NCBI GenBank assembly: GCA_900318865.1
Contig: ONMF01000007.1
Span: forward strand, 62,001-126,000
Direction: 5' to 3'
Origin: an uncultured Prevotellaceae bacterium
GTDB lineage: Bacteria > Bacteroidota > Bacteroidia > Bacteroidales > Muribaculaceae
Length of the DNA: 64,000 nucleotides
Positions 1 through 64,000 of the stretch are shown here, piece by piece (within the stretch, counting starts at the first letter, position 1; every line of letters begins with the position of its first letter). A model generated the notes under the pieces. That model searched no databases, was not told the origin of the DNA, and was given only the letters and a program-made list of their open reading frames with translations. The translations under genes and the position numbers were made by a program.

Positions 1-1
1 A

Positions 2-1168
2 ATAGGTGGCAGCAATGGCGGTAATGATGTGTTCTTGTGGTACAACGACAACTACACATCCGGCTCAGATGAAGCCATGACGTTCAAGCGAATGGATCCG
101 AATAATGAGTTTGATGAAAGGAGCTCGGATCAAGGTGGAGGTCAATGGAACTATACCAATACCACTTACACCAAGGGTGGCTACTATTACATTGATGGCA
201 GCTTTAATGTGGCTCTTGGTAACGACAACTACGACAACTTCAAGTACCCGAGCGTGACGCACAAGATTGGCGACATCAACGAGGGCATGCTCTATGAGAT
301 TGAGAACGGCGGCAACGACAACGTAGGTAAATTCTTCACCGTGAGCGAGAACCTCACCGTGGGCTATGTGGATGCCGACAACAGCACCGTCTATGCCTAC
401 AATGCCAGCACCCGACCCACCGAGCAGGTGCCCGCCCTGGCCATCGACTACATGAACACCCTGGGCCACGCCACCGCACAGCGCGACTGGGTGAAAATCA
501 CCGGCTTCGACTACATCAGCGACTTCAACAATGGCGACGTGCTGAGCAACGTCACCGGCGAATACACCGATGCCATCAATCCCACCCTGCGCCTGGTGGT
601 CGACCCCATCAAGGCCGGCAGCGGCACAGAAGAGCTGAACACCTATTCACCCTGCAACTTCCAATCGAGCCAAACGCAAGTTTCGGACAACGGAAACACC
701 TACTTCTTCTTCCGTCCGCAAGCCAACGAGGTGGCCCACATCATGGGCGCCATCTATTTGGGCGAAGGCATCTTCGAGGTACCCACCCGCCAGACGCTTA
801 AGAATGGTACGGTTATCAATGGTGCTGAACTCGAAGGCAGTATCACGGTCGATGTTAAAGGTGTGGACCTGCCCAACAGTGCCATTGGCAAGGTGGTTGA
901 GTTTGATGCAATCATTTCTCGCACCGGCGGCGGCAGTGGCATGCCGCGTCGCATCGCAGGTGAGGGCTACAGCATCAAGGCCATCAGTGCAAACGCTCCC
1001 CACGACGTCACCACAGCAGTGTCCGACGTCAAGCAGGCCGCCGAGGTGGCAAGCGTGCGCTTCATGAACCTGGCCGGACAAGTCTCCAGCCAGCCGTTCA
1101 CCGGCTTGAACATCGTGGTCACCACCATGACCGACGGCAGCGTCACCACCAAGAAAGTGTTCAAGTAA
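2..1168 (+). CDS. C-terminal part of a secreted protein with a sorting-domain-like tail
   Basis: The reading frame is open to the left edge, so this is the 3' part of a longer gene; the GTG at 29 is internal and not a credible start. I do not recognise the main body. It is rich in Asn, Asp, Gly and Thr and looks like an extracellular beta protein. The last 40 or so residues have a pattern close to a type A C-terminal sorting domain (FMNLAGQV, then GLNIVV, then TTKKVFK at the very end). The same tail occurs on the proteins at 27113-31036 and 31239-33758, which argues for a shared export or anchoring route. A strong hairpin follows 25 bases after the stop. Function unknown; the tail assignment is by pattern only. 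Confidence 0.8.
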   Translation: MGGSNGGNDVFLWYNDNYTSGSDEAMTFKRMDPNNEFDERSSDQGGGQWNYTNTTYTKGGYYYIDGSFNVALGNDNYDNFKYPSVTHKIGDINEGMLYEIENGGNDNVGKFFTVSENLTVGYVDADNSTVYAYNASTRPTEQVPALAIDYMNTLGHATAQRDWVKITGFDYISDFNNGDVLSNVTGEYTDAINPTLRLVVDPIKAGSGTEELNTYSPCNFQSSQTQVSDNGNTYFFFRPQANEVAHIMGAIYLGEGIFEVPTRQTLKNGTVINGAELEGSITVDVKGVDLPNSAIGKVVEFDAIISRTGGGSGMPRRIAGEGYSIKAISANAPHDVTTAVSDVKQAAEVASVRFMNLAGQVSSQPFTGLNIVVTTMTDGSVTTKKVFK

Positions 1169-1192
1169 CATCACACTCCACATTCTTCATCA

Positions 1193-1225
1193 GGCGGCAG
1201 TCCTCCACTCCGGGGGGCTGCCGCC
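1193..1225 (+). terminator. hairpin after the first gene
   Basis: An 8-base perfect stem (GGCGGCAG / CTGCCGCC) encloses a 17-base loop just after the stop codon at 1168. There is only a weak T-rich stretch after it, so termination is likely but not certain. Confidence 0.5.
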
Positions 1226-1520
1226 TCTACGTTAGAAGGGGAACTCAACTCATCCCCTAAGCCAGGGGAGGTGCCCGTCAGGGCGGAGGAGTGTGTAATC
1301 CTGCGTGGCGGCCAGCGTCGCAGGTTGGCACACGCCCCCGGCCCTTAGCTGCTCCCCTAAGTTAGGGGAGCTGTCGCGAAGCGACTGAGGAGTGTGTCCC
1401 TCCTGCATGGAGGCCAGCGTCGCCGGGTGGCACACGCCCCCGGCCCTTCGGGCCACCCCCTCTATCTTAGAAGGGGAACTCAAATCCTCCCCTAAGCTGG
1501 GAGGGGGAATCGGGATGGTG
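1226..1520. repeat. mosaic of short palindromic intergenic repeats, copy A
   Basis: This gene-free stretch is built from three recurring blocks. The first is a palindrome CTCCCCTAAGTTAGGGGAG (1352-1370 here), followed by a second palindrome GTCGCGAAGCGAC and the tag TGAGGAGTGTGT. The second is a GC-rich block around CCAGCGTCGCCGGGTGG and CACGCCCCCGGCCC. The third is a CCCCCTCTATCTTAGA-type block. The same blocks return at 1789-2066, 26398-26445, 26654-26860 and, inverted, at 31037-31172. The short reading frames that cross them differ by frame and have no start signals, so I treat them as non-coding. These look like REP/BIME-type elements. Confidence 0.8.
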
Positions 1521-1788
1521 ATGCGTCGAAGACGCATCATTTGACAGAGCCCCATGTTTCGGCGCCGACGGCGGCAAACATGGGGTTGATGATGACGGTT
1601 TCACCGATTGTTCCTCGCAGAGGCACAATCAATACGCCCGGTGCCGGCCCCACCGGCAATGCAGCGTTTTTTGGGGTGGTGGGTTGTGCCTCTTCGAGGA
1701 ACGCCCGCCCGGTGGCCGTTTCCCCCGGGTTTGGCGCATCCATGCGCCGAAACCCGGGGCTCTGTCAGCTTGTGCGTCGTCGACGCAC
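1521..1788. mobile_element. MITE-like element, copy 1 (268 bp)
   Basis: The element has terminal inverted repeats of about 45 bases (1521-1566 against 1744-1788), which match apart from scattered mismatches. Each end is itself a hairpin: CCCCATGTTT/AAACATGGGG on the left and CCCCGGGTTT/AAACCCGGGG on the right. An internal pair (around 1610-1626 and 1686-1702) is also inverted, so the whole unit is close to one long palindrome. No transposase is encoded. A second, shorter copy lies at 26446-26653 and shares the termini and the central GGTTGTGCCTCTTCGAGGAA block. I read it as a non-autonomous element or large palindromic repeat; a mobilising transposase is not visible in the window. Confidence 0.65.
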
Positions 1789-2066
1789 GTTTGATGCGCC
1801 AGCGTCGCCGGGTGGCACACGCCCCCGGCCCTTAGCTGCTCCCCTAAGTTAGGGGAGCTGTCGCGAAGCGACTGAGGAGTGTGTCACTCCTGGGTGGAGG
1901 CCAGCGTCGCCGGGTGGCACACGCCCCCGGCCCTCCGGACCACCCCCTCTATCTTAGAGGGGGAGTTCAACAGCTCCCCTAAGTTAGGGGAAAGGCTACG
2001 GGTAGGCGAGCGCAGCTCGGGAATGCTGTCGCGAAACGACTGAGGAGTGTGTAATCCTGCGTGGCG
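1789..2066. repeat. mosaic of short palindromic intergenic repeats, copy B
   Basis: Same block family as at 1226-1520: the CTCCCCTAAGTTAGGGGAG palindrome near 1838-1857 and again near 1974, two GTCGCGAA-type tags, and the CCAGCGTCGCCGGG block. The second tag region is expanded by an inserted stretch (about 1990-2030) before the GTCGCGAAACGAC palindrome. No gene is seen. Confidence 0.75.
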
Positions 2067-2124
2067 GCAGCCACGCCGCGGCAGTGACCGCGTTTCCAGA
2101 CTTCCACTTTTTAAGAAAAAAAGG

Positions 2125-2154
2125 TTGTCGTTTTTTAATTGTTTATTACCTTTG
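2125..2154 (+). promoter_or_regulatory. Bacteroidetes-type promoter for the dockerin-CotH gene
   Basis: A -7 box TACCTTTG (2147-2154) matches the Bacteroidetes consensus TAnnTTTG, with TTG at 2125-2127 in the -33 position and a spacer of about 19 bases. It lies 19 bases before the ATG at 2173, which supports that start over the far-upstream ATG at 2047 inside the repeat region. Confidence 0.5.
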
Positions 2155-2172
2155 CCATGCCAAAAAGATACT

Positions 2173-3732
2173 ATGAAACGCATTTCGATTGCTTTTTTGA
2201 CCGCATGCCTGTGGACAGCGACCGCCACGGCACTGACGCGAGGCGACGTGAACGGTGATGGCGAGGCGAGCGTGGCCGACATCACCCAAGTGGTAAACAT
2301 CCTCGGCGGCGAGCGGCCCGGCGATGACATCATGGCCCGCGCCGACGTGAACGGCGACGGCGAAGTGAGCATTGCCGACGTGACACTGCTGGTGAGCATC
2401 ATCATGGACAACGACACCCCCGAGCCGCAGCCCCTCACAGGCTACGACTACGTTTGGGACCCCACTGTGCTGCCCGAAATTCATCTGCTTGTATCGCGCC
2501 AGGAGTGGAACCGGCTGCTGGCCATGTACGACGCCAATGCCTACACCCGCCAGTATGTCGCGGCAAGCCAGATGACCTTCGTTCACGACGGTGAGCGCAC
2601 CGTGGTCGACAGCATCGGGCTCAGGCTGAAGGGCAACACCTCGCGGCGCCGCCCCGAAGTCAACGGCCACAAACAGCATGTGCACTTCGGCCTGAACCTG
2701 CGCAAGTGGGTCAAAGATGCGGCTCACGAGGTGCAGGGAGTGCGAAAACTGCACTTGAAGTGGTTCAAAGACGACCCAATGTACGTGCGCGAAATGTATT
2801 GCTACAACCTCATGCGCGACTACGGCGTGTGGACCGCCCCGCGCGACCATTACTGCCGCTTGTGGCTGCAAGTGCAGGGCGACGCGAAAGAGACCTACTA
2901 CGGTGTGTACGAGATGATTGAGCACGTCGACGACCGCTACCTCAAGCAGCGCAAGGACAGCACCATGTTCGGTAGCGACAAGGGCAACCTGTGGAAGTGC
3001 AAATATGTGAACGGCATGGCCACGCTCACCAATCCCGACCGGGCCGACATGTGGTGGGACGACAACAGTGACGACCGCCACACCTACGAGCTGAAGACCG
3101 AGAACGCCAGCTTTGACGACGCGCGCGCACAGTTGGTCGACTTCATGCTCAAGCTCAACGGCAAGGGACGCGACAGCTTCTACAAGTGGATTCAGCAGGT
3201 GTGCGACGTGGACTTGCTGCTGAAAACCTACGCCGTGAATGTGGCCGTGGGCATGTGGGACGACTATTGGAACAACGGCAACAACTTCTACCTGTACTTC
3301 GACTCGACCGACCTCTACGACTATCATTTCTACCTCATCCCCTACGACTACGACAACACGCTGGGCACATCGCTGCAATGCGGCAACCAGAGCGATGCCG
3401 GGCGGCAAGACCCGCTGAACTGGGGGCGCGATGACATTCCGCTGATCAAGCGCATCCTGGAATTTGACGACTTCAGGGCAAAATATGTGACCTACCTCAA
3501 AGAACTCGTCAATCCCGCCAACGGCTTGCTGCACGTCGATGCAAGCCAGGCTCGCATCCGCGCCTGGCACGAACTGATTGCTCCCTATGTGGCCAACGAC
3601 ACCGGGCAGGACATGGAAATCAAGGACGAGCCCGCCCCGTGGGGCAACCACAGTGAATACCGCCTGCTCGACAACAACAACAATTTCTTCATCCGCAAGC
3701 GCGAGAGCATCAACCGGCTGAGCACCCCATAA
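2173..3732 (+). CDS. CotH-like kinase with N-terminal dockerin-like domain
   Basis: 519 residues. A signal peptide (about 1-21) is followed directly by two EF-hand-like dockerin repeats, with loops at 25-36 (DVNGDGEASVAD) and 58-69 (DVNGDGEVSIAD). The rest, from about residue 90, matches the CotH kinase family: LRLKGNTSRRR, YYGVYEMIEHVDDRYLKQR, and the acidic PYDYDNTLG motif that fits the metal-binding end of the active site. CotH proteins are atypical secreted kinases; in clostridia several carry dockerins and sit in cellulosomes. The start is set by the signal peptide and the promoter box just upstream; the longer frame from 2047 runs through repeat sequence. The substrate is unknown. A second dockerin-CotH gene lies at 57040-58488. 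Confidence 0.88.
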   Translation: MKRISIAFLTACLWTATATALTRGDVNGDGEASVADITQVVNILGGERPGDDIMARADVNGDGEVSIADVTLLVSIIMDNDTPEPQPLTGYDYVWDPTVLPEIHLLVSRQEWNRLLAMYDANAYTRQYVAASQMTFVHDGERTVVDSIGLRLKGNTSRRRPEVNGHKQHVHFGLNLRKWVKDAAHEVQGVRKLHLKWFKDDPMYVREMYCYNLMRDYGVWTAPRDHYCRLWLQVQGDAKETYYGVYEMIEHVDDRYLKQRKDSTMFGSDKGNLWKCKYVNGMATLTNPDRADMWWDDNSDDRHTYELKTENASFDDARAQLVDFMLKLNGKGRDSFYKWIQQVCDVDLLLKTYAVNVAVGMWDDYWNNGNNFYLYFDSTDLYDYHFYLIPYDYDNTLGTSLQCGNQSDAGRQDPLNWGRDDIPLIKRILEFDDFRAKYVTYLKELVNPANGLLHVDASQARIRAWHELIAPYVANDTGQDMEIKDEPAPWGNHSEYRLLDNNNNFFIRKRESINRLSTP

Positions 3733-3860
3733 CACCCTCACCGGGCCGAGGGGAGCAACCAGGCAGCCCCGTAACGACCGTCCAAAAGGGACCGATGCCC
3801 GGCTTGGGCGGCCAAATGTTGACTTTCAAGTTCATCGTCTGGGATTGAACACCACAGGTT

Positions 3861-3892
3861 TTTGCAGGAGACCCGAAAAATGCTTATCTTTG
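3861..3892 (+). promoter_or_regulatory. promoter for the tricorn-type protease gene
   Basis: TTTG at 3861-3864 (-33 position) and TATCTTTG at 3885-3892 (-7 box), with a 20-base spacer, sit 26 bases upstream of the ATG at 3918. This is a near-consensus Bacteroidetes promoter. Confidence 0.6.
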
Positions 3893-3917
3893 CGAAAAAC
3901 AATACAACATTCCAGCT

Positions 3918-6900
3918 ATGATGAAAAAGAAAGTCCTCTTGGCAGCCATGCTGCTGCTTGCCAGCATGGTGGCAGGCGCCGTCGCCCCGTTGTGGATGCG
4001 CGACGCGATGATTTCGCCCGACGGCTCTCAAATCGTGTTTACCTACAAAGGCGACCTCTATCGTGTGGCGGCAGCCGGCGGCAACGCCGTGCAGCTAACC
4101 AGCCAGCCGTCGTACGACAACCACCCCGTGTGGTCGGCCGACGGACGCTGGATTGCCTTTGCCAGCGACCGGAAAGGCAACATGGACGTGTTTGTGATGC
4201 CGGCCACCGGCGGACAGCCGCGACAGCTCACCTTCAACTCGGCCGGCGAGACACCCTGGACTTTCAGCCCCGACGGCAAGTACGTCTACTTTTCGGCAGC
4301 CATCCAGGATGCGGCCAGCAGCGTGCTCTTCCCCACCAGCCGCCTCACCGAGCTGTACAAGGTGCCGGTGGAGGGTGGCCGCACCACCCGCGTGCTGGGC
4401 ACCCCGGCCGAATACGTCAACTGGGACGCCAAAGGCCGCTTCTTCCTGTATCAAGACCGTAAAGGCATGGAGGACGAGTGGCGCAAGCACCACACCAGCA
4501 GCGTCACGCGCGACGTGTGGCGCTACGACACCGCCACCGGCCGCCACACCAATCTCACCGCCCATGCCGGCGAAGACCGCAACCCGGTGCTCGGACCCGA
4601 CGGCAAGACCGTGTATATCCTGAGCGAGCGCAACGGAGGCTCGATGAACGTCTACCAGTTCCCCGTCGACAACCCCGGCGCCATCAAGGCTGTGACCCAC
4701 TTCAAGACCCATCCCGTGCGCTTCCTGTCGATAGCCCGCAACGGCACATTGTGCTTCACGCAGGACGGCGAGCTCTATACGCAAGCCGGCGACGGAAAGC
4801 CCCGCAAGGTGGCTATCGACCTGTGGCACGACGACAGCGACCAGGTGGCGCGCCTCACCTTCAGCAAGGGAGCCACCGATGCCGCCGTGAGTCCCGACGG
4901 CAAGCAAGTAGCCCTGGTGGTGCGCGGCGAGGTGTTTGTCACCAGTGTGGAATATGGCACCACCAAGCGCATCACCACCACCCCCGAAGCCGAAAACTGG
5001 GTGACCTGGGGCGACGACAACCGCACCCTGGTCTACGCCAGTGAGCGCAACGGCAACTGGCAACTCATCAAGGCCACCATTGCCCGCGAGGAGGACCCCA
5101 ACTTCCCCAACGCCACGCTAATCAACGAGGAAGTGCTGCTGCCCAGCACCACCGTGGAGCGCACCATGCCGCAGTTCAGCCCCGACGGCAAGAAACTGGC
5201 CTTTATCGAGGACCGTTTCTGCCTGATGGTGATGGACATGAAGAGCAAAGCCGTGAGCCGCGTGACCGACGGCAGCACATGGTACGAAACCAACGGCGGC
5301 TTCAACTACTCGTGGTCGCCCGACGGCCGCTGGTTCGCGCTGGAATTTATCGGCAACGGCCGCGACCCCTACACCGACATCGGCATTGTGCCCTCAACCG
5401 GCGGCCACATCACCAACATCACACAGAGCGGCTACTTCAGCGAGCGGCCGCAGTGGGTCCTGGACGGCAACGCCATCCTCTTCAGCAGCAACCGCTACGG
5501 CCTGCGCAGCCACGCCTCGTGGGGCTCGCAGGACGATGTGCTGATGGCCTTCGTCAACCAGGACGCCTACGACCGCTACCGCCTGAGCAAGGAAGACTAC
5601 GAACTGCTCAAGGAAGTGGAGAAGAAGGAAAAGGACAAGAAAAAAGACGACGACAAGAATAAAGACAAAAAGGACAAGGACAAAAAAGACGACAAGAAGG
5701 ACAAGGCCGAGGAGAAAAAAGACATCGAGGTGGAGCTCCTGGGCATCGAAGACCGCATCGTCAGGCTCACGCCAAACAGCAGCGACATTGCCGCTGCCAT
5801 GCTCAGCGCCGACGGGGAAACACTCTATTATCTGTCCAAGTTTGAAAAAGGCTACGACTTGTGGAAGATGGATCTGCGCAAGCACGAGACCAAGCTGCTC
5901 AACAAGATGGGAGCCGGCCGGGCCTCCTTCGACCGCAGCAAGGACGGAAAAGACCTCTTCATCCTGGGCAGCGGCACCATGCAGAAGTTGAGCGGCGACA
6001 AGCTCACCGCCATCAGCTACAAGGCCGAGATGAAGATGGACCGCGTGGCCGAGCGTGAATACATGTTCAACCATGTGCAGCGCCAAATCGACAAGCGATT
6101 CTATAACCTCAATTACCACGGAGTGAACTGGGATGCCCTCACCAAGGCCTACCGCCGATTCCTGCCGCACATCAACAACAACTACGACTTCGCCACCATG
6201 CTCAGCGAGATGCTGGGCGAGCTCAACGCATCGCACACCGGCGCGCGCTACTACCCCACCGGCGGCGAGGCCACTGCCGACCTGGGACTCATCTACGACT
6301 GGGACTACACCGGCCGCGGGCTGAAAGTGGACGAGGTGATCGAGAAAGGCCCCTTCGGGAATGCCAAGTCGCAAGTGCGACGGGGCACCATTGTGGAAAA
6401 AATCAACGGAGTGGAAATCACACCCGAAAACGACTACACCCTGCTGCTCAACGGACAAGCCGGCAAGAAAACCCTGGTGAGCCTCTACGACCCCACGGCC
6501 GGCAAGCGCTGGGACGAGGTGGTGCTGCCCATCGGCAAGAGCGCACTCAACGAGCTGCTCTACAAGCGCTGGGTGAAACACAACACCGAGGAGGTGGACC
6601 GCCTGTCGGGCGGCCGGCTGGGATATGTGCACATCAAGTCGATGGCCGATGCCAGCTACCGCGACATCTACAGCCTGATCATGGGCAAATTCTATCAACG
6701 CGACGGCATCGTGATCGACACCCGCTGGAACGGTGGCGGGCGCCTGCACGAGGACATCGAGGTGCTCTTCAGCGGCAAAAAATACTTCACTCAGGTGGTG
6801 CGCGGACGAGAAGCGTGCGACATGCCCAGCCGCAGGTGGAACAAGCCCAGCATCATGCTGCAATGCGAGGCCAACTACAGCAACGCTCACGGCACACCGT

Positions 6901-7178
6901 GGGTCTACAGCCATGACAAAATCGGCAAGCTGGTGGGCATGCCCGTTCCGGGAACCATGACCAGCGTCTCGTGGGAAGACCTGCAGGACGACTCGATGCT
7001 CTTCGGCATCCCCATCATCGGCTACCGCTTGCCCGAAGGCAACTACCTGGAGAACACCCAGCTCGAGCCCGACATCCTAGTGGCCAACGACCCGGCCACT
7101 GTGGTCAACGGTGAGGACAAGCAACTCAAGGCTGCCGTCGACGAACTGCTCAAAGAAATCGGGCAGCAAAAGCATTAA
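3918..7178 (+). CDS. tricorn-type S41 peptidase
   Basis: 1086 residues with an N-terminal signal peptide (about 1-21), so probably periplasmic or surface exposed. The N-terminal half is a WD40/PD40 beta-propeller (repeated SPDGK...VYFS/IAFAS units to about residue 540). A very Lys/Asp-rich linker lies around 565-605. Next come a second propeller remnant, a C1-like helical domain, a PDZ-like domain (about 800-870) and the S41 protease core. Catalytic candidates by analogy with archaeal tricorn are Ser772-His773 (NASHTGA), the DTRWNGGG turn (934-941) and the nucleophile Ser988 (NYSNAHGTP). The length fits the family. It degrades peptides, probably oligopeptides. It has its own promoter, and the SemiSWEET gene follows after 48 bases. 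ATG at 3921 is an equally possible start. Confidence 0.93.
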   Translation: MMKKKVLLAAMLLLASMVAGAVAPLWMRDAMISPDGSQIVFTYKGDLYRVAAAGGNAVQLTSQPSYDNHPVWSADGRWIAFASDRKGNMDVFVMPATGGQPRQLTFNSAGETPWTFSPDGKYVYFSAAIQDAASSVLFPTSRLTELYKVPVEGGRTTRVLGTPAEYVNWDAKGRFFLYQDRKGMEDEWRKHHTSSVTRDVWRYDTATGRHTNLTAHAGEDRNPVLGPDGKTVYILSERNGGSMNVYQFPVDNPGAIKAVTHFKTHPVRFLSIARNGTLCFTQDGELYTQAGDGKPRKVAIDLWHDDSDQVARLTFSKGATDAAVSPDGKQVALVVRGEVFVTSVEYGTTKRITTTPEAENWVTWGDDNRTLVYASERNGNWQLIKATIAREEDPNFPNATLINEEVLLPSTTVERTMPQFSPDGKKLAFIEDRFCLMVMDMKSKAVSRVTDGSTWYETNGGFNYSWSPDGRWFALEFIGNGRDPYTDIGIVPSTGGHITNITQSGYFSERPQWVLDGNAILFSSNRYGLRSHASWGSQDDVLMAFVNQDAYDRYRLSKEDYELLKEVEKKEKDKKKDDDKNKDKKDKDKKDDKKDKAEEKKDIEVELLGIEDRIVRLTPNSSDIAAAMLSADGETLYYLSKFEKGYDLWKMDLRKHETKLLNKMGAGRASFDRSKDGKDLFILGSGTMQKLSGDKLTAISYKAEMKMDRVAEREYMFNHVQRQIDKRFYNLNYHGVNWDALTKAYRRFLPHINNNYDFATMLSEMLGELNASHTGARYYPTGGEATADLGLIYDWDYTGRGLKVDEVIEKGPFGNAKSQVRRGTIVEKINGVEITPENDYTLLLNGQAGKKTLVSLYDPTAGKRWDEVVLPIGKSALNELLYKRWVKHNTEEVDRLSGGRLGYVHIKSMADASYRDIYSLIMGKFYQRDGIVIDTRWNGGGRLHEDIEVLFSGKKYFTQVVRGREACDMPSRRWNKPSIMLQCEANYSNAHGTPWVYSHDKIGKLVGMPVPGTMTSVSWEDLQDDSMLFGIPIIGYRLPEGNYLENTQLEPDILVANDPATVVNGEDKQLKAAVDELLKEIGQQKH

Positions 7179-7226
7179 ATTCGAGAGCCAAACAATAACT
7201 ACAAAACCTAATGACTAAAAAACAGC

Positions 7227-7514
7227 ATGGGAACTTTTTATACAATTATCGGGTTTGTCGCCAGCATCTCGCTGGTGCTGGGCTACTTGCCGCAAGCCAT
7301 CCAGACGATTCGCACACGCAAGACCGACGACATAGCCATGGCCACCTTTCTGATGATGGCCATCGGCGGCATCTGCTTCATGATTCAGGGGTACATGCTG
7401 GGACGTGACGGGATTTTCCTGTTTGTCACCAACCTCATCACCACCATCTGCAGCCTCATCATCTTCGGCATCAAGATGTATAACGACCACTTCAAGAAAA
7501 AAACGGACAAATAG
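7227..7514 (+). CDS. SemiSWEET-type sugar transporter
   Basis: 95 residues with three predicted membrane helices (about 5-27, 38-58, 65-85) and the PQ-loop signature GYLPQAIQTIRTRKTDDIA after the first helix. This is the size and layout of bacterial SemiSWEETs (MtN3/saliva half-repeat), which dimerise to form a passive sugar channel across the inner membrane. It lies 48 bases after the protease gene without a visible promoter, so it may be cotranscribed. The substrate cannot be read from the sequence. The adjacent gene downstream is on the opposite strand, with 14 bases between the stop codons. Confidence 0.88.
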   Translation: MGTFYTIIGFVASISLVLGYLPQAIQTIRTRKTDDIAMATFLMMAIGGICFMIQGYMLGRDGIFLFVTNLITTICSLIIFGIKMYNDHFKKKTDK

Positions 7515-7528
7515 AGCCCTGCGGCGGC

Positions 7529-8293
7529 TCAGCCACGGCGGCTGCGCTTGCGCAGCTCGGCGGCCAAAAACCTGGGAACAAACCCGATGTGCCTCACAAT
7601 CGTGGAAAGCGTGCCATAGTGGCGGCACATGATGCGGTAGCGCTCCATGAGCGAGGCCCGGTGATGCTTGTCGGTAAGGCCGTCGGTGAGGAAACTGATG
7701 ATGGGGTCGGGGCCGGCATAGGCGTTGGCCGGCGACTTCTCGAGCACGCGGATGCACCAGTCATAGTCGGCACTGAAGCGGTACTGCCGGTCATAGTGCG
7801 GCACCAGGTCGCGACGCGCCACAAACGCCTGATGGCACACAAGCATGCCTTGCTTGAAGCTGGCCGCCGTCAGGTGCTCGGGAGCCGTGAGATGCCGCAT
7901 ACCCACCACGCGGCGCGAATGGTCCACGAGCTGCGTCTGCCCGTAAATCACACCGGGGTCGCCCTGTGCCAGTTGCGCCAACCGCTCAAGCGTGTCGGGG
8001 CCGGTGAAGGCGTCTCCCGCATTGAGAAAGATGAGATAACGCCCGCGGGCCCGGTCGATAGCCTTGTTCATGGCGTCGTATAGACCGCCGTCGGGCTCGG
8101 AAACCACCACCAAGCGCTCGTCCACGCCCGGAAAATCGGCCACCAGCCGCTGCGTTCCGTCGGTCGACGCGCCATCCATCACCAGATGCTCAAAGTGGGG
8201 GCACGATTGCTGCCACACGCTGCGCATGGTGGGTGCTATCACCTGGCTGGCGTTCCAAGTGACCGTGATAATCGAGAATAGTGGATTTTCCAT
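7529..8293 (-). CDS. family 2 glycosyltransferase
   Basis: 254 residues. The N-terminus has the GT-A fold start FSIITVTWNAS and the acceptor/donor region MDGASTDGT. The metal-binding acidic segment is in the FLNAGD stretch, in the place of the usual DxD. Similar short GT2 enzymes (WcaE-like) act in exopolysaccharide or LPS assembly. It is a single gene on this strand, convergent with the SemiSWEET gene. A TAnnTTTG promoter box lies 20 bases upstream of the ATG. The sugar specificity is unknown. Confidence 0.88.
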   Translation of the reverse strand: MENPLFSIITVTWNASQVIAPTMRSVWQQSCPHFEHLVMDGASTDGTQRLVADFPGVDERLVVVSEPDGGLYDAMNKAIDRARGRYLIFLNAGDAFTGPDTLERLAQLAQGDPGVIYGQTQLVDHSRRVVGMRHLTAPEHLTAASFKQGMLVCHQAFVARRDLVPHYDRQYRFSADYDWCIRVLEKSPANAYAGPDPIISFLTDGLTDKHHRASLMERYRIMCRHYGTLSTIVRHIGFVPRFLAAELRKRSRRG

Positions 8294-8313
8294 AGCAGTT
8301 GACGTTTACGGCA

Positions 8314-8321
8314 CAAAAGTA
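8314..8321 (-). promoter_or_regulatory. -7 box for the GT2 gene
   Basis: Read on the minus strand the sequence is TACTTTTG, a full match to TAnnTTTG, 20 bases upstream of the ATG at 8293. A TTG lies about 20 bases further upstream. Confidence 0.5.
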
Positions 8322-8375
8322 GCAAATTCTTACCAACCGATGCAATGAAAACACGGTTTTTCACGTTATTTAATC

Positions 8376-8885
8376 ATGAAACCACATTTACTCATCATCG
8401 GCCTGCTGGCCGTCATCATGGCCGGGACGGCTTGTAACAAAATCAACAACAAGGAAGTGCCCGCCTACACAGTGAGGATTGACCTGAGCGGCCCCGGCGT
8501 GTGGAACGTGTACGGCGTGAGCGGCGTGGGCGATTACCGCATTTTCAATCGCTCCAAAGGCATCCCTGCCAATTTCCCTTATAACGTGAACACCTACACA
8601 GGCTACGGCGGTGTGCTGCTGATGATGGCACTGGATGCTTCCACAGGCGGTTACACCCCGGTGGCCTACGATGCCAGCTGTCCTGTGGAGAGCAGCCCTA
8701 ACATCACCGTGGGCGTCGACAGCCAGTCGCTCGACGCCGTGTGCCCCAGCTGCGGGTCACACTACGATGTGCTGCAAGGGTCGGGAGGCCCCAAGAGCGG
8801 TGTGGCGGCCACCAGCCGGCTGGGCCTGCGCATCTTCCGTGTGCGCGCCAGCAGCAACGGCGGCTACATCATCACCAACTCGTAA
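8376..8885 (+). CDS. small lipoprotein with a Rieske-like cysteine pattern
   Basis: 169 residues. The signal sequence ends in a lipobox (AGTAC, Cys20), so it is a lipoprotein anchored in the periplasm or at the surface. The C-terminal half has a layout resembling a Rieske domain: ASCPVE near residue 109, then VCPSCGSHYDVLQGSGGPKSG near residue 127. The usual CxH...CxxH ligand set is not complete here, because the first motif has no His and the second reads CxxCxxH. It may bind a modified cluster or a different metal, or have lost metal binding. It is a monocistronic gene followed by a strong bidirectional hairpin. No clear promoter box is visible. Confidence 0.8.
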   Translation: MKPHLLIIGLLAVIMAGTACNKINNKEVPAYTVRIDLSGPGVWNVYGVSGVGDYRIFNRSKGIPANFPYNVNTYTGYGGVLLMMALDASTGGYTPVAYDASCPVESSPNITVGVDSQSLDAVCPSCGSHYDVLQGSGGPKSGVAATSRLGLRIFRVRASSNGGYIITNS

Positions 8886-8908
8886 TCTCGCGCCCCGACA
8901 ACGAACAC

Positions 8909-8944
8909 AAGCGGCGGCAGGATGTCGATGTCCTGCCGCCGCTT
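8909..8944. terminator. bidirectional terminator hairpin
   Basis: A perfect 14-base stem (AAGCGGCGGCAGGA / TCCTGCCGCCGCTT) with an 8-base loop lies between the lipoprotein gene and the convergent tRNA-Leu. It can serve both transcripts. Confidence 0.7.
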
Positions 8945-8955
8945 GATTGACGTTG

Positions 8956-9040
8956 TACCCGGAGTGGGACTTGAACCCACACAGCCGCAATGGCCAAGGG
9001 ATTTTAAGTCCCTCGTGTCTACCGATTCCACCATCCGGGC
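8956..9040 (-). tRNA. tRNA-Leu (anticodon UAA)
   Basis: 85 bases. The acceptor arms GCCCGGA and TCCGGGT pair (one G-U), with discriminator A. The D-arm carries TGGTGGAATCGGTAGACAC, the anticodon loop is CTTAAAA with anticodon TAA, a long variable arm is present as expected for class II tRNA, and the T-arm contains GGTTCAAGTCC. CCA is not encoded. A promoter lies immediately upstream. Confidence 0.97.
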
Positions 9041-9066
9041 AGCCTTGTCGGTGACAAATGCGGGGG

Positions 9067-9096
9067 CAAAGATACGAAATAATTGACAATTAACAA
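9067..9096 (-). promoter_or_regulatory. promoter of tRNA-Leu
   Basis: On the minus strand TATCTTTG (9067-9074) with TTG at 9094-9096 and a 19-base spacer gives a consensus Bacteroidetes promoter. Predicted transcription would start about 20 bases before the mature 5' end. Confidence 0.55.
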
Positions 9097-9164
9097 CTGC
9101 CTGGACAACTTTTTTTGTTACTGCAATCGTTTGCGCGATTTTTGAAGCATCTATATTGTACACA

Positions 9165-9197
9165 TTGCGCGCGCATAAGGAAAAATAGCTATTTTTG
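9165..9197 (+). promoter_or_regulatory. promoter of the dockerin amylase cluster
   Basis: TATTTTTG at 9190-9197 is a -7 box, with TTG at 9165-9167 (spacer 22, slightly long). It lies 43 bases upstream of the ATG at 9241 and is the only convincing promoter seen before 19840. Confidence 0.5.
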
Positions 9198-9240
9198 TAT
9201 GCTTATAGTGAGACTTTTAACACTTAAACATAACCATAAT

Positions 9241-11745
9241 ATGAGAAAAATCAACATCATGCTCGCAGCGGTCCTTCTCCCGCTGATGACGCTGGCCCAG
9301 GGATGGCCGGCAAACTATGGTGGAGTGCTGATGCAGGGCTTCATCTGGAACAACTACACTGCCACCACTTGGCAGGCTTTAGCCGACGATGTGGACAACC
9401 TGCAGCTCTTCGACCTGATTTGGGTTCCCAACTCGGGAAAAATCGACGCCAACGGCGTGGCCAAAAACATGGGCTACACCCCCGTCTACTGGCTCGACCA
9501 CAACAGCTGCTGGGGCAGCGAGGAACAACTTAGGGAGATGATTAAAACCTTCAAAGCCCACAACACTGGCATTTTGATGGACCTGGTCATCAACCACAAA
9601 AACGGCGCCAGCACTTGGACCGACTTCCCTCAGGAAAAAGTGGTGGGACAAAACACCAAGAAAACCTATCAGCTGGCTTGGAACAACACCACCTGTGCCC
9701 AGATTTGCCGCACCGATGAGGTGAACCGCGCATCGGCCACCGAATACAGTGGTCCCAAGGCCACCGGCGCAGCCGACACCGGCGACGACTTTGACGGCAG
9801 CCGCGACCTGGACCACACCAGCAGCGTGGTGCAAGCCAACGTGAAGACCTACATGGACTTCCTGCTCAACGACCTGGGATATGCCGGCTTCCGCATCGAC
9901 ATGACCAAGGGCTATAAAGCCGAGTACACCGGCAAGTACAACAGCCAGGCAGGCGTGAAATTCGCCGTGGGCGAGTACTGGGACGGCAATGCCAACAACC
10001 TGCGCACATGGCTCAACGCCACCAAGGTGAACGGTGCCATCCAGAGTGCCACCATGGACTACGCGCTGAAATATCGCATCAACGGCGCCTTCGGCAGCAA
10101 CAACTGGAGCGTGCTGAGCGACAAGGGCCTCTGCGCCGACGCCAGCTACCAGCGCTACGCCGTGACCTTCGTCGACAACCACGACACGGGCCAAAGCACC
10201 AACAACGATTGCCTGAAAGAGAACATCGCCGCTGCCAACGCTTTCATCCTGACCATGCCGGGCACACCATGCGTGTGGTTCAAGCATTACGCCGTCTACA
10301 AGGATGAAATCACCAACATGATCAAGGCGCGCCATGCCGCAGGTGTTCACAACCAGAGCAGCATCACCACCCAGAGCCAAAGCAACGGCGGCTACATCCT
10401 GGCCGTGAAAGGCACACGCGGAAGCCTCTATCTGCAACTGGGCGGCGCCACCAACAGCGCCACGCCCAGCGGCTACAAGCTCGTTCAAGCAGGCACCAAC
10501 TACAAGATGTTCATCACCAGCTCCATCGACTGGGAGCACGTGGGCAAGGCCGGCACCGTGCTGGGCTACCCCGTGGTGAGCAAGAAGAGCGGTAACTACA
10601 AGAGCAGCGTCACCGTGAACGTGAAGCCCAGCAAGAGCGGAACCACACTGGTCTACACCACCGATGGCTCCACCCCCATGAGCGACGGCACACGCATCAC
10701 CGCCAGCACCGACCTCACTTTCACCAAGAGTACCGCACTGCGCGTGGGCGTGCTGAACAACGGCGTGGTAGAGAACGTGGAACGCTACTTCTACAACGTG
10801 ACCCCCACCACACCCAGCGGCATCAACATCTACATCCGCACCTCGGCACCCGACAAGGCTCGCATTTGGGCTTGGAACCCCTCTAACAACAGCCAGAACT
10901 ACACCGGCGGCACGTGGCCCGGCAAGGCGGTCAAATCGCTGCCCACAACCGAAATCAACGGCAAGACGTGGTATTATCTGAAAGTAAACGCCTCGGCCGT
11001 GAGCTTCCTGATGAACAACGGCACCGGCGGCTACGCTGCACAGACGGCCGACTGCAACAACGTCACGCACGACATGTACATCGAGTATCCCAGCCCGATG
11101 TATGTGAACGCTTCGGACAACGGCTTCGACGTGTTTGAGGACCTGACCGAGCAAGTGGCCACCGGCAGCGAGGAGACACCGACCTACGACGACGTCTACA
11201 TCCTGGGCAACGCCGTCGACGTGTCCTGGGCTCCCAACAAAGGCCTGAAGATGACCACCGAGGACGGCGACAACTACACTGCCAACGTCGACCTCAAGCC
11301 CGCCGCCACCCAGTCGGGCAAGACCTACTCCTGGTTCAGCTTCACCAAGAAGCTGGCTTCGAATGCCAGCAACTGGAGCGAAATCGACGACTACCGCCTG
11401 GGAGCCACCAAGAACGACTATCCCATCACTGCTTCCCTGCTGGGCAAGAACATTGCTTGTGGCCAGTGGGGTGCCAGCGGAGGCAACGCCTTCATGATTG
11501 AGACCGGAAAATACACCATCAAGCTCAACGCCTTCACCCGCACGCTCGTCGTCACCAAGTGGGACGGCAGCGATGACAGCAAGGTGGGCGACGTGAATGG
11601 CGACGGCGAAGTCAGCATCGCCGACCTGACCATGCTCGCCAGCCTTGTGGCAGCCCACAGCGAGAATGAGCGCAGCGACGTGAATGACGACGGCGAGACA
11701 GGCATTGCCGACGTCACCACGCTGGTGAGCCTGCTGATGCAATAA
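9241..11745 (+). CDS. secreted GH13 alpha-amylase with starch-binding modules and C-terminal dockerin
   Basis: 834 residues. I chose the ATG at 9241 because the signal peptide (1-19, ending TLA) begins there and the promoter box lies just upstream. The catalytic GH13 domain spans about 22-430, with the nucleophile Asp220 (GFRIDM), acid/base Glu245 (VGEYW) and stabilising Asp315 (VDNHD). Next come a chitobiase-like beta domain (about 436-521, YTTDGSTP), a CBM26-like starch-binding module (529-624, IWAWN...WPG), a SusE/F-like module (649-775) and a two-repeat dockerin-like domain (782-834). It should cut alpha-1,4-glucan outside the cell. It heads the series of dockerin genes up to 23369 and is a paralogue of the amylase at 19887. 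Confidence 0.94.
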   Translation: MRKINIMLAAVLLPLMTLAQGWPANYGGVLMQGFIWNNYTATTWQALADDVDNLQLFDLIWVPNSGKIDANGVAKNMGYTPVYWLDHNSCWGSEEQLREMIKTFKAHNTGILMDLVINHKNGASTWTDFPQEKVVGQNTKKTYQLAWNNTTCAQICRTDEVNRASATEYSGPKATGAADTGDDFDGSRDLDHTSSVVQANVKTYMDFLLNDLGYAGFRIDMTKGYKAEYTGKYNSQAGVKFAVGEYWDGNANNLRTWLNATKVNGAIQSATMDYALKYRINGAFGSNNWSVLSDKGLCADASYQRYAVTFVDNHDTGQSTNNDCLKENIAAANAFILTMPGTPCVWFKHYAVYKDEITNMIKARHAAGVHNQSSITTQSQSNGGYILAVKGTRGSLYLQLGGATNSATPSGYKLVQAGTNYKMFITSSIDWEHVGKAGTVLGYPVVSKKSGNYKSSVTVNVKPSKSGTTLVYTTDGSTPMSDGTRITASTDLTFTKSTALRVGVLNNGVVENVERYFYNVTPTTPSGINIYIRTSAPDKARIWAWNPSNNSQNYTGGTWPGKAVKSLPTTEINGKTWYYLKVNASAVSFLMNNGTGGYAAQTADCNNVTHDMYIEYPSPMYVNASDNGFDVFEDLTEQVATGSEETPTYDDVYILGNAVDVSWAPNKGLKMTTEDGDNYTANVDLKPAATQSGKTYSWFSFTKKLASNASNWSEIDDYRLGATKNDYPITASLLGKNIACGQWGASGGNAFMIETGKYTIKLNAFTRTLVVTKWDGSDDSKVGDVNGDGEVSIADLTMLASLVAAHSENERSDVNDDGETGIADVTTLVSLLMQ

Positions 11746-11757
11746 CCCGTCAACATC

Positions 11758-11803
11758 AATGAATCCTATGGGCACAGAACCATTCTCGCCCATAGGATTC
11801 ATT
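11758..11803 (+). terminator. long intergenic hairpin after the first amylase gene
   Basis: A perfect 16-base stem (11758-11773 against 11788-11803) has a 14-base loop and is followed by only a weak T-run. It lies between two dockerin genes on the same strand and may be a terminator, a processing site or an attenuator that sets the downstream level. Confidence 0.5.
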
Positions 11804-11853
11804 TACTTCATCGGTTTTGTCAACACGACTAACAACAAATAATATATATCAAC

Positions 11854-14800
11854 ATGAAAAAAATTACTCTACTTCTGAGTTTGCTGCTGATTTCCTTCAT
11901 GGGATTTCAAGCAAACGCTGAATTATGGCTCATCGGCCAGCTGTCGCCTGACGGCTGGGTGACCAACAAGGGTGTGCAATTCACCGACGAGGGAGAGGGC
12001 AACTATTCGCTCGACCTTGCAGTGAATGCCACCGGACAGCAATACTTCAGCCTGACAACACAGCTGAGCACTGCTGCCGACGACTGGGACGGTATCCGTT
12101 CATCGCGCTTCGGCGGCCGCTTTGAGGTGGCTCTTGACACCGAGGTTATACTCGACTCTGCCACCGACGACAGCCCGTACATCAATTTTGGTCAAACGGG
12201 TACCTACACCTTCAACTTCAACATCAACACCAAGGTGCTGAAAGTTTCTTTGAAAGAAGAAATCGTGGTGCCCCCGTTCACCGGCACCATCTATGTGACC
12301 AAGAACTCGGTGGGCAACATATACGCCTGGGATGCCGACGGCAACTACGGCGAATGGCCCGGAACACCCGTCAGCTCGCTTGAGACGGCCACGCTCGACG
12401 GCGTGGACTACTACACGTTTACCTACGCCCACGCCTCGACCGGTCCCGGCCTCATTTTTAACGAGGGGATGGACCTGCCGCAGACCGACGACATGGTGCC
12501 GCAAGACGGCGCCATTTACGAGTACCTGGGTGGCACCACCGCCAGCATTGTTGACCCCGTCAAGCCCGTCGTTCCCACCGACTTGTTCCTCGTGGGCTCG
12601 TTCAACGAGTGGGATCCCATCACCGCCGAGCAGATGACGCTCGCCGAGGACGGCAAGTACACCATCGAGAAAGCCTTCGAGAATGGTGCCGAGCTGAAGT
12701 TCATCACCATGCAGGCCGATTGGGAGGCCGAGGGACAGACAGTCTACGGAGCCGTGAGCGAGGGCAACTTCGTCTTCGACGCCCAGTATCTGGGGCAAGA
12801 GCTCGACATCACATCGCCGGGACAGAACTTCCAGCTGCCCGCCGGCAACTACACCATCACCGTCGACCTCACAGCCGGCAAAGTGGTGTTCAGCGGCGAA
12901 ATCATCGACCAACCCGTGGTTGAGAGCACACTGTTCCTGGTGGGCTCGTTCAACGAGTGGGACACCGCCACCGCCGAGCAGATGACGCTCGCCGACGACG
13001 GCAAATTCACCATCGAGAAAGCCTTTGAGAATGGCGCAGAGCTGAAGTTCATCACCATGCAGGCCGATTGGGAGGCCGAGGGACAGACCGCCTACGGAGC
13101 CGTGAGTGAGGGCAACTTCGTCTTCGACGCCCAGTATCTTGGACAAGAGCTCGACATCACATCGCCGGGACAGAACTTCCAGCTGCCCGCAGGCAGCTAC
13201 ACCATCACCGTCGACCTCACAGCCGGCAAAGTGGTGTTCAGCGGCGAAATCATCAAGCCGGTGGTCGAGACCGGCATGTTCATGGTGGGCAAATTCAACA
13301 ACTGGGATGCCGCCAACCCGCTGGCTCTTGAGCAGCAAGAAGACGGCACCTTTGTAGCCAACATCACCTTTGATACCGACTTGTGGAATGACTTCAAATT
13401 TGTGACCGACAACAGTGGCTGGGAGACAACGACCGTGCTGGGTGCCGACAACGAGGGCTCGGATTATTACACGGTGGAACCCGAATTGTTCGACTGGCCT
13501 CTCAATCTGGTGTCGCCGGGTGCCAATTTCCGTGTGCCCGCCGGTATCTACACCATTACCGTGGCTCCCGCGCTGCGCGAGGAAGAAGAAGGCTACACCG
13601 TCACCATCAGCGGACAAACCATCACGCCCGAGACACACATCTATGTGCTGGGTGAAATTGATGGCAAGACCAGTGCCGACTGGACTCCTTACGAAGGCCT
13701 GGAGATGACCACCGACGACTATCTCCACTTCAGCGCCGACATCACCACCACCAACGACAAGAACTACTTCAATTTCACCAAGAAACTGGCTACCGACTAC
13801 GATGTGGAGGATGGCGGATGGAGCCAGATTGCCGGCTATCGCTTCGGCGCTGTGGCCGACGGTACTGAATTCGTGGTCATGCCCGACCAGATGGGAATGC
13901 CGCTGTCGCTCGGCGAGGATTGCGACGAGCCCATCTCGTTCATGCTGCCGGCCGGACAATGGAATCTGCAGATTGACCTCGAGTCCCGCACGCTCACCAT
14001 CACCGGCGACTATGTGATGCCCGAGACCCACGTCTATATTCTGGGCGAAATCGACGGCAAGACCAGTGCCGACTGGACCCCCTACGAGGGACTGGAGATG
14101 ACTACCGAGGATTACATCCATTTCGAAGCTAACATCGCCACCACCAACGAAATCAACTACTTCAACTTCACCAAGGTGCTGGCCACCGACTACGATGTGG
14201 AAGACGGCGGATGGGGACAGCTGGCAGGCAACCGCTTCGGCGCAGTGACCGAGGGTGGCTTTGCCGACCCGTTTGTGGTCACCGCCGAGCAAATGGGCTT
14301 GCCCCTGTCGCTCAGCCAGGATTGCGATGAGCCCACCTCGTTTGCCCTGCCTGCCGGCGACTGGCATCTGTCGCTCGACCTGATGGCACGCACACTCACC
14401 ATCACCGGCGACTTCCCCGTGCCCGAGACCCATGTTTACATCCTGGGCGAGGTGAACGACAACGGTGGCTGGTTCCCCAATGTGGGCACCGAGATGGCTA
14501 CCGACGATTACATCACCTTCACAGCCAACATCACCACCGCCGGTGAGAATTGGAACGAGGAACTGATGCAAGGCTACAGCTACTTCTCCTTCTCCAAGGC
14601 TCTGGCCGTGAACGATGCCGACAACGGCGGCTGGGAGGAGATAGGACTGATGCGCTTCGGAGCCGTGGTCGACGATGAAATGGCCACCAGCATGCTGGTG
14701 ACCGACGACATGCTGGGCTACACACTGCCCGTCACCAACGACGGTGAGGGCACGGCTGCCTTCATGCTGCCCGCCGGCGAATGGAAACTCACGCTGAACC

Positions 14801-15012
14801 TGGCCGACCGCACGCTCATCATCGACAAGGCCGGCCTGCTGGGCGACGTGAACGGCGACGGCGAGGTGTCGATTGCCGACATCACCATGCTCGTGGACCT
14901 GGTGTCGAACCTCAACAGCAACGAGCGCAGCGACGTGAACGGCGACGGCGAGACCTCCATTGCCGACGTCACCATGCTCGTGGACCTGGTGATGGGCAAC
15001 TCCGGCCTTTGA
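11854..15012 (+). CDS. non-catalytic array of starch-binding-like modules with C-terminal dockerin
   Basis: 1052 residues, signal peptide 1-22, no enzymatic domain found. Modules in order: a SusE/F-like module (23-135); a CBM26-like module (about 143-228, IYAWDADGNY...WPG); two nearly identical modules (244-349 and 360-465, each LFLVGSFNEWD with conserved aromatic residues); a related diverged copy (475-585, MFMVGKFNNWD); three longer modules (about 593-720, 724-856, 858-985, each starting ETHxYxLGE); and a dockerin-like pair (997-1050). The family pattern (lyxxGxxNxW) is that of starch-binding SusE/SusF modules and CBM48/CBM20-like folds. It probably holds starch at the cell surface or in a complex. 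It shares its strand and spacing with the neighbouring dockerin genes. Confidence 0.88.
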   Translation: MKKITLLLSLLLISFMGFQANAELWLIGQLSPDGWVTNKGVQFTDEGEGNYSLDLAVNATGQQYFSLTTQLSTAADDWDGIRSSRFGGRFEVALDTEVILDSATDDSPYINFGQTGTYTFNFNINTKVLKVSLKEEIVVPPFTGTIYVTKNSVGNIYAWDADGNYGEWPGTPVSSLETATLDGVDYYTFTYAHASTGPGLIFNEGMDLPQTDDMVPQDGAIYEYLGGTTASIVDPVKPVVPTDLFLVGSFNEWDPITAEQMTLAEDGKYTIEKAFENGAELKFITMQADWEAEGQTVYGAVSEGNFVFDAQYLGQELDITSPGQNFQLPAGNYTITVDLTAGKVVFSGEIIDQPVVESTLFLVGSFNEWDTATAEQMTLADDGKFTIEKAFENGAELKFITMQADWEAEGQTAYGAVSEGNFVFDAQYLGQELDITSPGQNFQLPAGSYTITVDLTAGKVVFSGEIIKPVVETGMFMVGKFNNWDAANPLALEQQEDGTFVANITFDTDLWNDFKFVTDNSGWETTTVLGADNEGSDYYTVEPELFDWPLNLVSPGANFRVPAGIYTITVAPALREEEEGYTVTISGQTITPETHIYVLGEIDGKTSADWTPYEGLEMTTDDYLHFSADITTTNDKNYFNFTKKLATDYDVEDGGWSQIAGYRFGAVADGTEFVVMPDQMGMPLSLGEDCDEPISFMLPAGQWNLQIDLESRTLTITGDYVMPETHVYILGEIDGKTSADWTPYEGLEMTTEDYIHFEANIATTNEINYFNFTKVLATDYDVEDGGWGQLAGNRFGAVTEGGFADPFVVTAEQMGLPLSLSQDCDEPTSFALPAGDWHLSLDLMARTLTITGDFPVPETHVYILGEVNDNGGWFPNVGTEMATDDYITFTANITTAGENWNEELMQGYSYFSFSKALAVNDADNGGWEEIGLMRFGAVVDDEMATSMLVTDDMLGYTLPVTNDGEGTAAFMLPAGEWKLTLNLADRTLIIDKAGLLGDVNGDGEVSIADITMLVDLVSNLNSNERSDVNGDGETSIADVTMLVDLVMGNSGL

Positions 15013-15030
15013 TCACACCATCGAATCAAC

Positions 15031-15070
15031 GCCTAATCCCGTGAGCGGGTCATCCCTCACGGGATTAGGC
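15031..15070 (+). terminator. long intergenic hairpin
   Basis: A perfect 15-base stem (GCCTAATCCCGTGAG and its complement, 15031-15045 and 15056-15070) has a 10-base loop but no following T-run. It separates two dockerin genes in the same way as the hairpins at 11758 and 18293. Confidence 0.5.
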
Positions 15071-15128
15071 ATTGGTTATTAACCTTCGATTATCATTCTA
15101 TAACATTAACTACAATTTATCAGCCAAA

Positions 15129-18100
15129 ATGAAACGAATCTCTTTCATCATCAGCCTATTACTGATTGCATTCCTCGGAATGAAGGCGGTGGCAGCCGAT
15201 GCTCTGTACCTCGCGGGCGAGCACAACAGTTGGGCCACCGATGACGAGCATTACGCCTTTACGCTCGACAACGCCAAAGGGGTGTTCTTCCTTGACATCA
15301 CCTTCGCATCCGCCACCCAAGCCAAACTCACCGTGGGACAAGGATGGGACAAGTGCTACGGAGGGACTTACGCCGCACAAAAACTAATGTCACTGAGCGA
15401 TAACGCCAACAACATCACCTTCCCGGCCGGCAGCTGGCGCATCCTGGTGAAGCAGGACTGCTCGCAGATGCTCGTTGTGCCGCAAGGCCAGCTTTATGTG
15501 GTGGGCGAATATCCCGGCACATCTTGGGACTTCTCGACCGCTGTCAAGGGCACATTTGCCGACGGCAAGGTCACGTGGGACATGGGCGACAACGCTCCTG
15601 CCCGCGATTTTTCCGTCAAATTCATCTATGTGAACGACGGTGATAACCCCGGATGGTCCGACTTGAACAACATTGGCGGCGGTGACCTGGCGGTCAACGG
15701 CAGCATCACCGGCGCGCACGGTAGCGGTAGCAACATCATCCCCAAGAACGGCACCAAGACGCTGACCTACGAATGGGCCGCCAACAAGGTGTCGTCGACC
15801 GGCGAAGCACCCGCCCCCGAGCCCACCACCCTCTATGTGGTGGGGACGAACAGCTCTTGGATACCTGAGGATTCACCGACCATGACAATCGAAGAGAACG
15901 GAACCTACACCTACAACTTCGGGCACATCGACAGCGAGGTGGAGTTCAAAATTCTCACCAAGAAGGCTTGGGAAGAGCCTTATTATGGGGCCGAGGACTC
16001 CAATCCTCTCACCGTGGGCGACGAGCGCACCATGATTAACGGGGGCAGTGGCATGAATTTCAAGATTTCCCGGCCCGGCACCTACGCTATCCAAGTCGAT
16101 TTGGAAAACCTGAAACTCAAACTCACCGGCACACCCGACCCGGTGACCAACGAGTACAACATCGTGGTGAACGAAGCGGAGCACGGAACGGTAACGGCCG
16201 ATAAAGCGAAAGCGCAAAAGGACGAGACGGTGAAACTCACCATCACCCCCGAAGCCGGCTACCAACTTGAAACCCTTCAAGTGAAGGCAGGCGAGCAAAA
16301 CGTGGAAATTGCCGGCGACAACACCTTTAAGATGCCGGCAAGCGATGTCACCGTGAGCGCCACTTTCAAGGCGGCACCCCTCTATGTGCTGGGCAACATC
16401 CCGTCGCTGGGCGAGTGGAATCCTGAAGCGGCAAAGGTCATGCTTGAAGATTCACATGGCGTGTGGCATTACTCTCTGGGACATGTGAACGCCGACACTC
16501 AGTTCAAGTTCATCATCGGCAACTCAAGCACCGTGTGGGACGACAAACTTTTCTATGGTCCTGAAAACGGAACGACACTTGAAGTGGACCAACCCGCCGC
16601 AATGACAAAAGGCGGCAGCGGGGACTTCATCATCGCCAGGTCGGGATCGTATAACCTGACTGTCAACAATTCGCTTAACGAGGTCACCCTCTCGGGAACG
16701 GCCGACAGGGCCAATCTGTCCATCAAGACGAGTGCCGACGAATGGTCGGCGAGCGAAGGGCTGATTATGGCCGACGACAACACTCAGTCCATCACCAAGG
16801 CAATGACCGAGGGAACCCAGTTTAAATTCATCGACCAGAACGGCGTGTGGTACGGTGCCGAGGCCGATGGTGTCATCACCAAAGACGCTGTGACACAAGC
16901 CACGGCACTCAAGCTGGTGGCCGGCGACGAGGGCAAGAACTTTGTGATGCCTGTGGGCGCCGAGTGGAAATTCACTGTCGACGCCGATGTGAAGACCATC
17001 ACCATCACCGGCCAGTGGCCCGAGGAACCCGAGCCCACTCCCGAGCTCTATGTGCTGGGCAATGTGGAAGGCTCGTCGTGGAATTTGACGGGCGAGCATC
17101 TCAAGCTCACCTACGACACCGAGAAGAAAATCTTCACCGGCCACATCAACATCAGTACCACAACGCAGGGCTACTTCGTCTTTGCCACCAAGATTATGAA
17201 CGACTGGGAGGCAATCAATCCTTACCGCGTTGGCGGCTCGGAAGCAGGCGAAACCGGTAATTGTGACATCACCGCCGAGAACCAGGCCAACATTCCCTTG
17301 GCTTTTGGATCCAGTGATTTCAGTTTCATTCCTTTCGCGTTCTGCATCGCGGCCAACGAGGGCGGATACGACATTGAGGTGGATCTGGAGCACATGACCA
17401 TGAAGGTGATTGGCGACATTCCTTCCCAGCAGCCCACCAATTGCGTGAAGCTGGCACGATGGGGCTATGATGAAGACTATCAGGAACTGGACTTCACCCT
17501 CGATGAAGAGACAGGCAAATATGTCTTGGCCAATCAGGAGTTCACCTTCATGCACCAGGGCTTCAAGGTTATCATCAACCAGGAAGGAAACACTACCTGG
17601 CTGGGTGGCGAAGGAGAGTATATGGCAGGAGAACTTGAAATCACAGCCGACAAGCTGGGACAAACGCTACAGCTCGAGAATCCCGGACAAGACATCATGA
17701 TTCCTGCCGGAACCTACACCTTCACCTTCGACTTCGAAGCCCTCACCCTGGTGGTGACCGGCGAAATGAACATGCCACGGCTCTATCTGGTGGGCAACTG
17801 TGAACAGCTGGCCGACTGGGACGCCACCGCGGCTCCCGAGATGACTCGCGACGGTTACATCTACTCCTACCGGATAACCACCGAGGAGTCGCTGGAATTC
17901 AAGGTTCTGCTGCAGCAGAACTGGGACGGCGGCGACTTCGGCTACGGCGGCACCTATGGCACCGCCATCACTCTGGGGCAAGCGTACGACCTGTCCAAGC
18001 CGGGCGCCAACTTCATCATTGAAGAGCCGGGAACTTACGTTATCACCGTGAACGGACTCACCCACAGGCTCACCGTCAGCAAGCCTTATCTCAAGGGCGA

Positions 18101-18263
18101 TGTGAACGGCGACGGAGAGGTGGGCATTGCCGACATGACGGCTCTGGCGAATCTCCTGCTCGACGAAACGAGCAACGAGCGCAGCGATGTGAACGAGGAC
18201 GGCGAAACCTCCATTGCCGACATCACCACGCTGGTGAACATCCTGCTCGAACAAGAAAACTAA
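15129..18263 (+). CDS. non-catalytic array of binding modules with C-terminal dockerin
   Basis: 1044 residues; the ATG at 15129 starts a clear signal peptide (1-21), and the upstream ATG at 15072 does not. At least seven beta-sandwich modules follow, several starting with a LYVxGxxxxW pattern: about 23-117, 120-224, 233-334, 416-521, 528-630, 638-764, 773-879 and 882-986. One InlB-B-type repeat (about 340-416, NEAEHGTVTADKAKAQKDE) interrupts the series. A dockerin-like pair ends the protein (988-1042; the first loop reads DVNGDGEVGIAD). No catalytic residues are recognised. It resembles the proteins at 11854 and 18357 and probably binds alpha-glucan or related polysaccharide. Binding specificity is inferred from context. 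Confidence 0.86.
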   Translation: MKRISFIISLLLIAFLGMKAVAADALYLAGEHNSWATDDEHYAFTLDNAKGVFFLDITFASATQAKLTVGQGWDKCYGGTYAAQKLMSLSDNANNITFPAGSWRILVKQDCSQMLVVPQGQLYVVGEYPGTSWDFSTAVKGTFADGKVTWDMGDNAPARDFSVKFIYVNDGDNPGWSDLNNIGGGDLAVNGSITGAHGSGSNIIPKNGTKTLTYEWAANKVSSTGEAPAPEPTTLYVVGTNSSWIPEDSPTMTIEENGTYTYNFGHIDSEVEFKILTKKAWEEPYYGAEDSNPLTVGDERTMINGGSGMNFKISRPGTYAIQVDLENLKLKLTGTPDPVTNEYNIVVNEAEHGTVTADKAKAQKDETVKLTITPEAGYQLETLQVKAGEQNVEIAGDNTFKMPASDVTVSATFKAAPLYVLGNIPSLGEWNPEAAKVMLEDSHGVWHYSLGHVNADTQFKFIIGNSSTVWDDKLFYGPENGTTLEVDQPAAMTKGGSGDFIIARSGSYNLTVNNSLNEVTLSGTADRANLSIKTSADEWSASEGLIMADDNTQSITKAMTEGTQFKFIDQNGVWYGAEADGVITKDAVTQATALKLVAGDEGKNFVMPVGAEWKFTVDADVKTITITGQWPEEPEPTPELYVLGNVEGSSWNLTGEHLKLTYDTEKKIFTGHINISTTTQGYFVFATKIMNDWEAINPYRVGGSEAGETGNCDITAENQANIPLAFGSSDFSFIPFAFCIAANEGGYDIEVDLEHMTMKVIGDIPSQQPTNCVKLARWGYDEDYQELDFTLDEETGKYVLANQEFTFMHQGFKVIINQEGNTTWLGGEGEYMAGELEITADKLGQTLQLENPGQDIMIPAGTYTFTFDFEALTLVVTGEMNMPRLYLVGNCEQLADWDATAAPEMTRDGYIYSYRITTEESLEFKVLLQQNWDGGDFGYGGTYGTAITLGQAYDLSKPGANFIIEEPGTYVITVNGLTHRLTVSKPYLKGDVNGDGEVGIADMTALANLLLDETSNERSDVNEDGETSIADITTLVNILLEQEN

Positions 18264-18292
18264 ATCAACGAGAGATAAAAAACGGCACTTCG

Positions 18293-18316
18293 GGCGGCCC
18301 CGCTATCGGGGCCGCC
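18293..18316 (+). terminator. GC-rich intergenic hairpin
   Basis: A 10-base GC stem (GGCGGCCCCG / CGGGGCCGCC) with a 4-base loop, not followed by a T-run. It is very stable and lies 41 bases before the next ATG, so it may act as a processing or stability element rather than a full terminator. Confidence 0.45.
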
Positions 18317-18356
18317 GGGAGGCCAAAATTGACAACATCAAAAACACTTAACATTT

Positions 18357-19712
18357 ATGAAGAAATTATTTACCTTGATGTGCATTGCCTTCCTGGCAAT
18401 GAGCGCCAGCGCCGCCGACGTGTGGATTGTGGGCAACAACCCCTTCGGCAACTGGAACCCTGCCTCGGGCACACAAATGACTGAAACCGCCGAAGGCTCC
18501 AATGTGTTCACAGCCGACTTCACCATCACGGCTCGCACATGGTTCATCTTCACCACGCAGCTGGGCACCTGGAGCGATGTGAACAGCCACCGCTACGGCC
18601 CGCTGAGCGCCAATGAGCAAGTGGCGGCCGGCAACGAGTACACCACGCAAATCTCGACCAACGACCAGGCCAGCTACTTTATCGATGCCGGCGACTATAC
18701 CCTCACGCTCGACATGAACACCCTCAAGTTCACAGTGGCCGGACAGGGCGAGGTAGTAGACCCCATGACGGGTGAGTGCTACATCCTGGGCCAGATGAAC
18801 GGCAACGACTGGGGCTCGAACATCGGTGTGAAGATGGAACCGACCGAAACCGAGGGTGTGTTCACCGCTTCGGTGACCACCACCAACCAAGAGGACTTTT
18901 CCTTCTTCTCCTTCACCACCAAGCTCAGCGAGAACGAAGATGAGTGGGGCGCCATCGCTCCCTACCGCATGGGTGCCGTGAGCAGCGACTTCCTGGTGAG
19001 CGAGAACTCACTGGGCGCCAACCTGCCGATGCTCGACTTCGGCTCGGACAACGCCTTCAAGATTGCTCCGGGACAATACACCATCACCGTCGACTTAATC
19101 AACCACACCATGAAGGCCGAGGGCTCGATGGTGGTCATCGACCCCAACACCGGTGAGTGCTACATCCTGGGCGAGGTCAACGGCAACGGCTGGGCGGCCA
19201 ACCTGGGCGTGGCCATGCAGCCTGCCGACGAGGAGAACGTGTTCACCGCCACCATCACCACTGCCGGTGAGAACGAAGGTTACAGCTACTTCAACTTCAC
19301 CACCAAGCTGGCCGAAACCGAGGACGCTTGGGGCAGCATCGATGCCTACCGTTTCGGTGCCGTGACCGACGGAGGAGCCGAAGACCCATTCCTCGTCACC
19401 GACGAAATGCTCAACCAGGACTTGTCGCTGAGCGACTTCGGAGCCAACCCCACCTCGTTCAAGATTGAGCAGGGCCAATGGCAGCTCACTGTGAATCTCA
19501 ACGACCGCAAGATTGTCATCGCCCGCGTTGGCGGCGACGAAATCATCGGCGACGTGAACGGCGACGGCGAGGTGTCGATTGCCGATGTCACCATGCTGGT
19601 GAGCCTGGTGGTAGACCAGTCGAGCAACGAGCGCAGCGATGTCAACCAGGACGGTGAGACGGGCATTGCCGACGTCACCACGCTGGTGGGCATGCTCATG
19701 GAGCAGAACTGA
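18357..19712 (+). CDS. three-module SusE/F-like protein with C-terminal dockerin
   Basis: 451 residues. A signal peptide (1-19) precedes three related modules (about 20-130, 140-255 and 262-385). Each starts with a DVWIVGNN or GECYILG pattern followed by a GW or NW pair and a FxFTTKL motif. The same module type occurs once in each amylase (9241 and 19887). A dockerin-like pair lies at about 397-451. The dockerin coding DNA is almost identical to that of the next gene. No catalytic domain. Likely role: binding starch or its fragments for the enzymes coded on both sides. It is followed by a good terminator. Confidence 0.87.
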   Translation: MKKLFTLMCIAFLAMSASAADVWIVGNNPFGNWNPASGTQMTETAEGSNVFTADFTITARTWFIFTTQLGTWSDVNSHRYGPLSANEQVAAGNEYTTQISTNDQASYFIDAGDYTLTLDMNTLKFTVAGQGEVVDPMTGECYILGQMNGNDWGSNIGVKMEPTETEGVFTASVTTTNQEDFSFFSFTTKLSENEDEWGAIAPYRMGAVSSDFLVSENSLGANLPMLDFGSDNAFKIAPGQYTITVDLINHTMKAEGSMVVIDPNTGECYILGEVNGNGWAANLGVAMQPADEENVFTATITTAGENEGYSYFNFTTKLAETEDAWGSIDAYRFGAVTDGGAEDPFLVTDEMLNQDLSLSDFGANPTSFKIEQGQWQLTVNLNDRKIVIARVGGDEIIGDVNGDGEVSIADVTMLVSLVVDQSSNERSDVNQDGETGIADVTTLVGMLMEQN

Positions 19713-19754
19713 GACATCCTTTTCTAAAGGGCACCCCGTGAGGTGCCATCCCTT

Positions 19755-19794
19755 AACCGCCGGAGCGCAACCACTGCGCTCACGGCGGTTTTTT
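19755..19794 (+). terminator. rho-independent terminator
   Basis: Nested stems AACCGCCG/CGGCGGTT and GAGCGC/GCGCTC, followed by TTTTTT. This is the first clear terminator in the series that begins at 9241. Confidence 0.75.
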
Positions 19795-19839
19795 AATATA
19801 AAAAATCGTGAAAGGCCGGGCATATCATGATTTTTTTTC

Positions 19840-19847
19840 TATCTTTG
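19840..19847 (+). promoter_or_regulatory. -7 box for the second amylase/galactanase operon
   Basis: TATCTTTG, 39 bases upstream of the ATG at 19887 and just after the terminator at 19755-19794. No clear -33 TTTG; the upstream stretch is T-rich. Confidence 0.5.
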
Positions 19848-19886
19848 TAGGTTAATTGGCACATAATACACAAAAAACTATACAAC

Positions 19887-21995
19887 ATGAAAAAAGCACT
19901 TCTCTCTTTAGCCACAGCCGTGCTGCCGCTGCTCATGCTGGCACAAGGCTGGCCGGCCAACTATGGCGGCGTGATGCTGCAAGGATTTTATTGGGATTCG
20001 TTCCGCGACACACGCTGGACCAATCTTGAAAGTCAAGCCGACGAACTGTCGCAGTTCTTCAACCTCATCTGGGTGCCGCAAAGCGGCAATTGCAACGGCG
20101 CCACCATGGGCTACGACGACCTCTACTGGTTCGACCACAACAGCGCATTCGGCAGCGAGGCCCAACTGCGCTCCATGATCAAGACGTTCAAAAACAAGGG
20201 CGTGGGCATCATCGAGGACGTGGTCATCAACCACCGCAAGGAACTGAGCAACTGGGTGGTGTTCCCGGCCGAGACCTACAAAGGCGTCACCTACCAGCTG
20301 CTCTCGACCGATGTCACCGCCAACGACGACGGCGGCACCACCAAGACCTGGGCCACCCAGAACGGTTACACACTGAGTAAAAACAACGACACCGGCGAGG
20401 ACTGGGGCGGCATGCGCGACCTGGACCACAAGAGCGCAAACGTGCAGAAAAATGTCAAGGCCTACCTCAAGTTCCTGGTCGACGACCTGGGCTACACCGG
20501 CTTCCGCTACGACATGGTGCGCGGTTACTGGGGCAGCTACACCGGAGCCTACAACCAGCACGCAGGCGTGCAATTCTCGGTGGGCGAGAACTGGAGCGAC
20601 TCCAAGACCATCATGAACTGGATTGACAGCACCAAGGTGAACGGCACACCCATGAGCGCGGCATTCGACTTCCAATTCCGCTACACCGTGCGCAACGCCA
20701 TCAACACCAAGGACTGGAGCGCGCTGGGCAAGAACAACGGCGGCAACAACAACTGGCCTCTCGTGGTCAACAACAGCAACACCGGCAACGGAGCCTACAA
20801 GCGCTATGCCGTGACATTCGTCGAGAACCACGACACCGAGTACCGCAGCTCCACCGCACAGCAAGACCCCATCAAGGCCGACACCCTGGCTGCCAACGCC
20901 TACATGCTGGCCATGCCGGGCACACCGTGCATCTTCCTCACCCACTGGCTGGGCTGCAAGGAGGAAATCAAGCCCATGATTGACGCCCGCAAGCAGGTGG
21001 GTATCCACAACATGAGCGCCTCGCAGACCTACCGCACCAACAAGGACTATTACTCCATCATCACCACCGGCGAGAACAACAAAAAACTGCTGGCCGTCGT
21101 GGGCAAGGTGGCCAGTGTGCCGGTCAGCACGTCGCAGTGGGTGCAGGTGCTCGACGGCTACCACTACCGCTACTACATGTCGCCCAACAACGAGACCGCC
21201 TGGGCCGACCGCAGCAGCTGCTACTTCCAGAACCCCTTCCAGGTGACTCTCACCGCCGTGAGCGCCAGCAGCGGCGCACAGTTGGTCTACACCACCAACG
21301 GCTCCGCCCCCACCGCCAGCAGTACCAAGGTGGCCAGCGGCTCAAAAATCACCATCAGCCAGACTACCACGCTCAAGGTGGGACTGCTCGTGGGAAGCAC
21401 GGTGAGCGGCGTCATCACCCGCACCTACACCTACAAGGAGCCTGAAGTAACGCAGGACGACATGTATGTGCTGGGCAACATCAACGCCACGGGCTGGGCA
21501 CCGAACAACGGCAAGAAGATGGACACCGAGGACTTCGAAACCTATACCACCACCATCACCTTTGCCGACGGCTATCAGGGCTCGTCGTGGTTCAGCTTCA
21601 GCAAGGAGCTGGGCAACACGGCCAACGACTGGGGCGTCATCAACGCCGTGCGACTGGCCGCCACCAGCAACGACTATCCTATCAACGAGACCAACTTCGG
21701 CAAGCAGATTCAGTGCAGCGAGTGGGGCAAGGACGTGAACAACGCCTTCATGATTGCCAACGGCACCTATAAAATCACCTTGCTCAAGACCCCGCGCAAA
21801 ATCATCGTCGAGAAAGCCGCCCCGCAATTCATCATCGGCGATGTGAACGGCGACGGCGAGGTGTCCATTGCCGACGTCACCATGCTTGTGAGCCTGGTGG
21901 TGGACCAGTCGAGCAACGAGCGCAGCGATGTCAACCAAGACGGTGAGACGGGTATTGCCGATGTCACCACGCTGGTGAACATGCTGATGCAATAA
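19887..21995 (+). CDS. secreted GH13 alpha-amylase with C-terminal dockerin
   Basis: 702 residues. Signal peptide 1-19. The GH13 catalytic domain (about 22-430) contains Asp209 (GFRYDM), Glu234 (VGENW) and Asp316 (VENHD) as the catalytic triad. A chitobiase-like beta domain (448-518, YTTNGSAP), a SusE/F-like module (525-645) and a dockerin-like pair (650-702) follow. The first 20 residues of the mature protein match the amylase at 9241 closely (GWPANYGGV), so the two are paralogues; this one lacks the CBM26-like module. The GH53 gene follows after 36 bases, so the two are probably cotranscribed. It acts outside the cell on alpha-glucan. Confidence 0.94.
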   Translation: MKKALLSLATAVLPLLMLAQGWPANYGGVMLQGFYWDSFRDTRWTNLESQADELSQFFNLIWVPQSGNCNGATMGYDDLYWFDHNSAFGSEAQLRSMIKTFKNKGVGIIEDVVINHRKELSNWVVFPAETYKGVTYQLLSTDVTANDDGGTTKTWATQNGYTLSKNNDTGEDWGGMRDLDHKSANVQKNVKAYLKFLVDDLGYTGFRYDMVRGYWGSYTGAYNQHAGVQFSVGENWSDSKTIMNWIDSTKVNGTPMSAAFDFQFRYTVRNAINTKDWSALGKNNGGNNNWPLVVNNSNTGNGAYKRYAVTFVENHDTEYRSSTAQQDPIKADTLAANAYMLAMPGTPCIFLTHWLGCKEEIKPMIDARKQVGIHNMSASQTYRTNKDYYSIITTGENNKKLLAVVGKVASVPVSTSQWVQVLDGYHYRYYMSPNNETAWADRSSCYFQNPFQVTLTAVSASSGAQLVYTTNGSAPTASSTKVASGSKITISQTTTLKVGLLVGSTVSGVITRTYTYKEPEVTQDDMYVLGNINATGWAPNNGKKMDTEDFETYTTTITFADGYQGSSWFSFSKELGNTANDWGVINAVRLAATSNDYPINETNFGKQIQCSEWGKDVNNAFMIANGTYKITLLKTPRKIIVEKAAPQFIIGDVNGDGEVSIADVTMLVSLVVDQSSNERSDVNQDGETGIADVTTLVNMLMQ

Positions 21996-22031
21996 TTTTT
22001 TAGCCATCACAAGAAAATCTTTCGTTTAGAG

Positions 22032-23369
22032 ATGAAGAAAATCTTTCTACTGCTGGCCGCCCTCACTGTGGCGCTCAGCTCACAAGCCGCCCTCAAGGGC
22101 GATGTGAACGGCGACGGCGAGGTGAGTATCGCCGATGTCACCATGCTCGTCGACTTGGTGCTCAACGACAACTCCAGCGACAACAGCGATGTCAATGCCG
22201 ACGGCGAGACGGGCATTGCCGATGTCACCGCCCTGGTGGGCATCATCCTCAGCCAGGGCGAAGAGGAAATTGCCGGACGCGTGGTGGGAGGCGACATTTC
22301 ATTGCTGCCCACCTACGAGGAACACCAGGCAGCGCAGTTGCGGGCCTGGAGCAGCTCGCCCACAGGCTACTACACCATGACGGGACAGCGCATCGACGAC
22401 GTTATCACCTACGTCAAAGAGCAAGGCTGGACGGCAGCACGCGTGCGACTGTTTGTCAATCCGGCCAACGCATCGGCCGAGGACGTGGGACAGGGCGTGC
22501 GCCAGAGTCTGGAATACATCACACCGCTGTGCGCGCGCATCAAGGCCGCCGGACTGCGACTCATGCTCGACTTCCACTACAGCGACTCCTGGGCCGACCC
22601 CGTGAAGCAGTACACCCCGGCCGAGTGGGTGGGGCTGAACGACTACCAGCTCACCAACAAAATCTACGAGTACACCAAGGCCTGCCTCGAGACGCTGGTG
22701 GCCGCCGGCGGCGCCCCCGACTACATCCAGACCGGCAACGAGATTTCCTACGGCATGCTGTGGGGCAAGCGCGGCGGCACCCTGTTCAAGTGCCAGATGG
22801 GCGACGATGCCAACTGGCCTCGCTTCATCAGCCTGCTCAAGAGCGCCGGCAAGGCTTGCCGCGAGGTGTGCCCCAAGGCCAAAATCATCCTGCACAACGA
22901 GCGTGTGGCCAAGCCCGAGATGCTCTATAACTTCTACACCAAGCTCTCCGGCGTGGACTACGACATCATCGGACTGAGCTACTACCCCTACTATCACGGC
23001 CTGCTCACCAACCTCGACAACGTGCTCACGCGCCTCGAAACGGTGTATCTGGGCAAGCGCATCATGATTGTAGAGACCGGCTATGCCCACCAGTACGCCA
23101 TCAGCGGCGACTATTCCACGCAGGCTCAGGCCGTGTGGCCCGTGACCCAGGCCGGACAGAAACAGTTCGTCACCGACCTGATTGCCATGCTGCACAAGCA
23201 CGAAGCGGTCGACGGCATCTTCTGGTGGTTCCCCGAGGCCAACGAATATGGCCTCGACTGGACCAATTTCCGCGTCAACGACGCCTGGTACAACGGCAAC
23301 CTATGGAGCCACGAGACGGGGCGCGCCACGCAAGCGCTCTACGAGCTGAAGAACTTCTTGAACGACTAA
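22032..23369 (+). CDS. GH53 endo-beta-1,4-galactanase with N-terminal dockerin
   Basis: 445 residues. Signal peptide 1-19, then a dockerin-like pair (about 23-75) placed before the catalytic domain, the reverse of the order in the amylases. The GH53 domain (about 85-440) shows DFHYSDSWADPVKQ, the acid/base Glu237 (TGNEIS) and the nucleophile Glu348 (IVETGY), with the WWFPEANEYG region near the end. It should cut beta-1,4-galactan of type I arabinogalactan or pectin side chains. Its place beside amylases suggests that the cluster serves mixed plant polysaccharide rather than pure starch. A strong terminator follows. Confidence 0.93.
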   Translation: MKKIFLLLAALTVALSSQAALKGDVNGDGEVSIADVTMLVDLVLNDNSSDNSDVNADGETGIADVTALVGIILSQGEEEIAGRVVGGDISLLPTYEEHQAAQLRAWSSSPTGYYTMTGQRIDDVITYVKEQGWTAARVRLFVNPANASAEDVGQGVRQSLEYITPLCARIKAAGLRLMLDFHYSDSWADPVKQYTPAEWVGLNDYQLTNKIYEYTKACLETLVAAGGAPDYIQTGNEISYGMLWGKRGGTLFKCQMGDDANWPRFISLLKSAGKACREVCPKAKIILHNERVAKPEMLYNFYTKLSGVDYDIIGLSYYPYYHGLLTNLDNVLTRLETVYLGKRIMIVETGYAHQYAISGDYSTQAQAVWPVTQAGQKQFVTDLIAMLHKHEAVDGIFWWFPEANEYGLDWTNFRVNDAWYNGNLWSHETGRATQALYELKNFLND

Positions 23370-23382
23370 CCTTTTTTCATCA

Positions 23383-23415
23383 ACGGGCGGAATCAACAAC
23401 GATTCCGCCCGTTTT
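23383..23415 (+). terminator. rho-independent terminator after GH53
   Basis: A perfect 12-base stem (ACGGGCGGAATC / GATTCCGCCCGT) with a 6-base loop, followed by TTT. It closes the dockerin cluster. Confidence 0.7.
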
Positions 23416-23480
23416 GGCTATTCCACAGCCCGCCGAGTGGTTTTACGGCGCGAAAGGGCGCCCATGTCGGAATATTTTAG

Positions 23481-23488
23481 TAATTTTG
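23481..23488 (+). promoter_or_regulatory. -7 box directly before the deacetylase start
   Basis: TAATTTTG ends 8 bases before the ATG at 23497, so the transcript would have almost no leader. This supports 23497 as the start rather than the upstream ATGs at 23437 and 23464, which would precede the promoter box. Confidence 0.45.
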
Positions 23489-23496
23489 CCCTGACA

Positions 23497-24315
23497 ATGA
23501 GAACTGGAGCAGAAAAACCGACGATTTTGCTGAGTTTCGACACCGAGGAATTCGACGTGCCGCGCGAGCAGGGTGTCGACATCGCGCTCGACGAGGCCAT
23601 GCGCGTGTCGGTGGCCGGGACCGAGCGGTTTATCGACATCGTGGAGCAGTGCGGCGCTCGCGCCACGTTTTTCTGCACTGCCACGTTTGCGGCCCATGCG
23701 CCGCAGGTGATGCAGCGCATCATGGCCGGCGGTCACGAGGTGGCCAGCCATGGCGTGGACCACTGGCAGCCGCAGCCGTCGGACCCCGAGCGCTCCAAGC
23801 AGCTGCTGGAGCAGCAATGCGGCGTGCCCATTCACGGCTATCGCCAGCCGCGCATGTTTGCCGTCGACCACAGCACCCTGGCACGCGCCGGCTACTGCTA
23901 CAACTCATCGCTTCATCCCACGTTCATCCCCGGCCGCTACATGCACCTGAATGTGCCGCGCACCCCGTTTTTTGAGGGCGAGGTGCTGCAAATCCCGGCA
24001 TCGGTCACTCCCTGGGTGCGCATCCCGGTTTTCTGGCTGGCGTGCCACCACTATCCGCAGTGGCTCTACCGCAGGCTATGCCTGTGGACGGCCCGCCACG
24101 ATGGCCAGTTTGTGGTCTATTTCCACCCGTGGGAATTCTTCCCGCTGGCACAGCATCCCGAATGGCGCATCCCCTACCTGATGCGGCACAACAGCGGCGA
24201 GGCCATGGCCCGCCGGCTGCGCGCCCTGCTCGAGATGTTCGGCAGGCAGGACGCCACGTTTGCCACCTATAGCGAGTTTACCAGTCAATTCCAAGCCACT
24301 CACCCACAACCATGA
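23497..24315 (+). CDS. NodB-like polysaccharide deacetylase
   Basis: 272 residues from the ATG at 23497. The NodB fold begins TILLSFDTEEFDVP, with the catalytic and metal-binding acidic pair in FDTEE, and continues to ATFFCTATFA and the metal-binding GGHEVASHGVDHW. No signal peptide, so it is probably cytoplasmic and acts on a lipid-linked sugar or polysaccharide precursor. The stop overlaps the next ATG by 4 bases (ATGA), which shows an operon with the GtrB-like transferase and the GT87-like protein. This set resembles undecaprenyl-linked sugar modification systems (ArnD-like deacetylase plus ArnC/GtrB-like transferase). The exact substrate is unknown. Confidence 0.88.
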   Translation: MRTGAEKPTILLSFDTEEFDVPREQGVDIALDEAMRVSVAGTERFIDIVEQCGARATFFCTATFAAHAPQVMQRIMAGGHEVASHGVDHWQPQPSDPERSKQLLEQQCGVPIHGYRQPRMFAVDHSTLARAGYCYNSSLHPTFIPGRYMHLNVPRTPFFEGEVLQIPASVTPWVRIPVFWLACHHYPQWLYRRLCLWTARHDGQFVVYFHPWEFFPLAQHPEWRIPYLMRHNSGEAMARRLRALLEMFGRQDATFATYSEFTSQFQATHPQP

Positions 24316-25286
24316 AGAAAATCACCATCCTGCTGCCGGCCTACAACGAGGAGGCCTCCATCGCGCTCATCGAGCAAAACATGGCGCAAGTGATGCGCGA
24401 CAACCCCGGCTACGACTGGGAGTTCCTGCTGGTGAACGACGGCAGCACCGACCGCACCCTGCAGCAGATGATCAGGCTACACCGCGACGACCCCGCGCAC
24501 TACAGCTACGTGGACCTCTCGCGCAACTACGGCAAGGAAATCGCCATGATGGCCGGCTTTGACTACGCCACCGGCGACGCCCTCATCATCATGGATGCCG
24601 ACATGCAGCACCCCATCGATGTTATCCCCGAGATGCTCCGTTACTGGCAGGAAGGCTACGACGACGTCTACGCCCAGCGACAGGGCAGCAACGAGTCGTG
24701 GCTCAAGCGAAAAACGTCGCAGTGGTACTACCGACTGCTGCAATCGCTCACCAACATCCCCATCCAGCAGGACACCGGCGACTTCCGCCTGCTCGACCGC
24801 TCGTGCATCGAGGCGTTGAAGCGCATGCGCGAGGTGGAGCGCAACACCAAGGGGATGTACTCATGGATAGGCTTCCGCAAGAAGGGCATTTTTTACCGCC
24901 AGCGGGAGCGCCGGCAAGGCACCTCGAAATGGAGCCTGATGTCGCTGGTGAACCTGGCGCTCAACGGCATCACCTCCTACACCACCGCCCCGCTGCGGCT
25001 GGCCTCGATTCTGGGCTTGCTGGTGTCGGCCGCGGCGTTCATCTACCTCATCTACATCATCGTGGTGACCAACCTCTATGGCGAGCCTGTGCAGGGCTAC
25101 CCCACCATCATGGTCACGCTGCTCTTCCTGGGCGGCGTGCAGCTGCTGAGCCTGGGCATCGTGGGCGAGTATCTGGGCCGCGTGTTCAACGAGGTGAAGC
25201 GGCGGCCGGGCTATTTCATCAACTCTTATAACGGCAACCGAAATGACGCTTCAAGCCACGCTCAAGCCACTGAGGCAGAATCCTAA
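24312..25286 (+). CDS. GtrB/ArnC-like GT2 polyprenyl-phosphate glycosyltransferase
   Basis: 324 residues. GT2 domain with ITILLPAYNEEAS, LLVNDGSTDRT and the metal site MDADMQHP (about 95), and the family motif GTSKWS. Two C-terminal transmembrane helices (about 235-257 and 270-292) place it in the inner membrane. The family transfers a sugar from a nucleotide donor to undecaprenyl or dolichyl phosphate. It is translationally coupled to the deacetylase upstream and overlaps the membrane protein downstream by 44 bases. Confidence 0.93.
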   Translation: MKKITILLPAYNEEASIALIEQNMAQVMRDNPGYDWEFLLVNDGSTDRTLQQMIRLHRDDPAHYSYVDLSRNYGKEIAMMAGFDYATGDALIIMDADMQHPIDVIPEMLRYWQEGYDDVYAQRQGSNESWLKRKTSQWYYRLLQSLTNIPIQQDTGDFRLLDRSCIEALKRMREVERNTKGMYSWIGFRKKGIFYRQRERRQGTSKWSLMSLVNLALNGITSYTTAPLRLASILGLLVSAAAFIYLIYIIVVTNLYGEPVQGYPTIMVTLLFLGGVQLLSLGIVGEYLGRVFNEVKRRPGYFINSYNGNRNDASSHAQATEAES

Positions 25287-26385
25287 GGCCACGGCCTACG
25301 TCGTGGGCCTGCTCATCGCCATCGCCGCAACAGCCATCGAGACGCTGCGGCTTCGCTACGCCAACTATCTGGTCTACACCGACTCCACGCTCGACTTCTG
25401 GAACGGCATCAACCCCTACACCCAGCAGTTTGTCGACGACCACGGCCGCTATTTCCTCTACACGCCGGTGTTCTCGGTGCTCTATTGGCCCATCGCCATG
25501 CTGCCGCGCTGGCTGGGCCCGTTTGTGTGGAACTTGGGCAACTACACGCTGTTCACCCTCTCGGTGTTCACCCTGCCCCAGCGTTACGACCGGCACAAGC
25601 TCAAAATCTTCCTGTTCCTGCTGCTGGTGCTCGAGCAGAGCGTGTTTCCCTTCCAGTTCAACATCGTGGTGGCCTATCTGTTCCTGTTCGCCTTCACCCT
25701 GCTCGAACGCGGGCGCGGCGGATGGGCGGTGCTGCTCATCATGATTTCGGCCACCACCAAGGTCTACGGCGTCGTCGAGCTGTTGCTGCTCTTCTGCTAC
25801 CCGCGCGTGTGGCGCAGGCTGGGATGGGCGGCATTGGCGGGCATGGCATTACTGGCGCTGCCAGCCATCAAAGTGGGATTCAGCGGATTACTGCCGTGCT
25901 ACATGAACTGGTGGGCCATGCTGTCGCAGCACCAGAGCAGCGCCACCTACGTCTCGCTGCTCTACGCCTATCCACTGCGCCTGGTGCTCGACCATTACCG
26001 CGTGGTGCAGCTCATCACCGTGGGCGCAGTCATCATCATCTTTTTCCTGCGGCACCGCCGCTGGGCCAACTTCGACTTCCGAGCCACCACGCTGGGCGTG
26101 CTCATGGGGTGGATTATCGTCTTCGGCGACTCGTCCGAGACCCACACCTACCTCATCGCACTGGCCGGCTTCATGCTGTGGTACTGGCTACGGCCCCAGC
26201 ACTCCGTGGCACTGCGTGTGCTCGTGTGGGCGCTGTTCGTCTTCTTTGGCTGCGTGCCCACCGATGTGCTGGTGCCCACCGCCGTGCACAACCTGCTCAA
26301 CGGCCGCTGGTTCATCGACGTTTACCTCTATGCCATCGCTTGGAGCGTCATGCTCTGCTCCATGGCCCGCAACGACAGTCATTAA
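25243..26385 (+). CDS. GT87-like (DUF2029) membrane glycosyltransferase
   Basis: 380 residues with about ten hydrophobic segments. The first loop holds YTDSTLDFWNGINPY, in the place where GT-C enzymes carry their catalytic acidic residue. The pattern fits the GT87/DUF2029 family, which uses polyprenyl-phosphate sugars as donors. Its partner is probably the GtrB-like enzyme upstream, which would make that donor; the genes overlap by 44 bases. It would add a sugar on the outer face of the inner membrane. No clear start nearer to the upstream stop was found. Confidence 0.82.
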   Translation: MTLQATLKPLRQNPKATAYVVGLLIAIAATAIETLRLRYANYLVYTDSTLDFWNGINPYTQQFVDDHGRYFLYTPVFSVLYWPIAMLPRWLGPFVWNLGNYTLFTLSVFTLPQRYDRHKLKIFLFLLLVLEQSVFPFQFNIVVAYLFLFAFTLLERGRGGWAVLLIMISATTKVYGVVELLLLFCYPRVWRRLGWAALAGMALLALPAIKVGFSGLLPCYMNWWAMLSQHQSSATYVSLLYAYPLRLVLDHYRVVQLITVGAVIIIFFLRHRRWANFDFRATTLGVLMGWIIVFGDSSETHTYLIALAGFMLWYWLRPQHSVALRVLVWALFVFFGCVPTDVLVPTAVHNLLNGRWFIDVYLYAIAWSVMLCSMARNDSH

Positions 26386-26397
26386 GAAAACATTTCA

Positions 26398-26445
26398 CCC
26401 CCCCTAACTTAGGGAATCAGTTGCGAAGCGACTGAGGAGTGTGTG
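26398..26445. repeat. palindromic intergenic repeat, left part
   Basis: A damaged copy of the CTCCCCTAACTTAGGGGAG palindrome (here CCCCCTAACTTAGGGAATC) followed by the TTGCGAAGCGAC palindrome and TGAGGAGTGTG. The unit is cut at this tag by the MITE-like element that starts at 26446. It begins 13 bases after the stop of the GT87-like gene. Confidence 0.7.
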
Positions 26446-26653
26446 ATGCGTCGAAGACGCATTATTTGACAGAGCCCCATGTTTCGGCGCCGCCACGGCG
26501 GCAAACATGGGGTTGATGATGACGGTTTCACGGATTGCAAAAGGAGGGTTGTGCCTCTTCGAGGAACATTGGCATTGCCGTCGTTTTCCCCAGGTTTGGC
26601 GCATTCATGCGCCGAAACCTGGGGCTCTGTCAGCTTGTGCATCTTCGATGCAC
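26446..26653. mobile_element. MITE-like element, copy 2 (208 bp)
   Basis: The terminal inverted repeats (26446-26491 against 26609-26653) match those of the copy at 1521-1788, and the centre shares the GGTTGATGATGACGGTTTCA and GGTTGTGCCTCTTCGAGGAA blocks. The left and right hairpins are conserved, the right one with compensatory changes (CCCCAGGTTT/AAACCTGGGG instead of CCCCGGGTTT/AAACCCGGGG). About 60 bases of the middle are missing relative to copy 1. It sits inside a repeat unit, between the GTGTG tag and the following TCACT block. No transposase is encoded. Confidence 0.65.
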
Positions 26654-26935
26654 GGTTGTCACTGCGGCATGGCTGCCAGCGTCGCCGGTTGGCACACGCC
26701 CCCGGCCCGTTGGACCACCCCCTCTATCTTAGAGGGGGAGCTTAGCTGCTCCCCTAAGTTAGGGGAGCTGTCGCGAAGCGACTGAGGAGTGTGTCCCTCC
26801 TGCATGGGGGCAGCGTCGCCGTGTGAACTTTCAGGCCGCCCCCTCTATTTTGGGGGAAATCAGTTCTCCACTAAATTGAAGGGGGGAGAGCTGCCACCCT
26901 CGCCGAAAAACTCCTCCCTCAACTGAGGGAAGGAA
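26654..26935. repeat. mosaic of palindromic intergenic repeats, right part
   Basis: It contains the CCAGCGTCGCCGGTTGG block, the CCCCCTCTATCTTAGAGGGGG palindrome (about 26718-26738), the intact CTCCCCTAAGTTAGGGGAG palindrome (26751-26769) and the GTCGCGAAGCGAC palindrome. From about 26815 the copies degenerate. From there to the promoter at 27047 I see only AT-rich sequence and no gene. Confidence 0.7.
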
Positions 26936-27046
26936 CTAAACAGGAAACCGTCAGCCCGGGGTTAATCTGCATATTTATGAACATATTATTCATAAAATAT
27001 TCCGTATTTTTGGTACTTAAAAATGCCGTAATTCAAAATAAATCAC

Positions 27047-27054
27047 TACTTTTG
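27047..27054 (+). promoter_or_regulatory. -7 box for the 1307-residue secreted protein
   Basis: TACTTTTG, 58 bases upstream of the ATG at 27113, in AT-rich sequence. No clear -33 TTTG at the usual distance. Confidence 0.45.
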
Positions 27055-27112
27055 TAGTTGATAAAGAAGAAAACAATTATAAATTTTACATCTTTCTATA
27101 AATCAACCTTTT

Positions 27113-30100
27113 ATGAAAAAGTTTTTCTTATTACTCATGATGTCCGTCCTTTCGCTCGGCGTGGGATGGGCAGCTACAGGTACGATTACCTTTGGTAACA
27201 ATGGTGTCAAAATTGACAACACATCTGTTACCGATGATGATGACCGGGGCAACACCTGGACAATTACCACCACAGGAACAACTTCTTTTACACAACAACC
27301 AAGCTATTCCCAAGTTGGTTCCAGCAAAGCTGCCGCCACCAGCATCACTTTCACCACCACTTTACCCAGCAACGTGGCCATCACGGCCATGAGCGCAAAG
27401 TTTGGTGGTTTTTCCGGCACAGCTGGAACCATTTCCCTGAAAGTGGGTGATACTGAAGTGGGAACTGGCTCTTTGAACGCCAGCAACGATGTGACAGTAA
27501 ATGCCACCTCGACGGCAACCGGAAAAGTTCTTACCGTGACTGTTACAGACATCGCCAAAGGCGTGAAGTGCTACAACATCAGCTACACCTACAACGATGC
27601 CGACCCCACGCAGCCCTCGGTAGCTCCGACTGCCACGGTAAGTTTCTCGCCGGCTTCGGGTAGCACCGTCTTGATTGGCGGCAATGTGACCATTTCCCTC
27701 GATGGCGAGGCCAGCGGCATCAAGTACACACTCAACGGCACTGACCCTGTGCAGGGCAGTGCCACCTACAGCGCACCCTTCGCACTCACCGGCGACGACG
27801 GTGACCAAGTGACCATCAAAGCTGTTGCTTACAACACCAATGGCACCGACTATGCCGCTGGCACCGTTGCCACAGCCACTTATACGCTGAAAGCACCCGC
27901 CACCACACCTTATTCCCGTGTGACGAGCATCAGCAGTGCCGACCTGGGCCGCAAGTTCATCCTCGTGTATGAGGGCAGCTCAAAGGCTATGGGTGCAGTT
28001 AACACTTATGGAAACAGCGAGGATGTCACCATCAACGACCGCACCATCAACTTGCCCGAAGGCTCTGCCGTGGTGCCCGTGACTCTGGGCGGCGAGGACG
28101 ATGCCTGGACGTTCGACACCGGCAGCGGCCTGCTGGCATGGTCCAATAAAACTGACAATCACAACAACCTTTATGCCGACGAAACCGGCTCGACCTGGAA
28201 GGTGACCTTCGACGGCAACAATGCCGAGATTAGGCCCACCAACGACACAGCTGGTACACGTGTTATCCAATATAACACCGGCAGCCCGCGCTTTGCCTGC
28301 TACACAGGCAGCCAGAAAGCCATCCAGCTCTACCGCGAGGTGGTGGCCGACGAGCTGGCCGCGCCTGAAATTTCGGGCAACGCCAACTTCGTGGGCAGCA
28401 CCGAGGTGACCATCACGGCCGCCGAAGGCGCATCGATTTACTACACGACCGACGGCACAGAGCCGACGACCGCCAGCACGCTCTACAGCGCCGCGTTCAC
28501 CATCAACGCCACAACCACCGTCAAGGCCATCGCCGTGCTCGACGGCAAGACCTCGGGCGTGGCCTCCAAGACCTTCACCGCCATCGCATCGGTGGCCAGC
28601 ATCGCCGAATTCAACGAGCTCGCCGACAATGAAGTGCGCGCATTCAGCAATCCCGTTGTCGCCCTCAAGCAATGGGGTAACAACAACCAGAACCTCTATG
28701 TACAAGAGCGCGACGGCAGCAAAGGCATGCTCATCTATGGTGCTACCGGCCAAACCTACAACTTGGGCGACGTGATTCCCGCTGGATTCAGTGGCACAAG
28801 AACCGTTTATAGCGGCGCTCCCGAGCTGGTTTCCCCCACCGGTTTCCAAGCATCGACCGAAAACGCGCAACCGACTCCCGTCGAACTCACCCCTGAACAA
28901 GTGAACCTTGAAAACTTTGGCCGCTACGCCATCATTAAGGGTGCCACCTTCGACACCGAGAACACCAAGATTGTTGTAGCCAACGAGAGTGTCACTTACT
29001 TCAACACTTGGAGCATCGACATCCCCACCGAAGGAACTTACGACGTTATCGGTATCGTGAGCTATCATAACGCACCGCAATTCCTGCCGCTGAGCTGCAA
29101 CGAGGTTCAGGCCGAGGCCGTGCCCGACTATTATCTGGTGGGCAGCTTCAACATGGAGGGCGACAACTGGATTACCGACGATGAGAACTACAAGTTCACC
29201 AAGCAGGCCGCAGGCGGCTACAAGCTGGCCGACGTCACCCTGCCCGACAACGTTGAGTTCAAGATTGTCAAGAAGGAGGACGGCAACATCACCGCATGGC
29301 TGGGCGGCGCATCCAATGAAGAAACTTACGGCATCCACGGCGGATGGCACGCCGACATGCCGCTCAACGGTGAAAACACCGCCAAGAACTTCTCGATGGC
29401 CGCAGGCGGCGTGTGCACATTGACCATAAGCGACGACATGAAGCTCACCGTCGACAAGCAACCCAGCATGGCAATCAGCGCCTCGTTCAACAACTGGGGC
29501 AAGACGGCCATGACCGCCAGCGATGAAGGCTGGACAGCCGAAATCGAACTTACCGAGGCCGGCGAATTCGGCTTCAAGGACGAGTGGAACAACTGGAAGG
29601 GCGGCAACGGCACCGCCATTACCGACGACAACCTGGGCACCGAGCTGACCCTTGCCAACAACGGCAACTTCAACATTCCCGCCGGCAAGTGGACGCTCAA
29701 CGTGAACGCCGAGCGCACCACGCTGGTAGTGGACCGTGTGTACGCAGAGCATGCCATCACCATTGCCAGCGACATCGTCAATGGCACCGTAGCCACCGAT
29801 GTGACGGCTGCCAAGAAGGGCACCGTTGTGACCATCACCGCCACACCCGCCCAGGGCTACACGCTCGAAGCCATCACCGTCACCGGTGAGGACAACACGG
29901 CCATTGAAGTCACCGAAGGCAAATTCACCATGCCCGACCAGCCAGTGACCGTGAGTGCCACGTTCAAGACCTTCGAGTACGCTCAACAGTTCAAGAAAGT
30001 GACCAGACTCGACCAGCTCGTGGCCGGCAAGCAAGTGCTCATCGTGGGCACGGCAAACGATGCCGTCTATGTAATGGGCGCTCAAACGAGCAACAACCGC

Positions 30101-31036
30101 ACAGGCGTGGCGATTGAAAATGCCACCACCCTGCCCGCCACCATTCAGTACAATAGCAGCTATGCTCCGATGGTGCTGGGCAAGAGCGGCGAAAACTACA
30201 CGTTCTTCGACCCAATCGGAGCAGGCTACCTCTACGCAGCCAGCAGTAGCAAAAATCATCTCCGCACCGAGGCATCGCTCGACGACAACGGCAAAGCCGC
30301 ATTGGTGATGAGCGAAGAAGACAAATCGTTCACGGTTACTTTCCAGGGCGAAAACACCCGCAACATCATGCGTTTCAACGCCAACAACGGCAGCCCCATC
30401 TTCTCGTGCTATGCCAGCGGCCAACAGCCCGTCTACTTCTATGTGGAGAGTGACGGCACGGCCACCTACGCGCTGGAGGGTGTGCGCTTCACCCAGGACA
30501 ACAAGTACGCCACCTGGTTTGGCGACAAGGATTTGGCTCTGCCCGAAGGCGTGAGCGCCTACGTCGTGAGTGGCGTGAGCGGCAAGGAAGCCACCATCAG
30601 CGCCATTGAATACATTCCCGCCAACGTGGGTGTGATTCTGGAATGCGCAACACCCAACGAGAGCGACCTGGTCACTACCGAGTACGACGGCACGCCCATC
30701 GATATCGCCAGCCTGCTGCAAGGTAGCTTGGAAAGCACCGAAATCGAAAACGGCTATGTGCTCTACAACGATGAGTTTGTGCTCACAAGCGCAGGCACTC
30801 TGGCAGCCCACCGTTGCTACCTGCCCAAGCAGAATGCTGCCGGCGCTCCGGAACGCCTGCGCATCGGCGCAAGCGGCGTGGTTACAGCTATCGACGATGT
30901 GAACGCCGCCCGCGTGGCAGCTGTGAAGTACGTGAGCGTCACCGGCCAGGTGAGCGACCGTCCCTTCAACGGAGTGAACATCGTGGTCACACGCAATACC
31001 GACGGCACCATCACCACCACCAAAGTGGTGAGATAA
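27113..31036 (+). CDS. large secreted multidomain protein with sorting-domain-like C-terminus
   Basis: 1307 residues, signal peptide 1-21. Modules seen: an N-terminal beta domain (about 22-165); two chitobiase-like beta domains (near 200-262 and 430-490, YTTDGTEP); an unnamed module present twice (about 265-410 and 960-1125), each starting with a lysine-rich IL(V/I)xxG segment and ending FxCYxxxQ; an OB-fold-like stretch (about 500-640); a SusE/F-like module (from about 672, DYYLVGSFN); a second binding-like module (about 785-875); and an InlB-B-type repeat (about 880-955). The C-terminal 40 residues read YVSVTGQVSDRPFNGVNIVV, ending in KVVR. No catalytic domain is recognised. Probably a surface or secreted glycan-binding protein. 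It lacks a dockerin. Confidence 0.85.
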   Translation: MKKFFLLLMMSVLSLGVGWAATGTITFGNNGVKIDNTSVTDDDDRGNTWTITTTGTTSFTQQPSYSQVGSSKAAATSITFTTTLPSNVAITAMSAKFGGFSGTAGTISLKVGDTEVGTGSLNASNDVTVNATSTATGKVLTVTVTDIAKGVKCYNISYTYNDADPTQPSVAPTATVSFSPASGSTVLIGGNVTISLDGEASGIKYTLNGTDPVQGSATYSAPFALTGDDGDQVTIKAVAYNTNGTDYAAGTVATATYTLKAPATTPYSRVTSISSADLGRKFILVYEGSSKAMGAVNTYGNSEDVTINDRTINLPEGSAVVPVTLGGEDDAWTFDTGSGLLAWSNKTDNHNNLYADETGSTWKVTFDGNNAEIRPTNDTAGTRVIQYNTGSPRFACYTGSQKAIQLYREVVADELAAPEISGNANFVGSTEVTITAAEGASIYYTTDGTEPTTASTLYSAAFTINATTTVKAIAVLDGKTSGVASKTFTAIASVASIAEFNELADNEVRAFSNPVVALKQWGNNNQNLYVQERDGSKGMLIYGATGQTYNLGDVIPAGFSGTRTVYSGAPELVSPTGFQASTENAQPTPVELTPEQVNLENFGRYAIIKGATFDTENTKIVVANESVTYFNTWSIDIPTEGTYDVIGIVSYHNAPQFLPLSCNEVQAEAVPDYYLVGSFNMEGDNWITDDENYKFTKQAAGGYKLADVTLPDNVEFKIVKKEDGNITAWLGGASNEETYGIHGGWHADMPLNGENTAKNFSMAAGGVCTLTISDDMKLTVDKQPSMAISASFNNWGKTAMTASDEGWTAEIELTEAGEFGFKDEWNNWKGGNGTAITDDNLGTELTLANNGNFNIPAGKWTLNVNAERTTLVVDRVYAEHAITIASDIVNGTVATDVTAAKKGTVVTITATPAQGYTLEAITVTGEDNTAIEVTEGKFTMPDQPVTVSATFKTFEYAQQFKKVTRLDQLVAGKQVLIVGTANDAVYVMGAQTSNNRTGVAIENATTLPATIQYNSSYAPMVLGKSGENYTFFDPIGAGYLYAASSSKNHLRTEASLDDNGKAALVMSEEDKSFTVTFQGENTRNIMRFNANNGSPIFSCYASGQQPVYFYVESDGTATYALEGVRFTQDNKYATWFGDKDLALPEGVSAYVVSGVSGKEATISAIEYIPANVGVILECATPNESDLVTTEYDGTPIDIASLLQGSLESTEIENGYVLYNDEFVLTSAGTLAAHRCYLPKQNAAGAPERLRIGASGVVTAIDDVNAARVAAVKYVSVTGQVSDRPFNGVNIVVTRNTDGTITTTKVVR

Positions 31037-31172
31037 CAACTCCCCCTCTAAGATAGAGGGGGTGGCCCGGAGGGCCGGGGGCGTGTGCCAACCGGCGACG
31101 CTGGCCACCATGCAGGAGTGACACACTCCTCAGTCGCTTCGCGACAGCTCCCCTAACTTAGGGGAGCAGCAA
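31037..31172. repeat. inverted copy of the palindromic repeat mosaic
   Basis: The blocks seen at 1226-2066 occur here in the opposite orientation and in the compact order: CCCCCTCTA/TAGAGGGGG palindrome (31042-31062), CCGGGGGCGTGTGCCAACC block, ACACACTCCTCA tag, GTCGCTTCGCGAC palindrome and CTCCCCTAACTTAGGGGAG (31148-31166). It begins directly after a stop codon, so its first palindrome could also act as the terminator of the upstream gene. Confidence 0.8.
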
Positions 31173-31238
31173 CCGGCGACAAAATAGAGAATTAAACATT
31201 TCTTATTTATAACTATTTTATTAACAACTAACAACACT

Positions 31239-33758
31239 ATGCAAAAAGCTAAAAAACTTTTCATGTTGATGGCCATGCTCTTCTGTGGCATGGCTGCGGC
31301 ATGGGCAGCGCAGACGGTGACCGTCATCCAGCCCCAAAACGGGCAGGTGACCTTCTCGCCTGCCACACCTGCCGCAGGGGAAATGGTGACTATCACCGTC
31401 ACCCCCGACCAGGGCTACTGCATCCATAAGGCCGACATCGTGGTGAGCAAAATCATCAATCCCGGGTCGGCGCAAAGCCCTGCACGCATCGGCATAGCCG
31501 AAAACATCGAAATCAGTGGTATCGAACCCACCGACCCAACACTCGAAGCGAATTACACATTTGTAATGCCCGCTGATCCTATCAACGTGCAAATCAGTGC
31601 AACGTTCAGCGAGGCTCCGTCCTACACCGTGTCGCTCGACCCGGCAGCCGATACCGAGAACGGTGACGCCACCTTCCGCCCCACCGAGGCCAAGAAGGGC
31701 GAGACCGTGAACATTGAACTTGCACCCGTACTGGGCTACCAAGTGAGCAATGTGACCGCCAGCTATATGGCCATGTCGACCCAAACGCAGGTAGACGTCA
31801 CCAAAGTCAACGACTTGCTTTACACCTTCGTAATGCCGGCCGCCAACGTCAATGTGCTTCCCACCTTCGAGCTGAAGCAGTTCGAAATAAAAATCTCGGA
31901 CAACATTGAGAACGGCACCGTCACCGCCAACAGGCCGACCGCAGGAATGGACGAGGAGGTTATCCTCACCGTCACTCCCGCCGAGGGCTATCAGGTGAAA
32001 GAGGTGATCTACACATGGTATCCGGGTGGCGAAAGCGATGCAACCGGCACCATCACCCCCGACGAGAACGGTGTGTACAAATTCAACATGCCTTTCACCT
32101 ACGACCGTGTTCTGGTCAAAGCCACCTTCGAGAAGATTCCTTACAACATCATCGTGGCCGAGACCCAGAACGGCTCCATCCAGGTGGCCGAGGACAAGAC
32201 AACCGCCGGAATTGGCGAAGAAGTATACCCCGATGCGGGCTATCAAGTGAGCAACGTGTCGGTGAGCTACATGGCCATGTCCACGCAGACCGAGGTTCCC
32301 GTTACCGACAACAATGGTACTTATACCTTCACCATGCCGGCCAAGGACGTCACCATCGCCGCCACCTTCGAGCTGAAGCAGTTCGAAGTGCTCATTGCTG
32401 ACGGCATTGAGAACGGCACCGTCGCCTCCAACAGGCCGACCGCAGGAATGGGCGAGGAGGTTATCCTCACCGTCACTCCCGCCGAGGGCTATCAAGTGCA
32501 AGAGGTGCAAGAGGTGCACTACACATGGTATCCGGGTGGCGACAGCGACGCAACCAGCACCATCACCCCCGACGAGAACGGTGTGTACAAATTCAACATG
32601 CCTTTCACCTACGACCGTGTTATAGTCTCTGCCACCTTCGAGGAGCTGCCGGTGAAGAAGTACAACATCACCGTGCTTGAGACCGAGAATGGCACCGCCG
32701 AGACCGACAAGGCCCAGGCTGCCATCGGCGAGACCGTCACCATCACCGTGACGCCTGCACAGGGATATGAGCTGGATCAGCTCACCGTGAGCGCCAGCTA
32801 TGAAATCCAGGGTGGAGATGAAAATCCTCGCGCACCGCGCAGGATACGCTACAACCAGGGCAACATCACAGTGACCAAGGTCGACGACACGCACTACACC
32901 TTCGTCCTGCCCGAGACACTGCCCAACACGCTCACCCCGAACTATCAGGACAACACCGACTTCCAGGTGAAAGCCACCTTCAAGCAGGCGAAAGTCCTCA
33001 CCCCGCTCCACACTATCCTCACCGAAGGTGTTGACGGCAATGACTACACTGTGGCCGAGGCTATGGCTGTGGTGAAAGTGCTTGGTGGCGATGCCTACGT
33101 GACCGACGGAACCGACTACATCCGCCTGCAATTGAACGACGCCATCGCCGAGCAGCTCATTGAGGGCAACAAGAGCCTCGAAGGCACCGTGACCGGCAAG
33201 CTCGACCTGCGCGACACCAACCCGGTGCTCGTCGTGAGCGAGCTGAGCGAGAATGCCGTGGAGAACGACGGAATCAGCACTGCAATTCAGTCGGTCGACA
33301 TGAGCCAGAGCTTGGTTCCGCAAGTGAAACTGGCACAAGTGGTGCGCATGAGCGGATACTGGGACGGCAACGCGCTGCGTGCCTACAGCGCCACTCCGCA
33401 AGGCCAAAGCCTGATTATCACCAACAACCACATGCCAGCCAACTGGCAGGTGGGCGGCAACTACACAGTGACCGTGGCCATCTACCTGAACGAGGCTTGG
33501 GAGGCCGAGCAGCCTGCCGGTGGCGCACCGCGCCGCGTGAAAGCCGGTGACGACCTCGACTTCCAGAACCTGCGTGGCGAGCTCATCAACCTCGAAATCA
33601 CCACTGCCATCGACACGCTGCTCATGGACAGCAACGTGGCCGATGTGCACTACGTGAACGTGGCCGGACAGGTGAGCGACCGTCCGTTCGAAGGCATCAA
33701 CATCATGGTGATGAAACTCAACGACGGCACCACCCGCACCGTGAAGGTTGTGAAGTGA
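31239..33758 (+). CDS. secreted protein with tandem InlB-B-type repeats and sorting-domain-like C-terminus
   Basis: 839 residues, signal peptide 1-24. Residues from about 25 to 560 are a chain of InlB-B-type repeats, each running from a VxxxxNGTV start through G(E/D)EVxLTVTPAxGYQV to a MPxxxVxVxATF end. A two-repeat block is duplicated with a 167-codon period (31930 and 32430 mark equal points). In the copy near 32220 the LTVTP strand is missing (GEEVYPDAGYQ), an in-frame deletion. The C-terminal third (about 590-780) is a different beta domain, and the tail (YVNVAGQVSDRP, GINIMV, KVVK) matches those of two other proteins here. Probably cell-surface; no enzyme activity predicted. No clear promoter, so it may be read from the gene before it. 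Confidence 0.84.
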   Translation: MQKAKKLFMLMAMLFCGMAAAWAAQTVTVIQPQNGQVTFSPATPAAGEMVTITVTPDQGYCIHKADIVVSKIINPGSAQSPARIGIAENIEISGIEPTDPTLEANYTFVMPADPINVQISATFSEAPSYTVSLDPAADTENGDATFRPTEAKKGETVNIELAPVLGYQVSNVTASYMAMSTQTQVDVTKVNDLLYTFVMPAANVNVLPTFELKQFEIKISDNIENGTVTANRPTAGMDEEVILTVTPAEGYQVKEVIYTWYPGGESDATGTITPDENGVYKFNMPFTYDRVLVKATFEKIPYNIIVAETQNGSIQVAEDKTTAGIGEEVYPDAGYQVSNVSVSYMAMSTQTEVPVTDNNGTYTFTMPAKDVTIAATFELKQFEVLIADGIENGTVASNRPTAGMGEEVILTVTPAEGYQVQEVQEVHYTWYPGGDSDATSTITPDENGVYKFNMPFTYDRVIVSATFEELPVKKYNITVLETENGTAETDKAQAAIGETVTITVTPAQGYELDQLTVSASYEIQGGDENPRAPRRIRYNQGNITVTKVDDTHYTFVLPETLPNTLTPNYQDNTDFQVKATFKQAKVLTPLHTILTEGVDGNDYTVAEAMAVVKVLGGDAYVTDGTDYIRLQLNDAIAEQLIEGNKSLEGTVTGKLDLRDTNPVLVVSELSENAVENDGISTAIQSVDMSQSLVPQVKLAQVVRMSGYWDGNALRAYSATPQGQSLIITNNHMPANWQVGGNYTVTVAIYLNEAWEAEQPAGGAPRRVKAGDDLDFQNLRGELINLEITTAIDTLLMDSNVADVHYVNVAGQVSDRPFEGINIMVMKLNDGTTRTVKVVK

Positions 33759-33796
33759 ACACCCGTGGATAATCGGTGATTATCCGCTATCGATAA

Positions 33797-33836
33797 AAAG
33801 GCGGCACCCCGCGATGGGGATGCCGCCTTTTTTGCA
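33797..33836 (+). terminator. rho-independent terminator
   Basis: Stem AAAGGCGGCA / TGCCGCCTTT with an inner CCCC/GGGG pairing, followed directly by a T-run. It separates the secreted-protein genes from the maltodextrin operon. Confidence 0.8.
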
Positions 33837-33868
33837 TTTGGCCATCCGGCCGGAATTTGCTATATTTG
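33837..33868 (+). promoter_or_regulatory. promoter of the neopullulanase gene
   Basis: TTTG at 33837-33840 and TATATTTG at 33861-33868 with a 20-base spacer form a full Bacteroidetes promoter 23 bases before the ATG at 33892. Confidence 0.6.
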
Positions 33869-33891
33869 CATGAACATAAAAACCGATTAAC

Positions 33892-35790
33892 ATGAAAAAA
33901 TCATTGCTTCTCACTTTACTCACGATGGGACTGCTCGCCGGCCATGCAGCCGTCAAGGTCGACCGCATCGACCCCACCGACTGGTTTGCGGGCATGAAGA
34001 ACCCCACGGTGCAGCTCATGGTCTACGGGCAAGGCATCCGCGACGCGCAAGTCACCACCGACTACGCCGGCGTGACCATCGACAGCCTGGTGCGCCTCGA
34101 CTCGCCCAATTACCTGCTCGTGTATCTCAACACCGCCGGTGCGCAGCCGGGCACCATACAGCTCACCTTCAAGCAGGGCCGCGCCACCAAGAAAGTGCCT
34201 TACACCCTCAAGGCACGCGCCATGAGCGGCGACCGCCGCGTGGGCTTCACCAATGCCGACGTGCTCTATATGCTCATGCCCGACCGCTTCGCCGACGGCA
34301 ACCCGTCCAATAATCAGCTCGCCGGCATGCGCAACTATGTGAACGACCGCAGCAAGCCCAGCCTGAGGCACGGCGGCGACATCGAGGGCATCCGCCAGCA
34401 TCTTGACTATTTCAACCAGCTGGGCGTCACAGCCTTGTGGTTTACACCGGTGCTGGAAAACAACAGCCCCGACAACCCACTGGGCTACAGCACCTATCAC
34501 GGTTATGCCACCACCGACTACTACCGGGTGGACCCCCGCTTCGGCTCCAACGACGAATATGTGCGCCTGGTCGAGGAGGTTCACCGGCACGGCTTGAAGG
34601 TGGTGATGGACATGATTTTCAACCATTGCGGATTTGAGCACCCCTGGGTGAGCGACATGCCATCGGCCGACTGGCTGAACACCCCCCAATGGCTCGCACA
34701 GCGCGCCGACAAGAACAGCAGCGACCCCCGCGGCACCGACTATGTGCAGACGAGCTACAAGCTCACGCCCATCCTCGACCCCTATGCTAGCCAAATCGAC
34801 ACGCGTGAGACTGTGGAGGGATGGTTTGTGCCCGGCATGCCCGACCTGAACCAGCGCAACCCGCACGTGATGAATTACCTCATCCAGAACAGCATCTGGT
34901 GGATTGAGACAGCCGGCATCGACGGCATCAGAATGGACACCTACCCCTATGCCTACGCCGATGCCATGGCACGCTGGATGAAAGCCATCGACGACGAGTA
35001 TCCCCACTTCAACGTCGTGGGCGAAACCTGGGTGGAACAACCGGCCTACACCGCCGCCTGGCAGCGCGACAGCCGCGCGGCGCGCGAGAACAGTTATCTC
35101 AAAACCGTGATGGACTTCTCCCTCTATGAGAAACTCGATTCGGCCAAGACCGAGACCACCGACGCCTGGTGGCGAGGCTTCAACAGGGTTTATAACAGCC
35201 TGGTGCTCGACTACCTCTACCCCAACCCGGCCAGCGTGATGGCTTTTATCGAGAACCACGACACGAACCGCTTCCTGGAGAACGGCCGCGATGTGAAAGC
35301 CTTGAAACAGGCACTGGCGCTGCTGCTCACCATCAAGCGCATACCCCAACTCTACTACGGCACCGAAATCTTGATGAACGGCACCAAGGACAAGACCGAC
35401 GGTGACGTGCGCAAGGACTTTCCGGGCGGATTCCCGGGCGACACGCGCAACGCCTTCACCCGCCAGGGCCGCACCAAGGACGAGAACGAGATGTTCGACT
35501 GGCTGAGCACCGTGCTGCACTGGCGACAGGGCAACGACGTGATTGTGAACGGCCGGCAAATCCAGTTCATCCCGCACGACGGCATCTACGTGATTGCACG
35601 CACCCTCGCAGGCCGCACGGTGCTCACCGCCGTCAACGGCACGCCCGGGCAGCGCACACTCAATGTGGCGCGATATGCCGAGGTGATAGGACGCCACACC
35701 ACCGCCGTCGACGTGCCCACCGGCCGCAGCGTGGACCTCACGCGCGACATCCCCATGGAACCGCGCGCCACACTCATCCTCGATTTCTGA
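33892..35790 (+). CDS. susA: SusA-type neopullulanase/cyclomaltodextrinase (GH13)
   Basis: 632 residues. Signal peptide about 1-19, so it acts in the periplasm. An N-terminal immunoglobulin-like cyclomaltodextrinase domain (about 20-120, VDRIDPTDWFAGMKNP) precedes the GH13 barrel. Catalytic residues: Asp349 (GIRMDTY), Glu378 (VVGETW) and Asp457 (IENHDTN). The length and both domains match SusA of Bacteroides starch systems. It cuts maltodextrins that reach the periplasm into smaller oligosaccharides. The MFS transporter, MalQ and PulA genes follow on the same strand. A hairpin lies after this gene, so the downstream genes are read from their own promoter at 35978. Confidence 0.93.
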   Translation: MKKSLLLTLLTMGLLAGHAAVKVDRIDPTDWFAGMKNPTVQLMVYGQGIRDAQVTTDYAGVTIDSLVRLDSPNYLLVYLNTAGAQPGTIQLTFKQGRATKKVPYTLKARAMSGDRRVGFTNADVLYMLMPDRFADGNPSNNQLAGMRNYVNDRSKPSLRHGGDIEGIRQHLDYFNQLGVTALWFTPVLENNSPDNPLGYSTYHGYATTDYYRVDPRFGSNDEYVRLVEEVHRHGLKVVMDMIFNHCGFEHPWVSDMPSADWLNTPQWLAQRADKNSSDPRGTDYVQTSYKLTPILDPYASQIDTRETVEGWFVPGMPDLNQRNPHVMNYLIQNSIWWIETAGIDGIRMDTYPYAYADAMARWMKAIDDEYPHFNVVGETWVEQPAYTAAWQRDSRAARENSYLKTVMDFSLYEKLDSAKTETTDAWWRGFNRVYNSLVLDYLYPNPASVMAFIENHDTNRFLENGRDVKALKQALALLLTIKRIPQLYYGTEILMNGTKDKTDGDVRKDFPGGFPGDTRNAFTRQGRTKDENEMFDWLSTVLHWRQGNDVIVNGRQIQFIPHDGIYVIARTLAGRTVLTAVNGTPGQRTLNVARYAEVIGRHTTAVDVPTGRSVDLTRDIPMEPRATLILDF

Positions 35791-35815
35791 CCCCCACCGG
35801 GCAAGTGGCAGCAAC

Positions 35816-35867
35816 GCACTCGATGCGGCAAAGCGGCGATTCCCCACTGCTTTGCCGCATCGAGTGC
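35816..35867 (+). terminator. long hairpin after susA
   Basis: A perfect 18-base stem (35816-35833 against 35850-35867) with a 16-base loop and no marked T-run. It is long enough to end or attenuate transcription before the transporter promoter. Confidence 0.6.
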
Positions 35868-35977
35868 CTGCATCCACACCAGCCACGAGAGCTGGCAAGA
35901 AGAGAAACGTAATCGTTTGCATTGTTAAAACATGGCACTTCATGCCAAGTGTATGTGAAATTTTTAAATAAAAACGT

Positions 35978-35985
35978 TATTTTTG
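35978..35985 (+). promoter_or_regulatory. -7 box for the transporter-malQ-pulA operon
   Basis: TATTTTTG, 39 bases before the ATG at 36025, in an AT-rich stretch. No convincing -33 TTTG. Confidence 0.5.
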
Positions 35986-36024
35986 TGGTAGAACATAAAC
36001 ACTTAAAAATAAACCAACACGACA

Positions 36025-37338
36025 ATGAAAACAAAACCCGACCTTAGTTTCAACCAACTGTGGAACATCAGTTTCGGTTTCTTCGGCGTCCAGATTGCCT
36101 ATGCATTGCAAAGTGCCAACATCAGCCGCATTTTCGCCACGCTTGGCGCCGACCCCCACAACCTGAGTTACTTCTGGATTCTGCCGCCGCTCATGGGCAT
36201 GGTGGTGCAGCCTCTGGTGGGTCTGTTCAGCGACAAGACGTGGACACGCTTCGGCCGCCGCATCCCCTATCTGTTTGTGGGTGCGGCTGTGGCCGTGATT
36301 GTGATGTGCCTGCTGCCTAACGCCGGCTCGCTGGGACTGACGGTGGCCAGCGCCATGACCTTCGGCCTGATTGCACTCATGTTCCTCGACACCAGCATCA
36401 ACATGGCCATGCAGCCGTTCAAAATGATGGTGGGCGACATGGTGAACGAGAAGCAGAAAGCCAAGGCCTACAGCATCCAGTCGTTCCTGTGCAACGCCGG
36501 CTCGCTGGCTGGCTATGTGTTCCCGTTCCTCTTCGCGGCCATTGGCATCGCCAATACCGCCCCCGAGGGTGAAATCCCGGCATCGGTCAAGTGGTCGTTC
36601 TACGTGGGCGCCGCCATCCTGATTCTGTGCGTGCTCTACACCACGGCCAAGGTCAAGGAATACACTCCCGCCCAGATGGCCGAGTTCCAGGCTGCCGCCA
36701 TTGCCGGCGACGAGAAATCGGACGAATCGACGGCCGAAAGCAACAAGGCCCACGCATGGAAGGTGTTCTTCGAGGTGGGACTGGTGCAATTCTTCTGCTG
36801 GGCCGCATTCATGTACATGTGGACTTACACCAACGGCACCATCGCCGACACCGTGTGGCACACCGCCGACACCGCCAGCGAGGGCTATCAAACTGCCGGC
36901 AACTGGGTGGGCATCCTCTTTGCCGTTCAGGCCATCGGCAGCGTGATTTGGGCTGTGGTGCTGCCGCAGTTCAAAAACATCAAGGTGGCCTATGCACTGA
37001 GCCTGGTCATCGGCGGCATCGGCTTTGTGATGGTTCCCTACTGCACCAATCAGTACCTGCTATTCGTGCCCTACTTCCTCATCGGCTTCGCCTGGGCCGC
37101 CATGCTGGCCATGCCGTTCACACTCGTGACCAACGCCCTGGAGGGCAGCAAGTACATGGGCACCATGCTCGGACTGTTCAATTGCACCATCTGCATCCCG
37201 CAGATTGTAGCCGCCGCACTGGGTGGCGTGCTGCTCTCGGCCTTCGGCTCGGTGCAGGGCAACATGCTCATCCTGGCAGGCATCCTGCTCGTGGTGGGCG
37301 CCGCCTGCGTGTTCATCATCCAAGAGAAAAAGAAATAA
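36025..37338 (+). CDS. MFS sugar transporter (GPH/SLC45-like, probable maltose/maltodextrin uptake)
   Basis: 437 residues with about twelve membrane helices. The signatures are NISFGFFGVQIAYALQSAN in helix 1, the PLVGLFSDKTWTRFGRRIPY loop between helices 2 and 3, and GSKYMGTMLGLFNC near the C-terminal half. Proteins of this type sit beside SusA- and MalQ-like genes in many Bacteroidetes and are taken to import maltose or maltodextrins across the inner membrane by proton symport. The gene lies between susA and malQ, 28 bases before malQ. Substrate assignment is by family and context. Confidence 0.88.
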   Translation: MKTKPDLSFNQLWNISFGFFGVQIAYALQSANISRIFATLGADPHNLSYFWILPPLMGMVVQPLVGLFSDKTWTRFGRRIPYLFVGAAVAVIVMCLLPNAGSLGLTVASAMTFGLIALMFLDTSINMAMQPFKMMVGDMVNEKQKAKAYSIQSFLCNAGSLAGYVFPFLFAAIGIANTAPEGEIPASVKWSFYVGAAILILCVLYTTAKVKEYTPAQMAEFQAAAIAGDEKSDESTAESNKAHAWKVFFEVGLVQFFCWAAFMYMWTYTNGTIADTVWHTADTASEGYQTAGNWVGILFAVQAIGSVIWAVVLPQFKNIKVAYALSLVIGGIGFVMVPYCTNQYLLFVPYFLIGFAWAAMLAMPFTLVTNALEGSKYMGTMLGLFNCTICIPQIVAAALGGVLLSAFGSVQGNMLILAGILLVVGAACVFIIQEKKK

Positions 37339-37366
37339 CCACCTTTAGCTTAACCCAACAACTGCA

Positions 37367-40054
37367 ATGAAAATAAAATTCAATTTAGACTACAAGACGG
37401 TCTACGGAGAGGAAATAGTGCTCAACATGCTGTCGGCCGACGGCACGGTGGCCAAGCGCTATGACTTGAAAACCGTTGACGGCCGTCAGTGGCGCACCGA
37501 GGCCGATGTGACCGTGAACGACGACCAGCACATCGACTATTATTACAGCGTGGAGCGCAACGGCGTGCAACTGCGCCACGAGTGGCTGGTGGTGCCCCAC
37601 CGCCTCGACCTGAGTGCGACCAAGGCAGCCAAATACACCACCTGGGACCACTGGAACGACATCCCCGAGGACAGCTACCTCTACAGCTCGGCCTTCACCG
37701 ACTGCGTGGCCGCCCACGAGCACCACGACGTGCCCGAGACGCGCTATTCCAAGAGCATCCAGCTCAAGGTGCGCGCCCCGCAACTGCGCGTGGGCGAGCG
37801 GCTGGCCATCATCGGCAATGAGGCCGCCCTGGGCGACTGGGACGGAACCCGCGCACTGCCCATGGTGGAACATAACTTCAACGAGTGGGTCATCACCCTC
37901 GACGCCTCCAAATTCAAGAACCCCATCATCGAGTTCAAATTTGCCATCATCGACAAGCCAGGTGATGCCAGCCCCATGTGGGAAACCGGCGACAACCGCC
38001 GGGTGGTGCCCACGGCCATGCGCGCCGGCGATGTGGTGGTCTATGAACTCAACCAGGCTTATTTCCCCGTCTATCCCGTCAAGCTGGCCGGCACGGTGGT
38101 GCCCATCTTCTCGCTGCGTAGCGACAAGAGTTTCGGCGTGGGTGACTTCGGCGACCTCAAGCGCATGATTGACTGGGTAGCCAGCACGGGCCAACGTGCC
38201 CTGCAGGTGCTCCCCATCAACGACAGCACCATCACCCACACCTGGACCGACAGCTACCCCTACAACAGCATCAGCATCTATGCCTTGCATCCGCAATACA
38301 TGGACTTGAACCAACTGCCGCCCCTGGCCGACAAAAAACGTGCCGCACAGTTCGAGGTCCTGCGCCAGGAGCTCAACGCCCTGCCGCAAATCGACTATGA
38401 GCGCGTGAACAACGCCAAGCACGAGTATCTGCACCTCATCTTCGAGCAAGAAGGAGCCGAGACGATGAAAAGCGAGGAGTTCAAGGCCTTTTTCGAGGCC
38501 AACAAAGACTGGCTGGTACCCTATGCCGCCTTCAGCCACTTCCGCGACGAATACGGCACGGCATCGTTCAGCCAATGGCCTGAGCACCAGACCTTCGACG
38601 ACGAGCTGCGCAAAGCCATGAGCAACGCCCGCACCAAGCTCTACAAGGCCGTGGCCTACTGGTACTTTGTGCAGTATCACCTCGACCGCCAGATGCGCGG
38701 GGCGCATGAGTATGCGCTCAGCAAGCATGTGGTGCTCAAGGGCGACATCCCCATCGGCATCAGCCGCGACGGCGTGGAGGCCTGGGTGGAGCCTCGCTAC
38801 TTCAACCTCAACGGCCAAGCCGGCGCGCCGCCCGATGCCTTCAGCACCAACGGCCAGAACTGGGGTTTCCCCACCTACAACTGGGACGTGATGCTGGCCG
38901 ACGGCTGCTCGTGGTGGGTGAAGCGCTTCCGCAAGATGGCACAGTACTTCGACGCCTACCGCATCGACCACGTGCTGGGCTTCTTCCGCATCTGGGAAAT
39001 TCCCATCGATGCCGTTCACGGACTGCTGGGCCAGTTCTCACCGGCACTGGGCATGAGCGCCGACGAAATACGCGGCTACGGCCTGAACTTCCAGGAGGAG
39101 CTGATGACCAAGCCCTTCATCGCCGACTGGGTGCTGGAACGCATCTTCGGACCGCACGCCAATCACGTGCGTGAAACCTATGTGGAGCGCGTGCACGACG
39201 ACATCTACCGCATGCGCCCGGCCTTCGACACACAGCGCAAGGTGGAGGCCTTCTTCAAAGGCCGTGAGAGCGCCGACGACATCTGGATTCGCGACGGACT
39301 GTACGCACTCATCAGCAATGTGCTCTTTGTGCGCGACCGCAAGAACCCCGACCTGTTCCATCCGCGCATCTCGGTGCAGTACGACTTTATCTACGAAGCA
39401 CTCTACGACAACGACAAGCAGGCCTTCAACCGCCTCTACAACGACTACTACTACCGGCGCAACAACGACTTCTGGTACCACGAGGCCATGAAGAAACTGC
39501 CCAAGCTGGTGCAGGCCACACGCATGCTCGTCTGCGCCGAGGATCTGGGCATGGTGCCCGACTGCGTGGCATGGGTGATGAACGAGCTGCGAATCCTGAG
39601 TCTCGAAATCCAGTCGATGCCCAAGGACAACCACCTGAAGTTCGGCAATCTCATGAGCAACCCCTACCGCTCGGTGGCCACCATCTCCACCCACGACATG
39701 AGCACCCTCAGGCAGTGGTGGGACGAGGACTGGGAGCAGACTCAGCAATACTACAACACCGTGCTGTGGCGAGGCGACGCCGCACCGCACCCACTGCCCG
39801 GGTGGCTGGCCGACGACATCGTGCGCAACCACCTCAACTGCCCGTCGATGCTGTGCCTGCTGTCGCTGCAAGACTGGCTCTCAATCGACGACGAGCTGCG
39901 CCTGCCCGACCCCAATGCCGAGCGAATCAACATCCCGGCCAATCCGCGGCACTACTGGCGCTACCGCATGCACATGACCATCGAGCAGCTCATGCAGGCC
40001 GACGCCTTCAATAACCATGTGAAAGAGTTGATTACACAAAGTGGACGCAAATGA
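37367..40054 (+). CDS. malQ: 4-alpha-glucanotransferase (GH77) with N-terminal CBM20-like modules
   Basis: 895 residues, no signal peptide, so cytoplasmic. Two N-terminal starch-binding CBM20-like modules (about 1-110 and 125-230; the second has the typical NEAALGDWDGTRALPM) precede a GH77 domain with a long insertion. This is the DPE2-like layout seen in plant DPE2 and in Bacteroidetes MalQ. Catalytic residues: Asp534 nucleophile (YRIDHVLG), Glu725 acid/base (CAEDLGMVP) and Asp777 (STHDM). It would disproportionate maltodextrins and release glucose after import. Its stop overlaps the pulA start by 4 bases (ATGA), so the two are translationally coupled. Confidence 0.95.
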   Translation: MKIKFNLDYKTVYGEEIVLNMLSADGTVAKRYDLKTVDGRQWRTEADVTVNDDQHIDYYYSVERNGVQLRHEWLVVPHRLDLSATKAAKYTTWDHWNDIPEDSYLYSSAFTDCVAAHEHHDVPETRYSKSIQLKVRAPQLRVGERLAIIGNEAALGDWDGTRALPMVEHNFNEWVITLDASKFKNPIIEFKFAIIDKPGDASPMWETGDNRRVVPTAMRAGDVVVYELNQAYFPVYPVKLAGTVVPIFSLRSDKSFGVGDFGDLKRMIDWVASTGQRALQVLPINDSTITHTWTDSYPYNSISIYALHPQYMDLNQLPPLADKKRAAQFEVLRQELNALPQIDYERVNNAKHEYLHLIFEQEGAETMKSEEFKAFFEANKDWLVPYAAFSHFRDEYGTASFSQWPEHQTFDDELRKAMSNARTKLYKAVAYWYFVQYHLDRQMRGAHEYALSKHVVLKGDIPIGISRDGVEAWVEPRYFNLNGQAGAPPDAFSTNGQNWGFPTYNWDVMLADGCSWWVKRFRKMAQYFDAYRIDHVLGFFRIWEIPIDAVHGLLGQFSPALGMSADEIRGYGLNFQEELMTKPFIADWVLERIFGPHANHVRETYVERVHDDIYRMRPAFDTQRKVEAFFKGRESADDIWIRDGLYALISNVLFVRDRKNPDLFHPRISVQYDFIYEALYDNDKQAFNRLYNDYYYRRNNDFWYHEAMKKLPKLVQATRMLVCAEDLGMVPDCVAWVMNELRILSLEIQSMPKDNHLKFGNLMSNPYRSVATISTHDMSTLRQWWDEDWEQTQQYYNTVLWRGDAAPHPLPGWLADDIVRNHLNCPSMLCLLSLQDWLSIDDELRLPDPNAERINIPANPRHYWRYRMHMTIEQLMQADAFNNHVKELITQSGRK

Positions 40055-41973
40055 AAAACATCATCATCTTTTCGTTGCTTCTCGCTCTCATCGTCCCTCA
40101 AGTGGCCATGGCGCGAGATGAGGTGAACTACACGCCACAGGGCTCGCACTTCGAGCTGCTCACACTGGGCAGCGCGCAAGCCGTGAAACTGCGGCTTTAC
40201 GACGCAGGTGCAGCCGGCAAGGTAGTGAAAACCGTAAGCCTCAAGGCAGCATCGCAGCCCGATGGCTACAAACTGTGGAGCGCCGACGTGAAGGGCGACC
40301 TGAAAGGGCGCTTCTACACCTTCGACGTGAAGTACGCCGGCAAGTTCCGCGGCGAGACACCGGGTGTGTGGGCCAAGGCGGTGGGAGTGAACGGACGGCG
40401 CGGAGCCATTGTCGATATGCGCGACACCGACCCCCAGGGCTGGGAGCGAGACCGCAGGCCACGCGTGGCACCGCACGACTGGGTCATCTATGAGATGCAT
40501 CATCGCGACTTCTCCATCGATGCCAGCTCGGGGCTGGAGCACAAAGGAAAATTCCTGGCACTCACCGAGCCGCGGGCCATCGAGCACCTGCTGCAACTGG
40601 GCGTGAACGCGGTGCACATCCTGCCGTCGTTCGACTATGCGTCGATCGATGAGTCGAAGCTGGAACTCAACCGCTACAACTGGGGCTACGACCCGCTCAA
40701 CTACAATGTGCCCGAGGGCGGCTACTCGACCGATCCTGCCAACCCCAACGCCCGCATCCGCGAGTTCAAGCAGATGGTGCAGGCTCTGCACAGTGTGGGC
40801 ATCAAGGTGGTGCTCGACGTGGTCTACAACCACACGTTCAACATCGAGGGCAGCAACTTCCAGCTCACGATGCCCGACGAGTTTTTCCGCAAGAACCCCG
40901 ACGGCACCTACAGCAACGGCAGCGGTTGCGGCAACGAAACGGCCAGCGAGCGCCCCGTCATGCGCAACTACATGATTGAGAGCGTGAAATACTGGGTCGA
41001 CGAATACCACATCGATGGATTTCGCTTCGACTTGATGGGCGTGCACGACATCGCCACGATGAACGCCATCCGCCAGGCCGTGCCCGACGACATCTTTATC
41101 TACGGCGAGGGCTGGAGTGCCGGCTCATGCGCCTACCCCAACGAGAAACTGGGTATGAAGGCCCACATGAAGCAGATGCCCGGCATCGCGGCATTCAGCG
41201 ACGACATCCGCGACGCCCTGCGCGGCCCCTTCAGCGACGACACCAAGCCGGCATTCCTGGCGGGCCTGCCCGGACATGAGGAAAGCATTAAAATGGGCAT
41301 CGTGGGAGCCATCGAGCATCCGCAGGTGGATTATTCCAAGGTGAACTACAGCAAGGAGCCGTGGTGCCTGCAGCCCACTCAGATGATTAGCTATGTGAGC
41401 TGCCACGACGACATGTGCCTTGTGGACCGCCTCAAAGCCAGCATCCCGGGCATCTCCATGCCCGAGCTCATCCGTCTCGACCTGCTGGCACAGACGGCTG
41501 TCCTCACCTCGCAGGGTGTGCCCTTTATCCTCAGTGGCGAGGAAATGCTGCGCACCAAGCAGGGTGTTCACAACAGCTTTGAGAGCCCCGACGAAATCAA
41601 CCACCTCGACTGGACCGGCATCGAGCGCTACCCGCAGGTGATGGCCTATTATCAAGGGCTCATCGCCATGCGGCACCGGCATCCCGCCTTCCACATGGGG
41701 CAGGCCGACCTCGTGCGCAGCAAGCTGCGCTTCCTTCCCACGCAAGACTGCGTGGTGGCCTTCCACATCGACGGGCGCGGCATCAAGCGCGAGAGCTGGA
41801 ACGATATCTACGTGGTACTCAACGCCAACAAGAAGGCTGTCACCGTCGACGTGCCGCAAGGCCCCTACGCCGTGGTGTGCCGCAGTGGCGTGTGCAGCGA
41901 GCGCGGGCTGGGCTCGGTGCAGGGCGGCAAAGTCACCGTCCCCGCCCAGTCGGCCCTCATCTTCCACAACTGA
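40051..41973 (+). CDS. pulA: type I pullulanase (GH13)
   Basis: 640 residues with an N-terminal signal peptide (about 1-21). The signature YNWGYDP of type I pullulanases is at 209-215. Catalytic residues: Asp327 (GFRFDLM), Glu353 (YGEGW) and Asp453 (SCHDD). It has a small CBM48-like N-terminal domain (about 25-135) and no CBM41. It removes alpha-1,6 branches from maltodextrins in the periplasm or outside, which complements susA and malQ. It is the last gene of the operon, overlapping malQ by 4 bases, and is followed by a strong terminator. Confidence 0.95.
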   Translation: MKNIIIFSLLLALIVPQVAMARDEVNYTPQGSHFELLTLGSAQAVKLRLYDAGAAGKVVKTVSLKAASQPDGYKLWSADVKGDLKGRFYTFDVKYAGKFRGETPGVWAKAVGVNGRRGAIVDMRDTDPQGWERDRRPRVAPHDWVIYEMHHRDFSIDASSGLEHKGKFLALTEPRAIEHLLQLGVNAVHILPSFDYASIDESKLELNRYNWGYDPLNYNVPEGGYSTDPANPNARIREFKQMVQALHSVGIKVVLDVVYNHTFNIEGSNFQLTMPDEFFRKNPDGTYSNGSGCGNETASERPVMRNYMIESVKYWVDEYHIDGFRFDLMGVHDIATMNAIRQAVPDDIFIYGEGWSAGSCAYPNEKLGMKAHMKQMPGIAAFSDDIRDALRGPFSDDTKPAFLAGLPGHEESIKMGIVGAIEHPQVDYSKVNYSKEPWCLQPTQMISYVSCHDDMCLVDRLKASIPGISMPELIRLDLLAQTAVLTSQGVPFILSGEEMLRTKQGVHNSFESPDEINHLDWTGIERYPQVMAYYQGLIAMRHRHPAFHMGQADLVRSKLRFLPTQDCVVAFHIDGRGIKRESWNDIYVVLNANKKAVTVDVPQGPYAVVCRSGVCSERGLGSVQGGKVTVPAQSALIFHN

Positions 41974-41998
41974 CAACCCTGCCATCCCATTCAACCAG

Positions 41999-42033
41999 AG
42001 CGGCCATCGGAAAGCAATTCTCCGATGGCCGCT
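41999..42033 (+). terminator. terminator after pulA
   Basis: A perfect 13-base stem (AGCGGCCATCGGA / TCCGATGGCCGCT) with a 9-base loop, followed by TCCTTTGTCT. Ends the maltodextrin operon. Confidence 0.7.
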
Positions 42034-42090
42034 TCCTTTGTCTGAAAGAAAAACCTCGCGCATCACGCCATGCATTAGCCAATATTTTAT

Positions 42091-42098
42091 TATCTTTG
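42091..42098 (+). promoter_or_regulatory. -7 box for the structured RNA
   Basis: TATCTTTG with a TTAG (weak -33) about 16-19 bases upstream. Transcription would start near 42105, just before the long gene-free stretch 42105-42427. Confidence 0.5.
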
Positions 42099-42104
42099 CA
42101 TCAA

Positions 42105-42361
42105 TCTTCTGGTTTGAGTTTTGTACTCAGCCAGTAAGAACAACATATTTAAGTAGCGTTTTTGCTTTATCCTTCCACTGGAATTCGCCAAAATTTTTAT
42201 CGAAGGGATAAGCAGTACACGACGCTCATGTGTGCCTATACACCTCCCCCACTTGACATAGGAGGGAACAGTATATCGGCATCGCGTGGGGGATACTGTT
42301 TGTTTTCGATAGGGCGTTTGGCGATGCCTCAGTGGAGATATTCAGAAAAGTTCCCACGCTC
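42105..42361 (+). ncRNA. rod-like structured RNA, candidate 6S RNA (Bacteroidales-1 type)
   Basis: No gene fits this 320-base stretch. It starts with a small hairpin (CTGG...TGAGT / ACTCA.CCAG, about 42110-42133). Then four nested pairings form a rod: 42176-42192 with 42317-42334; 42198-42204 with 42305-42311; 42210-42217 with 42294-42301 (one G-U); and TCCCCCAC 42245-42252 with GTGGGGGA 42286-42293. Outside them AGCG near 42154 can meet CGCT near 42357-42360. A 27-base unpaired bulge lies at 42218-42244. Size and shape suit 6S RNA, which mimics an open promoter and binds RNA polymerase; the published Bacteroidales-1 motif has been proposed as the 6S of this group. A competing pair, 42267-42274 with 42293-42300, exists. 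It could instead be a leader of the lipoprotein gene. Ends are approximate. Confidence 0.6.
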
Positions 42362-42427
42362 TTATTTACTATTAACTTTTAAACTATTGCCAAATTCGGG
42401 GGACTCAAGCGGCAAACAGATTAAAAA

Positions 42428-42895
42428 ATGAAAAAACATGACATCAAACTCCTGTACCTGCTGCTGACGCTCCTATTGTCGGTGGCCATGACCGCTTGCG
42501 GTGACGATAAAGATGAACCTGGCGGAGAGAACAATTCTTCCTATACCGAGCGACTTGTCGGAAACTGGAAATTCAGCAGTGGCACCGAGACGGTGGCCGG
42601 ATATACTTTTGATTTCACCGCATCCCAACTGAACAGCATGAAACGCGACCTGGAGTCGGCCACGGGCCAAAGCATCACCATTTGGGACGAAACGCTCTCT
42701 TTCACCACCAAGAAAGTGAATGGGGTGAACTACAAGGTAAAGGGCATAGAACTCCTTCTTGACGGCATCGAAAAATCCGACGGATTAAAAATCACCATCA
42801 AACGCCTTGACGCTGCCACGCTGGTGCTGCATGAGGACTTCTCACAGATGGTGGGCGAGACGTTTGTCGCCGACATGGAATACAAGAAGCAATAA
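42428..42895 (+). CDS. small lipocalin-like lipoprotein
   Basis: 155 residues. The signal sequence ends in MTAC (lipobox, Cys24). The mature part is a short beta-rich domain beginning RLVGNWKFSSGTE, as in the lipocalin-like lipoproteins common in Bacteroidetes; no ligand can be named. The LRR-dockerin gene follows after 20 bases, so the two are probably cotranscribed, and the pair may act together at the surface. The leader upstream is the structured RNA stretch. Confidence 0.8.
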   Translation: MKKHDIKLLYLLLTLLLSVAMTACGDDKDEPGGENNSSYTERLVGNWKFSSGTETVAGYTFDFTASQLNSMKRDLESATGQSITIWDETLSFTTKKVNGVNYKVKGIELLLDGIEKSDGLKITIKRLDAATLVLHEDFSQMVGETFVADMEYKKQ

Positions 42896-42915
42896 CCATC
42901 AAAACACAACAATCC

Positions 42916-45900
42916 ATGAAAAGATATCTTTTACTCAAATCCTATTTACTGTTGCTTCTTCTGGCAAGTGGCAACCAAGCTTTGGCCTATGACTTCATGT
43001 ACAATGGCTTGGCATATAATATCGATGGTGACGGCACGTCGGTCTATGTGACCTACACTGTGAACAACAGCAGCAACTATGGCGGAAGCCTCACTAATGT
43101 GGTGATTCCCAGCCAAATCAAGCTCGATGGAAATGTTACTTACAATGTCACAGGCATCGGACAAAGCGCGTTTTCCCAGTGTTCCAATCTGCAAAGCGTC
43201 ACTATCCCGGCCAGCGTCAAAACAATAGGTAGCAGTGCTTTTTATAATTGCAATGCTATCAAGTCGGTTTATGTGGCATCGCTCGACGCGTGGTTCAAGA
43301 CCACTCTCACGGGTGCCATCACCAGTAGCCACGACCTCTATGCCAATAACCAAAAGGTCACCAGCCTCACCATCCCATCGTCCATAACGAGCATAGGAAT
43401 GCACCTGTATGGCGTTACCAGTGTGACAAGTGTCACCATCCCCAACACCGTGACCACCATCGGTAGCCAGGCGTTTGCCGGTTGCTCCAATCTGGCCACT
43501 GTGAACATGGGCACAGGCGTGAAATCAATTGGCGACGGCGCTTTCCAGTACTGCTCCAAACTTACGGCCATCACCATCCCCGAGAGTGTGGAGACTCTGG
43601 GCGGCAGTGCTTTTTACGGCTGCTCCGGCATCAAAAAGCTCACCTGGAACGCAATAAATCTGAATTACAATGGCGACATCGATGCTGCCAACATAGAGCA
43701 GGTGACTATCGGCAACAAGGTGCAAACATTACCCTCCAACTTTGTGCGCACGGCGAAAATCACCAGCATTACGCTGCCCGCCAGTGTCAAGACCATCGGC
43801 CAACGCGCATTCGACCGCTGCACAGGCCTCATGTCGGTGGCCATTCCGAGCGGTGCCGCGGTGGGTTATCAAGCTTTCTACGGCTGCTCGGCATTGCAGA
43901 GTTTAACAATCCCCGCCACTATTGGAACTGTTGACAACACGGCATTTGGCGAGTGCCCCATCACGCAAGTCACTTGGAATCTCACCAACGGCAGTGGCAT
44001 GAACCAATTTCTCAACACCGGCAACATCACAAAGGTGACCATCGGCAGCAACGTGACCAGTCTGCCCAACAACTTTATGCAAAACGCCAAAATCAGCAGT
44101 GTCACCCTGCCGGCCAACCTCACTGCTATCAGCCAAAACGCATTCTATGGCTGCACCGGCCTGACCGGCATCAGCATACCCAACAAGGTTACCGAGATAG
44201 GAAATTATGCCTTTTACGGCTGTAGCTCACTTTCATCCCTCACAATTCCCGAACAGCTGACAACCATAGGGACCAACGTTTTCTACAACGCCCCTATCAG
44301 AAACCTCACTTGGAATGCCATCAGGTGCGGTGAGAATGGAGGCATGAACACTGCCAATATTACCAATGTCACCATCGGCAACAAAGTCCAGGTGTTGCCT
44401 AACTATTTCTTGAAAGGAGCGAGAATCACCAGTATTACTTTGCCGGCAAGTCTTAGCAGCATTTGGACCTCGGCTTTTCAAGATTGCTCGTTACTCACAT
44501 CCGTATCCGTTCCGTCGTCGGTAACTAATATTTGGAGTTATGCGTTTAGCGGATGTACTTCCTTGAAATCATTGGCTTTGCCATCGGGTCTCACAACTAT
44601 CAATCCTTACCTGTGCGACGGCTGCACAAGCCTCAAGTCCATTACCATCCCGAGCAATGTCAGCCAAATAGGTAACAATGCTTTCCAAAACTGCACCGGC
44701 CTGACAGCAATTAACATTCCTAATCAAGTCTCCACCATCGGAAGCAACGCTTTTTCGGGCTGCACCGGGCTGTCTTCACTGACAATTCCGGAAAACATCA
44801 CCTCCATTGGCAGCAATGCTTTCTCCTCGTGCAACAACATCAAGTCGCTCACCTGGAACGCAATCAACCTGACCACAAACGGCGGCATTTACACCAACAA
44901 CATCGAGAAAGTGACCATCGGCAGCAAGGTGCAGACTATTCCCGCCAATTTCGTGGCCAACTCCAAAATCACCGCCATAGCCTTCCCCACAAGTGTAAAA
45001 ACTATCGGCACTAACGCTTTTGACAACTGCACATCGCTGAAAGCCATCTCTTTCCCAACCGGCCTCACCTTGATTCCAAACTATATCTGCCGAGGATGTA
45101 CCGGCCTCACATCAGTTGTCTTTCCAACCAATGTTACAACCATTGGTGAGTATGCGTTCTATGGTTGCAAAAATTTGAGCAAAATTGTTTGGAACGAAAA
45201 GGTGACTGAAATCGGTGGCAGCGCATTCTCTGGTTGCGCATTAGTGGTGATTCGCATCCCCGCAAGTGTCACAAAAATAGGCAATTACGCTTTTTATAAT
45301 AATGACGCAAAAAAAATACGTAAGTATTCCAACAATATTTCTATTGGTTCAAAAGCTCTTCCAGAAAGCGGTGTTAATGGGAATCCATTTAGGTTATTGA
45401 TAGCTCCTACCGGTGCATATTGGGCGAATGTTTCACTGGATCCGAACACGAGTTTTGAGGTGGATGGAGTGACGTATGTGATTACCGACATGACCAATCG
45501 CAAGGTTCGGATTGTGGACATTGATGAGACTAAATGCCCGGCCGACATTGAAATCAAAAAGGTGAAGTACCGCAACGTGGAGTTCACTCCCTCTGAAATA
45601 GGATTGTGTGCTGCGGCGGGGAATTACACACTCCGTTCTGTTGCCACGGGTGCGACAGTCACGTCCCTGCCCTATTCTTCATTTTATAAATGTGACGCTT
45701 TGCGCACCGTGGATTTCGGGGCTGTCACCACGATTGATGAGTATGCTTTCGCCGAGTCTGCTTTGGGTAAGGTGTCACTGCCTAACTCGGTGACTGCTGT
45801 CAGCTCGCACGCGTTTGAGAACTGCAAGCAGATGCGGGAGTTTGTAACGGGCAATGGCATACCCTTTATTGATGAATATGTTTTGTCGGGCTGCTCGGCA

Positions 45901-46311
45901 CTGCGACGCGTTGAGTTGGGAACCAACGTAGGCACTATCCGTCAGTATTCATTTACCGGATGCAGCAGTATTAAAACATTGCGGGTGTTATGTGCCACAC
46001 CGCCCTATGCTTATTCCGGTGTATTCAACGACCTCGACAAGTGGACATGCACGCTCTATGTGCCCAAGGGAACGGTGAACACCTATCAGAATGCCAACGA
46101 GTGGAAAACGTTCTTCTTTATCAGCGACAGTGAGACTGAGCCGAGCGATGGCGACGTGAATGGCGACGGCGAGGTGAGCATCGCCGATGTAACGGCGCTG
46201 GTGACACTGGTGATGTCAAGCAGCAGCAACGAAAACAGCGACATCAACGGCGACGGCGAGACCAGCATTGCCGATGTCACCACCCTGGTAAACATGATTA
46301 TGGAACAATAA
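42916..46311 (+). CDS. BspA-like leucine-rich-repeat surface protein with C-terminal dockerin
   Basis: 1131 residues, signal peptide 1-24. More than fifteen LRR_5-type repeats with the pattern (S/T)xLxSxTIPxxVxxIGxxAFxGC run from about 60 to 860. A variant carrying LTWNAI appears every few repeats (for example near residues 238, 472 and 648). A short stretch of different sequence (about 800-890) precedes a last LRR group. A dockerin-like pair ends the protein (about 1077-1131; DVNGDGEVSIAD and DINGDGETSIAD). BspA-type proteins mediate adhesion. The gene looks less GC-rich than the amylase cluster. It is the only dockerin protein here without an enzyme or glycan-binding module. Confidence 0.92.
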   Translation: MKRYLLLKSYLLLLLLASGNQALAYDFMYNGLAYNIDGDGTSVYVTYTVNNSSNYGGSLTNVVIPSQIKLDGNVTYNVTGIGQSAFSQCSNLQSVTIPASVKTIGSSAFYNCNAIKSVYVASLDAWFKTTLTGAITSSHDLYANNQKVTSLTIPSSITSIGMHLYGVTSVTSVTIPNTVTTIGSQAFAGCSNLATVNMGTGVKSIGDGAFQYCSKLTAITIPESVETLGGSAFYGCSGIKKLTWNAINLNYNGDIDAANIEQVTIGNKVQTLPSNFVRTAKITSITLPASVKTIGQRAFDRCTGLMSVAIPSGAAVGYQAFYGCSALQSLTIPATIGTVDNTAFGECPITQVTWNLTNGSGMNQFLNTGNITKVTIGSNVTSLPNNFMQNAKISSVTLPANLTAISQNAFYGCTGLTGISIPNKVTEIGNYAFYGCSSLSSLTIPEQLTTIGTNVFYNAPIRNLTWNAIRCGENGGMNTANITNVTIGNKVQVLPNYFLKGARITSITLPASLSSIWTSAFQDCSLLTSVSVPSSVTNIWSYAFSGCTSLKSLALPSGLTTINPYLCDGCTSLKSITIPSNVSQIGNNAFQNCTGLTAINIPNQVSTIGSNAFSGCTGLSSLTIPENITSIGSNAFSSCNNIKSLTWNAINLTTNGGIYTNNIEKVTIGSKVQTIPANFVANSKITAIAFPTSVKTIGTNAFDNCTSLKAISFPTGLTLIPNYICRGCTGLTSVVFPTNVTTIGEYAFYGCKNLSKIVWNEKVTEIGGSAFSGCALVVIRIPASVTKIGNYAFYNNDAKKIRKYSNNISIGSKALPESGVNGNPFRLLIAPTGAYWANVSLDPNTSFEVDGVTYVITDMTNRKVRIVDIDETKCPADIEIKKVKYRNVEFTPSEIGLCAAAGNYTLRSVATGATVTSLPYSSFYKCDALRTVDFGAVTTIDEYAFAESALGKVSLPNSVTAVSSHAFENCKQMREFVTGNGIPFIDEYVLSGCSALRRVELGTNVGTIRQYSFTGCSSIKTLRVLCATPPYAYSGVFNDLDKWTCTLYVPKGTVNTYQNANEWKTFFFISDSETEPSDGDVNGDGEVSIADVTALVTLVMSSSSNENSDINGDGETSIADVTTLVNMIMEQ

Positions 46312-46350
46312 GCCCAAAGATTATTTGGGTTTCTTCACCATCCCTTCCAG

Positions 46351-46396
46351 AAAAAGCCTGCGCCGCAGAACAGTGAATCTGCGGCGCAGGCTTTTT
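46351..46396. terminator. bidirectional rho-independent terminator
   Basis: A perfect 19-base stem (46351-46369 with 46378-46396) that carries A-runs on the left and T-runs on the right, so it can end both the LRR gene and the convergent gene at 46413. Confidence 0.85.
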
Positions 46397-46412
46397 AATC
46401 AGGCCATAAGCT

Positions 46413-49400
46413 TTAGCGGACCACCTTGGTGGCCACGGTGTGGTGGCCGGCGGTGGCGCGCAGTACATAGATGCCTCGGGGCAATTGCGCCATGTTCACC
46501 ATGTCTTCACCAGCTGCCACTCGCTGCCCATGCAGGTTATACACCTCAAGACGGCCGGGAAAAGCGGCCATGCTGTCGGTGACCACGATTTTTGAGGCCG
46601 CGGGCTTCACCTCGTTGATGGCCGTGGGTTCCTCAATCTCGGTGGCTTCGGTATCGGTCACCACAAAGAAGTAGTCACGGTCGGCCACGATATCGTAATC
46701 GGGTGTCTGCTGGCCATTGTTCCAATTGTTGAAAATGAGGTGGTAGTTTCCGCCCTCGGTGTCGAGCATAAACACTTTATACTGCACACCGTTCACGATG
46801 GAATCGCCCACACTGGCCTCGCCGGGCCACGCGCCGAACAACTCGCTGTCGCCCCACGCATAAAGTCCCATGGCGTCCCAAGTGGTCTGGTCGTCGACAA
46901 AGACGTAATGCTTGGATTCGGGAATCACGGGCAGGGAACCGCTCACCTGGAAATCGTCGATACCGATGGCCATGGCACCCTGAGCGGCCGTGCCGCTGGC
47001 CACGCTGATGTTCCATGCCAGATACAGGTCGCAGCCACGCGCCAGGTCGGTGCCAAGCTCATGGCTCACGGCCACCGTGGCACCGGGAACGCTGGCATAG
47101 CCGGCCGTCTCGGCATCGGGAGCGAAATAAGTGCGGAAATCCTCGCCGGCACTGGTCCAGTTGCGTCCGTCGATGGAGTAATAGAGCTGCACGGCAAAGC
47201 CGGCTGCATTGTTGCCCTTGCGGTATTTCTCCACATTGTAGCTCACATTGAGATGCTCGATGTTCTTGCGGCCGGTATTGAGCAGATGGGCATACACATT
47301 AACACAGCGCGTGCCGTTGGCCACGCCCGTGGAGATGCCGCCCACGGCGCGGTCGGCAGCATCGTCGGCTCCAAAGTTCCAGGTGCCGTTCTTGGCGTTG
47401 CTGGGCAGGCTCACCCCGCCGCTGTACATAGTGGCTTCGTCGGCCATGTCAAATCGTCCCACCGTGCGGGGCTCGGTGAGGATGCGGTCGATGCGCCAAG
47501 CCTCGGGCAGCGAGGCGGTGGCCTCGTCGCTCATCGCGTCGAAGGTTTCCGATGCTTTCAGGCAATCCTCATTGAGCTCGATGGCAGGGTAGACGGCAAC
47601 CTCGGTAAGGGCCGATGCCACCTTGACGGTGGCGGCGGCACTGAAGGTGCCTGTAGCAGCAGTCACATCGTAGGTGCCCTGCTCGCCATTGCTGGTGAAC
47701 ACCTGATTTTCATCGATGGCGCCACCGCCGCTCAGCGTCATGGTCACCGGCTCGGCGGGAGCAATCTCCATGCCGAACTGGTCGCGCACGGTAACTTTGT
47801 AGCGCACCACACCGGCAGTGTGGTCCACACAGTTGGTGAAGCCCACAAGCGCCTGGCTGGCATATGCCCGCATGCTCGCGGCATCGGCGGCACTCATTCC
47901 CGCGGGAACCTGCGTGATGGTGGCAGGATCCTCGCCGAAGATGAGACCATACTCCATCGCGGCGGCCATATAGGTGGCCTTGAGTGTGGGATGACGGTCG
48001 TCGAGGAACCAGGTGCCGGCCCCCTCGCTGCCTTCCTGCTCATAAACTGCCTGGTAGGCAAGCCCCACGGGGCAAAGCGTCACGCCCAAATCGAGTGCCA
48101 CATCCTGATAGTTCTTCACAAAGGCGGCATTGAATGCGGTGTAATTTCCCCAGTCGCCGCTGTAAGCCCAGTTCACGGGCACGATGATGATGGCATTGGG
48201 ATTGGGGCAATAGTCGCGGATGTAATCCACCCAGCGCTTCACGTTGGCGCGGAAAGCTTCCACATTGGTGCGGGGCAGGCCGCTCTGCTCTTGCAGGATG
48301 ATATGGCTCCAGGCATCGCTGCGCACCAGCATCTTGGCACCGGGGTTACCGTCGGCTGCCACGCCGTCGCCTTCCTCCCAATGGGTCTGAAGCGTCTTGC
48401 CCAGCAGAGTGTGCTTGGTCCAGACGGCATCCTTGCCCATGGCCGAAGCGATGTCGTTGAACACCTTGTCCTGGTCGTTGTAGTAAATCAGGCTGTTGTT
48501 GAGCGAGAGGATTTTCACCTGCTCGGGAAGTTGCGGCACAAGCACCACCTCGGCGGGCTGGAGCGTCATCTCCACGGCAGCCGAGGCGGCTTTCACAAGC
48601 ACAAATTCTCCGGTGGCCAGATTGAACGTCACGTCATAGGTACCGGGCGCGGTCGACACCGTGCCGGTGCTGCCCTTCACCAGTGTGCCCGTGGTATTGT
48701 CGCCCGTGAGGTCGCTCTCGGCACCCCACACACCGCCCATGCCCAGGCGCTGATAGATGCGCCAGTGACTGAATCCGTCGTCACCGGCCGGGAATGTGAC
48801 CTGGCCCTGAAACTCGTCGCCAGCGGTCAGGCTGAGCTTGCCTGAGGTGTCCATATAATTCCAGCTGTTATTGTCGCCCATCACATAAACCTCGATCAGG
48901 CCGGTGGCGTCGTCATCGCTTTGCAACAACAGCGTGGCCTTGCCGTCGGCAATAGTGAGGACAATACGCTTGCACACATAGGTGTTGCCGCCGCAGGAGA
49001 TGTTGTCGTTGGTGCCCAGCACAAGGTCATAAGGCGTGTCGACCAGCACCGATGCGCCGTTGCTGCCATAATTACAAGCCGAACTCCACGAGGCATCAGC
49101 CACCTTGAACGAGCCGCTGAGCGTCTTGTCGTAAAGCGCATAGACACCGCTGCCCTCGTCACTAAACTCCCACTCGGCCGGAGAGCCCCAGCTGTTGACC
49201 TCACCGCGCAAGAAGATTCCCGATGCCACAAACGACGGCCGCGTGGGGTCCACATACCCGGTGTAGGTGGCGGGGTCGTCAATCGGGGTAACGGCATCGG
49301 TGGTGAGGCAATAATAGTAGTCGCCGGAGGCGGTGATGTCCACATCCACATGGTGTGAGCCTCCATCAGTGAAAGTGAGGGTGCACGAGCCGCCATCACG

Positions 49401-50312
49401 GGCAATTTCCCACACCTTGTAGGTCACCCCATTGACGACCGCATTACCCGAAGGTGCCGATACCGCAATCACCTGAGAACCAGCCACCGACATTTTCAAG
49501 TCACTCCACTTGCTCACGTCCTCCACAAAGATGTGTGCCGACTGGTCCTGCGAGGCGTAAGTGGCGTCAATCACCACATTGTCGACCGACAGACCCATTG
49601 CCTTGTTAGGACTTGAACCGCTGGCCACGCTGATGTTCCAGGCCAGATACACATCGGCCCCGGCATCCACCGCGACCATGAGCTGCTTGCCGCTGACCTC
49701 CGTAGTGCTGATGGGCACCTCGGCAGCACCCTGCGTGGCGGCATCGGGCGCGAAATAGGTGTAGAAGTCGTCGCCGGCATTGCTCCAGGTGGTGCCATCG
49801 GTTGAGAAGTAGACTTGCACAGCAAATCCCGCGGCGTTGTCGCCCTCGCGGTATTTCTCAATGTCGTAACTCAGCACCAACTTGCTGATGGCCTCGTCGC
49901 CGGCATTGTGCAGGCACGTCATCAGGTTGATGCAGCGCGTGCCGTCGGCCACCGTAGTAGAAAGGCCACCCACCGAGCAGTCGCCGCTGCCCGAGGTGGC
50001 CACAAAATTCCAAGTTCCGTTTTTGGCGTTGCTCGCCAAGCTCTGTCCGCCCGTGTACATCACTTGCGCGGCGGCGCCGGCAAATGTGCCCACGGTGCGC
50101 GCTGCGCCCATCTGCCGCTCCACACGCCAGCCGTCGGGCAGGGTGAGCGATGCCTCGCCTGCAGCCGAATCCCACATGCTGTCGAAGTTCTGGGTGGCTT
50201 GTGGCGATGCCGGGGTGAGCGACACCGCCGATTGCGCCACGGCGCTCGTGCACCAGCCCATTGCGAGCACCGACACGGCGACCAGGGTTTTCATGATTGA
50301 TTTGCTTCTCAT
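46413..50312 (-). CDS. very large secreted protein with a central SGNH/DUF4886-like domain and sorting-type C-terminus
   Basis: 1299 residues from the ATG at 50312 (MRSKSIMKTL); 50294 (MKTL) is equally possible, and 50375 is unlikely because it lies upstream of the promoter box. After a signal peptide come a module of about 230 residues (FDSMWDSAAG...SVGGLSTTVADGTRC), two smaller binding-like modules (HIFVEDVSKW; GIFLRGEVNSWG) and a starch-binding-like module (IEVYVMGDNNSW). An SGNH-like domain (DUF4886 type) follows, with block I as SLNNSLIYYND and the catalytic Asp/His as DDRHPT. Then there are an Ig-like stretch, a second copy of the first module (FDAMSDE...AVGGIS) and a CBM-like module (HYVFVDDQTTW). 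The tail LEVYNLHGQRV...GIYVLRA...KVVR is a good type A sorting domain. Possibly an esterase on a surface glycan. Confidence 0.86.
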   Translation of the reverse strand: MRSKSIMKTLVAVSVLAMGWCTSAVAQSAVSLTPASPQATQNFDSMWDSAAGEASLTLPDGWRVERQMGAARTVGTFAGAAAQVMYTGGQSLASNAKNGTWNFVATSGSGDCSVGGLSTTVADGTRCINLMTCLHNAGDEAISKLVLSYDIEKYREGDNAAGFAVQVYFSTDGTTWSNAGDDFYTYFAPDAATQGAAEVPISTTEVSGKQLMVAVDAGADVYLAWNISVASGSSPNKAMGLSVDNVVIDATYASQDQSAHIFVEDVSKWSDLKMSVAGSQVIAVSAPSGNAVVNGVTYKVWEIARDGGSCTLTFTDGGSHHVDVDITASGDYYYCLTTDAVTPIDDPATYTGYVDPTRPSFVASGIFLRGEVNSWGSPAEWEFSDEGSGVYALYDKTLSGSFKVADASWSSACNYGSNGASVLVDTPYDLVLGTNDNISCGGNTYVCKRIVLTIADGKATLLLQSDDDATGLIEVYVMGDNNSWNYMDTSGKLSLTAGDEFQGQVTFPAGDDGFSHWRIYQRLGMGGVWGAESDLTGDNTTGTLVKGSTGTVSTAPGTYDVTFNLATGEFVLVKAASAAVEMTLQPAEVVLVPQLPEQVKILSLNNSLIYYNDQDKVFNDIASAMGKDAVWTKHTLLGKTLQTHWEEGDGVAADGNPGAKMLVRSDAWSHIILQEQSGLPRTNVEAFRANVKRWVDYIRDYCPNPNAIIIVPVNWAYSGDWGNYTAFNAAFVKNYQDVALDLGVTLCPVGLAYQAVYEQEGSEGAGTWFLDDRHPTLKATYMAAAMEYGLIFGEDPATITQVPAGMSAADAASMRAYASQALVGFTNCVDHTAGVVRYKVTVRDQFGMEIAPAEPVTMTLSGGGAIDENQVFTSNGEQGTYDVTAATGTFSAAATVKVASALTEVAVYPAIELNEDCLKASETFDAMSDEATASLPEAWRIDRILTEPRTVGRFDMADEATMYSGGVSLPSNAKNGTWNFGADDAADRAVGGISTGVANGTRCVNVYAHLLNTGRKNIEHLNVSYNVEKYRKGNNAAGFAVQLYYSIDGRNWTSAGEDFRTYFAPDAETAGYASVPGATVAVSHELGTDLARGCDLYLAWNISVASGTAAQGAMAIGIDDFQVSGSLPVIPESKHYVFVDDQTTWDAMGLYAWGDSELFGAWPGEASVGDSIVNGVQYKVFMLDTEGGNYHLIFNNWNNGQQTPDYDIVADRDYFFVVTDTEATEIEEPTAINEVKPAASKIVVTDSMAAFPGRLEVYNLHGQRVAAGEDMVNMAQLPRGIYVLRATAGHHTVATKVVR

Positions 50313-50350
50313 TGTGTCAATAGTTAAGGTGATACTTTTTCGATTTTTTG

Positions 50351-50358
50351 CAAAAGTA
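50351..50358 (-). promoter_or_regulatory. -7 box for the 1299-residue secreted protein
   Basis: Read on the minus strand, TACTTTTG 38 bases upstream of the ATG at 50312. No obvious -33 element. Confidence 0.45.
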
Positions 50359-50473
50359 CACCTTTTAGCCATCACCCGAAATAGAGCAACAGAAAAATCA
50401 AAACCCAGAAATCGTTTAAATATCTAATAATCAAACGAAACAATCGAGCCTGACCCCTGAAAAATCTAAACTT

Positions 50474-52111
50474 TCAATCTTGCAATTGCAGCGCTTTCAC
50501 TTGGGATTCGAAGGCATCCTTGTCGAGGGCATGCGACTTGAGCTTGGAGCGATAGGTGTAGATGGTGGTGATGGATGAGCGCAGGATACTGGCTATCTCC
50601 TTGTTGTCGGTGATGCCGAGCCGCAGCAGGGCCAGAATTCGCAACTCGGTCGACAACTGGCCGCTGTCCTTGGGCACGATGCGGTACTGAGGCTCCAGCA
50701 GCCCATTCACAGCATCGATAAAATCAGGGTAAATGCTAAGAAAAGCCGTGTCGAAGTGGTGGTAGAACAGCGCAGTGTTCTCATGATAGAAGTTTTGGCT
50801 CTTCAGCACCGCTGCCAGCTCCTGCTGCTTGCGGTCCATCGAAAGCCGGTTAAGGGCCTTCCGCTGCCGCTCGGTGCGGTCGATGAGCGAGCTGCTGAGC
50901 GCCAAGAATCGTCCCAAATATTGTTCTTTGATTTTTTCCCGCTCACGCAGCGCCGCATTGCTGTGTTCCAGCTGGTCTACAGCGGTGTTGAGCCTGCGGT
51001 TGATGCGCTGGCGGCTGTCGCTGATGCGCCGATAGCGCTTGTAGAGTGCGGCCAGTGCCAGCACGCCCGCCACCAGCATCAGGGCCACTACACTGAGGGC
51101 CACAATCATGGCTCGCTGCCGGCGGTTGTGTTTTTCCTGCTTGGCGTGATAGGCCGAAATGATGCTGGGTACGAGCTGCGAGGCCTGCACGTTGCGCAGC
51201 CGTGTGCCGTAGAAGGTGGCGTCGGCCACACTGATGTTAATATAACGATAGGCGCGGTCCACGTCGCCCTCATCAAAAAGCAAAGCCGCCAACTGCCGCA
51301 GCGCCGAATTCTCCATGATGCACCCCTCGAGATCGCTGGCGGCACTTTGTGCCAGCAGTTGCTTTTGCTTGGCAATGTCTCCCTTGCTTCCATAATAGAA
51401 TGCCAGCGTGCTGGTAATGATGGAGAAAGGGCGCTCGCCCGAGTGATACCGGGTGAGCAAATTTTCAAGCAGCAAGATGGCCTGGTGGGTGTGCCCGGTG
51501 TCGTGCAGATAACCGGCGCGGTAGCGCACATTCATCTCGCTGCCCGGCTCGGAAAGCAGCGCCACACGCTCGCGATAGGCCGTGAGGCGGTCCTGATACT
51601 GCGCCTCATAGGAACTGCCCTGATGAAACTCCATCTTGAACAAGTAAATATCGGACAGAATCTTGTAGAACCTCAACCGCTGGCCGGGAGTGAAGCGTGT
51701 GGTGTCGATGGTGGCAGCCATCTGGATGGTTTCGTCGAGCAGATAACTCTTGGCAAGCATCTGCATCATGTTCAACCGGCTGTCGATGTAACGCCGCGGG
51801 TCATCGAGGTCGATGGCAATCAGCGTGTTACGGCCAGCGTAATGCAGCGCCGAATCGTTCTGAAATTCGGCGTACTCGGCCAGAAGCCGCTCGTTGACAG
51901 CATATTCCTGCTCAGGGGTTGCGGCACGGGCAAGCGTGGCGCGTAGTGAATCAATGCGAAGGCATTTCTCGGCCACCGCGCGTTCATGCAGCAAGATGAG
52001 GCTGTCGAGCCGGCGATAGGGGCTTTCGGCAGCCGCACTTTCATGGGCGACAGCACCGGCGGCCATCAACAGCACCACAAAAAGCACTACATTTGTCGGT
52101 AACGTCCTCAT
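50474..52111 (-). CDS. membrane-bound TPR/HTH regulator of the DUF6377 type
   Basis: 545 residues. A signal anchor (1-23) leads into a periplasmic helical TPR-like region (about 30-330). A single membrane helix (about 338-362, RAMIVALSVVALMLVAGVLA) and a coiled-coil stretch (365-430) follow. A cytoplasmic C-terminal domain ends in a LuxR-like helix-turn-helix (about 490-530, LRLGITDNKEIASILRSS). This layout is that of Bacteroidetes DUF6377 proteins and is like SusR, the membrane regulator of starch genes in Bacteroides. It is a candidate sensor for the dockerin or maltodextrin genes, but that is inference; it lies some 9 kb from pulA and is separated from it by other transcripts. The promoter box is only 7 bases from the ATG. 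Confidence 0.85.
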   Translation of the reverse strand: MRTLPTNVVLFVVLLMAAGAVAHESAAAESPYRRLDSLILLHERAVAEKCLRIDSLRATLARAATPEQEYAVNERLLAEYAEFQNDSALHYAGRNTLIAIDLDDPRRYIDSRLNMMQMLAKSYLLDETIQMAATIDTTRFTPGQRLRFYKILSDIYLFKMEFHQGSSYEAQYQDRLTAYRERVALLSEPGSEMNVRYRAGYLHDTGHTHQAILLLENLLTRYHSGERPFSIITSTLAFYYGSKGDIAKQKQLLAQSAASDLEGCIMENSALRQLAALLFDEGDVDRAYRYINISVADATFYGTRLRNVQASQLVPSIISAYHAKQEKHNRRQRAMIVALSVVALMLVAGVLALAALYKRYRRISDSRQRINRRLNTAVDQLEHSNAALREREKIKEQYLGRFLALSSSLIDRTERQRKALNRLSMDRKQQELAAVLKSQNFYHENTALFYHHFDTAFLSIYPDFIDAVNGLLEPQYRIVPKDSGQLSTELRILALLRLGITDNKEIASILRSSITTIYTYRSKLKSHALDKDAFESQVKALQLQD

Positions 52112-52118
52112 TTCCTTA

Positions 52119-52150
52119 CAAATTTAGCATTTGTTCGGCGCAAATGCAAA
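52119..52150 (-). promoter_or_regulatory. promoter of the DUF6377 regulator gene
   Basis: TAAATTTG on the minus strand (52119-52126) with TTTG at 52147-52150 and a 20-base spacer. The -7 box is 7 bases from the ATG at 52111, so the transcript would be nearly leaderless. Confidence 0.45.
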
Positions 52151-52158
52151 TAAAACAC

Positions 52159-52188
52159 TTGATTGAAACGCAAAAATGAGTAACTTTG
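52159..52188 (+). promoter_or_regulatory. promoter of ychF
   Basis: TTG at 52159-52161 and TAACTTTG at 52181-52188 (spacer 19), 42 bases before the ATG at 52231. It lies back to back with the promoter of the DUF6377 gene. Confidence 0.6.
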
Positions 52189-52230
52189 CACCACATTATA
52201 TATTACTTTTAGAATAAAAAACTTCAAGAT

Positions 52231-53334
52231 ATGGCATTACAATGTGGAATTGTGGGACTTCCCAACGTGGGTAAGTCGACTTTGTTTAACTGTCTGTCGA
52301 ACGCCAAGGCACAATCGGCCAACTTTCCTTTCTGCACCATCGAGCCCAATGTGGGGGTCATCACCGTGCCCGACGAGCGGTTGAACCGCCTGGCCGAGCT
52401 CGTGCATCCCAAGCGCATTGTCCCCACCACCGTCGAAATTGTGGACATTGCAGGCCTGGTGAAAGGCGCCAGTCGCGGCGAGGGACTCGGGAACCGATTC
52501 CTGGCCAACATCCGCGAGACCGATGCCATCCTGCATGTGCTCAGATGTTTTGACGACGACAATATCACTCACGTGGACGGCAATGTGGACCCGGTGCGCG
52601 ACAAGGAAGTGATTGACCTGGAATTGCAACTGCGCGACCTGGAGACCATCGAGAGCCGCATCGCCAAGGTCTACAAACAGGCGCAGACGGGTGGCGACCG
52701 CGACGCACGCGTGCAGTACGAGGTGCTCAAACGCTACCAGGAAGCACTGCAACAAGGCAAAAGCGCGCGCACCGTGGAACTGCTCAACAAAGACGAGGAG
52801 CGTGTGGCCCACGACCTGTTCCTGCTCACTGCCAAGCCCGTGCTCTATGTGTGCAACGTGGACGACGCCAGCGCCGCCACCGGCAACGCCTATGTGGAGG
52901 CCGTGCGCCAGGCCGTGGCACAGGAGAACGCACAGATACTGGTGGTGGCGGCACAGACCGAGGCCGAAATCGCCGAGCTCGACACCTACGAGGAGCGGCA
53001 GATGTTTCTACAGGAAATCGGGCTTGAAGAGAGTGGCGTGAACCGCCTCATCAAGGCCGCCTACTCGCTGCTCAACCTGGAAACCTTCCTCACCGCCGGC
53101 CCCGACGAGGTGCGCGCCTGGACCTACCGCAAGGGCAGCAAGGCACCGCAATGCGCCGGTGTGATACACACCGACTTCGAGCGCGGCTTCATCCGCGCCG
53201 AGGTCATCAAGTACGACGATTTCATCCATTACGGCAGCGAGGCCGCCGTGAAAGAAGCCGGCAAGATGCACATCGAGGGCAAGGACTACGTGTTCCAGGA
53301 CGGCGACATCGTCGTCTTCCGCTTCAACGTGTAA
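52231..53334 (+). CDS. ychF: redox-regulated ATPase YchF
   Basis: 367 residues. Walker A GLPNVGKST (9-17), the G2 region with TIEPNVG, DIAGLVKGAS (G3), and the family-specific G4 variant NVDD (209-212) in place of NKxD, which gives YchF its preference for ATP. A coiled-coil insertion and a C-terminal TGS/ubiquitin-like domain (FIRAEVIKYDDF, GKDYVFQDGDIV) complete the family layout. It binds the ribosome and acts in translation and stress responses. It heads a strand-consistent run with the acyltransferase gene 21 bases downstream; whether the surface genes share its promoter is not certain. Confidence 0.98.
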   Translation: MALQCGIVGLPNVGKSTLFNCLSNAKAQSANFPFCTIEPNVGVITVPDERLNRLAELVHPKRIVPTTVEIVDIAGLVKGASRGEGLGNRFLANIRETDAILHVLRCFDDDNITHVDGNVDPVRDKEVIDLELQLRDLETIESRIAKVYKQAQTGGDRDARVQYEVLKRYQEALQQGKSARTVELLNKDEERVAHDLFLLTAKPVLYVCNVDDASAATGNAYVEAVRQAVAQENAQILVVAAQTEAEIAELDTYEERQMFLQEIGLEESGVNRLIKAAYSLLNLETFLTAGPDEVRAWTYRKGSKAPQCAGVIHTDFERGFIRAEVIKYDDFIHYGSEAAVKEAGKMHIEGKDYVFQDGDIVVFRFNV

Positions 53335-53355
53335 ACACATCATACGCCCAGCGCC

Positions 53356-54396
53356 ATGAAAGCAACGGTCACACCAGGCAAGCCGCGCATCCCTTACATC
53401 GACTTCATGAAAGGCTTGTGCATCATGCTAATTGTGATGACGCATGTGGAGGGCACCTTCTTCGACCAGTTGCTTCCCAACTTGAACAACGCCCTGCAGT
53501 CGTTCCGCATCCCGCTCTATTACTTCCTTTCGGGTCTATTTTTTAAGACCTACGGTGGTATCAGCGACTTCTCGCGCAAAAAGGTTAACAATCTGCTCAT
53601 TCCTTTCGTGTTTTTCCACGTGCTTTGCTGCGCGACCACACTCATCATATTTGAATTAAAGGAACACTTCGTCAGGCCCCAAGAAATCAAATTTGTGTGG
53701 ACTTGTTTCATCGAGCCGCTCTACCTGCGCGACTGGCACTACACCGTGCCCCTTTGGTTTCTGCTGAGCCTGTTCGAGGTGAATATTATCTACTATTGTC
53801 TTCAACGCTGGCTGCGACCCTGGGCCGTGATGAGTATGGTGGCTCTTGTATCGGTGGCCGGTTACCTGCTGTTTTTGCATCACATCGAGCTACCGCTACA
53901 CTTCGACACCGCCATGGTGGGCCTGCCCTACTTCGTGCTCGGATCCATGTTCAAGCAACACGGAGCTCTGGAACCGAAACGCTTTGACCGCTGGTTGTGG
54001 GTAATGGCCATCCCGCTTTTTATAGGCATCTATTTCGTGGCACAGCCCATCGACATCCACATGCAAGTGGTGCCACACTACCTGCTGCTCTACGGCGTAC
54101 CCTTTGTCGCTATCTCGACATTGTTCGCCGCTTGCAAGCCGCTGGGCTATGTGCCGGTGATTTGCTACTGGGGACGCTATTCGCTCATCATTCTGGGCAC
54201 TCACGCCACCATTCTGGAACCCGTGAAATTGTTCTTCAACCACCGGGGCTTTTCGACCATGTGGGTGGCCGGCTGCACATTTGTGGTGACTATGGCCATC
54301 GCCACGGCGGCGATTTGGCTGTTTATCCGCTGGTTTCCCAAATTCACAGCCCAGCAAGAATTTTTCGGGCCGCAATGGAAGGTGTCGCTCCCCTAA
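53356..54396 (+). CDS. membrane acyltransferase of family 3
   Basis: 346 residues with about ten membrane helices. The start IPYIDFMKGLCIMLIVMTHV carries the family's catalytic His (near 31), followed by the SFRIPLYYFLSGLFF segment. Acyltransferase-3 proteins add acetyl or similar groups to sugars in polysaccharides. The gene starts 21 bases after ychF and is followed within 11 bases by the SGNH lipoprotein gene. A polysaccharide-modification role is inferred from these partners. Confidence 0.87.
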   Translation: MKATVTPGKPRIPYIDFMKGLCIMLIVMTHVEGTFFDQLLPNLNNALQSFRIPLYYFLSGLFFKTYGGISDFSRKKVNNLLIPFVFFHVLCCATTLIIFELKEHFVRPQEIKFVWTCFIEPLYLRDWHYTVPLWFLLSLFEVNIIYYCLQRWLRPWAVMSMVALVSVAGYLLFLHHIELPLHFDTAMVGLPYFVLGSMFKQHGALEPKRFDRWLWVMAIPLFIGIYFVAQPIDIHMQVVPHYLLLYGVPFVAISTLFAACKPLGYVPVICYWGRYSLIILGTHATILEPVKLFFNHRGFSTMWVAGCTFVVTMAIATAAIWLFIRWFPKFTAQQEFFGPQWKVSLP

Positions 54397-54407
54397 AAAA
54401 ACGCCTT

Positions 54408-55376
54408 ATGAAACAGCATTGGTCGCACACGGCACTACTGAGCGCATTGCTCCTGGCAATGTGCGTCGTTTGCACGGCATGTGCCGACAGCCAAGACGAT
54501 GGCATGCTGGAACTATCTTCGGCCCACACAGTGAAGACCCGAACACTACGCGTGCTGTCGATAGGCAACAGTTTCTCGCTCGATGCACTGGCCTATGTGC
54601 CCCACCTCATGGCCGAACTGGCACCCGATGTTGACCTGACGCTATCCATCGCCGTCGAGCCCAGTTGCTCACTGCAAAAACACATGCAAAACCTGGCCGA
54701 CGGCACCACCTACACCATTCACCGCAACCAGAACAGCGAGGCATGGACCCAGACCGATGGCATAACACTTGCGCGAGCCCTCGATGCCGCCCAATGGGAC
54801 ATCATCATCTTGCAGCAAGTGAGCTGGGACAGTTATAACTACGACACTTATCAGCCACATCTCGACAACCTGATTGCGACCGCACAGCATCACCTGGCCA
54901 TCGGCGGCACGCTGGCGTGGCTCATCACCCCGGCCTACGCACAAGGCAGCAACCGACTTGGCACAATCAAGCTGAGCAGCGATGAGATGGCAAGGCTCAT
55001 CGGACAGTGCGCACAACGAGTGACGCACGACACTTCTGTGGATATGATACTGCCATGCGGCACGGCTTTACAACTGGCCCGTCACACCGCAATCGACAAA
55101 TATGGCGCAGCCGGACACCTGACGGTCGACGGTAGCCACCTGCAGACCGGCATCGCCTGCCTGACCGAAGCCTACGCAGCCACCGAAGCACTGCTCAGGT
55201 GGATGCGCTACCCAAAAAGCATCAGCACCAGTGTGCTGGTACCCAACGAGCAAATGCTCACACGCTACCGCGTGCCATCACAGGCACTGCCTGCCATGGG
55301 ACTGAACGCCGGCAACATTCCTGTGGCCAAACAATGTGCCCTGCAAGCTATCGATTCACCCTTTTTCAACCCATAG
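54408..55376 (+). CDS. SGNH-like lipoprotein (DUF4886 type)
   Basis: 322 residues from the ATG at 54408. The signal ends in VCTAC (lipobox, Cys21), so it is an outer-envelope lipoprotein. The SGNH fold begins LRVLSIGNSFSLDALAYVP (block I, GNS), with WDIIILQQ in the middle and VDGSHLQTG carrying the C-terminal Asp/His pair. A related domain is the centre of the 46413-50312 protein. SGNH enzymes are esterases or acyltransferases on glycans; next to an acyltransferase-3 gene this one may finish or remove an O-acyl group. The beta-helix gene starts 2 bases after its stop. Confidence 0.86.
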   Translation: MKQHWSHTALLSALLLAMCVVCTACADSQDDGMLELSSAHTVKTRTLRVLSIGNSFSLDALAYVPHLMAELAPDVDLTLSIAVEPSCSLQKHMQNLADGTTYTIHRNQNSEAWTQTDGITLARALDAAQWDIIILQQVSWDSYNYDTYQPHLDNLIATAQHHLAIGGTLAWLITPAYAQGSNRLGTIKLSSDEMARLIGQCAQRVTHDTSVDMILPCGTALQLARHTAIDKYGAAGHLTVDGSHLQTGIACLTEAYAATEALLRWMRYPKSISTSVLVPNEQMLTRYRVPSQALPAMGLNAGNIPVAKQCALQAIDSPFFNP

Positions 55377-55378
55377 AC

Positions 55379-57046
55379 ATGAAAATTAACAGCTTTTATT
55401 TATCACTTATCCTTTTGTTTTTGTTTCCGTTTGTCACAAGCGGGAAAACCGTACGTCTGTCTATTCATGCCTCACAGTCCGACATTACCCGCCAACTGCT
55501 CAACTCATCGCTAAGCACTGCGCACACCGACACCATCCTCATCAATCTGCCCCGAGGAAACTTCGCCCTTACCCAATCGGTCACATTCAGGGCCAACGTC
55601 ATCATCCAAGGAGCAGGAAAGAAGAAGACACGAATCACTGTCTACGATTTCCCCGGATTCACCAGCGACAGCTTTATCAAAGTTGACGGGCACAAGAACG
55701 CCACTGTTGGGTTTGAGCTAAAAGGGCTCTCCATCTCTCTTCAGGATCATGAAGACATCTTGTGGAATGAAAGGTCTCCCAAGTTTCTACTCAGGATCAA
55801 TCATGCCAATAAGCTCGTCATTGACGACATATCAACCTACTGCGACAATGCCTTCTGCACTAATTTAGATATGCGTGTGTGCGACAATATCAGCATCACC
55901 AACAGCGACTTCATCAATTACAACAACTGCAAGATGGGTGGAAACATCTGGTTCCGTGGGCAGGTCAGAAATGTACTGCTCAAAAACAACACCATCGTCA
56001 AGTACGGCAATGATGAGGCGGTAGCGTTTTTCGAGGATGGAGATGACGCTCATTCCAAGTTTTCAGGAGCCACCTGCGTCAAGCAGCATATCAATGTGAC
56101 AAACAATCGCTTCATCTATGGCTACGACGGTGAAGACAAAGAACCCATGGACAACAATGTGTTTTTCTCCTTCTTCACTCATAACAAAGACACCCAAACC
56201 ATTGTGGACATCCATGACATTGTCATCGCTAATAACACATTCACCATCAAAGACCCCGTCAATTCAGTTCTGTGCCTTTTGTTCCGCGCCAACACGCAAC
56301 AAAGTGGAGTAATAATTAACGGCAACACATTTACTAACGAATCCAGCAGCGGAGGCGACGGAACAAGACGAATGGATATTGAGCTTCGTGACGCCACCGG
56401 CCAACGGAACCCCATTGAGGTGGCCAACAACGAAACCAACACCTATTGTGCCATAGTCGACAACAACGGTTACAACAGTTACACACACTTGGCTATTGAC
56501 GGTGCTCATGTCAACTATCACGACAACCGAGTCACATCGCATGTCACAACGTCCTATTTAGCGAAAAACTCGCGCACAGGAGCCGTATTGGTCTGGACAC
56601 TGGCCAATGGCGGCGTTGTGGAAATGAACAACAATGTGGCGAAAGGCCTGTTCTTGTTGTCACAGGTGAGTTTCGGCAACGGAGTCGACAGTTACACCCT
56701 ACAGGCTCATAACAACTATTTTGAAGGCGACACACGCATCGTGTGCAACAAGGTAAAGCAAACCGAGCTCACTTTCACCCACAACACATTTAAAACGGCG
56801 CGCACCGAGTTCCTTTTGCAAGAATTCGGCTCTCAAGGGCAACTTATATTCAACAACAATATCGTCTACTGCGCTAATGGCGGTGTCTTGATGGCCCACT
56901 ATAACAAAGTGTCGACAGACGAAATGCGTTTCAACAAATTGGAGATAACAGACAACATATTCAATGGCTGCAACGCCTCTACACTCACATCGAACATCTC
57001 CAACGTCAAACAGCGAAAAATAAAAAGCAATTCATTCCAATGGTAA
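55379..57046 (+). CDS. secreted right-handed beta-helix protein
   Basis: 555 residues from the ATG at 55379, 2 bases after the upstream stop; the frame open from 55199 is only overlap with the previous gene. Signal peptide about 1-22. The body is a series of parallel-beta-helix coils with repeated NNxF/NNTI turns (NNTIVKYG, NNRFIYGYDG, NNTFTIK, NNNIVYC), as in pectate-lyase-like or polysaccharide-binding beta-helix proteins. No catalytic set could be assigned. The sequence is visibly more AT-rich than the amylase cluster. It overlaps the CotH gene by 7 bases, so they are coupled. Possibly acts on or coats a surface glycan. Confidence 0.82.
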   Translation: MKINSFYLSLILLFLFPFVTSGKTVRLSIHASQSDITRQLLNSSLSTAHTDTILINLPRGNFALTQSVTFRANVIIQGAGKKKTRITVYDFPGFTSDSFIKVDGHKNATVGFELKGLSISLQDHEDILWNERSPKFLLRINHANKLVIDDISTYCDNAFCTNLDMRVCDNISITNSDFINYNNCKMGGNIWFRGQVRNVLLKNNTIVKYGNDEAVAFFEDGDDAHSKFSGATCVKQHINVTNNRFIYGYDGEDKEPMDNNVFFSFFTHNKDTQTIVDIHDIVIANNTFTIKDPVNSVLCLLFRANTQQSGVIINGNTFTNESSSGGDGTRRMDIELRDATGQRNPIEVANNETNTYCAIVDNNGYNSYTHLAIDGAHVNYHDNRVTSHVTTSYLAKNSRTGAVLVWTLANGGVVEMNNNVAKGLFLLSQVSFGNGVDSYTLQAHNNYFEGDTRIVCNKVKQTELTFTHNTFKTARTEFLLQEFGSQGQLIFNNNIVYCANGGVLMAHYNKVSTDEMRFNKLEITDNIFNGCNASTLTSNISNVKQRKIKSNSFQW

Positions 57047-58488
57047 CGCTCATGCACAACAGGCTCATCATTTATTTCTTTCTCGCAACCACCGCTTTCC
57101 GGGCCGATGGACAAAACTGGAAATGGGGAGACATCAATTTTGACCAAGAAGTCAATATCGCCGACATAACCAGCCTGGCCAGCACGTTGGCGACCACTGC
57201 CAACACGGGAAATGAATGGCTGCGCTCTGACATCAACACCGATGGTGAAGTATCCATTGCCGACCTCACGCGGCTCATACAGATCATCACCCATGATGAA
57301 GCGACAGGAGACAAATGCGCATCGCACACGCTTCCAATTATTTATATCAACACCCAACTAGGCCAGAACATTGTCTCAAAAAACGACTATATCAACGCAA
57401 CTTACTATATAGACCCCACAAACACCTCCAACGACAGCATAGGCAGTATTGACAACCAGCTTCCGTTGGAAATCCGAGGCCGTGGTAATTCCACTTGGCT
57501 ATATCCACTCAAAAAACCATATCGCCTCAAACTGAAACAAAAGGAAGCACTCACGGGCACATATAAAAACAAACACTTCACACTCCTGGCCCACGCCGAA
57601 GATTGGCTGGCATTCCTGCGCAACGAAGTGGGTTTCGAGGTCAGCAAGCGCATGGGAATGAGCTACACCCCCGCAACCCGTCCTGTGGAACTGGTTCTCA
57701 ATGGCGACTATAAAGGAATCTATTTCTTGACCGACCAAATTCGCGTGGATAAAAACAGAGTCAATGTAGTCGAACAGGATGACTTTGAGACCGACCCCGA
57801 CAGGATAACCGGTGGATGGCTAATCGAATTGGACAACTATCCCGACTCTTATCAAGTGAAAATACCGGAAGGCAGTGGTGAGTCACTATGGATTACCCCC
57901 CATTCACCCGAGCAACTATCGCCTGAACAAGCAAATTATTTAGCCCATTTGTTTGCAACTGCCGACTCGCTGATTTACATTCCTGACAAGTCCATCAGCG
58001 ACTGGGAAAAGTATATCGACGTTGACTCACTTGCATGCTTCTATATTACACAAGAGATACTTGATAATTGCGAAGCCTTCTCAGGCAGCTGCTTCATGCA
58101 CAAGCAACGTGGAGACTCAACCAAACTCATATTTGGACCCGTTTGGGATTTTGGCAGTGCCTTTCCCCGCCACAAACAACCCCAAACCAAATTCATCTAT
58201 GAGGACATACCCGCTTACTGCCGCACACGATGGATTGCTGAAATCGCCAAATTCCCCCACTTCAATGAGGTGATTTCAAGGCATTGGAAAGAATTCTACA
58301 GTAACAAGTTCCAATCACTGCATCAGTTTATCGACGACTATGTACAGTACATTCAGTATGCCGCCGAATGCGACTACCGTCGATGGCCTCAGTATTCGGG
58401 CAACAACATCACGGGCCGCAAACGTACTTTTGTCAAATTACTTGACGAAAAAGTGAAGTTCCTCAACGAAAAATGGAGCCTGCAATGA
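57040..58488 (+). CDS. dockerin-like CotH kinase, second copy
   Basis: 482 residues. The ATG at 57040 overlaps the previous stop; 57052 is possible too. A signal peptide (about 1-24) precedes a dockerin-like pair with less canonical loops at 31-42 (DINFDQEVNIAD) and 64-75 (DINTDGEVSIAD). The CotH domain follows, with LEIRGRGNSTW, YKGIYFLTDQIRVDKNRVN, GGWLIELDNY and GPVWDFGSAF (the acidic Asp of the active site). It is related to, but clearly diverged from, the CotH protein at 2173. It is last in the ychF-led run and convergent with the GT4 gene at 58511. It may phosphorylate a protein of the surface system. The dockerin suggests attachment to a partner. Confidence 0.88.
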   Translation: MVTLMHNRLIIYFFLATTAFRADGQNWKWGDINFDQEVNIADITSLASTLATTANTGNEWLRSDINTDGEVSIADLTRLIQIITHDEATGDKCASHTLPIIYINTQLGQNIVSKNDYINATYYIDPTNTSNDSIGSIDNQLPLEIRGRGNSTWLYPLKKPYRLKLKQKEALTGTYKNKHFTLLAHAEDWLAFLRNEVGFEVSKRMGMSYTPATRPVELVLNGDYKGIYFLTDQIRVDKNRVNVVEQDDFETDPDRITGGWLIELDNYPDSYQVKIPEGSGESLWITPHSPEQLSPEQANYLAHLFATADSLIYIPDKSISDWEKYIDVDSLACFYITQEILDNCEAFSGSCFMHKQRGDSTKLIFGPVWDFGSAFPRHKQPQTKFIYEDIPAYCRTRWIAEIAKFPHFNEVISRHWKEFYSNKFQSLHQFIDDYVQYIQYAAECDYRRWPQYSGNNITGRKRTFVKLLDEKVKFLNEKWSLQ

Positions 58489-58510
58489 ATTCACGCAACA
58501 GAAAAAGACC

Positions 58511-59590
58511 TCAATTCAATCCATATTGCTGCCGCGTGAGCCGCGCCACCCGCTCCCAGTCAAACTGATTCAAGTCATAACTGACCGATGGCTGCCCTGC
58601 TTGCTCAAGTTTGCCGGCAATCGTCCTGACCATACTATCCACCTCTCCGGCGACGAAATAGTCGGCGGCCGGCAGATTCACAAGGTGCGTGGCGGTGATG
58701 TCGCTCACCACCATGGGTAGCTCGTAGCTCATGGCCTCGAGCATCACCAGCGGGAATCCCTCGTTGAGCGACGGCAGCACAAACAAGCGGGCGTGGCTGT
58801 AGAGTTGCCGCAAGTCCTCACCCGACGTAAAACCGGTGAACACCACTTTATGGCCCGTGTCGAGCGACTTGAGTTTTTCAAAGTAAGCCGTGTCATGGTC
58901 GCTGCCACCGGCTATCACCACTTGCTCCACCTGCGGCAAGGCTCCGGCCGCCTCGATGAGATACTCAAACCCTTTTTCAGGCGTGAGCCGCCCCACCCCC
59001 AGCAAGTATTTTCCCGGCCTGATGCCGCGGGCTTCGAGAAACGATGTGCTCTGGCTGCGTGTTACCGTGTCAATTCCATTGGGGATATAGATACTCTTGG
59101 AGCGCACCTGCTCATCGTATTTCTCCATCTGGAATTGATTGACAAAGATGATGCGGTCGCTATAACGGAGCGACAACTTCTCGCACCATCGCAGCAGCCG
59201 GCGTTGCCAACCGTTCCACTTGGCATGCTCATAGTTGACGCTGTGATAGGTCATCACCACAGGCAGCCGCAGCAGCTTCAGCACCGGGATGAACATTCCC
59301 GGACCCATGTTGTGCACATGCACTGCATCGGGGCGGTGAAAGGCGATGTGCAGCACACACAGCAGGGTGTGCAACAAGGCCTCCACCCCCTTGATTCGGG
59401 AGGAGGGCAAGTCGACAAAATCGATATTGGGATACGTCTTCTTCTTGCTGGCGGCGCTCAGATAAGCCTTTCTCCTATACACGCGAAAGCGCACATCCTG
59501 CATGAGCGGATAGAGATGCTCGCTGTGCATTTCCACACCCCCTTGCACGCCTGGAAAGCCACGAGTGCCTATTACCGCTACCGTTGCCAT
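58511..59590 (-). CDS. family 4 glycosyltransferase
   Basis: 359 residues from the ATG at 59590 (MATVAVIGTRGFPG); the upstream frame extension from 59665 lies over the previous gene. The N-terminal Rossmann domain shows GTRGFPGVQGGVE. The C-terminal domain carries the donor-binding LLGVGRLTPEKGFEYLI and the ExFxxxxLE-type segment NEGFPLVMLEA. GT4 enzymes of this kind (rhamnosyl- or similar transferases) build exopolysaccharide or O-antigen. It is in an operon with the radical SAM gene (17-base gap). Specificity unknown. Confidence 0.9.
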   Translation of the reverse strand: MATVAVIGTRGFPGVQGGVEMHSEHLYPLMQDVRFRVYRRKAYLSAASKKKTYPNIDFVDLPSSRIKGVEALLHTLLCVLHIAFHRPDAVHVHNMGPGMFIPVLKLLRLPVVMTYHSVNYEHAKWNGWQRRLLRWCEKLSLRYSDRIIFVNQFQMEKYDEQVRSKSIYIPNGIDTVTRSQSTSFLEARGIRPGKYLLGVGRLTPEKGFEYLIEAAGALPQVEQVVIAGGSDHDTAYFEKLKSLDTGHKVVFTGFTSGEDLRQLYSHARLFVLPSLNEGFPLVMLEAMSYELPMVVSDITATHLVNLPAADYFVAGEVDSMVRTIAGKLEQAGQPSVSYDLNQFDWERVARLTRQQYGLN

Positions 59591-59607
59591 ACGCGACGCC
59601 TTGCTTG

Positions 59608-60615
59608 TCAGTCCCAGCAAAGGTCTTTTCCTCGCCAAATGCGCCACTTGTTTCTCACAATCCACTTGATGGGAACCCAGGGGCGGCGCACCATGTCGTG
59701 ACGCTCGGTGACAATGAAGGCGCAGTTGCGGTCACAGTTGAGTATCTTCTCCATCACCTGCTGTGCCTTTTCGCTGTGAATAATATTCTCGTAACTGTCT
59801 TCCTTGATGTTACCGATAATCCATTCCTCCTCGCTGCCGTTGCACGGGGTGACATTGCCCCACGGGTCGATGAAGAAAAAGTCGCTCAGCGCGCCGCAAG
59901 CCGGGCGATAGCCGGCCTCGTCGCCCCGCAGGCGCCGGTGTATCGAGCGGTTGAAGTAGGCCCGGCCGTAATCCTTCAGGCGGTCCTTGAAATGACGGCG
60001 CTTGCTGGTGAGCAAGGCCTTGACAAAGAGCTCGTGCTGACGCAATGCGTCTTCGCTCACTATCTGGTTGTCATTCTTGTGGAAATACCATGAATTGTGC
60101 ACCGCCGAGTTGCCCAGCTCCACATCCAGGGCCACACACAACTCGTAGAGCGACACCAAATCCTTGTAATTGTCGGGCGAAATCACCACCGAAAAACCGA
60201 TGTTCTTGCACTTGGTCTTCTTGAGCTCAAGCATGGTGCGCAAGGCATGGTCAAAGCCATTGGGCAGGCCACGCTTGGAATCGTTGATTTGCGGCAGGCC
60301 CTCAACGCTGACGCGAATCAGTATGTTAGGGTACTTATTGGCAAGCTCAACAATCTTCTCGGTGTTGTAACCATTCGTGCTCAACTCGAGCAACGCCGAC
60401 TTGGGATACAGAATCTCGAAAATACGGTCTATATCCTTGCGTATAGTGGCCTCGCCACCGGTGATGTTGATGCGCAGCCCGGCAGGCAGCTTCTCGTAGT
60501 AGGAGGCATCTATCTCTTCGTTGGGGTGTGTTTGATGCTTCCAGATGTTGCACATGTTGCACTTGGCATTGCATCTGAAAGTAGTTATCAAACTCCCTTG
60601 TATTACGTTCTTCAT
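59608..60615 (-). CDS. radical SAM enzyme with SPASM-like C-terminal cysteines
   Basis: 335 residues. The start at 60615 (MKNVIQGSL) is chosen because the promoter box at 60673-60680 and the longer frame from 60675 would otherwise overlap. The radical SAM cluster is C15-C19-C22 (FRCNAKCNMCNIW). C-terminal cysteines (PACG, TPCNGS, NCDRNC) suggest an auxiliary iron-sulfur cluster. Such enzymes beside glycosyltransferases modify sugars or lipid carriers or small peptides. The reaction here cannot be named. The GT4 gene at 58511 follows after 17 bases. Confidence 0.85.
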   Translation of the reverse strand: MKNVIQGSLITTFRCNAKCNMCNIWKHQTHPNEEIDASYYEKLPAGLRINITGGEATIRKDIDRIFEILYPKSALLELSTNGYNTEKIVELANKYPNILIRVSVEGLPQINDSKRGLPNGFDHALRTMLELKKTKCKNIGFSVVISPDNYKDLVSLYELCVALDVELGNSAVHNSWYFHKNDNQIVSEDALRQHELFVKALLTSKRRHFKDRLKDYGRAYFNRSIHRRLRGDEAGYRPACGALSDFFFIDPWGNVTPCNGSEEEWIIGNIKEDSYENIIHSEKAQQVMEKILNCDRNCAFIVTERHDMVRRPWVPIKWIVRNKWRIWRGKDLCWD

Positions 60616-60672
60616 ATCCCTCTCGATAAGTCTTTTTGATATCAGTGGGCAGACAAAAGTCTTAACAACCTG

Positions 60673-60680
60673 CAAAGATA
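60673..60680 (-). promoter_or_regulatory. -7 box before the radical SAM gene
   Basis: TATCTTTG on the minus strand, 57 bases upstream of the chosen ATG at 60615, in the gap after the GT4 gene at 60720. Confidence 0.5.
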
Positions 60681-60719
60681 ATCAAATAAATCGAGATTGA
60701 GGGACAGTGAACTTAAAAA

Positions 60720-61910
60720 TTATTGTTTCCGGCCTTGATAGATAGCCAAAAGTCGCTGATAATGTGCTTCGTCCGAAAAACGGTTTCTTGCCGACTGCGC
60801 TATTGCGGCATTGTCCCAGCGGTGGAGCATGGCCATGGAGACGGCATCCATCAGTGCATTCACTTGTCCACTGGGGAAAATCACTCCCGACTCATCGTCG
60901 ATCAGCTCGGGAATTCCACCCATGTCGGCACCCACCACAGGCGTGCCGGCGCACAACGACTCGGCCACACTCAACGGGTTGTTGTCATAACATTCGCTGG
61001 GGATAACCGACAGGCGCGCGCGGCTCAACAAATCGGCCACCTGCTCATGGCTCAGATGTCCTCGAAATTCAATATTGGAGCATCGGGCGTATTTCTCGCG
61101 CAGTTCTTGCTCCATGGGGCCGCTACCAGCCACCACCAGCTGGTGTGGCAGGCAAGAGGCCGCTTGCAGCAGGGAGCCTACGCCCTTCTCCGCCGACAGG
61201 CGCCCCACATAGCAGTAATAGTCCTCGCGCTCAGCGGCCGACAGCACTTCATCGGGCATGTGGGTCACAAAATTGTTCAGCACCTGCAACTTGGAGCGGT
61301 CGAAGCCGCCCTGGGCCATTTTGTCGGCCATGAACTGGCTGGGGCACACAAAGGTATCAACATAGCGTTCCAAGCGCCTACGGCTCCACTTCATTGCCTC
61401 TATCCAGGCAATGGCACTGGCCGCCATTGAACCTTTCATGCAACGGCCGGCAAGCACATGCCACTTGTGGCTGAAACAAAGTTCACAAGGCTTGCCGCCA
61501 CGCAGGCAAGCATACGACGGACAAAGCAGCTTGTAATCGTGCAGCGTCCACACCACCCGGCAGCCACGCTCATGGGCATAACGGGCCACGAGGGGCGACA
61601 AATAGGAGTGAACATTGTGCAGGTGCACCACTTCGGGGTTGAAGTCATAAAGGACACGAGCCACCGACGCCTTGATGTTGCCCCAACCCATCGTGCGGGC
61701 CATTGCCTTGAATTTATCGGCCATCGAGCCATCGAATTTCACCTCACTGGCAAAATCGTGTTCCCATGCATGAGATAAATTCTGAGGGTAGCGCATTGAG
61801 AACACGGCCACATTATGGCCATGCTCGCTGAGCACGTGCTCGGTGTTCAGCGTTACCATGCAGTCGCCTCCACGATTATAGTAGAATTTGTTGACAAGTA
61901 ATATTTTCAT
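60720..61910 (-). CDS. family 4 glycosyltransferase
   Basis: 396 residues. The N-terminal donor-proximal motif is FYYNRGGDCMVTL, followed by an acceptor domain with a cysteine-rich loop (LCPSYACLRGGKPCELC). The C-terminal domain has YVGRLSAEKGVGSLL, AGSGPMEQELRE and the ExxxxxPLSVAESL segment. It is typical of exopolysaccharide GT4 enzymes. It has its own promoter at 61967-61974, divergent from the GT2 gene at 62007, and is the first of three minus-strand genes of the locus. Confidence 0.9.
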   Translation of the reverse strand: MKILLVNKFYYNRGGDCMVTLNTEHVLSEHGHNVAVFSMRYPQNLSHAWEHDFASEVKFDGSMADKFKAMARTMGWGNIKASVARVLYDFNPEVVHLHNVHSYLSPLVARYAHERGCRVVWTLHDYKLLCPSYACLRGGKPCELCFSHKWHVLAGRCMKGSMAASAIAWIEAMKWSRRRLERYVDTFVCPSQFMADKMAQGGFDRSKLQVLNNFVTHMPDEVLSAAEREDYYCYVGRLSAEKGVGSLLQAASCLPHQLVVAGSGPMEQELREKYARCSNIEFRGHLSHEQVADLLSRARLSVIPSECYDNNPLSVAESLCAGTPVVGADMGGIPELIDDESGVIFPSGQVNALMDAVSMAMLHRWDNAAIAQSARNRFSDEAHYQRLLAIYQGRKQ

Positions 61911-61925
61911 GACGCTTTATTCGCT

Positions 61926-61945
61926 GTGTCAAAAAGCTTTGACAC
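61926..61945. promoter_or_regulatory. inverted repeat between divergent glycosyltransferase genes
   Basis: GTGTCAAA and TTTGACAC are perfect inverted arms around a 4-base centre. It lies between the -7 box at 61967-61974 and the ATG of the minus-strand gene, and about 30 bases upstream of the plus-strand box. It is a possible operator for both promoters, or a hairpin in the minus-strand leader. Confidence 0.4.
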
Positions 61946-61966
61946 CTAAATATTTTTTTTCTCATG

Positions 61967-61974
61967 CAAAAATA
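61967..61974 (-). promoter_or_regulatory. -7 box for the GT4 gene at 60720
   Basis: TATTTTTG on the minus strand, 56 bases upstream of the ATG at 61910. Confidence 0.45.
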
Positions 61975-61975
61975 G

Positions 61976-61983
61976 TAATTTTG
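61976..61983 (+). promoter_or_regulatory. -7 box for the GT2 gene at 62007
   Basis: TAATTTTG, 23 bases before the ATG at 62007; it almost touches the divergent box on the other strand. Confidence 0.5.
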
Positions 61984-62006
61984 CACAAAACAACAAACAA
62001 TTCGCT

Positions 62007-62960
62007 ATGCCAGCCATTTCTGTCATCATTCCCATCTATAACACCGAGGCCACACTGCCCCGGTGCATCGACAGTGTGCTGGCGCAATCTTTCACCGATT
62101 ACGAAATCATCCTGGTCGACGACGGCACCCCCGACGGTGCCGGGCGCATTGCCGATGATTATGCGACCCGCCACAGCTGCATCACCGTGATTCACCAGCA
62201 AAACCAAGGCTTGGCCGAGGCGCGTCACGCGGGCATCCGGAAGGCACAAGGACAATATGTGATGCATGTCGACAGCGACGACACATTGCCGCCTGACAGT
62301 TTGGAGTTTCTTCACGACAAGGCCATCTCACTCAATCTGGATATTGCCTATGGCGGATATCACCGCATTCCCGAGAACGGGAAGCGGTATGTAGTGTTCC
62401 ATCGACAAACGGGACTGCTCACCGGCGATGATTTTCTGTCATCTAATCTGCTGGTGGGTTGCTTGTTTGCGTCATGGGGATGCATCTCAAAAAAAGAGCT
62501 ATGGGAGCATGATGTGTTTCCATCCCAATGCGCCATCCTTCCCAGCGAGGATTCCATCATCAACATCAAGTTAAGCGAATTTGCTGGCAGAGTGGGAGTT
62601 TTCAATCATGTGGTATACAATTATTATTTCAACCCCAAATCTTTGTCCATCACGGGCAAACTTTCAAAGCAAAACAACTGGAAATTCTATTTTGACGAGA
62701 TTGAAAGCAACTTGAGCCGAAGGAACTTGCTGACCAAGTACAACAAGGAGCTTCACACACTGAAAATCGACCGGTTCGCTTTCTATATCCACCCGTTGGA
62801 CACGTCACAAGAGTGGGTTTCCGAAGAACTGTCGGCACACCTGCCTTTACCGTTGAAACACTCTGTCCTCAGGTTCATGCTGCACTGGCCCAAACTTTGT
62901 CACTTTTGCGTAACCGCCAACAGGTGGGCAAAAAACAAACTGCTTCACATATACCGCTAA
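62007..62960 (+). CDS. family 2 glycosyltransferase
   Basis: 317 residues. ISVIIPIYNTEATLPRCIDS, the VDDGTPDGAG donor loop and the metal motif HVDSDD (near residue 92) place it in GT2 with the exopolysaccharide and capsule transferases. It is divergent from the GT4 gene at 60720, and the last bases of its stop overlap the stop of the flippase gene on the other strand. Sugar specificity unknown. Confidence 0.9.
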   Translation: MPAISVIIPIYNTEATLPRCIDSVLAQSFTDYEIILVDDGTPDGAGRIADDYATRHSCITVIHQQNQGLAEARHAGIRKAQGQYVMHVDSDDTLPPDSLEFLHDKAISLNLDIAYGGYHRIPENGKRYVVFHRQTGLLTGDDFLSSNLLVGCLFASWGCISKKELWEHDVFPSQCAILPSEDSIINIKLSEFAGRVGVFNHVVYNYYFNPKSLSITGKLSKQNNWKFYFDEIESNLSRRNLLTKYNKELHTLKIDRFAFYIHPLDTSQEWVSEELSAHLPLPLKHSVLRFMLHWPKLCHFCVTANRWAKNKLLHIYR

Positions 62961-64000
62961 CCCTCCTTGTCACATTCGGCACGCCGAAAAGCAACACGGA
63001 TTTTTTCAGTCACAAAGCCATAATAATCAGGGAAGAAAATCTTACATTCCGACACCAGCAAGACAAGGAAAACCAGCGCTCCCGCCACAATGGCAAGCAA
63101 TGACCACGGCGTCAACGACACAAGCAGCCACGACACACCGCCGGCAAAAACCGCAGGAAGCAGATTCCGAATAAAAATACCCACAAACGGCATCATCTTC
63201 ACGCCCATCAATCGCGATGCAAAATAAATGTAGGCACACAGCGAGCACAGGGACACCACAATGGCAGAAGCAAGCATCACCATCACACCATAGCGATAGA
63301 AAAGAAATGCAAATACCACGATTAACGATTTTTCGGCGATCATGACATTGCGAATGATGTCGGTCCTGCCAAATATCTTGAAAATGATAAGCATATAGCT
63401 ACACACCGGATACACCAGCCCCCAGCACAGCATCATCCGGAAATATGGCACCACCGGCAACCACCGCGACGGAAAAACCACATCAATCACAGGATAGCTC
63501 AGAGCCAGCAAAAGCATGCAGAACAGCGAATTCACAAATGTCATCACTCCGAACATACGCAAAATCTCCACATTTTTCTGTTCCTGGGTCTCGCATTTTG
63601 AAATCAGCACAAACGAGGTGCTGCTGATGGACATTTCCAACGAGTTGGTCGGCGTTTGCTGTAGTTTCTGGGCTTGCCCCATGAACCCGGCACTCACCGG
63701 ATTGTAGTATTTACCCAAAATAAATGTGAAAATGTTCTGTGACAACTGCACGAATATTGTTGAGGCCAACAGATTCACACCAAATGCCCACAACTCCTTA
63801 AAGCGTCCAAAATCGAACTCCCAACGCAGATTCCACTTGGAAAAAATCACCAAAAGGACAAAATAAAACCCGGGGAATCCAACTTGCAATTCGACCAGCG
63901 CCCAATACCCCCCACCATTGAGTGCTATCAACACCGCAACGCACAGCGCCAATGAAATGGCTGAAATATTAAGCCCAGCCAACCGCCTGAAATGCAGCTG
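62957..64000 (-). CDS. Wzx-like polysaccharide flippase, 5' end beyond the window
   Basis: At least 347 residues are read; the frame stays open through the right edge, so the TTG at 63982 is not the start. About nine hydrophobic helices remain, with charged turns such as FGRFKELWAFG and a conserved FILGKYYNPVSAGFM in the first part, as in the PST family of lipopolysaccharide and exopolysaccharide exporters. It would move the lipid-linked repeat unit made by the neighbouring transferases across the inner membrane. The gene is convergent with the GT2 gene, the two stops overlapping. Confidence 0.87.
   Translation of the reverse strand, partial: QLHFRRLAGLNISAISLALCVAVLIALNGGGYWALVELQVGFPGFYFVLLVIFSKWNLRWEFDFGRFKELWAFGVNLLASTIFVQLSQNIFTFILGKYYNPVSAGFMGQAQKLQQTPTNSLEMSISSTSFVLISKCETQEQKNVEILRMFGVMTFVNSLFCMLLLALSYPVIDVVFPSRWLPVVPYFRMMLCWGLVYPVCSYMLIIFKIFGRTDIIRNVMIAEKSLIVVFAFLFYRYGVMVMLASAIVVSLCSLCAYIYFASRLMGVKMMPFVGIFIRNLLPAVFAGGVSWLLVSLTPWSLLAIVAGALVFLVLLVSECKIFFPDYYGFVTEKIRVAFRRAECDKEG

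Follow-up and report, generated by a model that had tools for sequence, protein, structure and literature searches.

About 60 dockerin-tagged, putatively secreted proteins and two matching receptors encoded in the same genome point to a cellulosome-like attachment system in a rumen Bacteroidales bacterium. The dockerins are probably the attachment tags in a surface system of cohesins and dockerins that is anchored through the T9SS. At the level of sequence, this reading builds on the dockerins themselves, the homology of the cohesins, the domain orders of the proteins, their distribution across genomes, and the alternation of tag and sorting tail on related amylases.

The window, which is the whole stretch of 64,000 nucleotides analysed here, comes from an uncultured Prevotellaceae bacterium and holds nine matches to the Pfam model PF00404 (Dockerin_1), six of them within the cluster at 9241-23369. 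Each lies above the curated cut-off, with E-values of 1.4e-5 to 4.9e-10 in the whole-genome search, which bears out the count made in the first-pass annotation. All window genes described here are on the + strand. The cluster opens with a GH13 alpha-amylase (9241-11745; PF00128, 2.9e-14) that carries C-terminal binding-like modules and a C-terminal dockerin at 11587-11724 (PF00404, 2.2e-6). Next is a non-catalytic repeat array (11854-15012) in which, besides the C-terminal dockerin (14839-14979; 3.3e-6), a glycogen-binding model gives no more than a weak match below threshold, and which is related to the binding modules of both window amylases (phmmer against a window GH13, 6.6e-37). An array with SusE/SusF-like and CBM20-like modules (15129-18263; PF16411, 2.7e-22; PF00686, 1.6e-10) ends in a dockerin at 18093-18248 (2.1e-8), and a SusF-like starch-binding array (18357-19712; PF17142, 1.3e-8; phmmer against the window GH13s, 3e-49 and 7e-52) ends in one at 19548-19688 (8e-7). 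The second GH13 alpha-amylase (19887-21995; PF00128, 8.8e-15) has a C-terminal dockerin at 21837-21986 (6.1e-7), and a GH53 endo-galactanase (22032-23369; PF07745, 5e-69) has an N-terminal one at 22095-22235 (4e-5). The earlier calls of two GH13 enzymes, a GH53 enzyme and three non-catalytic binding arrays therefore stand, with two of the arrays matching SusE/SusF models.

Outside the cluster, dockerins are found in a CotH-family protein (2173-3732; PF08757, 2e-37; dockerin right behind the signal peptide at 2242-2394, 3.8e-9), a BspA-type leucine-rich-repeat protein (42916-46311; PF13306, 2.2e-214; C-terminal dockerin at 46150-46299, 5.4e-7), and a second CotH-family protein (57040-58488; PF08757, 9.9e-33; N-terminal dockerin at 57127-57288, 3.2e-8). 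The domain is C-terminal in five of the six cluster genes and directly follows the signal peptide in the GH53 gene and in both CotH genes. All six cluster proteins have a signal-peptide-like start that contains no lipobox. An AlphaFold model of one window dockerin, computed from nine window rows, is moderate (pLDDT 77, pTM 0.43); in a Foldseek search its top matches are dockerins of cohesin complexes, none of them significant (best E 0.32).

Across the genome, the PF00404 search gives 60 dockerins, spread over 59 reading frames and nearly always at the extreme C-terminus; reading of the sequence covered the stretches around dockerin and cohesin matches. Judged by their loops, the 57 dockerins outside the cohesin proteins are a single recognition class: calcium-ligand positions 1, 3, and 12 are invariant in both loops, position 5 is kept in 55 to 57 of them, and positions 10-11 are almost uniformly I/V-A. 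The paired loops noticed at first keep their ligand positions, and their spacing is slightly shorter than the 20-25 residues claimed, with starts mostly 29 residues apart and thus 17 residues between loops. The proteins that bear the domain also include GH16, GH10-like, GH128-like, and GH53 enzymes, M6 and C10 peptidases, CotH proteins, BspA leucine-rich repeats, and an endonuclease. Putatively secreted enzymes with type I dockerins, a hallmark of cellulosome-type systems, are encoded here. Among the 53 dockerin proteins with a signal-peptide-like start, one has a lipobox-like motif, which, set beside the lipoboxes of SusD, SusE, and SusF next to the window, is counted in favour of the surface system. 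An outer-membrane export signal was not seen on the dockerin proteins, an observation that counts against it.

The first-pass annotation suspected a partner elsewhere, and two cohesin-bearing proteins are indeed encoded on another contig, C30. The genome search for cohesins that it proposed gives no match with the Pfam Cohesin model (PF00963) and exactly two domains, both on C30, with a lineage-specific profile named A1, on which the reading that the partner is absent was dropped. A1 was seeded from mostly weak Pfam Cohesin matches in 33 genomes of genus relatives and includes both C30 cohesins, so its E-values show that no third domain passes and are not an independent identification of these two. 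Their identity as cohesins is supported instead because A1 matches solved cohesin structures and a homologous receptor from another genome of the genus (L006) lies above the Pfam Cohesin cut-off (2.7e-10). At E<0.01 (best 2.5e-5), A1 matches chains labelled scaffoldin, cohesin, or NagJ, the last of which is a known cohesin-like domain, along with two chains of 141-143 residues labelled endoglucanase. On this evidence, cohesin domains are encoded in the dockerin-bearing genome.

The two receptors are paired and share the order leucine-rich repeats, dockerin, cohesin, and T9SS-like sorting tail, and so look built for cell-surface display. Their internal dockerins are not accounted for by the proposed surface system, and about 57 dockerins are many for just two cohesins; both points are counted against it. 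So is the fact that the tails score 12.9 and 12.8 bits against the NCBIfam type A sorting domain, under its cut-off of 23; with 18950 models searched these scores correspond to E 0.08-0.09, and taken as one planned test to about 4e-6. The form of the tail is common to the homologues, and the T9SS machinery is present in the genome, which encodes SprA (2745 bits) and nine TIGR04183 tails elsewhere. A multi-cohesin scaffoldin was not found in the genome with Pfam Cohesin or A1; the assembly, 97% complete and in 30 contigs, could simply lack such a protein.

The receptors are widespread in the genus. Their dockerin-cohesin-tail segment is matched in all 101 genus genomes searched (E<1e-20 in 95), often as tandem pairs of 650-710 residues, and A1 cohesins are found in 72 of 73. 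In 393 Bacteroidales genomes, dockerins occur in 44 of 46 A1-positive versus 95 of 347 A1-negative ones (Fisher p 4e-20, from a hand tally uncorrected for shared ancestry). In G119, a genome from outside the A1 seed, the profile finds 29 cohesins, and the dockerins number at least 49. Against the surface system stand seven other Bacteroidales genomes that are rich in dockerins and lack an A1 cohesin. A T9SS-like tail ends 33 of the about 80 cohesin proteins read. No cohesin relatives were found in the viral contigs and plasmids searched.

A complete Sus locus, with the order LacI-SusC-SusD-SusE-SusF-GH13, adjoins the left edge of the window; SusC and SusD are absent from the window itself, as stated earlier. 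Its Sus genes (C13:50958-58571) place SusC, SusD, and lipoprotein SusE/F beside amylase genes, and SusD, SusE, and SusF all have a lipobox (3/3). The last gene of the locus, a GH13 whose start lies left of the window at C13:58939 and whose C-terminal end is at 29-1168, has a T9SS-like sorting tail and no dockerin. The same choice is seen among 90 complete GH13 homologues, of which 40 have a dockerin, 48 a T9SS-like tail, two neither, and none both; their tree holds eight label changes in total, with at least three forced for the dockerin label. The first tail detector, built from 15 tails picked by eye, passed over the short tails that many GH13 homologues have, and a second model trained on half of these recovered 17 of 17 held-out ones; the tail of the GH13 at the window's edge is one seed of the tail alignment.

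In the proposed mechanism, the two C30 receptors would be carried out of the cell and attached to its surface by means of their T9SS-like tails, and their cohesins would retain the proteins that bear dockerin tags, namely amylases, starch-binding proteins, galactanase, peptidases, CotH proteins, and leucine-rich-repeat proteins, presumably in a calcium-dependent manner. The dockerin would take the place of a protein's own surface attachment, which is the T9SS-like tail in amylases and the lipid anchor in SusE/SusF-like proteins. Those dockerin proteins that have neither tail nor lipobox would also have to cross the outer membrane. That the dockerin acts as export ticket and anchor at once, binding a receptor cohesin in the periplasm so that its protein crosses the outer membrane through the T9SS as a folded passenger of the tail-bearing receptor, is a much more doubtful extension.

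The position of the domain at the extreme C-terminus, its alternation with the T9SS-like tail on homologous amylases, and the lack of another visible export signal would also fit a dockerin that acts on its own as a signal for secretion or sorting, namely as a new T9SS-type tail read by the export machinery rather than by a cohesin. This is unlikely, since N-terminal dockerins without a tail occur in four frames of the genome and in 27 among all loci read, and the T9SS is not known to use N-terminal sorting domains; the dockerin is moreover internal in the receptors, and cohesins and dockerins co-occur across the order. Slightly harder to credit are dockerins that serve as calcium-stabilised structural caps without a role in assembly, each receptor cohesin binding only its own neighbouring dockerin. 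In other members of the genus, the internal dockerins of tail-bearing cohesin proteins do form a class of their own, with T/N-V/I-T-D loops that set them apart from the enzyme dockerins in those genomes. The enzyme dockerins, however, occur on a wide range of unrelated proteins and have a common sequence specific to their genome: for 73 of 82, the nearest dockerin belongs to the same genome, against a mean of 39 after shuffling. Genus relatives have multi-cohesin proteins, some ending in an enzyme-class dockerin.

The starch focus of the first interpretation, an amylosome-like system, proved too narrow, although its dockerin reading holds. Dockerins on all six neighbouring starch and galactan genes would suit a complex devoted to starch and built on a scaffoldin with several cohesins, like that of Ruminococcus bromii, but six of the 59 dockerin frames are clearly starch-related, the rest including peptidases, CotH, leucine-rich-repeat proteins, and other glycosidases, and the multi-cohesin protein is missing from the genome as searched. 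Such a complex is very improbable, and for want of dedication to starch the system is not an amylosome. It shares dockerin-tagged GH13 amylases with the amylosome of R. bromii, and differs from it in lacking starch specificity and in coexisting with a Sus locus. Amylosomes are described in PMC9763041, citing Ze et al. 2015.

The preferred cohesin-dockerin surface system resembles the cellulosomes of Ruminococcus flavefaciens and clostridia in its dockerins on glycosidases, CotH, leucine-rich-repeat, and peptidase proteins, in the relatives' proteins with several cohesins and a terminal dockerin, and in the match of A1 to scaffoldin cohesins. Cellulosomes are anchored by sortase or S-layer anchors, unlike the T9SS-like tails seen here in a Gram-negative host, whose genome has two cohesins, one per receptor, rather than the several-cohesin scaffoldin that relatives encode. 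The cluster shares SusE/F-like modules with the SusC/D/E/F system, and in the window these proteins carry dockerins instead of a lipobox. Metagenomes of rumen Bacteroidetes have yielded dockerin-bearing GH13, GH53, and other genes (PMC6071333, PMC7480376, PMC9763041), among them bins in which 11 dockerins were accompanied by no Pfam cohesin (PMC6071333); their role was left undefined (PMC7480376), and one report allowed for an unknown alternative (PMC9763041). In contrast to these reports, a lineage-specific profile here supplies candidate receptors. Candidatus Paraporphyromonas polyenzymogenes likewise links glycosidases to the T9SS in rumen Bacteroidetes, with cellulases for which cohesins and dockerins were not reported (PMC5831590). 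The literature searched yielded no cohesin receptor with a T9SS tail.

For years, the dockerins seen in rumen Bacteroidetes have had neither a known partner nor a known role (PMC7480376, PMC9763041), and the pair of receptors with cohesin and T9SS-like tail, present in nearly every genome of this rumen genus, is a concrete candidate partner. If this is true, the Sus-type glycan uptake for which this Gram-negative group is known would be joined by a cellulosome-like system at the cell surface, and how the dockerin-tagged proteins are exported would become a testable question.

Nine Pfam Dockerin_1 (PF00404) matches lie within the window, every one above the curated cut-off, and six of them are in consecutive genes at 9241-23369, as the first-pass annotation had counted; its enzyme calls for this cluster (two GH13, three non-catalytic arrays and a GH53) also agree with Pfam. 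The SusE/SusF models match two of the three arrays, the third giving a weak sub-threshold match only, and all three are related to the window's two amylase proteins. In the GH53 the dockerin directly follows the signal peptide, and in the other five proteins it is C-terminal. Further along, glycosyltransferase, radical-SAM-like and flippase-like genes at 58511-63982 point to a surface polysaccharide locus.

In the whole genome (2.51 Mb in 30 contigs, 97% complete), Dockerin_1 matches 60 times, in 59 reading frames, one of which carries two. In 52 frames no more than about 20 residues separate a dockerin from the C-terminus; in four it is N-terminal, and in three it is internal with a tail behind it. 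The accompanying modules are varied, including glycosidases (three GH13, GH16, GH53, a GH128-like core, three GH10-like and a phosphodiester glycosidase), peptidases (five M6 and two C10), four CotH, an endonuclease and many BspA leucine-rich repeats. Of the 59 frames, six have a clear link to starch: five of the window's and, outside it, a GH13 with CBM26. The proposed amylosome-like character is too narrow. On contig C16 (G000), two leucine-rich-repeat frames (L125:5880-7904 and L125:7944-9962) end in dockerins with a truncated second half, possibly decayed or frameshifted, and on contig C27 a single protein (L134:6273-8828) bears two dockerins and an extra EF-hand-like loop.

Dockerins in rumen Bacteroidetes are already known. 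Two camel rumen bins (49 and 58) have 11 each and no cohesin (PMC6071333), and their role has been termed not yet defined (PMC7480376). Another study reported cellulosomal components to be absent from its genome, consistent with other Bacteroidetes (PMC5831590).

A candidate cohesin partner elsewhere in the genome was found by HMM, as two domains, though Pfam Cohesin has no match anywhere in this genome. Pfam Cohesin does match in 33 relatives within the genus, mostly weakly, and a profile built from domains of these relatives and of one genome of another family was refined into the alignment A1. Searching this genome with A1 returns exactly two domains; both are A1 members, so that their E-values hold by construction, and what the search adds is the absence of any further passing domain. 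A weak third candidate (E 0.004, refined profile) lies in the neighbouring gene L130:5243-6631. Cohesin identity is supported by other tests. Among solved structures, the matches of A1 at E<0.01 (best 2.5e-5) consist of scaffoldin, cohesin or NagJ chains and two chains of 141-143 aa labelled endoglucanase; 20 of its 34 members singly match Pfam Cohesin at E up to 0.01, and L006, a homologous receptor from another genome of the genus, exceeds the Pfam cut-off.

Both domains belong to paired candidate receptors on another contig (C30:22644-24662 and C30:24731-26776), each with a signal peptide, leucine-rich repeats, a dockerin, a cohesin and a C-terminal tail, which is called T9SS-like because it scores 12.8-12.9 bits against TIGR04183, below the cut-off of 23. 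SprA is encoded in the genome. The titles and abstracts searched on dockerins with T9SS or type IX secretion, drawn mostly from outside subscription journals, describe no T9SS-tailed cohesin receptor. Every one of the 101 genus genomes searched has a match to the dockerin-cohesin-tail segment, with E<1e-20 in 95 of them, and tandem pairs of 650-710 aa are common; the dockerin alone may account for the six weaker matches. Among about 80 distinct cohesin proteins of the relatives, 33 have a detected terminal tail, and the types are cohesin-dockerin, cohesin-dockerin-cohesin-tail, dockerin-cohesin-tail, and arrays in which two to six cohesins are joined to a terminal dockerin. In five genus genomes, multi-cohesin proteins have as neighbours proteins of 1335-1461 aa (L092:6849-10940, with similar frames in L093, L095, L099, L100 and L104) in which a dockerin is internal, a T9SS-like tail is present and no cohesin is detected.

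Dockerins occur in 73/73 genus genomes and A1 cohesins in 72/73, the latter figure being expected to be high, since the profile was built from the same lineage. More independent is a hand tally of 393 Bacteroidales genomes, where at least one dockerin is present in 44 of 46 A1-positive versus 95 of 347 A1-negative genomes (Fisher p 4e-20, genomes counted regardless of shared ancestry). Seven dockerin-rich genomes of other families in this sample (G166, G167, G179, G188, G191, G370 and G434; at least 12 matches) yielded no A1 cohesin. An alternative attachment mechanism has been allowed for in genomes having dockerins only (PMC9763041).

Homologues of the window's GH13 were taken from 80 named loci, most of which lie in metagenome-assembled genomes from ruminants, deposited under the names Prevotellaceae, Muribaculaceae or Bacteroidales. 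The 90 complete ones end in a dockerin (40), a T9SS-like tail (48) or neither (2), never both. A quick tree requires eight label changes in all; well-supported branches make at least three changes of the dockerin label unavoidable, and several loci hold dockerin and tail paralogues side by side. In this same genome, the GH13 ending at window position 1168 bears a tail. This first gene of the window is the end of a locus to its left (C13:50958-63168), which encodes SusC, SusD, SusE-like and SusF-like lipoproteins and the tailed GH13, beside a LacI-type regulator gene. Lipoboxes are present on SusD, SusE and SusF there; of the dockerin proteins, 53 begin with a signal-peptide-like segment, and one of these has a lipobox-like motif. 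Secreted proteins with T9SS-like tails are also encoded at 27113-31036, 31239-33758 and 46413-50375; the TIGR04183 genome scan picks up only the last, the other two having a variant tail ending like TTTKVVR.

Almost all 57 non-cohesin dockerins of this genome have I/V-A at loop positions 10-11, and other genus members have different residues at positions 9-12, such as N-I-S-D or T-S-A-D. In 73 of 82 cases the closest dockerin is one of the same genome, against a mean of 39 after shuffling, in a sample mostly from this genome. Such likeness would follow from a shared, species-specific partner, and gene conversion could also produce it.

The domain modules, their orders, their distribution and the alternation of tag and tail are direct observations. 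The dockerin proteins, which carry no visible signal for outer-membrane passage, would have to cross that membrane; their putative export as passengers together with the receptor seems rather unlikely. The dockerin system of this bacterium is a general one, not an amylosome, in which receptor cohesins probably bind the dockerins and the receptors would be displayed on the cell surface.
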